DNA from: a virus
Length of the DNA: 26,388 nucleotides
Reading direction: 5' to 3' (one strand)
IMG/VR virus record: IMGVR_UViG_3300042507_007606
Coordinates: 1 to 26,388 of that record
Below, piece by piece: positions 1-26,388 of this stretch. Each line of letters opens with the position of its first letter. Position 1 is the first letter of the stretch. The translations under genes and the position numbers were made by a program. Below the pieces are notes generated by a model, which saw nothing but the letters and a program-made list of their open reading frames with translations, did not search any database and was not told the DNA's origin.

Positions 1-30
1 GAAAAGAACACAGCATTTTATAAAGGATAA
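1..30 (+). CDS. 3' end of an upstream gene (partial)
   Basis: Frame 1 is open from the window edge and stops with TAA at 28-30, two bases before the next ATG. It encodes only EKNTAFYKG. The tight spacing matches the rest of the operon. The ending could fit the tail of a QueC-type protein, which would make sense beside QueE, but nine residues cannot prove this. Confidence 0.3.
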   Translation, partial: EKNTAFYKG

Positions 31-32
31 TA

Positions 33-815
33 ATGGCACTAGGAAGAATAGAAGATTATAATAAGATTCTACCAATCGTAGAACTTTACACATGTGTGCA
101 ATCAGAGGGCAGCCGAGCAGGTCGCCCTACTGTTGCTATTCGTACAACTGGATGTACTCACCGTTGCTACTTTGGTGACGGAGGTTGGTGCGACTCTTGG
201 TACACGAGTATTCACCCAGAAAAAGGTAAATACTCATTCCAGGATATTATTAACATTTACGATGGAAACCCTGAAATCACAGAAATGATGCTTACCGGAG
301 GTTCACCTTCGATGCACCCTAAAATCGTAAACGAACTAACTCATTTCGCAAATGAAAGAGGTATTATCATCACTATTGAAACTGAAGGATCGCATTTCTT
401 GGAAACCGATTATCCTATTGGTTTGGTTTCTTTCAGTCCTAAGTTTGCTAACAGCGTTCCAACTTTGGGTGCTAAAACGCCTCTTGGAGACGTTGTCGAC
501 GAAAAGTTTATTCATACTCACAATCGCTATCGTTTAAATAAAGAGGCGATCAAAAAGTCAATGGAGTATCATAGCGACTACCACATGAAAGTAGTTATTA
601 ACCCAGAAGAACAACCAGCAACATGGGATGAAATCAAAGAGTTCTTAGACGAACTTGAGGTACCACGCCACAAAATTTGGATTATGCCTCCGGGAGATAA
701 CCGTGAAGAATTGATTCGTGTTTATCCTATGGTGATTGATTGGTGTACTAAACACAAGTATAATTTTACCGGTAGAGAACATATCATTGCATTTGACACT
801 AAACGCGAAGTATAA
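33..815 (+). CDS. queE: QueE-like 7-carboxy-7-deazaguanine synthase (radical SAM)
   Basis: This 260-residue protein is a QueE-type radical SAM enzyme, which converts 6-carboxytetrahydropterin to 7-carboxy-7-deazaguanine on the way to preQ0. The N-terminus has the family pattern ending in QSEGSRAGRPTVAIRTTGC, followed by the cluster cysteines C41, C45 and C53 and an aspartate directly after C53. The SAM-binding strand reads MLTGGSP (about 86-92). Two things are odd: the cysteine spacing is CX3CX7C rather than the common CX3CX2C, and the usual GGEP is GGSP. AAGGAT lies upstream of the ATG. FolE, the first enzyme of the same pathway, lies downstream at 1929, which supports a deazaguanine role in DNA modification or queuosine supply. 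The family call is firm; the exact product is less sure because of the motif changes. Confidence 0.85.
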   Translation: MALGRIEDYNKILPIVELYTCVQSEGSRAGRPTVAIRTTGCTHRCYFGDGGWCDSWYTSIHPEKGKYSFQDIINIYDGNPEITEMMLTGGSPSMHPKIVNELTHFANERGIIITIETEGSHFLETDYPIGLVSFSPKFANSVPTLGAKTPLGDVVDEKFIHTHNRYRLNKEAIKKSMEYHSDYHMKVVINPEEQPATWDEIKEFLDELEVPRHKIWIMPPGDNREELIRVYPMVIDWCTKHKYNFTGREHIIAFDTKREV

Positions 816-817
816 TT

Positions 818-1207
818 ATGGTAATTAAAATAGCCCATAAAGTTGTAGTACGAAGCAGCCCAATACATGGGTTAGGAGTCTTCGCTAAAGAAGTAATATG
901 TGAAGGAGAAATAATTGAAGAATGTCCTGTTATATCACTTTCTAGTGAACATAGACATGCCCTTCTAGATTATTCATTCAAACATAACCGCGACCAATAT
1001 TCAGATGGTATATCTACTGAAACTATACCTTTGGGACATGGTTGTATCTATAACCACTCAGATCAAAATAATGCTACTTGGTTTTTTGATAATAAGAAAA
1101 ATACTTGTAAATTTATAGCTCTTAGAGATATAGAAGTTGGAGAAGAAATTTGTACTAACTATGGAGAAGGTTACTGGAAAAATCACCCAAATATTGAACG
1201 AAAATAA
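818..1207 (+). CDS. SET-domain protein (putative lysine methyltransferase)
   Basis: This 129-residue protein is almost nothing but a SET domain, the fold of protein lysine methyltransferases. The start reads SSPIHGLGVFAKEVICEGEI, the usual SET-N strand pair with its GxGVFA turn. The central NHS (79-81) is the SAM-binding NHxC/NHS element, and GEEICTNYG (108-116) is the C-terminal SET-C motif with its catalytic tyrosine region. No pre-SET domain or zinc-binding post-SET cysteines are visible, so it is a minimal form. It starts two bases after queE and shares the base A of TAATG with the next small gene. The substrate cannot be read; a phage or host protein is likely. Confidence 0.85.
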   Translation: MVIKIAHKVVVRSSPIHGLGVFAKEVICEGEIIEECPVISLSSEHRHALLDYSFKHNRDQYSDGISTETIPLGHGCIYNHSDQNNATWFFDNKKNTCKFIALRDIEVGEEICTNYGEGYWKNHPNIERK

Positions 1208-1386
1208 TGCCTAATAATTATTTATCTACTCTTTGGACACTTTGGAAAAACGAAGTTCTTGATGTGTCCTTAGTAATCAAAGCCCTAGAAATTTATGGTT
1301 ACCAATTAAATTATTTGGGCAACGGAGGTATAAAAACAAGTAAAGAAAACGAAACATACGGATGGGAATATGGTAGAAATTTTTAA
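1207..1386 (+). CDS. Small hypothetical protein (59 aa)
   Basis: An open frame begins at an ATG that shares its A with the stop of the SET gene (TAATG) and ends 17 bases inside the next gene, the same packing seen across the operon. The 59-residue product begins MPNNYLSTLWTLWKNE and ends ETYGWEYGRNF. It is rich in aromatic residues and has no membrane segment or motif I recognise. Without it the interval would be an unusual 160-base gap here, which is the main reason to call it a gene. Confidence 0.6.
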   Translation: MPNNYLSTLWTLWKNEVLDVSLVIKALEIYGYQLNYLGNGGIKTSKENETYGWEYGRNF

Positions 1387-1894
1387 TGCCCAAACTATTG
1401 ACATTAAAACCAAAATTCTAGCCAAGCAAATTTCAGATGAACATAGAGGCGACGCTACACCTGTTGTAATGGTAGGTGTTTTAAACGGAGCCTTTATGTT
1501 CTATTCTGACTTGGTTCGCAATATGGATATTGATGTCGAATGCGACTTTATCAGAGTCAAATCATACTCAGGTAAAGAACGAGGTAGCATCCAATTAACT
1601 AAAGATGTTGAAACCTCAGTTCAAGGTAAACACGTTTATCTTGTAGATGATATCTTTGATTCAGGCGAGACTATGAAATTTTTAGCTCAATATTTTAACC
1701 TAAAAGGGGCTAAAACAATCAATGTCGTTACCTTAATTAAACGAGCTCAAAACAATTGGGATCCTATTGATCCACATAGTCACGTATCTACCTTTAGACA
1801 TGCCTTCAAATGCGAAGACGAGTGGTTAATTGGTTACGGGATGGATTCAACCGGAGGTTATAAAAGAAATTTGAAATCAATCTTTGCTCTGTAA
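1370..1894 (+). CDS. hpt: Hypoxanthine phosphoribosyltransferase-like enzyme
   Basis: This 174-residue protein matches type I phosphoribosyltransferases, which join a purine base to PRPP. The PRPP loop is LVDDIFDSGET (91-101). VGVLNGAFMF (about 35-44) matches the N-terminal loop of the Hpt group, and the C-terminal part with WLIGYGMDSTGGYKRNL matches the usual Hpt ending with its YG(L/M)D and YRNLP-like elements. The length is typical for bacterial Hpt. It overlaps the previous small gene by 17 bases. A purine salvage role fits the neighbouring nucleotide genes; activity on a modified guanine is conceivable but unproven. Confidence 0.85.
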   Translation: MVEIFNAQTIDIKTKILAKQISDEHRGDATPVVMVGVLNGAFMFYSDLVRNMDIDVECDFIRVKSYSGKERGSIQLTKDVETSVQGKHVYLVDDIFDSGETMKFLAQYFNLKGAKTINVVTLIKRAQNNWDPIDPHSHVSTFRHAFKCEDEWLIGYGMDSTGGYKRNLKSIFAL

Positions 1895-1928
1895 AGACTG
1901 TTTCGTACATTTATATAAAATAAGTTAC
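1895..1928 (+). promoter_or_regulatory. Leader of folE with possible promoter
   Basis: This is one of the few true gaps in the first 14 kb. It contains TTCGTACATT (1902-1911) followed by an AT-rich stretch TATATAAAATAAG. The core CGTAYAT recurs at a similar distance from the ATG in two other gaps (7859 and 13610). No Shine-Dalgarno sequence is visible. The promoter role is inferred. Confidence 0.3.
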
Positions 1929-2633
1929 ATGGAAGAAATGGAAAACAAACGTCGCAAAAAGTACAACGACATCGAATGCGTACCTACAGGGTTCGCCAAT
2001 GGAGTAGCAGGAGATTTCCCGCTTACCCAAGAACAAAAAGATCAAATGATCGAAGAAGCAGCAGAACACTTTGGTAAGTTTCTTACTGCACTAAAATGCG
2101 ATTGGCAGAACGATCCTAACTCAATGGAGACACCTCGTCGTGTAGCCAAAGCTTACGTAAACGATTTGTGGAAAGGTCGCTACAACAACTTTACAGAAAT
2201 CACTTCATTCCCATCAGATGGTTACGATGGAATTATCATTGAGCGTAACATTCAGCTTACCTCAATGTGTTCACATCACCACCAAACCATTCGTGGAGTA
2301 GTTCATATTGGTTATGTAGCTGGAAATGAAGGTCGAGTAATCGGTTTATCTAAACTGAACCGAATTGTAGAGCATTTTGGTCGCCGAGGTGCTATCCAAG
2401 AACAGCTTACAGCAGCAATTCACCAAGCAGTAGATAAAGTAACTGAAGGTAATTTGGGTGTAATTGTAACTGTGGTAGCTACTCACAATTGTGTATCTTG
2501 CCGAGGCATTAACCACCAAGGTGCTGCAATGGTAACTACCAAAGCATCAGGTGTGTTTATGGACAATAGCAACCAAGCCCGTCAAGAGTTTTTTGATTCA
2601 CTAAAGATCAACAATGGAAATATCTCTATCTGA
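1929..2633 (+). CDS. folE: GTP cyclohydrolase I (FolE)
   Basis: FolE turns GTP into dihydroneopterin triphosphate, the entry to folate and to preQ0. The 234-residue protein has TPRRVAKAY (68-76), a CSHHH zinc site (C114 with the following histidines; most homologues read CEHH), GRVIGLSKLNRIVEHFGRR (about 135-153), QEQLT, and HNCVSCRGI with the third zinc ligand C188. I place the start at 1929 (MEEMENK) rather than an upstream in-frame ATG at 1884, because the 15 extra residues look unlike FolE and would lie across a likely promoter leader. QueE upstream suggests both serve deazaguanine synthesis. QueD and QueC are not in the window and may lie to the left or come from the host. Confidence 0.92.
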   Translation: MEEMENKRRKKYNDIECVPTGFANGVAGDFPLTQEQKDQMIEEAAEHFGKFLTALKCDWQNDPNSMETPRRVAKAYVNDLWKGRYNNFTEITSFPSDGYDGIIIERNIQLTSMCSHHHQTIRGVVHIGYVAGNEGRVIGLSKLNRIVEHFGRRGAIQEQLTAAIHQAVDKVTEGNLGVIVTVVATHNCVSCRGINHQGAAMVTTKASGVFMDNSNQARQEFFDSLKINNGNISI

Positions 2634-2835
2634 AGAAGCAATTAAACGTCTGATTGTAGCTGAACTACAAGGTAACCTTGACATACTAATTGATCCTAAA
2701 CAAAAAGATAGTTTTAGTGAAGGTCGTGTCAAAACTTGGACAGACGTTGTAAGCCGAAGATTATATCATCATTTAACAGAACAACATAAACATGACTCAA
2801 TTACAGGAATTAATCCAGATCGAACTAATCAATAG
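2614..2835 (+). CDS. Small hypothetical protein related to the next protein's N-terminus
   Basis: The 73-residue product overlaps folE by 20 bases and the next gene by 44. I do not recognise a family. Its core, an amphipathic stretch RLIVAELQGNLDIL followed about 20 residues later by WTDVVSRRLYHHL, matches in spacing and residue type the first 48 residues of the MazG-like protein downstream (LIQIELINSLGLL then WTEVTSQRIANLF). This looks like a tandem duplication of a small helical module. The match also supports both start codons despite the long overlap. The function is unknown. Confidence 0.65.
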   Translation: MEISLSEEAIKRLIVAELQGNLDILIDPKQKDSFSEGRVKTWTDVVSRRLYHHLTEQHKHDSITGINPDRTNQ

Positions 2836-3451
2836 TTTAGGTCTACTCCGCTCACTCTCAGACCGAGATGAAGCAACTCGCAATCCCGAAATGGAATGGA
2901 CTGAAGTTACATCCCAACGAATTGCAAATCTTTTTAATGGACAATATGTACCATTCGTCAGCGAGGTTGAAGAGTTCAACAGCTTAATGAATAAACCAAA
3001 CAATTATGTCCCTCAAATACCGAATAATAGAGCTGAGTGGGAGTTCGTATACAACTTCGTTCTCGAAGAGCTTGAAGAGTATAAACAAGCTTGCGAAAGT
3101 GGAGACATCGTTGAAGTTTTGGACGCGCTGTGTGACATTGCTTACGTTTCCCTTGGGAACGGTACTATGCTTCATGGCCTTAAGCACAAAATTTGGCCCG
3201 CTTACATGGAAGTACAGGCGTCGAATCTTTCAAAGGCTTGTGGAACTAAAGAAGAGGCAGAAAAAACTGTACAAGTACGTTCCGAGGAACAAGGCGAACC
3301 TTGTCATTATGAACAGGTTGGTGACAAGTATGTTGTATACCGTAGCCGAGACCGTAAAGTAATGAAAAATATTAATTACTTCCGTCCTGATCTAAAACAA
3401 TTCTTCCCACTAGAATATTTCGCTAATCACCCAGCATCAGCTAAAAAATGA
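2792..3451 (+). CDS. MazG-like nucleotide pyrophosphohydrolase with extra N-terminal module
   Basis: Residues about 85-165 form an all-alpha NTP pyrophosphohydrolase domain of the MazG/PRA-PH type, which hydrolyses nucleoside triphosphates to monophosphates with Mg2+. The metal-binding pattern is EELEE (92-96), then DALCDIAYV (111-119), followed by EVQASNLSK (140-148), the typical ending of the phage form. Residues 1-50 are a separate helical module that resembles the preceding small protein. The C-terminal 50 residues with YRPDLKQFF-like text are extra. The gene ends in an ATGA overlap with the polymerase. A role in shaping the dNTP pool or removing a modified or unmodified nucleotide during replication is inferred from context. 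Confidence 0.8.
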   Translation: MTQLQELIQIELINSLGLLRSLSDRDEATRNPEMEWTEVTSQRIANLFNGQYVPFVSEVEEFNSLMNKPNNYVPQIPNNRAEWEFVYNFVLEELEEYKQACESGDIVEVLDALCDIAYVSLGNGTMLHGLKHKIWPAYMEVQASNLSKACGTKEEAEKTVQVRSEEQGEPCHYEQVGDKYVVYRSRDRKVMKNINYFRPDLKQFFPLEYFANHPASAKK

Positions 3452-5169
3452 GTTATAAATCGTGTTTTGTTCAACCCCTCAAGGATAAAAACTATAAAGT
3501 TCACTTGTGGGATGATGGTGGTTATCAAACAATGACTTGGAATTACCATGCATACGTTGAATGCGATGACCACGATGCTAACAAAAACATTAGAGGGCTA
3601 CGACAAGAATCACTCCGTAAAGTAAATACTTGGGATAGAGAAAATCCCAAGTTGCACTTTCACGATATGAGACCATACCAAAGGTTTCTAGTTGATATGT
3701 ACGGGACAAATGACGAGCCCTCCGTAACCCACCAAGAAGTATTCTTTGATATAGAGTGTGAAATGGGAGGTGCACTTACGGAAGATTATATTCGTAGTGC
3801 TCCAAAACCCATCACCTCTATAGCTTGGTGGCACAAGCAAACAGATGAGTGGAAAATTCTTATCTTAGATAAAAAAAGCGAGCTACAACACGACAAAGAA
3901 GGTAACAGAGAAATTATTCCGGTTCCGACAGAAAAAGCCTTGCTTGAGGCTTTTATAACCAATCTGCGCCAAATTAATCCGGATATACTAGTTGGTTACA
4001 ACAGTGACTACTTTGACATCCCTTACCTCTACTACCGTATTTGTAATGTATTTGATCAAGAAGTAGCAAACATGCTGTCTCCGATCGGAATCGTAATGGA
4101 CGAATCCGAATGGAACCGAGACAATTGGCTTAAAATAGCAGGTACCGAGTCTTTGGATTACATGAAGTTGCACAAAAAGTTTAGCTTTAGAGATGAACCC
4201 TCATTTAAACTAGATGCTTTAGGTAAAAAGTACGTTGGTTTAGAAAAAATCGAGTACGAGGGTAGTTTGGATCGCTTGTTTAAAGAAGACAAACAAAAGT
4301 TTATCGCTTATAACTTTCGAGACGTAGAGATCTTGAAAGCATTAGACGAGAAATTCCAATACTTACCTTTGACAAAAAACCTAGCACATAAGGGTAAAAT
4401 CAATTATTCAGATGTTTACAAGAATAGTATGATTCACGATGGTGCTATCTCGGCTTACCTATTATCACAAGGCATTATCCCGCCTGCTCGAGACCGTAAT
4501 CCGATTACTAAAAAGAATTACGCGGGTGGTTATTTGTTTTGCCCTAACGCGGGTTTGTTTAATTATATGTTTGACGAGGATTTGACATCGTTGTACCCTT
4601 CGATTATTATGTCTTTGAACATTGGTAAGGAAACGCTAGTAGGTAGGATCTTGATGCCGGATGAGAAAGTAATCGTTGAAAATAAAGAGATTTTTAATTG
4701 CAGATACGGATTAAATGATCTAAAGAAAATGGATCCGGAACTCGAGTTTACGGTTCAAAACTCTAAACGTAAGACTGCTCAAATGAAGGTTAAAGATATT
4801 ATCCATTTGGTAGAGTCCTCACATCTGGCAATTTCAGCTAATGGGGTTATGTATCGAACTGATTTTGATTCGGTGCTGAAAACGATTCTGGCAAAATGGT
4901 TTGAGGAGCGAGTCATATATAAAAATAAAATGAAGCAAGCTTACAAAGCGGGCAACAAAGCAGATGGTGAGAAGTTCCACTTGATGCAACATACCATGAA
5001 AATCTTGTTGAACTCGTTATACGGGGCAACCGCTTTGGGTTCATTCAGATATGGTAACGTAATTTTGAGCGAAAGTATTACTTTGTCGGGTCAACGAATT
5101 ATTCAAGAATCGGCTTTGTTTGCTAACACACATATGAATAAAGTAATGAAAGGAGAATTAACATTATGA
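3448..5169 (+). CDS. 43A: Family B DNA polymerase, N-terminal part (exonuclease and motifs A, B)
   Basis: This 573-residue protein is the front of a T4 gp43-like replicative DNA polymerase. Proofreading exonuclease motifs are FFDIECE (99-105, D101 and E103), GYNSDYFDIPY (183-193) and YNFRDVEIL (288-296, D292). The switch region YAGGYL is at 358-363. Polymerase motif A DLTSLYPSI carries the catalytic D378, and motif B KILLNSLYG is at 518-526. The protein ends at MNKVMKGELTL, just before motif C should appear; motif C is in the gene at 5625. The first gene in the gap starts in an ATGA overlap with this stop, and AAAGGAG lies about ten bases upstream of that ATG. The two parts must assemble to make an active polymerase. 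It is a clean split, not decay: all motifs are kept. Confidence 0.95.
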   Translation: MSYKSCFVQPLKDKNYKVHLWDDGGYQTMTWNYHAYVECDDHDANKNIRGLRQESLRKVNTWDRENPKLHFHDMRPYQRFLVDMYGTNDEPSVTHQEVFFDIECEMGGALTEDYIRSAPKPITSIAWWHKQTDEWKILILDKKSELQHDKEGNREIIPVPTEKALLEAFITNLRQINPDILVGYNSDYFDIPYLYYRICNVFDQEVANMLSPIGIVMDESEWNRDNWLKIAGTESLDYMKLHKKFSFRDEPSFKLDALGKKYVGLEKIEYEGSLDRLFKEDKQKFIAYNFRDVEILKALDEKFQYLPLTKNLAHKGKINYSDVYKNSMIHDGAISAYLLSQGIIPPARDRNPITKKNYAGGYLFCPNAGLFNYMFDEDLTSLYPSIIMSLNIGKETLVGRILMPDEKVIVENKEIFNCRYGLNDLKKMDPELEFTVQNSKRKTAQMKVKDIIHLVESSHLAISANGVMYRTDFDSVLKTILAKWFEERVIYKNKMKQAYKAGNKADGEKFHLMQHTMKILLNSLYGATALGSFRYGNVILSESITLSGQRIIQESALFANTHMNKVMKGELTL

Positions 5170-5417
5170 TTACAAAACAAGCAATCCGTAGAGGTGTATC
5201 TATCTCAATCAATGGTCTTTCAACTACAAAAGACGAGATTATTACTATGTCTGAAAAATGGACTGAAAAAGAAGAAAACCTATTTAGAAAAATGCTTAAA
5301 CAAGGCGGATCTTTTTCTATTAGAGGGGTAAAATTCCGTATCTCAGTCCCAGAACAGATCTACAACAATAAAGGAGAAGTAGAAGGGTTATTATATGAAG
5401 AAGAGGATGTTATCTAA
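5166..5417 (+). CDS. Hypothetical protein in the polymerase split (83 aa)
   Basis: The gene starts in an ATGA overlap with the polymerase N-part, preceded by the clearest Shine-Dalgarno-like sequence noticed in the window (AAAGGAG, about ten bases upstream). The product has a basic start (MITKQAIRRG), a charged middle (SEKWTEKEENLFRKML) that may be helical, and a strand-like GSFSIRGVKFRISVPE, ending in an acidic tail EEEDVI. I do not recognise it. It does not look like a GIY-YIG or HNH homing endonuclease and has no intein motifs. Its place between the polymerase halves suggests it arrived with, or caused, the split. Confidence 0.6.
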   Translation: MITKQAIRRGVSISINGLSTTKDEIITMSEKWTEKEENLFRKMLKQGGSFSIRGVKFRISVPEQIYNNKGEVEGLLYEEEDVI

Positions 5418-5628
5418 GACACTTGATCTTCATGGTACTCGCCATGAAAAAGTAGTTCTTTGTTTGGAAAATTTTTACTTTTGGCAGGGTAGAGATACAT
5501 CTTACTCTACCATTATAACAGGAAACTCTCCAGAGATGCAAGCTATAGTATCTAAATGGCTTGATAGCTACCAGTTTTCTTATTACATTGAACCCCACAA
5601 TTTGGGAAGAATAATAGTAACAGAATGA
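5395..5628 (+). CDS. Smr-domain protein in the polymerase split
   Basis: The 77-residue protein is a stand-alone Smr domain, the small nuclease-like fold found at the end of MutS2. It has LDLHGTRHEK near the start (the LDLHG motif), a central strand STIITGNSPEM where most members have a GKG loop, then a helix IVSKWLDSYQ and a final strand GRIIVTE. The GKG glycine-lysine loop is changed to GNS, so nucleic-acid cleavage may be altered. The frame also allows a start four codons later (5407). It overlaps the previous gene by 23 bases and joins the polymerase C-part by ATGA. Some Smr domains nick DNA or cleave RNA; the activity here is inferred from the fold. Confidence 0.75.
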   Translation: MKKRMLSKTLDLHGTRHEKVVLCLENFYFWQGRDTSYSTIITGNSPEMQAIVSKWLDSYQFSYYIEPHNLGRIIVTE

Positions 5629-6554
5629 TTAATCTAGAAAGTACACCTTGGTTTATTTGCAAAGAAGGCGATACTAATTATTGCGCTTATGTTGATACAG
5701 ACTCTAATTATTATAATGCTGAACCTTTGCTTAGGCATCTCTACCCTAATTTTGATGAGATGGATGAAGGGGAAAGAGACAACAAACTCGAAGAAATCGC
5801 CCTCAAATACCAAGACTTAATTACCGATTATTATTCGGAGATGTCTACAAACGTATTTAACGTTCCAATTCACCGTTTTGAAATGAAAACCGAATGTATC
5901 ATTCGTTCGGCCTACTTTAGAGCGACTCGCCGTTATGCACAATGGATTACCAAGAAAGAAGGCGTAGTTAAAAACGAGCTAGATATCAAAGGTCTGGAGT
6001 TTATGAAAGCTAATTTCCCTCCTATTTTTGGGAAGTTCTTTAATAAGATTCTAGAGATGGCTCTTAAAGGAGCTAGACAAGACGAGATCGATAAACTGCT
6101 TCTAGAGTTTAGAGAGCAAATCATGTCCAAAGATCTTAACATTACAATTTTAGGTAATCCAACCTCGGTAAAAACCCTAAACGATTATATTGAGCGTCTT
6201 CCAAAACCCGGAGAAATGTTCTCTATAATCAAACCCAAAGCACCAGCACCAGTTAAAGCAGCTATCAAATACAATGACTTGTTAACATTTTGGGGATTGG
6301 ATAAACAGCACTCTAGAATTACTCAGGGTGATAAAGTTAAATGGATTTATCTACAAAATAATCCTTATAAAATAGAGGCACTTGCATTCCTAGATTTTGA
6401 TATGCCCGAAAAGATTCGTATATTGTTAGAAGATTATGCTGACAAACACAAATCATTTGAATCTATTTTGGAAAGTAAATTAGAAGGGTTTTATCATGAT
6501 TTGGGTTGGAAGCTTAATTTGAACCCCTATCGCAATATGTTTTTTAGTTTTTAA
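5625..6554 (+). CDS. 43B: Family B DNA polymerase, C-terminal part (motif C, palm, thumb)
   Basis: The 309-residue protein continues the polymerase begun at 3448. Motif C, YVDTDS (22-27), supplies the second set of catalytic aspartates. It is followed by the palm segment KTECIIRSAYFRATRRYAQW (about 88-107) and KGLEFMKANFP (122-132), the KxxE element of family B enzymes, then the thumb. The end NPYRNMFFSF is aromatic and resembles the C-terminal clamp-binding peptide of gp43. Only about 20 residues precede motif C, which fits a break in the loop between the last helix of the N-part and motif C. The start ATG overlaps the Smr stop (ATGA). The sliding clamp follows two bases after the stop. Confidence 0.93.
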   Translation: MINLESTPWFICKEGDTNYCAYVDTDSNYYNAEPLLRHLYPNFDEMDEGERDNKLEEIALKYQDLITDYYSEMSTNVFNVPIHRFEMKTECIIRSAYFRATRRYAQWITKKEGVVKNELDIKGLEFMKANFPPIFGKFFNKILEMALKGARQDEIDKLLLEFREQIMSKDLNITILGNPTSVKTLNDYIERLPKPGEMFSIIKPKAPAPVKAAIKYNDLLTFWGLDKQHSRITQGDKVKWIYLQNNPYKIEALAFLDFDMPEKIRILLEDYADKHKSFESILESKLEGFYHDLGWKLNLNPYRNMFFSF

Positions 6555-6556
6555 AT

Positions 6557-7297
6557 ATGGTAAGTAAAACAGAATTACAATCAATCATCTCAAAATATAA
6601 TTTGAGTGGTTTAATTGATGCAGTAAAGTGGACTGTCCAAGACAATCAACTTACAATCAAATTCAATGCCCCCACTCGAGACATGATTGGGGAGATAGTT
6701 CATACTAGTTTTGATCTAGAAGATAGCGAAATAGCTATCTACAATACCTCTCAACTTGATAAACTACTAAATATTACCTTAGGGGATATTGATCTAAGAT
6801 TAGAGAAAACAGGCCGTATCTTCAGTAAACTTATAATTGAAGATGCTAGCTATAAACTCAATTACTCGCTAGCCGATCTTCTTCTAATCCAACAACCTGG
6901 TAAAGTAAATGATCCAGACAACTATATTGTTGAAAGTACTCTAGGTTCAGATGCTATTTTAGCTATGATTAAAGCAAAAAATGCTTTGCAAAGCGATAAC
7001 GTAGCATTTACCATCAGTCAAAACTTTGATGGCGATCAGGTACTAACAATGGTATTTGGTGATAACTCCAACCACACAAATAAAATTGAGTATATCGTGC
7101 CTGACACGGTTATTACGGGCGACTTCCCCAACTTCAATATCCCGTTCAACTCTGAAATGATACGCGTTATACTCGCAAATAATAAAGATGCTAACCAAGC
7201 CACAATGAGCTTAAACATCGAAGGGTTGTTAAAGCTAGTATTTGAAGGAGATAATTGGAAGAGTACTTATTATATTGTAAGAAAAGCAGACCAGTAA
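6557..7297 (+). CDS. 45: Sliding clamp (T4 gp45-like)
   Basis: This 246-residue protein follows the polymerase by two bases and has the length and layout of phage sliding clamps, ring proteins that tether the polymerase to DNA. The stretch FDLEDSEIAIYNTSQLDKLL (about 52-71) corresponds to the gp45 segment with the IAIYD strand and following helix, and the second half repeats a clamp-like strand-helix pattern ending WKSTYYIVRKADQ. Clamp sequences diverge strongly, so the call rests on this weak match plus the position between polymerase and clamp loader genes. A 7-bp inverted repeat lies inside the gene (6721-6740); it is probably without meaning. Confidence 0.8.
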   Translation: MVSKTELQSIISKYNLSGLIDAVKWTVQDNQLTIKFNAPTRDMIGEIVHTSFDLEDSEIAIYNTSQLDKLLNITLGDIDLRLEKTGRIFSKLIIEDASYKLNYSLADLLLIQQPGKVNDPDNYIVESTLGSDAILAMIKAKNALQSDNVAFTISQNFDGDQVLTMVFGDNSNHTNKIEYIVPDTVITGDFPNFNIPFNSEMIRVILANNKDANQATMSLNIEGLLKLVFEGDNWKSTYYIVRKADQ

Positions 7298-7388
7298 TAT
7301 GTATCACGGACATAAAATTGTAGCTAGGGCACAAAGTTATGTTATTGTTTAACCCGCTGATCTTAGGACAGCACAAATTTATTAGCGT

Positions 7389-7820
7389 ATGACTACACTC
7401 ATCTCAGAGAGACACATCTCACCATTTGATCTGTTGTTTAAAGACTTCTTCAGATCGGAATTAAATTTCCAACCAGCCATTGAGGCTAAAATTACCCACC
7501 CAGTAGATATTTACGAGAACAAAGACGGCTTGCACTTTGAAGTTGCATGTACTGGTCTTGAAAAAAGCGATGTTGAAATCAATATCGAAGGAGATGTTCT
7601 TAAAATATCTTACAACAAAAGTGAAGACGATAAATGTTGTGATATAGACGATTGCAATTACCTACATAAAGGAATCGCACGTCGTTCTTTTAATTTAGGT
7701 TATAAAATAGCTCCCAAATTTAAACTTGTAGCGGCTGAAGCAGAAATGAAGAATGGTCTTCTAAAAATTTCTGTTCCATTTGCCGAAGAAGCTAAACCAA
7801 AAGCACTTAAAATTAAGTAA
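7389..7820 (+). CDS. Small heat shock protein (Hsp20 / alpha-crystallin)
   Basis: The 143-residue protein holds an alpha-crystallin domain (about 35-130), an ATP-independent holdase that binds unfolding proteins. Visible marks are the opening HPVDIYENKDGLHFEVACTG, the strand VEINIEGDVLKISYNKSED, the ARRSFNL element before the late strands, and EMKNGLLKISVPF, the family's A-x-x-x-NGxL motif. The end KALKIK resembles the C-terminal I-x-I anchor. An unusual three-cysteine insert, CCDIDDC, lies in the loop between strands. The gene has its own 91-base leader without a Shine-Dalgarno sequence, so it may begin a transcript that carries the chaperonins. Confidence 0.92.
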   Translation: MTTLISERHISPFDLLFKDFFRSELNFQPAIEAKITHPVDIYENKDGLHFEVACTGLEKSDVEINIEGDVLKISYNKSEDDKCCDIDDCNYLHKGIARRSFNLGYKIAPKFKLVAAEAEMKNGLLKISVPFAEEAKPKALKIK

Positions 7821-7832
7821 TATATTTTGAAT

Positions 7833-7855
7833 AAAACGTGCCCTAGCACAATTTT
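7833..7855 (+). terminator. Weak hairpin with T tract after hsp20
   Basis: GTGC-CCTA-GCAC (7838-7849) can form a short stem-loop, extended by AAAA (7833-7836) pairing with TTTT (7852-7855) across a small internal loop. It lies 18 bases after the hsp20 stop and just before a possible promoter, so a terminator is plausible, but the GC stem is only four pairs. Confidence 0.3.
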
Positions 7856-7856
7856 G

Positions 7857-7889
7857 TTCGTATATTCACGTTATAATTAAATAATTGTT
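7857..7889 (+). promoter_or_regulatory. Possible promoter before the chaperonin operon
   Basis: TTCGTATATT (7857-7866) followed by TTATAATTAAATAATTG lies directly upstream of the ATG at 7890. The same TTCGTAYATT occurs in the folE leader, and the CGTAYAT core recurs at 13610. The identical decamer also occurs once inside the polymerase gene (about 6415), so the match alone is not decisive. Confidence 0.3.
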
Positions 7890-8170
7890 ATGAGAAAAAA
7901 AGATTCAACAACAACCCGCTACATTAAAGACCCCGTCATTTCTCCATACTATATTCAGTTGGACGATTATTGTTTTGGGGTTCACAAAACTATTGTTGCT
8001 GAAGAAAGTGGAAAGGAGTATCATCAAACTTTAGGATTCTATAAAAGTCTTAGCAATGCCCTCTCGGCAATTGCTAAAGATAAAACTATGAGTCAAAGTT
8101 ATGATACTCTTAAAGACTTTATGAACGAGTATAATGACATTACTAACCGAATTAATAACACAGTTAAGCT

Positions 8171-8174
<4 letters not shown>
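7890..8174 (+). CDS. Hypothetical phage protein (94 aa) before groES
   Basis: The 94-residue protein has a strand-rich core, PYYIQLDDYCFGVHKTIV, then GKEYHQTLGFYKSLSNALSAI and a helical tail. The layout (a bound-residue strand, then GFYKSLxxAL) is reminiscent of small phage proteins of the DUF5405 type, but I cannot confirm it. It overlaps the groES start by ATGA, so it is probably co-translated with the chaperonin genes. A link to chaperonin function is only positional. Confidence 0.6.
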
Positions 8175-10105
<1,931 letters not shown>

Positions 10106-10106
<1 letters not shown>

Positions 10107-10366
10107 TGGATACTCAAGAAGTAGAAAAAAACATTCAAATCGCTGAGCGAGTTCCACCTGGTGACAGGTGGAAACTCCTCAACGGTGAGAAAGTTTATGA
10201 ATCACTAACTGAGACATTAAATGCTTGGTATCAACAAGCAACGGTAAAACCCCAAGCATTTAGACTTGAGCCCCTAAAGGGAAAGTTGTATATTATTACT
10301 ACTGAAGAAATAGAAATACCTAAACCTGAACCTAAGAAATACGATTTGTATGGTGACTTCGAGTAA
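10106..10366 (+). CDS. Hypothetical protein (86 aa) between groEL and the clamp loader
   Basis: The gene starts at the TAATG junction with groEL and overlaps the clamp loader gene by 17 bases. The product has a helical start, then PPGDRWKLLNGEKVYESL, a strand KGKLYIITTEEIEI, and an ending PKPEPKKYDLYGDFE. It has no membrane segment and no motif I recognise. A strong RNA hairpin (10149-10177) lies inside its first 25 codons, so the DNA may be under selection for structure as well as protein. Confidence 0.6.
10149..10177 (+). promoter_or_regulatory. Strong RNA hairpin with GUGA tetraloop
   Basis: TTCCACCTG (10152-10160) and CAGGTGGAA (10165-10173) are perfect inverted copies around the loop GTGA. 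In RNA this gives nine base pairs closed by a GNRA-type loop. GAG (10149-10151) can pair with CTC (10175-10177) across one bulged A. It lies 43 bases after the groEL stop, inside the next gene. A role in mRNA stability or processing, or in damping translation of the clamp loader genes relative to groEL, is inferred. Confidence 0.55.
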
Positions 10367-11267
10367 AGAACATACTCTATTTGTTGAAAAATATCGTTCT
10401 AAAGTCCTAGATGAGTACGTAGGTAATGAAACTATCAAAGCTACTATATCTAAATATTTAGAACAAAACGATATACAAAATCTTATATTCTATGGAGGTC
10501 CGGGAACTGGTAAAACTACTTTGGCTAAGCTTATTGTTTCCAATTTGGATTGTGATTATATTTACATCAATGCTTCAGATGAAAGAGGGATTGAAACAAT
10601 TAGGGACAAAGTATCCGGATTTGCTTCTTCTGCTTCGTTCAAGAGTATCAAAGTTGTTATCCTGGATGAAGCGGATTTTCTAACAATCCAAGCACAAGCA
10701 TCACTTCGAAACGTAATCGAAACGTTCTCACGTAGTACTCGTTTTATCTTAACTTGTAACTATGTTGAGCGTATTATTGATCCTCTTCAATCACGTTGTC
10801 AGGTACTCAAAATTGTTCCACCTTCAATGAAGGATGTAGCTCGCCACGCAGCAGGTATTCTAGACAAAGAAAATATTGAATGGGATAAGGAAGCACTCGG
10901 AAGTATTGTTAAGCAATTCTACCCAGATATTCGTAAAATCCTAGGTACATGTCAGTTATCTACCATTGATAACAAACTTGTTTTGGATAAATCAATGCTT
11001 GTATCAAGTAGTTATACAACGCAAGTAATCCACGAATTAAAGACAAGTAAAAACTGGAAAAACATTAGACAAATAATCGCAGACTCTAACTCTAATGATT
11101 TCGAAGGTTTATTCAAAGAATTGTACGATAATGCTTCCGAATACGCTCCTGGTAAAGAGGGTATGGTAACAATTATTCTAGAAGAATACCAATACCACGC
11201 CAATTTCCGAATCGATAAGGAAATCAATATCATGGCTTGTATAGCTAAAATCATTTCAGTTCTATGA
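10350..11267 (+). CDS. 44: Clamp loader ATPase subunit (T4 gp44 / RFC-like)
   Basis: The 305-residue AAA+ protein loads the sliding clamp on primed DNA. Walker A is GGPGTGKTT (49-57), Walker B VVILDEADF (102-110), sensor 1 lies in RFILTCNY (131-138), and SRC (148-150) carries the arginine that completes the neighbouring ATP site in RFC and gp44. The opening FVEKYRSKVLDEYVGNE is the standard RFC box at the N-terminus. The length matches T4 gp44 and small RFC subunits. It ends in an ATGA overlap with the next small gene. Together with the gp62-like protein at 11859 it should make the loader complex. Confidence 0.95.
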   Translation: MVTSSKEHTLFVEKYRSKVLDEYVGNETIKATISKYLEQNDIQNLIFYGGPGTGKTTLAKLIVSNLDCDYIYINASDERGIETIRDKVSGFASSASFKSIKVVILDEADFLTIQAQASLRNVIETFSRSTRFILTCNYVERIIDPLQSRCQVLKIVPPSMKDVARHAAGILDKENIEWDKEALGSIVKQFYPDIRKILGTCQLSTIDNKLVLDKSMLVSSSYTTQVIHELKTSKNWKNIRQIIADSNSNDFEGLFKELYDNASEYAPGKEGMVTIILEEYQYHANFRIDKEINIMACIAKIISVL

Positions 11268-11476
11268 TCAACATGGAGATGGTGCATATGGGCCCTCGTT
11301 CATTCTATCTCTATAGAACTTACAAAGAGCGAGATAAACCAGTAGATGCTGAGTTGCTTAAAGAGTTTTGGCACTGTGATTCAGTGCTTAAAAAAGAAAA
11401 TGTATATTATTTCTGTAGAGAAATTCAAGATATAGAGTATGAAGCAGTTCCTGAAGTACACCCTAACTTGGATTAG
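11264..11476 (+). CDS. Small hypothetical protein (70 aa)
   Basis: The gene starts by ATGA on the clamp loader stop; in-frame ATGs a few codons later (MEM, MGP) are also possible. The product has a central GPRSFYLYRTYKERDKPVDA, then DAELLKEFWHCDSVLKKENV, and an acidic end. It is not recognised. Its place between gp44 and gp62 suggests co-expression with replication genes, nothing more. Confidence 0.55.
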   Translation: MINMEMVHMGPRSFYLYRTYKERDKPVDAELLKEFWHCDSVLKKENVYYFCREIQDIEYEAVPEVHPNLD

Positions 11477-11636
11477 TGGAAATCTTTCCGTACCTTTCTG
11501 GATGGTAGGACATATTCATCTTACCACTAACGTGTACGAAGATATTCACGAAATAATAGCTTCATTTGGTATGAATATAATAGTCGCAATCGGCTTCTAT
11601 ATAGATTGGTTAAAACATAAAAAAGAAAATTCATGA
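11439..11636 (+). CDS. Small membrane-protein candidate (65 aa)
   Basis: The 65-residue product has two hydrophobic stretches, around residues 8-24 and ASFGMNIIVAIGFYIDWL (about 41-58), followed by a basic end KHKKENS. This fits a small two-segment membrane protein. It overlaps the previous gene by 38 bases; a later ATG at 11502 would remove the overlap, giving a 44-residue protein with one membrane segment. It joins the next gene by ATGA. The function is unknown. Confidence 0.5.
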   Translation: MKQFLKYTLTWISGNLSVPFWMVGHIHLTTNVYEDIHEIIASFGMNIIVAIGFYIDWLKHKKENS

Positions 11637-11872
11637 TTCAAAACGAACAACCAAGGTTGAACATCGACCTTAAAAACACAGAAAAAGTAGAAACACCAGA
11701 TGGTAACTACGTTGTAGCTGAAGGTCTTATCTTGCGTAAAGCATCTCGTTTTGCAGTAGGTACTGCTCAAGATGCACTAATTCCAATTCCAGTGTTTTAT
11801 GATGTTAAAACAGGTCGTATCTTGCAAGAAACACTTCCTGGTGACATTAAAGACGAGTATGACACTATTTGA
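11633..11872 (+). CDS. Hypothetical phage protein (79 aa)
   Basis: The protein starts at an ATGA overlap. It has ETPDGNYVVAEGLILRKASR, then a strand-like segment IPIPVFYDVKTGRILQETLP and an acidic end. It looks like a small, mostly beta protein with no membrane segment. I do not recognise a family. It overlaps the gp62-like gene by 14 bases, so it is probably translated together with it. Confidence 0.6.
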   Translation: MIQNEQPRLNIDLKNTEKVETPDGNYVVAEGLILRKASRFAVGTAQDALIPIPVFYDVKTGRILQETLPGDIKDEYDTI

Positions 11873-12275
11873 TTGGATAAAAGAAATCACAGTCACTAAG
11901 ACTCCAGTTGAAAACTTCAGCGAAGAGTCATGGGATTCCTTCAATTCTTACATGATCAGTAGATATTTATCTATGGACATGGGGTATATAGATTTGGTAA
12001 ATTATGTACAGACCATTCCGTACACTGATAAAAAAACCTACTATAAAATCTATGTTGAGATGATCCCTAAAAAAAATGTCTACCTAAAGTACATTAAGTC
12101 CTCTAAAAAAAATAAATCAAAAGAAGTAGCAGAATATATTGCTAAATACTATGAATGTAGTTTAGGCGAAGCCGATCATTACATTGATATTTTAAGAGAA
12201 AATGGTGTACGAGATGTTTTATGGAAGATGGGAATCGATAAAAAAGAACAAGATAAATTAGTAAAAGCTTTATAA
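11859..12275 (+). CDS. 62: Clamp loader small subunit (T4 gp62-like)
   Basis: I choose the start at 11859 (MTLFDWIKEITV); an in-frame ATG at 11799 would add 20 residues that lie wholly inside the previous gene and look unlike a protein start. The 138-residue product lines up by pattern with T4 gp62: SYMISRYLSMDMGYIDLVNY, then IPYTDKKTYYKIYVEMIPKK (gp62 has a similar block ending AAVPRGKRY), a lysine-rich linker, and EVAEYIAKYYECSLGEADHY followed by LRENG (gp62: AKRYQVNTNDAINY then TKNG). It is shorter than T4 gp62 at both ends. It has no ATPase motifs, as expected. The stop TAA at 12273 is in frame with the next gene. Confidence 0.75.
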   Translation: MTLFDWIKEITVTKTPVENFSEESWDSFNSYMISRYLSMDMGYIDLVNYVQTIPYTDKKTYYKIYVEMIPKKNVYLKYIKSSKKNKSKEVAEYIAKYYECSLGEADHYIDILRENGVRDVLWKMGIDKKEQDKLVKAL

Positions 12276-12278
12276 ATA
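12271..12278 (+). promoter_or_regulatory. T4 late-promoter-like TATAAATA
   Basis: TATAAATA, the exact T4 late promoter element, spans the gp62 stop and the start of the next frame. In AT-rich DNA it also occurs by chance (another copy is near 25689 inside a gene). If used, transcripts would start about 12 bases downstream and favour the ATG at 12393 for the next gene. Confidence 0.2.
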
Positions 12279-12632
12279 AAAGAGCAAATAGGTTATAATA
12301 CATCAATTAAAGATTTCGAAAAAACATACCCTGAACTAGCCGCTGAATTTAAAAAAATCCAAGCTGAACAGTATGAACTGTTTGCTGGTAAAATGATGGA
12401 TTATGGTTTAGCTAATATCGCTTTAGGTTCAACACTTGAAGACCAAGATGATATTAATCTCTCAATCACAGGTATTTGGTTGCGTTGCAACGATAAGATC
12501 AATCGCCTTAAAAATCTACTAAAGCGTGGTGGTAAAAACTACGTTGCAGGAGAATCGGTAATTGACAGTTTTATTGACATTTCTAACTACGGAATTATCG
12601 CCCAGTTGGTTATGCGAAATAAGTGGAAATAA
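12276..12632 (+). CDS. DUF1599-like nucleotide-modification-associated protein, unusual start
   Basis: The protein pattern runs from FEKTYPELAAEFKKIQAEQY through MMDYGLANIALG, ITGIWLRCNDKINRLKNLL, then ESVIDSFIDISNYGIIAQL and a lysine-tryptophan end. This matches the DUF1599 / Nmad1 family linked to modified nucleotides in phages: the DYG, the NDKIxRLKNL helix and the ES-DxxxDixNYGIIA helix. The reading frame is open from right after the gp62 stop, and the homologous text begins well before the first ATG (12393). The candidate starts are ATA at 12276 or ATT at 12306. An ATG start at 12393 would give 79 residues and lose the first helix. The context (FolE, QueE, MazG) supports a nucleotide role. 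The gene is real; its start is uncertain. Confidence 0.65.
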   Translation: MKEQIGYNTSIKDFEKTYPELAAEFKKIQAEQYELFAGKMMDYGLANIALGSTLEDQDDINLSITGIWLRCNDKINRLKNLLKRGGKNYVAGESVIDSFIDISNYGIIAQLVMRNKWK

Positions 12633-12635
12633 GTT

Positions 12636-13586
12636 TTGGCTAAAAAAAAGGTACCTTCTATAATTAAAGAAGTAAAACGATTTAAACAACAAGAGGTTGA
12701 CTATCGATATCAAAGAGCGATATCGTTTAGTCAATTCTCTATGTTTGAATCTTGCCCTCATAAATGGTCTCTTCAATATAGAGATGGACATTACCGTTCT
12801 GAGGTATCTATTCACATGACTTTTGGTACTGCTATACATGCTGTATTACAAGATTACTTAACAGTATTTTACAACGAAAGCAAAGTAGCAGCTGATAAAA
12901 TTGATCTAGAGACTCAATTTGAAGAAAAACTTAGAGAAACTTATAGAACCGAGTACGAAAAAAATCAAAAGCAACATTTCTCATCCTCTGAAGAGCTTAG
13001 AGAATTTTACGAAGATGGTTTAGGTATTTTGTCTTGGTTTAAGAAAAATAAAGGCAAATATTTCAGTAAACGAGGTTGGTGGTTGGTAGGTATTGAAGTT
13101 CCAATCCTACTCAACCCCAACCCTCTTTATAAAAATATTGTTTACAAAGGATTCTTAGACGTTGTTTTATACAACGAAACTCTAAACCAAATCAAGATTA
13201 TAGACATCAAAACTTCAACTCGTGGTTGGAGAGATAAAGAAAAGACTGACGAGGTAAAAATGATGCAGTTAATTCTTTATAAAAAATTCTTTAGTGAGCA
13301 ATACGGGTTCCCAATTGATAATATCGAAGTTGAGTATTTCATAGTTAAAAGAAAACTACATGGCAACCCCGACTTTCCAGACCCTAGAGTACAACTTCAT
13401 GTACCCTCATCTGGTAAAATAAAACTGAATAAAGCTACTAAAGCAATCAATGAATTTATTGAGATGGCATTTAATAAGGACGGTTCTTATAACACAGGAC
13501 CTCAATTAAAGGTACCCTCTAAACACAATTGCACATACTGTCCTTTCAAAGGAAATAAAGATTTGTGCGATAGAGGGCTATCTTAA
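12636..13586 (+). CDS. Cas4/RecB-like PD-(D/E)XK nuclease with iron-sulfur cysteines
   Basis: The 316-residue protein starts at TTG (12636), reading MAKKKVP; an in-frame stop lies six bases upstream and no ATG is near, so TTG is the natural choice. Nuclease marks are FSQFSMFESCPHKW (C40), GTAIH (64-68), GFLDVVLY with D175, IIDIKTS with D190 and K192, and Q211-Y215 in QLILY. The end has C299, C302 and C311, which with C40 make the four-cysteine iron-sulfur site of Cas4 and AddB. This group degrades or trims single-stranded ends. In the replication block it is probably a recombination or end-processing exonuclease. It is not part of a CRISPR locus: no Cas genes or repeats are present. Confidence 0.88.
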   Translation: MAKKKVPSIIKEVKRFKQQEVDYRYQRAISFSQFSMFESCPHKWSLQYRDGHYRSEVSIHMTFGTAIHAVLQDYLTVFYNESKVAADKIDLETQFEEKLRETYRTEYEKNQKQHFSSSEELREFYEDGLGILSWFKKNKGKYFSKRGWWLVGIEVPILLNPNPLYKNIVYKGFLDVVLYNETLNQIKIIDIKTSTRGWRDKEKTDEVKMMQLILYKKFFSEQYGFPIDNIEVEYFIVKRKLHGNPDFPDPRVQLHVPSSGKIKLNKATKAINEFIEMAFNKDGSYNTGPQLKVPSKHNCTYCPFKGNKDLCDRGLS

Positions 13587-13634
13587 TGCTATCCCTATAT
13601 ATTTATAACCGTATATAATTTAACAATAAAATCT
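13587..13634 (+). promoter_or_regulatory. Leader with possible promoter before the RHH gene
   Basis: This AT-rich gap separates the replication block from the glycan region. It contains CGTATATAAT (13610-13619), 25 bases before the ATG, as CGTAYAT does before folE. A weak stem GATAG/CTATC (13569-13582) sits at the end of the preceding gene. No Shine-Dalgarno sequence is visible. Confidence 0.3.
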
Positions 13635-13823
13635 ATGAGTAAAAAAGACATGACCCTAACTAGTGTCAAGATCCAAAGTGATTTATTTGACGAGTTTAAG
13701 GTTTCATGCGTAAGACACAAATTCTCTTTTCAAAAACTTGCCGACCGAGCAATCCATTTGTACCTTACCGATGAAACGTTTAGAAAAACTATCCATAATC
13801 ACAACGACTTAGACATCCAATAA
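13635..13823 (+). CDS. Ribbon-helix-helix DNA-binding protein candidate
   Basis: The 62-residue protein has the plan of Arc/CopG-type regulators: a short strand TLTSVKIQSDLFDEFKVSCV, a second helix FSFQKLADRAIHLYLTD, and a short tail. Such proteins form dimers whose paired strands enter the DNA major groove. It has its own leader and lies three bases before the first glycosyltransferase, so it could govern that cluster or itself. No operator with clear repeats was found nearby. Other small helical proteins can look alike, so the call is moderate. Confidence 0.65.
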   Translation: MSKKDMTLTSVKIQSDLFDEFKVSCVRHKFSFQKLADRAIHLYLTDETFRKTIHNHNDLDIQ

Positions 13824-13826
13824 TTT

Positions 13827-15260
13827 ATGAAAGAAGGTTATATTTCAAGAGAACAACGAAAAAAAATCCTATTATTAACAGACGACATTAGACTACCCTC
13901 AGGTGTAGGTAACATAGGTAAAGAGATAATTTTAGGTACAGCACATCACTACAATTGGGTAAATTTAGGAGCAGCTATCAATCACCCAGATGCTGGTAAA
14001 CGCTTTGATTTAAGTGCTGATACCAACCAAAATGCAGGTATAGATGATGCTAGTGTTTTTCTATATCCTTACAATGGTTATGGAGATGCAAATATCCTAA
14101 GACAAATCATCCAGATTGAAAAACCAGATGCTATAATGATGATTACTGATCCTCGTTATTTTGTTTGGTTGTTCCAAATTGAAAACGAAATCAGAAAAAC
14201 CATTCCATTAATTTACCTTAACATTTGGGATGATTACCCAGCACCTTATTACAATAAAGCATTCTATGAATCATGCGATGCATTGTTAGGTATTTCAAAA
14301 CAAACAGTTAATATTAATAAACTAGTTTTGAATGAGAAAATAGGTAAAAAAGTAATTGGATATTTACCTCACGGAATGAATACTGAAGTATTCTATCCTA
14401 TAAAAGACAAAGCAACTAATAAAGATTTTATAAACTTTAAAAAACAGTTGTTTGGTGAAAAAGAATATGAATTTGTAGTATTTTATAACTCAAGAAATAT
14501 TCGCCGTAAACAAGTACCCGATACTATTTTAGCATTTGATCAGTTTGTAAAACAACTACCTAAAGAAAAAGCAGATAAATGTGTAATGCTTCTTCACACT
14601 GAACAAATAAGTGAACATGGTACTGATCTACCAGCAGTTATAGATACACTTTGTTCTCCAGACACTAATATTGTGTTCACACCAGGTAAATTAGATGTAA
14701 AAGTATTAAATTATCTTTACAATCTAGCAGATGTTCAGATTCTACTTACCTCAAATGAAGGTTGGGGTCTATCACTTACAGAAGCATTGCTAACAGGTAC
14801 TCCTATTATTGCTAACGTAACAGGTGGAATGCAAGATCAAATGCGTTTTGAATTTGAAGATGGTACTTGGATTGATTTCGATGCTGATTTCCCTTCAAAC
14901 CACAGAGGTACTTATAAGAAACACGGTAAATGGGCATTCCCAGTATACCCAAGTAATATCTCAATCGTAGGTTCTCCTCCCACTCCCTACATTTTTGATG
15001 ATCGTTGCCGTTGGGAAGATGCAACTGAGCGTTTGATGGAAGTATATAACTTACCTAAAGAAGAAAGAGAAGGAAGAGGTATGGCTGGACATGAATGGGC
15101 TACAAGTGATGAAGCCGGATTCACTACAAATCACCAGGCAAACCGTTTTATCAATTTTACAGATGAATTATTTAATACTTGGACTCCAAGAGAAAAATAT
15201 GAATTGATAAATGCTAGCGAATATAAAAAACCAGTCTTAAACCATAAATTAGTATATTAA
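13827..15260 (+). CDS. GT4-type glycosyltransferase (477 aa)
   Basis: The protein has a two-domain GT-B plan. The N-terminal half has KILLLTDDIRLPSGVGNIG (about 13-31), a sugar-acceptor domain opening, and the C-terminal half carries SNEGWGLSLTEALLTGTPII (309-328), the nucleotide-sugar motif of family 4 enzymes, followed by ANVTGGMQDQM. NSRNIRRKQVPDTILAF (221-237) begins the donor domain. It lacks membrane segments. Base composition is like the replication genes, unlike the cluster after 17.6 kb. It joins the next glycosyltransferase by TAATG. Donor and acceptor cannot be read. Confidence 0.85.
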   Translation: MKEGYISREQRKKILLLTDDIRLPSGVGNIGKEIILGTAHHYNWVNLGAAINHPDAGKRFDLSADTNQNAGIDDASVFLYPYNGYGDANILRQIIQIEKPDAIMMITDPRYFVWLFQIENEIRKTIPLIYLNIWDDYPAPYYNKAFYESCDALLGISKQTVNINKLVLNEKIGKKVIGYLPHGMNTEVFYPIKDKATNKDFINFKKQLFGEKEYEFVVFYNSRNIRRKQVPDTILAFDQFVKQLPKEKADKCVMLLHTEQISEHGTDLPAVIDTLCSPDTNIVFTPGKLDVKVLNYLYNLADVQILLTSNEGWGLSLTEALLTGTPIIANVTGGMQDQMRFEFEDGTWIDFDADFPSNHRGTYKKHGKWAFPVYPSNISIVGSPPTPYIFDDRCRWEDATERLMEVYNLPKEEREGRGMAGHEWATSDEAGFTTNHQANRFINFTDELFNTWTPREKYELINASEYKKPVLNHKLVY

Positions 15261-16537
15261 TGAAACCAGTTTTTGTAATAAGTTGCCCAATCGACACTTA
15301 CAGTGGATATGGAGCACGTTCTAGAGATATTGTTAAAGCAATTATTAAGACTGACAAGTATGATGTAAAAATTCTTCCACAACGTTGGGGTGCTACACCT
15401 TGGAACTTTATTGAAGATCATAAAGACGAGTGGGGATTTTTACAATCACATATCTTAACTGAACCTAAATTAACTCAACAACCCGAAATTTGGGCCCAAA
15501 TCACCATTCCAAATGAATTCCAACCAGTTGGAAAATATAATATTGGTATTACAGCAGGTATTGAAACCACAGCTGTAAAAGGTGAATGGATTGAAGGTTG
15601 TAATCGAATGAATCTTGTAATTACATCCTCTGAATTTGCTAAAAAGACATTCGAGTCTATGAGCTATGAGGTTAAAAATCAACAAGGTCAGTTACAAGGT
15701 CACTTAAAACTTACAACACCTATTGAAGTTATTTTTGAAGGTGCTAATACTGACATTTATAAAGTACTTAATACTCCTTGTTCCTTGGATCTTCAAATCA
15801 AAGAATCATTTGCTTATTTGTTTGTAGGCCATTGGACACAAGGTGATTTTGGAGAAGATAGAAAAAATGTTTCTTTATTGATTAAAGCATTCTATGAAAC
15901 ATTTAAAAACAAAAAGACTAAACCAGCCTTAATTTTAAAAACAAGTGGTTCAGGTTCTTCTTATATGGATCGTAATGCTATTTTAGATAAAATTGATAAA
16001 ATTAAAAAATCAGTTAATTCTAAAGATCTTCCTAGTATTTATCTTCTTCATGGTGAATTTACAGATGAAGAAATAAATGAGATTTATAACCATTCTAAAG
16101 TAAAAGCTATGGTTAGCTTAACTAAAGGTGAAGGATTTGGACGTCCCCTTCTTGAATTTAGTTTAGTTAAAAAACCAATTATAGCTACAGGATGGTCAGC
16201 TCATACTGAGTTTTTAGATCCTAATTTTACAGTAGCTTTAAAAGGTGAACTTAAACCAGTAGGAACATCAGCCATAAATGATTGGGTTATAGCTGGATCA
16301 CAATGGTTTAATGTTGATTATGGTCAAGTAGGATATTATTTTAAAGATGTATTTGAAAACTATAAAAATTATACTGATGGAGCTAAACGTCAAGCCTTTA
16401 AAAGTAAAAACGAATTTAGTTGGGATAAAATGTTTGAAAAAGTAGACCAAACACTTACTCAACACATCCCCGAATTTCCTAAAGAAATTCAACTTCAACT
16501 TCCTAAATTACAACTTCCTAAATTACAAAAAGTCTAA
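15260..16537 (+). CDS. GT4-type glycosyltransferase (425 aa)
   Basis: The start SCPIDTYSGYGARSRDIVKA (8-27) has the glycine-rich acceptor-domain turn seen in family 4 enzymes. FVGHWTQGDFGEDRKN (188-203) begins the donor domain, and TKGEGFGRPLLEFSLVKKPI (288-307) is the nucleotide-sugar motif, followed by ATGWSAHTEFL. The C-terminus holds a five-residue tandem repeat (QLPKL twice) coded by a 15-bp duplication. No membrane segment is seen. It is probably the partner of the preceding enzyme in building one glycan; the sugars are unknown. Confidence 0.85.
   Translation: MKPVFVISCPIDTYSGYGARSRDIVKAIIKTDKYDVKILPQRWGATPWNFIEDHKDEWGFLQSHILTEPKLTQQPEIWAQITIPNEFQPVGKYNIGITAGIETTAVKGEWIEGCNRMNLVITSSEFAKKTFESMSYEVKNQQGQLQGHLKLTTPIEVIFEGANTDIYKVLNTPCSLDLQIKESFAYLFVGHWTQGDFGEDRKNVSLLIKAFYETFKNKKTKPALILKTSGSGSSYMDRNAILDKIDKIKKSVNSKDLPSIYLLHGEFTDEEINEIYNHSKVKAMVSLTKGEGFGRPLLEFSLVKKPIIATGWSAHTEFLDPNFTVALKGELKPVGTSAINDWVIAGSQWFNVDYGQVGYYFKDVFENYKNYTDGAKRQAFKSKNEFSWDKMFEKVDQTLTQHIPEFPKEIQLQLPKLQLPKLQKV
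16496..16525 (+). repeat. 15-bp tandem repeat at the end of a glycosyltransferase gene
   Basis: CAACTTCCTAAATTA occurs twice in direct succession (16496-16510 and 16511-16525), coding QLPKLQLPKL just before the stop. A shorter CAACTT copy precedes it. It keeps frame and probably arose by slippage. Confidence 0.85.
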
Positions 16538-16983
16538 TGGATAATTTAACTACATGCGAACGTTGTGGCTCAGATGCTTGCTACGTTCAAGAAGTCAACT
16601 CAGAAGTAAAATTATACCACTGCTACGGGTGTGGGTTCATAGCTAACACAGTTATGACCCGCGGCTCGGAGTTTTTGGAACAACAACTTGCAGTACTACC
16701 TGAATTATATAAAGAATTAATGGGTGAAGACGAGAATGGTCTTATCTGGTTACCTTCAGTAGTTAATGTTCCTGATAAAGGAATGGTATTTGCCGACGGA
16801 TCTAATGGTCAGCAATGGGCTTGGGCTGCTGTAAAAGCAACTTTAATGTCTGAAGAAGAAAAAACCAAGTTTAAGGCTAAAGGTAAAGAGTATGATTACA
16901 AAATGGATATGTCGTCTTTACAACATTTTTCTGAACGTGATTACATGGAGGCCCTTTCATACATTGGTGTTTTACCCGAATAA
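16537..16983 (+). CDS. Zinc-ribbon protein (148 aa)
   Basis: The N-terminus holds two cysteine pairs, CERC (about 7-10) and CYGC (about 29-32), the pattern of a zinc ribbon. The rest, including ELMGEDENGLIWLPSVVNVP and QQWAWAAVKATLMSEEE, resembles no family I can name; its tryptophan-rich helix and the following FSERDYMEALSYIGVLPE look globular. It starts by TAATG after a glycosyltransferase and is followed seven bases later by another. It has no obvious link to sugar chemistry and may be a phage core gene, possibly nucleic-acid binding, caught between glycan genes. Confidence 0.65.
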   Translation: MDNLTTCERCGSDACYVQEVNSEVKLYHCYGCGFIANTVMTRGSEFLEQQLAVLPELYKELMGEDENGLIWLPSVVNVPDKGMVFADGSNGQQWAWAAVKATLMSEEEKTKFKAKGKEYDYKMDMSSLQHFSERDYMEALSYIGVLPE

Positions 16984-16990
16984 AACAGAT

Positions 16991-17614
16991 ATGAAAATTA
17001 GTTACGCAGTTACGGTTTGCAATGAATTGGTGGAGATTCAACGTCTCCTCCCATTCTTACTTAAACATAAGTCCCCAAATGATGAGGTTGTAGTTCTATA
17101 TGATTCTAAAAATGGTTCTTCATCTGTAGAACAGTACCTAAGAGCATCTTCGGTTGCTGATTCTAAATTTAGATGGTACTCATACGAGTTTAAAGATGAT
17201 TTTTCGGATATGAAAAATCATTTAACTCATTTATGCTCTGGAGATTACATCTTCCAGGTTGATGCTGATGAAATGCCTAACGAAAACCTAATGAGATATT
17301 TAGGTCCAATCCTCCTTAATAACCCAGTAGATGTAATTCGAGTACCTCGAGTTAACACAGTCTCTGGTTTAACCCCAGAACACGTTCAAAAGTGGGGGTG
17401 GGTTGTAGATGGTAAAGGTCGAGTTAACTGGCCTGATCTACAGTGGAGAATCTACAGAAAATCACCGGATATTAAGTGGAAAAATAAAGTACACGAGATT
17501 CTCGATGGTTACAATACTCATTCAGTATTACCGTTAGAAGAAGAATTTGCACTCCAACACCACAAAGATATTAAACGTCAAGAAAAACAAAATGAATTGT
17601 ATAATACGTTATGA
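16991..17614 (+). CDS. GT2-type glycosyltransferase (207 aa)
   Basis: I choose the ATG at 16991 (MKISYAVTVCNE); the open frame extends 33 codons further upstream, but into the previous gene with text unlike a GT start. The opening AVTVCNELVEIQRLLPFL is the family 2 nucleotide-binding strand and helix, and FQVDADEMPNENL (88-100) carries the DADE metal-binding motif. RIYRKSPDIKWKNKVHEIL fits the later part of the WaaE-like branch, where a histidine-glutamate pair ends the catalytic domain. It is short and soluble. It overlaps the next gene by ATGA. Confidence 0.85.
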   Translation: MKISYAVTVCNELVEIQRLLPFLLKHKSPNDEVVVLYDSKNGSSSVEQYLRASSVADSKFRWYSYEFKDDFSDMKNHLTHLCSGDYIFQVDADEMPNENLMRYLGPILLNNPVDVIRVPRVNTVSGLTPEHVQKWGWVVDGKGRVNWPDLQWRIYRKSPDIKWKNKVHEILDGYNTHSVLPLEEEFALQHHKDIKRQEKQNELYNTL

Positions 17615-18504
17615 AAAAGTTTAAAAAAATATTCATAGCCGGTGCTAATGGTATGTTAGGAACTACTTTAAAAAGCTTAACAGATACATCTGAAATGCTC
17701 TTAACAGACAAAGAACTTTCAGATGGAATTAAATTTTGTGATATTAGAGACTTAAAACATACTGCAGAAGTAATAAATAATTTTCAACCGGATATTATTT
17801 TAAATTTTGCAGCTTTAGTTGATTTAGAATATTGTGAAAAAGAAAAAGATGATTGCTATTTAACAAACACTATTGCTGCTATTCATTTATTTAATTTAGC
17901 TAAAGATCAAAATATTCCTTATGTTTTTATTAGCACAGCAGGTATATTTGGAAATGATAAAGAATTTTATACTGAAGAGGATCAACCATATCCTTTAAGT
18001 GCTTATGGGAAAAGTAAGTACTATACTGAACAACTTCTTCAAAATCAAGGATATGAAAAATATTGGATTTTTAGAGCTGGTTGGATGATGGGTGGTGGTC
18101 CTGAAAAAGATAAAAAATTTGTTAACAAAATAATGAAACAAATTAATTCAGGAGCTAAAGAATTATTTGTTGTAGATGATAAATTAGGAGTACCTACATA
18201 CACTAAAGATTTTGCAAATTCAATTTTGAGACATGTAGAAGAAGATTTACCTTATGGATTATATAATATGGTAAGTCAAGGTGAAGCTAGTAGATATGAA
18301 ACTGCTATTGCTATTAATGAATATCTTAATTTAGGATTAATAGTGAATAAAGTAAATAGTGATTATTATAAAGAAGAATATTTTGCACCTCGCCCATATT
18401 CAGAAAAACTTATAAACAAAAGTTTAAATAATTTAGAAAGAAATTATATGAGAAATTGGAAAGTATGTCTTCATGAATATTTAAATGAATTTTTTAAAAA
18501 ATGA
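17611..18504 (+). CDS. rmlD: RmlD-like dTDP-4-dehydrorhamnose reductase / SDR
   Basis: The 297-residue short-chain dehydrogenase has the NAD(P) loop GANGMLG (11-17), NFAALVDLEYCE (about 65-76) after the fourth strand, and the catalytic Y132 and K136 in YGKSK. VPTYTKDFA (about 194-202) matches the RmlD segment that precedes the C-terminal part. RmlD makes dTDP-L-rhamnose from the 4-keto sugar; the window has no RmlA, RmlB or RmlC, so the precursor would come from the host or from genes outside. Another nucleotide-sugar reductase of the same family is possible. From here the DNA becomes clearly richer in A and T. Confidence 0.75.
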   Translation: MKKFKKIFIAGANGMLGTTLKSLTDTSEMLLTDKELSDGIKFCDIRDLKHTAEVINNFQPDIILNFAALVDLEYCEKEKDDCYLTNTIAAIHLFNLAKDQNIPYVFISTAGIFGNDKEFYTEEDQPYPLSAYGKSKYYTEQLLQNQGYEKYWIFRAGWMMGGGPEKDKKFVNKIMKQINSGAKELFVVDDKLGVPTYTKDFANSILRHVEEDLPYGLYNMVSQGEASRYETAIAINEYLNLGLIVNKVNSDYYKEEYFAPRPYSEKLINKSLNNLERNYMRNWKVCLHEYLNEFFKK

Positions 18505-19355
18505 TCCCTGTAGCTCGACTTTGGCATAAAAAAGGAAAGTTGGAGTATTATACTATGCTCCAACTATTAAAATATTTACCTGATATTGAATTTGAATACC
18601 ATGTAATACTAGATCAGCCTAATTATAAAGATGAATGGACTGAAAAAATAGATAATCTCCCAGTTAAATGTACTTGGTATTCTAAAGAGGATATGCATAA
18701 CTATTTAAAAGATAGTGGTTATGGTAATGATGAATTAATTTCTAAAATACCTAAGTTTATTCATTTTTACCACATTTTAATTAATCATTATTTAAGACGT
18801 GTACATAGTTTTGATTATGTTCTAACTATTGAATATGATGTTATCTTTAATAGTAATGATTTATCTCAACTAGAAGAATTTCTTACTAATAAAATCCCAT
18901 TTGGAATAATAGAACCAGCTAATCTTGGATGTGATAAAGCTTTAGCTCAACAACTTTCAAATTTATTTGATCAAAACATAATTAAATATCCTAATGTAGG
19001 AATTAATGCTGGGTTTAAGGGACTTAATTTAAAAGTATTTGATGAATTTTTAAACCCATCAACATTTAATCTTTTATTGAATATTTTTAACTTTTCAGGT
19101 ATTTACAATGAAGATGGAAGTGAAAAAACAGGATGGGAAAGAACAACAATTGATACTCAAGAACAATCTTTTCATTCTTTAATGAATGCTCTAAGCCCAG
19201 AATACCAGTTATTAGATCCTAATCAGTACTATGTTTTTCCTTATTGGGTTGATATGGACTATTTAATGAAGTCCAAAGTTATTCATTTTATTGGGCATGA
19301 AAAACCACAATCAATGATGGATATAATTGATTTAAAACTTAAAGAATGGGAATAA
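18501..19355 (+). CDS. GT8-like glycosyltransferase candidate (284 aa)
   Basis: The protein shows the scattered marks of a GT-A enzyme: YVLTIEYDVIF (106-116) at the place of the DxD metal site, GINAGFKGLNL in the middle, TQEQSFHSLMNAL, and HFIGHEKP (262-269) near the end, like the HxxGxxKP of family 8. The DxD is written EYD, so metal binding may differ. It joins both neighbours closely (ATGA before, 12 bases after). Donor and acceptor are unknown. The family call rests on motif order, not on overall likeness. Confidence 0.6.
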   Translation: MIPVARLWHKKGKLEYYTMLQLLKYLPDIEFEYHVILDQPNYKDEWTEKIDNLPVKCTWYSKEDMHNYLKDSGYGNDELISKIPKFIHFYHILINHYLRRVHSFDYVLTIEYDVIFNSNDLSQLEEFLTNKIPFGIIEPANLGCDKALAQQLSNLFDQNIIKYPNVGINAGFKGLNLKVFDEFLNPSTFNLLLNIFNFSGIYNEDGSEKTGWERTTIDTQEQSFHSLMNALSPEYQLLDPNQYYVFPYWVDMDYLMKSKVIHFIGHEKPQSMMDIIDLKLKEWE

Positions 19356-19367
19356 TTTATACAAATT

Positions 19368-20018
19368 ATGGCTAACGGAATATATAAAATTACAGAAGAT
19401 TTTGAAAAAGCATTAGGTGATTATACAGGAGCACCCTATGTTGTAACACTTGATAACATGAGTAATGCTTTATTTTTGGCATTATACTATGAAAAAAATA
19501 TTAAAAAAAGTCTCACAACTAATAAAATAACTATCCCTTGTAGAACCTACCCTTCAGTCCCATGTGAAATTATTCATGCTGGATTAAAAGTAGATTTTGA
19601 ACCTGTTAAAGGAAGAACTATTAAAGGGATGTACCAATTAAAAGGAAGTAATGTTTGGGATTCGGCGTTAAGTTTTACTACAAACATGTATAAATCTGGT
19701 CAACATATTTGCATTTCATTTACCGGACCCTATAAACACTTTAAACTATCTAAGGGTGGGGCTATTTTAACAGATAATCACGATGCTTACTTATGGTTTA
19801 AAAGAGCCAGATATTCAGGTAGAAGAGAATGTTCTTATCATGATGATTATTTTGATATGTTAGGGTGGAATTTTTATATGATGCCTGAATTAGCAGCTCG
19901 TGGTTTACTTCTTATGAATCAGTTTTACCATGGTGAAACCCCTAAACACAATGAAGACCTAGAAATGCCCTACCCAGATTTATCTAAATTTCCTATATAT
20001 ACTCAATCTAATGGATAA
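19368..20018 (+). CDS. Short DegT/DnrJ/EryC1-like aminotransferase fold protein (216 aa)
   Basis: The product keeps the order of a sugar aminotransferase large domain: GAPYVVTLDNMSNALFLAL (21-39; the GTxAL turn is replaced by DNMSNAL), ITIPCRTYPSVPCEIIHAGL, VWDSAL with D98 at the PLP-ring aspartate position, and SFTGPYKHFKLSKGGAIL (117-134), where K123 may be the PLP lysine, one residue later than usual. A family member has about 370 residues; this one ends soon after the NFYMMPELAARGLLLMNQF helix and lacks the C-terminal domain. It is not frameshifted: the next gene starts 8 bases before the stop. It may be a reduced enzyme, a non-catalytic relative or a different chemistry. Confidence 0.65.
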   Translation: MANGIYKITEDFEKALGDYTGAPYVVTLDNMSNALFLALYYEKNIKKSLTTNKITIPCRTYPSVPCEIIHAGLKVDFEPVKGRTIKGMYQLKGSNVWDSALSFTTNMYKSGQHICISFTGPYKHFKLSKGGAILTDNHDAYLWFKRARYSGRRECSYHDDYFDMLGWNFYMMPELAARGLLLMNQFYHGETPKHNEDLEMPYPDLSKFPIYTQSNG

Positions 20019-20718
20019 AAAAATAGGAATAATGCAACCCTATTTCTTCCCATATATAGGGTACTTTCAATTAATAAACTCAGTTGATGAATTTATTATA
20101 TATGATAATATTCAATATACTAAAAAGGGATGGATTAACAGAAATCGTATTTTAGTCAATAATCAAGATCAATTATTTACTTTACCCATAAAAAAAGACT
20201 CAGACTATTTAAATGTGGTAGAACGAGAATTATCTGATTCATGGGAAAAAGATAAAAATAAAATATTAAATACTATAAAATCTTCATATAGTAAAGCTCC
20301 TTACTTTCAGGAAACATTTGAGTTAATTTCAAAATGTTTAAATAATTCTGAAAATAATTTATTTAAATTTATATATGATAGTATTATTTTAATAAATGAT
20401 TATTTAGAAATTAAGACATCTATTGTAATTTCTTCTACAATAGACATAAATCACACTTTGAAATCCCAAGATAAAGTTTTATCTTTATGTAAAGCATCAA
20501 ATGCATCTACATATATAAATGCTATAGGTGGACAAACTTTATACAACAAAGATATATTTAATACTCATAATATTAAATTACAATTTATTAAATCAGATAT
20601 GATACAATATTCTCAATTTAATAATAAATTTATACCTTGGCTATCAATTATAGACGTTATGATGTTTAATTCTGTAGAAGACATTAAAAAATATTTAAAT
20701 AGTTATACTTTAATATGA
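20011..20718 (+). CDS. WbqC family protein
   Basis: The 235-residue protein opens with GIMQPYFFPYIGYFQLI (6-22), the hallmark of the WbqC family, and continues IIYDNIQYTKKGWINRNRI. The family occurs in O-antigen and capsule loci and is thought to help modify an amino sugar, often beside DegT-type aminotransferases as here. It overlaps the preceding gene by 8 bases. The DNA is extremely AT-rich; one 60-base stretch inside (20341-20400) has only five G or C. Chemistry is not established from the sequence. Confidence 0.9.
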   Translation: MDKKIGIMQPYFFPYIGYFQLINSVDEFIIYDNIQYTKKGWINRNRILVNNQDQLFTLPIKKDSDYLNVVERELSDSWEKDKNKILNTIKSSYSKAPYFQETFELISKCLNNSENNLFKFIYDSIILINDYLEIKTSIVISSTIDINHTLKSQDKVLSLCKASNASTYINAIGGQTLYNKDIFNTHNIKLQFIKSDMIQYSQFNNKFIPWLSIIDVMMFNSVEDIKKYLNSYTLI

Positions 20719-21677
20719 AATGGAAAAAATTAGGACATATATTTGATCCAACAAATTGGGAAGATGGAATTGATAGACCTTGGATGAAAACACATTCACA
20801 ATGTCCTAGCACCCAAATATTTGAGGATTATGTACGTGTATACTTTTCATGTCGCCCCCACCCAGATGTTAATGGGCAATATGTTAGTTATACTACATAT
20901 TTAGATTTAGATAAAAAAAATTTATCTAAAGTGCTTAAGGTTGCAGACAAACCCTTGATGCCATTAGGTAAGTTAGGTACCTTTGATGAGTTTGCAATTT
21001 ATCCTACATCTACAATTAGGATTAATAATCAAACCCATCTTTATTATGCTGGTTGGTCTAGATGTCAATCTACACCATACACAGTTTCAATAGGACATGC
21101 TATTAGTAATGACGGGATTACTTTTACCCGTACTGCAGATGGTCCTATTCTAACTAACTCACAACATGAACCTTATGAATTGAGTGGACCTAAAATAAGA
21201 AAATTTAAAGATACCTTTTTTATGTATTACTTAGCAGGTGAAGGGTGGGTTATGGATGACAACAAACCAGTATCAAAATATAAAATACGTTTAGCCTTAT
21301 CAAAAGACGGTATTAACTGGGACAAACTAAATACAGACTTAATCCAGAGTATTTTACCTGAAGACGAATGTCAAGCAGGCCCAGATGTCTTTTTTAAAAA
21401 TGATAAGTATCATATGTTTTTTAGCTATAGATATGCTACTAACTTTAAAAATAAACAACGAGGTTATAAGATTGGTTATGCTTCATCAATTGATGGTATA
21501 CATTGGGAAAGAGATGATAAAAAAGCTGGTATTGAATTAGCGGAAACTGGTTGGGATTCTGAAATGCATCACTATCCTCATATCTTTGAGGTAGATAATA
21601 AAATGTATATGATATACAATGGTAATGAGTTTGGTAAATATGGAATAGGATTAGCAGAATTAATAGAAGAATTATGA
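20715..21677 (+). CDS. Beta-propeller glycosidase-like protein (320 aa)
   Basis: The protein repeats a beta-blade pattern: HSQCPSTQIFEDYVRVYFSC, TFDEFAIYPTSTIRIN, YELSGPKIRKFKDTFFMYYL, ECQAGPDVFFKNDKYHMFFS, and MHHYPHIFEVDNKMYMIYNG. Each blade carries the polar turn with an aromatic strand, as in five-bladed propellers of the GH43/GH32 clan. Such proteins occur in glycan loci next to WbqC. A catalytic aspartate-glutamate pair cannot be assigned with certainty. No signal peptide is seen, so it would act inside the cell, possibly on a nucleotide-linked or lipid-free glycan. Confidence 0.75.
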   Translation: MKWKKLGHIFDPTNWEDGIDRPWMKTHSQCPSTQIFEDYVRVYFSCRPHPDVNGQYVSYTTYLDLDKKNLSKVLKVADKPLMPLGKLGTFDEFAIYPTSTIRINNQTHLYYAGWSRCQSTPYTVSIGHAISNDGITFTRTADGPILTNSQHEPYELSGPKIRKFKDTFFMYYLAGEGWVMDDNKPVSKYKIRLALSKDGINWDKLNTDLIQSILPEDECQAGPDVFFKNDKYHMFFSYRYATNFKNKQRGYKIGYASSIDGIHWERDDKKAGIELAETGWDSEMHHYPHIFEVDNKMYMIYNGNEFGKYGIGLAELIEEL

Positions 21678-22240
21678 ATATAATAGGAAATAAAGTTATA
21701 TTAAGAGCTATTGAGCTTGATGATTTAGACCAATTACACATTTGGGCTAATGATCCTGCTACACAAGATATTATTGGAAATATTCATTTCCCCAGTTCTA
21801 AAGAATATCAAACTCAGTGGTTTAATAAATTGCAAACTGATACCTTAAACCAACGACTAGCTATAACTACAAAAGAGGACGGATTGATTGGATTATCTAG
21901 TATTATGAATATAGATTGGCGAAATCGTCATGCTTGGCATGGTATTATATTAGGAGATAAAGACATTCGTGGAAAGGGATATGGTGTAGACACAGTTATG
22001 GCAACTATGAGGTATGCTTTTGATGAAATGAACTTAGAACGCCTAGATGGATCAATTATAGAATATAATACAATATCTTACTCATTATACTGTAATAAGT
22101 TAGGATGGAAAGAAGAAGGAAGGAAAAAAAATTACTACTTTAGACGAGGTAAATATTATGACCAAATAGTAGTTGGAATAAATAGAGATAACTACTATGA
22201 GTTAATAAAACAAAATAATTATTGGAATGAGAAATTATAA
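21674..22240 (+). CDS. GNAT family N-acetyltransferase (RimJ/RimL type)
   Basis: The 188-residue protein begins VILRAIELDDLDQLHIW (8-24), standard for RimL-type enzymes, and has the acetyl-CoA loop DIRGKGYGVD (about 96-105), then NTISYSLYCNKLGWKEEGR, where N and the YxxxGF-like part close the site. It transfers acetyl from acetyl-CoA to an amine. Beside a DegT-like protein and WbqC it would acetylate an amino sugar, as in dideoxy amino sugar routes. It joins its neighbours by ATGA and a 14-base overlap. Confidence 0.88.
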   Translation: MNIIGNKVILRAIELDDLDQLHIWANDPATQDIIGNIHFPSSKEYQTQWFNKLQTDTLNQRLAITTKEDGLIGLSSIMNIDWRNRHAWHGIILGDKDIRGKGYGVDTVMATMRYAFDEMNLERLDGSIIEYNTISYSLYCNKLGWKEEGRKKNYYFRRGKYYDQIVVGINRDNYYELIKQNNYWNEKL

Positions 22241-22970
22241 TAAAGAACTTAAAGATACTAAAGATCACAAATATGCTTATAACTTTGATTTAGATATAAT
22301 GCATCCCTATATGTTTGAGTCTTTTAAAAATCATTTTGTTGAAGGGAATTGTCTTGAACTAGGAAGTTCTAAGGGTGACTTTACAAAATATCTTATTTCT
22401 TATTTTAATAATATTACATGTGTTGAAGCTTCTCAAGAAGCAGTTGAAATTTCTAAACAAAAATTAGATATTGATGCTAATAATAAAATTGTATATTTTA
22501 ATTCATTATTTGAAACTATAAAACTTCCTAAAAAATATGATAATATTATATTAACTCATGTTTTAGAACATATAGATAATCCTGTACAACTATTAACTAA
22601 AATTAAAACAGAATGGTTGTCTGAAAATGGGAAGTTATTTCTAGTATGCCCTAATGCAAATGCTCCCTCAAGACAAATTGCAGTTAAAATGGGACTAATC
22701 CCCAATAATACAGCAATTACTCCTTCAGAAGTAGAGCATGGGCATCGAATTACGTACACTTTAGATACACTAGAAAGAGATGCTAAAGCTGGAGGGTTAA
22801 ATATTATTTACAGATCAGGAATATTCTTTAAAGCGTTAGCTAATTTTCAATGGGATCAATTATTAAACACTAATATTATTAGTAAAGAATATTTAGATGG
22901 ATGTTATTCTTTAGGTCAACAATATCCTGACTTGTGTTCTAGTATAATGTTAATTTGTAAAAAAGATTAA
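22227..22970 (+). CDS. SAM-dependent class I methyltransferase
   Basis: The 247-residue protein has motif I LELGSSKGDF (43-52), an acidic strand end CVEAS for the ribose contact, and LTHVLEHIDNPVQLL, the motif often seen in sugar-modifying methyltransferases. FLVCPNANAPSR is motif III. It is soluble. In this cluster it may methylate a sugar of the glycan, but a free carbohydrate or lipid acceptor cannot be told apart here. It starts 14 bases before the GNAT stop. Confidence 0.85.
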   Translation: MRNYNKELKDTKDHKYAYNFDLDIMHPYMFESFKNHFVEGNCLELGSSKGDFTKYLISYFNNITCVEASQEAVEISKQKLDIDANNKIVYFNSLFETIKLPKKYDNIILTHVLEHIDNPVQLLTKIKTEWLSENGKLFLVCPNANAPSRQIAVKMGLIPNNTAITPSEVEHGHRITYTLDTLERDAKAGGLNIIYRSGIFFKALANFQWDQLLNTNIISKEYLDGCYSLGQQYPDLCSSIMLICKKD

Positions 22971-22971
22971 T

Positions 22972-23844
22972 ATGCCTCGGATTATAATAGCAGCTCCTTC
23001 TTATAATGAGTCAATAGGAGGAAGTATAACTTTACATAGATTATGTGATATACTTATTACATTAGGGTATGATGCATATCTATATCCAACAATAAAGCTA
23101 AACGGAACATTAAATAGTTTTACTATTAACTCCTCTTACAAGTATAATATTGCAACTAAAATTGACCCTATTGAAGATATAGCAATATATCCTGAAATAG
23201 AGCCCGGAAATCCATTTCAATGTAAAAGAATTATACGTTATATACTAAATAAATTTCATCTACCTCAATATGATAATACTATAGCTACCTGGGGAGAATC
23301 TGACTATTATTTATACTACCACGAGCTATTTTATGATAATTTAAAACCTAAGAATATACTTACAATTCTTGATTCTAAATTAAATTTATTTAAAGATCAT
23401 AATACAGATCGTAACGTAGAATCTTGCCACACATATAGAAAACGTTTACATGAAAAAGATACTATAATACCTATACACCCTCAAGATTCTATTGAAATAG
23501 AATTTAATACACCTGATTATAAATTAGTAGAAATTTTTAATAAATGTAAAAGATTCTATAGCTATGATACAGAAACTTATTTAAGTACTTTAGCAGCATT
23601 ATGTGGTTGTGAAAGTGTAATAGTACCTAGTACTGATATATCAATAGAAGAATTAAAAAAAAGACGTGAAACATTAGGAATAACTTATGGAGTAGCATAT
23701 GGAATCAATGATATAGAAAATGCTGAAAAGACCAAACACTTGTTAAGAGAACATTTCGAAAAACAAGAAATATCTCAATTTACAGAAACTAAAAATATAT
23801 TTACTAAAATTTACAAACATTTTAGTATAACAGATATAGTATGA
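22972..23844 (+). CDS. GT-B-like glycosyltransferase candidate (290 aa)
   Basis: The start RIIIAAPSYNESIGGSITLH (3-22) with GGSITLHRLCDILITLGYDA resembles the acceptor domain of GT-B enzymes, which open with a glycine-rich loop before a long helix. Later, FYSYDTETYLSTLAALCGCE followed by VIVPSTDIS resembles the donor-side helix where the site is kept by a conserved acidic residue. The full GT4 E-x7-E motif is not visible, and the protein is short. Family placement is therefore weak; the cluster context supports a glycosyltransferase. Confidence 0.55.
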   Translation: MPRIIIAAPSYNESIGGSITLHRLCDILITLGYDAYLYPTIKLNGTLNSFTINSSYKYNIATKIDPIEDIAIYPEIEPGNPFQCKRIIRYILNKFHLPQYDNTIATWGESDYYLYYHELFYDNLKPKNILTILDSKLNLFKDHNTDRNVESCHTYRKRLHEKDTIIPIHPQDSIEIEFNTPDYKLVEIFNKCKRFYSYDTETYLSTLAALCGCESVIVPSTDISIEELKKRRETLGITYGVAYGINDIENAEKTKHLLREHFEKQEISQFTETKNIFTKIYKHFSITDIV

Positions 23845-24554
23845 AATATATAATATCCAGTAATATAAATTATTATAAAAATACATACAAACCTATAGTA
23901 ACCTCTCTTATTGACTCAGGTATAGAAACTACAGATATAATAATGGTAGTAGGAGGATGTACTGAGGATTCCTTATTAAAGAATACATTAGGAATAAATA
24001 TAATACCGGTACTGTATAATTCTTTTGACCTAACAGGGTTAATATACGTAGCTGAAAATAGTGAAAAATTTTTAGATACAAATTATTTTTTACTACATGA
24101 CACTTGTTTAGTAGGTCCAAACTTTAAAAAACTATCACAAGAAGTAGAGGTTAATGCCCCTATTAAAACTTTAAGAGAAGGTATATCTATGAACATAGGT
24201 ATGTATTCCTTACAAACTCTAAATGAAAATATAGAAAATCTAAACAAGTTAAAATACTACCCTCAGACCCCAGAAGAACTCCAACAGGTGAAAGAGTTAT
24301 TTGTAATAAACGAAGACATTATATTTAAACTATATGGAGACTATTGTTATAGAAATAACTACATAAGCACTCATTCAGATATATTAACAATACCTGAACT
24401 AAGAGATCGATTTAAAAAAGATGCTTACCAGGAATATTTTAACACTTTAGAGAATAGTACAGTAACAAGGCAAATGGGGTATAGTTCTTTATTAGATTTT
24501 TATAAATTTCAAGCCAACTGGAAATGGGGGAACGGATGGAAAATAGGAGTATAG
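23841..24554 (+). CDS. Hypothetical protein in the glycan cluster (237 aa)
   Basis: I do not recognise this 237-residue protein. It starts YIISSNINYYKNTYKPIVTS and has IIMVVGGCTED, NSFDLTGLIYVAEN, and FLLHDTCLVGPNFKKL, a pattern like the strand and acidic turn (HDT) of a GT-A sugar enzyme. MNIGMYSLQTLNENI follows, like the later strand of such folds. It ends with WKWGNGWKIGV, which overlaps the UDP-galactopyranose mutase start. A divergent glycosyltransferase is the best guess, from context and this loose pattern only. Confidence 0.5.
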   Translation: MKYIISSNINYYKNTYKPIVTSLIDSGIETTDIIMVVGGCTEDSLLKNTLGINIIPVLYNSFDLTGLIYVAENSEKFLDTNYFLLHDTCLVGPNFKKLSQEVEVNAPIKTLREGISMNIGMYSLQTLNENIENLNKLKYYPQTPEELQQVKELFVINEDIIFKLYGDYCYRNNYISTHSDILTIPELRDRFKKDAYQEYFNTLENSTVTRQMGYSSLLDFYKFQANWKWGNGWKIGV

Positions 24555-25651
24555 ATTATCTTATAGTAGGAGCAGGCTTCTACGGAGCTATTTGTGCATA
24601 TGAACTTACAAGAAAAGGTCATAAATGTCTAGTTTTAGATAAGAGATCTCACATAGGAGGTAACTGTTATACTTCTAATAAAGATGGGATAAACGTACAT
24701 GAATACGGTCCTCATATCTTTCATACATCTAATGAAGAAGTTTGGAAGTGGATTAATCAGTTTGTAGAATTTAATAACTTTATACTATCACCGGTAGCTA
24801 ACTACAAAGATGAGATTTACTCCCTACCTTTTAATATGTGGACCTTTAGTAAACTGTGGGGAATTACAAATCCTTTTCAGGCTAAGGACATTATAAGAAA
24901 TCAGAGTAAGCATATAGGAACTCCACGTAACTTAGAAGAACAAGCAATAAAGCTTGTAGGTACAGACGTTTATGAAAAACTAATTAAAGGATATACAACT
25001 AAGCAATGGAAAAAAGATCCTAAAGAACTACCAAAAGAAATTATTAAAAGACTCCCAGTACGTTTTACATATGACAGTAACTACTTCAACGATAAGTACC
25101 AAGGTATACCTATTGGAGGATATACTCAAATATTTGAGAAATTACTAAAAAAGGTAGAAGTTAAACTGGAAACAGACTATCTCGAGAATAAGGAATATTG
25201 GAATACTCAAGCTACTAAAGTAATCTACACTGGACCTATTGATAGATATTACAATTATCAGTTTGGTTTTCTAGAGTATAAGTCTACAGAGTTTATTCAT
25301 TTTCTGAAACAGGAAGAGAATGTACAAGGGACAGCTTTAATGAACTTTACAGACGTAAATGTAAAGCAAACTAGAATTATTGAACATAAACATTTTGAGA
25401 AAACAGAACTTCCACATTCTTGGATTACTTATGAAATACCTACTGAATATATCCCTGAAAAGATAGAGCCATTATATCCAGTAAATGATAAAGAGAATAC
25501 AGAAAAATATCTTCAATATAAAAATTTGGCAGATCAAGAAAAAAATATTATATTTGGGGGTAGATTAGCTGAGTACAAATATTATGATATGCATCAAGTA
25601 ATTGAATCTGCTTTAAATAAGGTAAAAGAAATATATGAAAATAATTTATAG
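24536..25651 (+). CDS. glf: UDP-galactopyranose mutase
   Basis: The enzyme interconverts UDP-galactopyranose and UDP-galactofuranose with reduced FAD. It has the FAD loop DYLIVGAGFYGAICAYEL, then KRSHIGGNCYT, HEYGPHIFHT, YTTKQWKKDP with the conserved tryptophan, RLPVRFTYDSNYF with the substrate arginine, TGPIDRYYNYQFG, TRIIEHKHF, and a final FGGRLAEYKYYDM with the second substrate arginine. All parts are present, so it should be active. I prefer the ATG at 24536 (MENRSIDYL, 371 residues); one at 24524 is also in frame. It overlaps the preceding gene by 19 bases. It implies a galactofuranose residue in the phage-directed glycan. Confidence 0.95.
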   Translation: MENRSIDYLIVGAGFYGAICAYELTRKGHKCLVLDKRSHIGGNCYTSNKDGINVHEYGPHIFHTSNEEVWKWINQFVEFNNFILSPVANYKDEIYSLPFNMWTFSKLWGITNPFQAKDIIRNQSKHIGTPRNLEEQAIKLVGTDVYEKLIKGYTTKQWKKDPKELPKEIIKRLPVRFTYDSNYFNDKYQGIPIGGYTQIFEKLLKKVEVKLETDYLENKEYWNTQATKVIYTGPIDRYYNYQFGFLEYKSTEFIHFLKQEENVQGTALMNFTDVNVKQTRIIEHKHFEKTELPHSWITYEIPTEYIPEKIEPLYPVNDKENTEKYLQYKNLADQEKNIIFGGRLAEYKYYDMHQVIESALNKVKEIYENNL

Positions 25652-26324
25652 AATTTCAGATGCTGGTTATAAAAAAGAAAAACCAGATTATATAAATAAT
25701 GAAAACTGTTTAAAAAATGCTGTTAAAGTATTTAATAACGCTGATTGGAATATTATAGCAGATAACATTTCATCTAAAACTAGTGACATGATTCAAAAAT
25801 ATAAATCTCAGGATCATATCTACTATGTTTCGGTTGGTCACGGTTCCGGTACTTTTAATCTAGCACTAGATGAAGCTTTACAGTCCCTAGATGATGAAAT
25901 TATTTATTTTGTAGAAAATGATTATTTACATAAACCAAATAGTCAAAAAATAATTGAAGAAGGTTTGAATTTAGGAGCTGCTTTTGTATCATTATATGAC
26001 CACCCAGACAAGTATCTTTCACCCTCTAAAGGTGGAAACCCATATTGTGAAGGAGGAGCTGAAGATACTAGAGTATATTTGACTAAATCTACCCATTGGA
26101 AAGTTACTAATTCTACAACAATGACATTTGCTGCTAAAGTTAGTACTTTAAAAAGAATAGAACCTATCTTAAGAAAATACACTCAAGGATCTTATCCTGA
26201 AGATTTCAAAATGTTTCTAGAGCTTAGAGAACAAGGAGAATTACTAATAACTCCAATCCCGGGTTATGCTACTCATGGTGAAACAGCTTGGTTATCTCCT
26301 TTAACAGATTGGTCACAAATATGA
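25635..26324 (+). CDS. GT-A-like glycosyltransferase candidate (229 aa)
   Basis: The protein has IIYRISDAGYKKEKP at its start, GSGTFNLALDEALQSL, IIYFVENDYLHKPN (about 89-102) with an END where GT-A enzymes have a DxD, then TTMTFAAKVSTLKRI and a late TPIPGYATHGE. This order of strand, acidic turn and late histidine suits a small sugar transferase. It overlaps the mutase gene by 17 bases and the next gene by ATGA. It may use the UDP-galactofuranose made next door; this is inferred from position. Confidence 0.55.
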   Translation: MKIIYRISDAGYKKEKPDYINNENCLKNAVKVFNNADWNIIADNISSKTSDMIQKYKSQDHIYYVSVGHGSGTFNLALDEALQSLDDEIIYFVENDYLHKPNSQKIIEEGLNLGAAFVSLYDHPDKYLSPSKGGNPYCEGGAEDTRVYLTKSTHWKVTNSTTMTFAAKVSTLKRIEPILRKYTQGSYPEDFKMFLELREQGELLITPIPGYATHGETAWLSPLTDWSQI

Positions 26325-26388
26325 TCTCAGTAATTATCCCAACTTATAAAGAACCTGAAGTATTAGATTTATGTTTAAAATCTGCTAT
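26321..26388 (+). CDS. GT2-type glycosyltransferase (partial, cut by window edge)
   Basis: The gene starts at an ATGA overlap and runs off the window after 22 codons. The visible MISVIIPTYKEPEVLDLCLK is the typical start of a family 2 glycosyltransferase: strand SVIIPTY followed by the first helix. The glycan cluster therefore continues to the right. Confidence 0.8.
   Translation, partial: MISVIIPTYKEPEVLDLCLKSA

Follow-up and report, generated by a model that had tools for sequence, protein, structure and literature searches.

A T4-type family B DNA polymerase encoded in two parts across a virus clade, with a variable set of genes at the break before motif C

Organization of the split polymerase locus

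The virus record IMGVR_UViG_3300042507_007606, of which positions 1 to 26,388 are referred to below as the window, encodes a family B DNA polymerase (PolB) on two open reading frames, the N-half and the C-half. The 455-bp gap between them holds two small genes, one for an orphan protein designated u and the other for a mini-Smr protein. The features of the locus, with the best profile matches in brackets, are the following.

2792..3451, + strand: MazG/PRA-PH-type gene, its 3' end overlapping the N-half (PF01503, 7.4e-8)
3448..5169, + strand: PolB N-half, 573 aa, comprising the N-terminal domain, 3'-5' exonuclease, palm part 1 with motif A, and fingers with motif B (PF03104, 9.9e-17; PF00136, 2.4e-19; phrog_262, 1.2e-108; RB69 gp43 to about residue 612)
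4579..4599, + strand: motif A, DLTSLYP, with the catalytic Asp378 of the N-half, invariant in the polymerase alignment
4999..5025, + strand: motif B, KILLNSLYG (polymerase and junction alignments)
5166..5417, + strand: u, an 83-aa orphan with an acidic tail of low confidence
5395..5628, + strand: mini-Smr protein, 77 aa, with DLHG kept and GNS rather than GxG as the second motif
5625..6554, + strand: PolB C-half, 309 aa, comprising palm part 2 with motif C, the thumb and a C-terminal FFSF tail (phrog_262, 1.8e-40; RB69 gp43 residues 608–903)
5625..5672, + strand: head of the C-half, MINLESTPWFICKEGD, some 15 residues of which have no counterpart in intact polymerases and are conserved across the split clade
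5688..5705, + strand: motif C, YVDTDS (junction alignment)
6557..7297, + strand: sliding-clamp-like gene, directly downstream of the C-half (PF02768, weak, 0.0083)

The genes of the gap are joined to each other and to both halves by overlaps, namely ATGA at 5166–5169 (N-half/u), 23 nt at 5395–5417 (u/Smr), and ATGA at 5625–5628 (Smr/C-half). This layout had been recognized in an earlier sequence-only reading of the same DNA, which described small genes tied to the halves by ATGA or short overlaps; its gap with two small genes is borne out as well, but the gap measures 455 bp and not the 460 bases given there.

Domain content and completeness of the two halves

As judged by Pfam and PHROGs matches, the exonuclease domain and motifs A and B reside on the N-half, where motif A reads DLTSLYPSI in context, and motif C and the thumb reside on the C-half. 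Within phrog_262, a family of intact polymerases with 856 positions, the N-half aligns with positions 41–567 and the C-half with positions 565–842. Because the family is covered contiguously by the two halves, no polymerase residues were lost at the break. When mapped on RB69 gp43, the N-half ends at about residue 612 and the C-half starts at about residue 608, shortly before motif C, whose aspartates in RB69 are residues 621 and 623. In the window, the C-half starts 21 residues ahead of YVDTDS.

The attributes of a T4-type (gp43) family B polymerase, the exonuclease domain and motifs A, B and C, are all present, except that they are distributed over two ORFs instead of forming a single polypeptide, both in the window and in all 151 relatives described below. 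The sequence-only reading had proposed a split gp43-type polymerase with all family B motifs intact, motifs A and C on separate chains, and a C-half beginning about 20 residues before YVDTDS. Each of these claims agrees with our results, the first through the two + strand ORFs with complementary coverage of phrog_262.

The two halves are assigned to different polymerase families, and the C-half matches Pfam DNA_pol_B only below the cut-off, which makes such genes a hazard for annotation. By analogy with T4 and RB69, the FFSF tail of the C-half may be a clamp-binding tail. The clamp-like gene is syntenic behind intact polymerases too, with a homologue following the polymerase in four such loci (L084, L085, L086 and L087).

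A conserved head at the start of the C-half

In intact polymerases, the sequence at the junction passes from ...LNKxLKT into xxDYVIAxDTDS with only a few loop residues between. Members of the split clade have ...MNKVMKGELTL at the end of the N-half and MINLESTPWFICKEGDTNYCAYVDTDS at the start of the C-half (junction alignment). Since this head is missing from the aligned intact polymerases, the C-half has gained about 15 residues, and the N-half carries a tail extension of about 5 residues. The N-halves of six loci (L009, L044, L074, L153, L176 and L182) have longer or different tails. Comparison with intact polymerases, suggested earlier as a check for residues lost at the break, revealed no loss and this extra head instead.

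The consensus of the head is LExTPWFIC. Among 87 non-redundant members of the clade, P8 is conserved in 100%, D16 in 99%, T7 in 98%, and E5, W9 and I11 in 97% each. The head is probably a docking element that offsets the broken chain.

The break is shared by a single large clade

Three scans of IMG/VR with C-half queries yielded 168 loci having a C-half. Both halves were readable in 151 of these, the other 17 being contig-end truncations or incomplete. All 151 loci are split at the identical point and none is fused. In the maximum-likelihood tree, the split loci form one clade with a support of 100 and are monophyletic in the sample. Closest to this clade stand phage LR756508 (484 kb) and three relatives with an intact polymerase, namely Microcystis phage Mel-JY01 and two metagenome contigs (L086 and L087). 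The PolB of Mel-JY01 (PP395634), the closest named relative with 34–36% identity, is similarly followed by a clamp-like gene but, unlike the polymerase of the window clade, is encoded by a single gene (848 aa). The search for an uninterrupted polymerase in relatives, which the sequence-only reading had recommended, found one in each of these three intact relatives and in none of the 151 loci of the clade. The viruses of the split clade are T4-like, given that three of five large contigs (113–173 kb) carry a gp23 capsid gene.

All four genes between the MazG-type and clamp-like genes are under purifying selection, with dN/dS of 0.068 for the C-half, 0.077 for the N-half, about 0.23 for u and about 0.24 for mini-Smr. 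Pairwise identities are strongly correlated between the N-half and the C-half (r = 0.91) and between the halves and the clamp (0.91–0.93); the correlation is 0.68 between u and Smr and falls to 0.30–0.35 between Smr and the halves. Given the high correlation of the two halves and the low correlation of Smr with them, the halves are co-inherited and the small genes behave as partly linked cargo, although the short length and fast evolution of the small proteins, rather than exchange, may be part of the cause of their lower correlation with the halves.

The gap as a site of variable gene content

The gap between the halves ranges from -4 to 4214 bp across the 151 loci. It contains u in 136 loci, Smr in 39, and neither of the two in 11. 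No gene at all separates the halves in 8 loci, where they abut or overlap. When non-redundant loci were compared, a gap of gene size (at least 180 bp) was found at 84 of 87 breaks (97%), versus 4 of 80 mazG–N-half borders (5%) and 14 of 85 C-half–clamp borders (16%).

Pfam matches among the other gap genes include a mannose-6-phosphate isomerase-type cupin, a cytidylyltransferase, a KdsA-like enzyme of the DAHP-synthase family, a transaldolase, a phosphomannomutase and a dTDP-sugar epimerase. Further matches are to DUF6165, DUF2452, HAD phosphatase, DegT aminotransferase, formyltransferase, acetyltransferase, methyltransferases and glycosyltransferase, along with weak matches to sulfotransferase. 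The cargo often consists of surface-sugar genes joined by ATGA overlaps. Two pairs of near-identical loci differ in the gap: in L055 the halves overlap by ATGA with no insert, and in L056 a single DUF2452 gene lies between them with ATGA at both ends; L018 has an intact Smr gene, which is mostly deleted in L019.

The start of the C-half overlaps a stop codon by ATGA in 99 of the 151 loci, and a simple scan found a Shine-Dalgarno-like core ahead of it in 12 only. A local promoter for the C-half was considered and dropped, as promoter-like sites numbered 16 versus 15.6 in shuffled sequences.

No GIY-YIG, HNH, LAGLIDADG or intein domain was found by Pfam in the scanned representatives of the clade's gap genes, no intein domain was detected in either polymerase half by Pfam or in the junction alignment, and Rfam revealed no introns or other RNA in the gap. 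We therefore dropped the idea that the gap conceals a homing endonuclease or an intein.

The u and mini-Smr proteins

The Smr-type domain that had been proposed for the 77-aa protein is supported by fold and family matches. Its AlphaFold2 model has a pLDDT of 84.7, and Smr domains take the first four places among its PDB fold matches. Among 23 family members, 16 match PF01713 at E ≤ 0.1 (best 1e-5); the window copy has no match, and the L036 copy, at 25.7 bits, equals the curated cut-off. The DLHG motif (D11–G14) is invariant in the 23 sequences. In place of GxG most members have GNS, of which G43 and S45 are invariant. As modeled, the 77-aa protein has the Smr fold, and its nuclease action is putative. 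The fold and the DLHG motif are common to mini-Smr, MutS2, SmrB and B3BP; unlike the latter three, mini-Smr is a free-standing minimal domain of 66–84 aa that has GNS for GxG and no MutS or helical partner domain. E. coli SmrB relies on its DLH residues to cleave mRNA where ribosomes have collided, and the Smr domain of B. subtilis MutS2 works without cutting (PMC10897456).

No relative of u was identified in Pfam, PHROGs, phage records or the PDB, by sequence or by fold; a match to YetF at E = 0.0095 was judged to be due to chance. A look for the small genes elsewhere, as the sequence-only reading had advised, gave different results for the two. In the five large contigs scanned, u was seen inside the gap only, and it was not found in named phage records. 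Homologues of Smr do occur away from the polymerase, one about 30 kb from it in the L188 genome and another, the only one in named phage records, standing alone in phage LR756502 (642 kb), at a distance from any polymerase.

Origin of the break and comparison with other split polymerases

The usual explanation for a split phage polymerase is a homing endonuclease or an intein that is still present in the break. Genes 'fractured' by split inteins with an accompanying endonuclease were reportedly described by Dassa et al. in 2009. Among T4-like phages, gp43 of the Aeromonas phages 25 and 44RR is split into 43A and 43B, and the break is occupied by a seg endonuclease or an untranslated spacer (PMC2988022). 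In these phages and in the window clade alike, two adjacent genes encode the T4-type family B polymerase. In the window clade, however, neither an endonuclease, among the gap genes scanned, nor an untranslated spacer is found in the break, which is fixed clade-wide and holds cargo genes. Furthermore, when compared via PHROG borders, the half-families that resemble the Aeromonas split (phrog_2062 and phrog_1918) break upstream of motif B, whereas the window clade breaks downstream of it.

The break in the window clade might be what remains of an earlier homing or intein insertion at motif C, the element having been lost later. This is a question of origin that is compatible with a two-subunit enzyme, and we regard it as possible, if somewhat less probable than its opposite. 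Loss of an intein or endonuclease has to be taken seriously because two distant relatives carry inteins at motif C: the distant relative L123 has a split intein there with a 322-aa gene between the fragments, and LR756508 is split in the same loop as the window clade and has inteins in motifs B and C. Pseudomonas phage MIJ3 likewise has a 'fractured' PolB with a split intein and an HNH endonuclease gene (PMC6892783). In archaea, PolB is split in Methanobacteriales, where this is ascribed to erratic intein excision, and in Nanoarchaeum, where the halves carry intein parts (PMC4104785); the likeness of these family B replicases to that of the window clade lies in their two-part encoding.

Several observations argue against such an origin. 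MIJ3 and L123 share with the window clade a PolB broken near motif C and a gene in the gap, but the window clade shows no trace of intein-N, intein-C or endonuclease, the intein site is about 20 residues downstream of its break, and its halves are unspliced. In addition, the best tree pairs LR756508 with the intact Mel-JY01 (98/94) and slightly favors separate breaks in LR756508 and the window clade, but an AU test does not reject their common origin (p = 0.18). A search for kin of the LR756508 C-half found none.

It seems unlikely that u, mini-Smr or both serve the split enzyme as accessory subunits or regulators, for instance by bridging its halves or, by analogy with SmrB, by cutting their mRNA. 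The frequency of u in the gap, its restriction to that place in the large contigs and the purifying selection on both genes fit such a role, but u is missing from several lineages (the tree shows 5 changes for u and 7 for Smr) and the histories of the two genes do not closely follow those of the halves.

The suggestion in the sequence-only reading that Smr fills the place of a homing endonuclease, as a nicking mobile element that made or keeps the break, is not supported and appears very improbable. The Smr fold with its invariant DLHG motif would be consistent with nicking, and the gene adjoins the C-half in 31 of 39 cases. Yet Smr is missing from 112 of the 151 gaps, the split persists where the gap is empty, the second motif is not GxG, the polymerase of L019 remains nearly identical to that of L018 despite the deletion of Smr, and homologues are found far from any polymerase.

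It is also very improbable that the halves are non-functional relics and that another polymerase copies the genome. Selection on both halves is strongly purifying, all motifs are intact, and neither a second PolB-like match of comparable strength nor PolA or PolIII alpha was found in the five contigs of 113–173 kb, which are possibly incomplete; one of them has an extra weak match to the exonuclease region. Although the records are metagenome contigs, chance and sequencing or assembly error are ruled out for practical purposes as the source of the break because all 151 relatives with both halves, from many independent assemblies, share it.

A probable two-subunit replicase with a cargo site

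We consider it likely that the polymerase of this clade is constitutively made of two subunits and that its break is used as a site for gene cargo. The break in an ancestral gp43 gene would have fallen in the short loop that connects the helix after motif B to the strand of motif C, and it would have become fixed in the clade. The two chains would associate non-covalently, helped by the N-half tail and the C-half head, which would have evolved after the break. The break would then have become a cargo site because either half tolerates new neighbors while overlapping stops and starts link the genes. Cargo genes, often for surface-sugar metabolism, would be gained, lost and exchanged there, most simply via recombination between the conserved polymerase flanks, with u as a near-resident of the site and mini-Smr as an optional one. 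Subunit assembly, polymerase activity, translational coupling and the route of exchange are what we infer in this scheme. A precedent for an active split gp43 is provided by Aeromonas phage 25, in which 43A and 43B co-purify and are active (PMC2988022). That the interior break is used as a dedicated gene-exchange dock, with the half-genes as recombination handles, cargo swapped inside a single operon with coupled translation, and u, the near-resident, as a third subunit of the split enzyme, strikes us as doubtful.

Split phage polymerases are already known as a kind, and we found no description of this break in the open-access literature. What is new is where the break lies, after motif B and before motif C with neither intein nor endonuclease, and that it is fixed in a large clade. 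The conserved head is likewise new, as is the role of the break as the operon's main cargo site.

For annotation, the placement of the halves in different polymerase families, with the C-half below the DNA_pol_B cut-off, calls for caution. The L055/L056 and L018/L019 pairs are natural before-and-after cases for studying gene capture, and the clade offers a two-chain replicase, with a newly defined interface, that lends itself to testing. A large, widely sampled clade keeps its replicase in two parts, broken at a catalytically delicate site without an endonuclease or intein.

Variation among the related polymerase loci

The family B polymerase (PolB) of the huge phage LR756508 (L085; LR756508.1 257500-269500) is broken in the same loop as the window polymerase, after motif B and before motif C. 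Its polymerase gap holds four genes in 3 kb, and inteins lie in motif B (327 aa) and in motif C (312 aa), the latter carried by the C-half. In a distant relative (L123:5001-9084), a split intein interrupts PolB exactly at motif C, with the junctions YGDTDS/C... and ...LIHN/S. The two halves are separated by a 322-aa gene whose product reads like an endonuclease but has only weak Pfam matches, of zinc-finger type.

The N-halves of L009, L044, L074, L153, L176 and L182 have longer or different C-terminal tails, with ~20-40 additional residues and no kinship to the usual GELTL end. At L008:4438-6778, and likewise in gaps of L024, L026, L027, L032, L033 and L044, additional genes occupying ~2.3-4 kb separate the C-half from the sliding-clamp-like gene. 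One product of the L008 insert, 556 aa long, resembles a carbamoyltransferase of the NodU/CmcH type.

The polymerase gap of L005 and L007 contains a small membrane protein similar to one in the 642-kb phage LR756502, where the counterpart lies near that phage's own mini-Smr gene (small, Smr-fold). The similar pair of genes is:

L136:9875-10213 and L005:5289-5636, small membrane protein genes

Other genes of the window

818-1207, SET-domain protein gene (PF00856, 8e-15)
7389-10106, Hsp20, GroES and GroEL genes
13827-26324, extended series of genes for glycosyltransferases and sugar modification

The SET-domain gene, here in a phage genome, is flanked by radical SAM (QueE-like) and phosphoribosyltransferase genes. 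In the replication region, the clamp gene is followed by Hsp20, GroES and GroEL. The sugar genes downstream match the polymerase-gap cargo in functional class.
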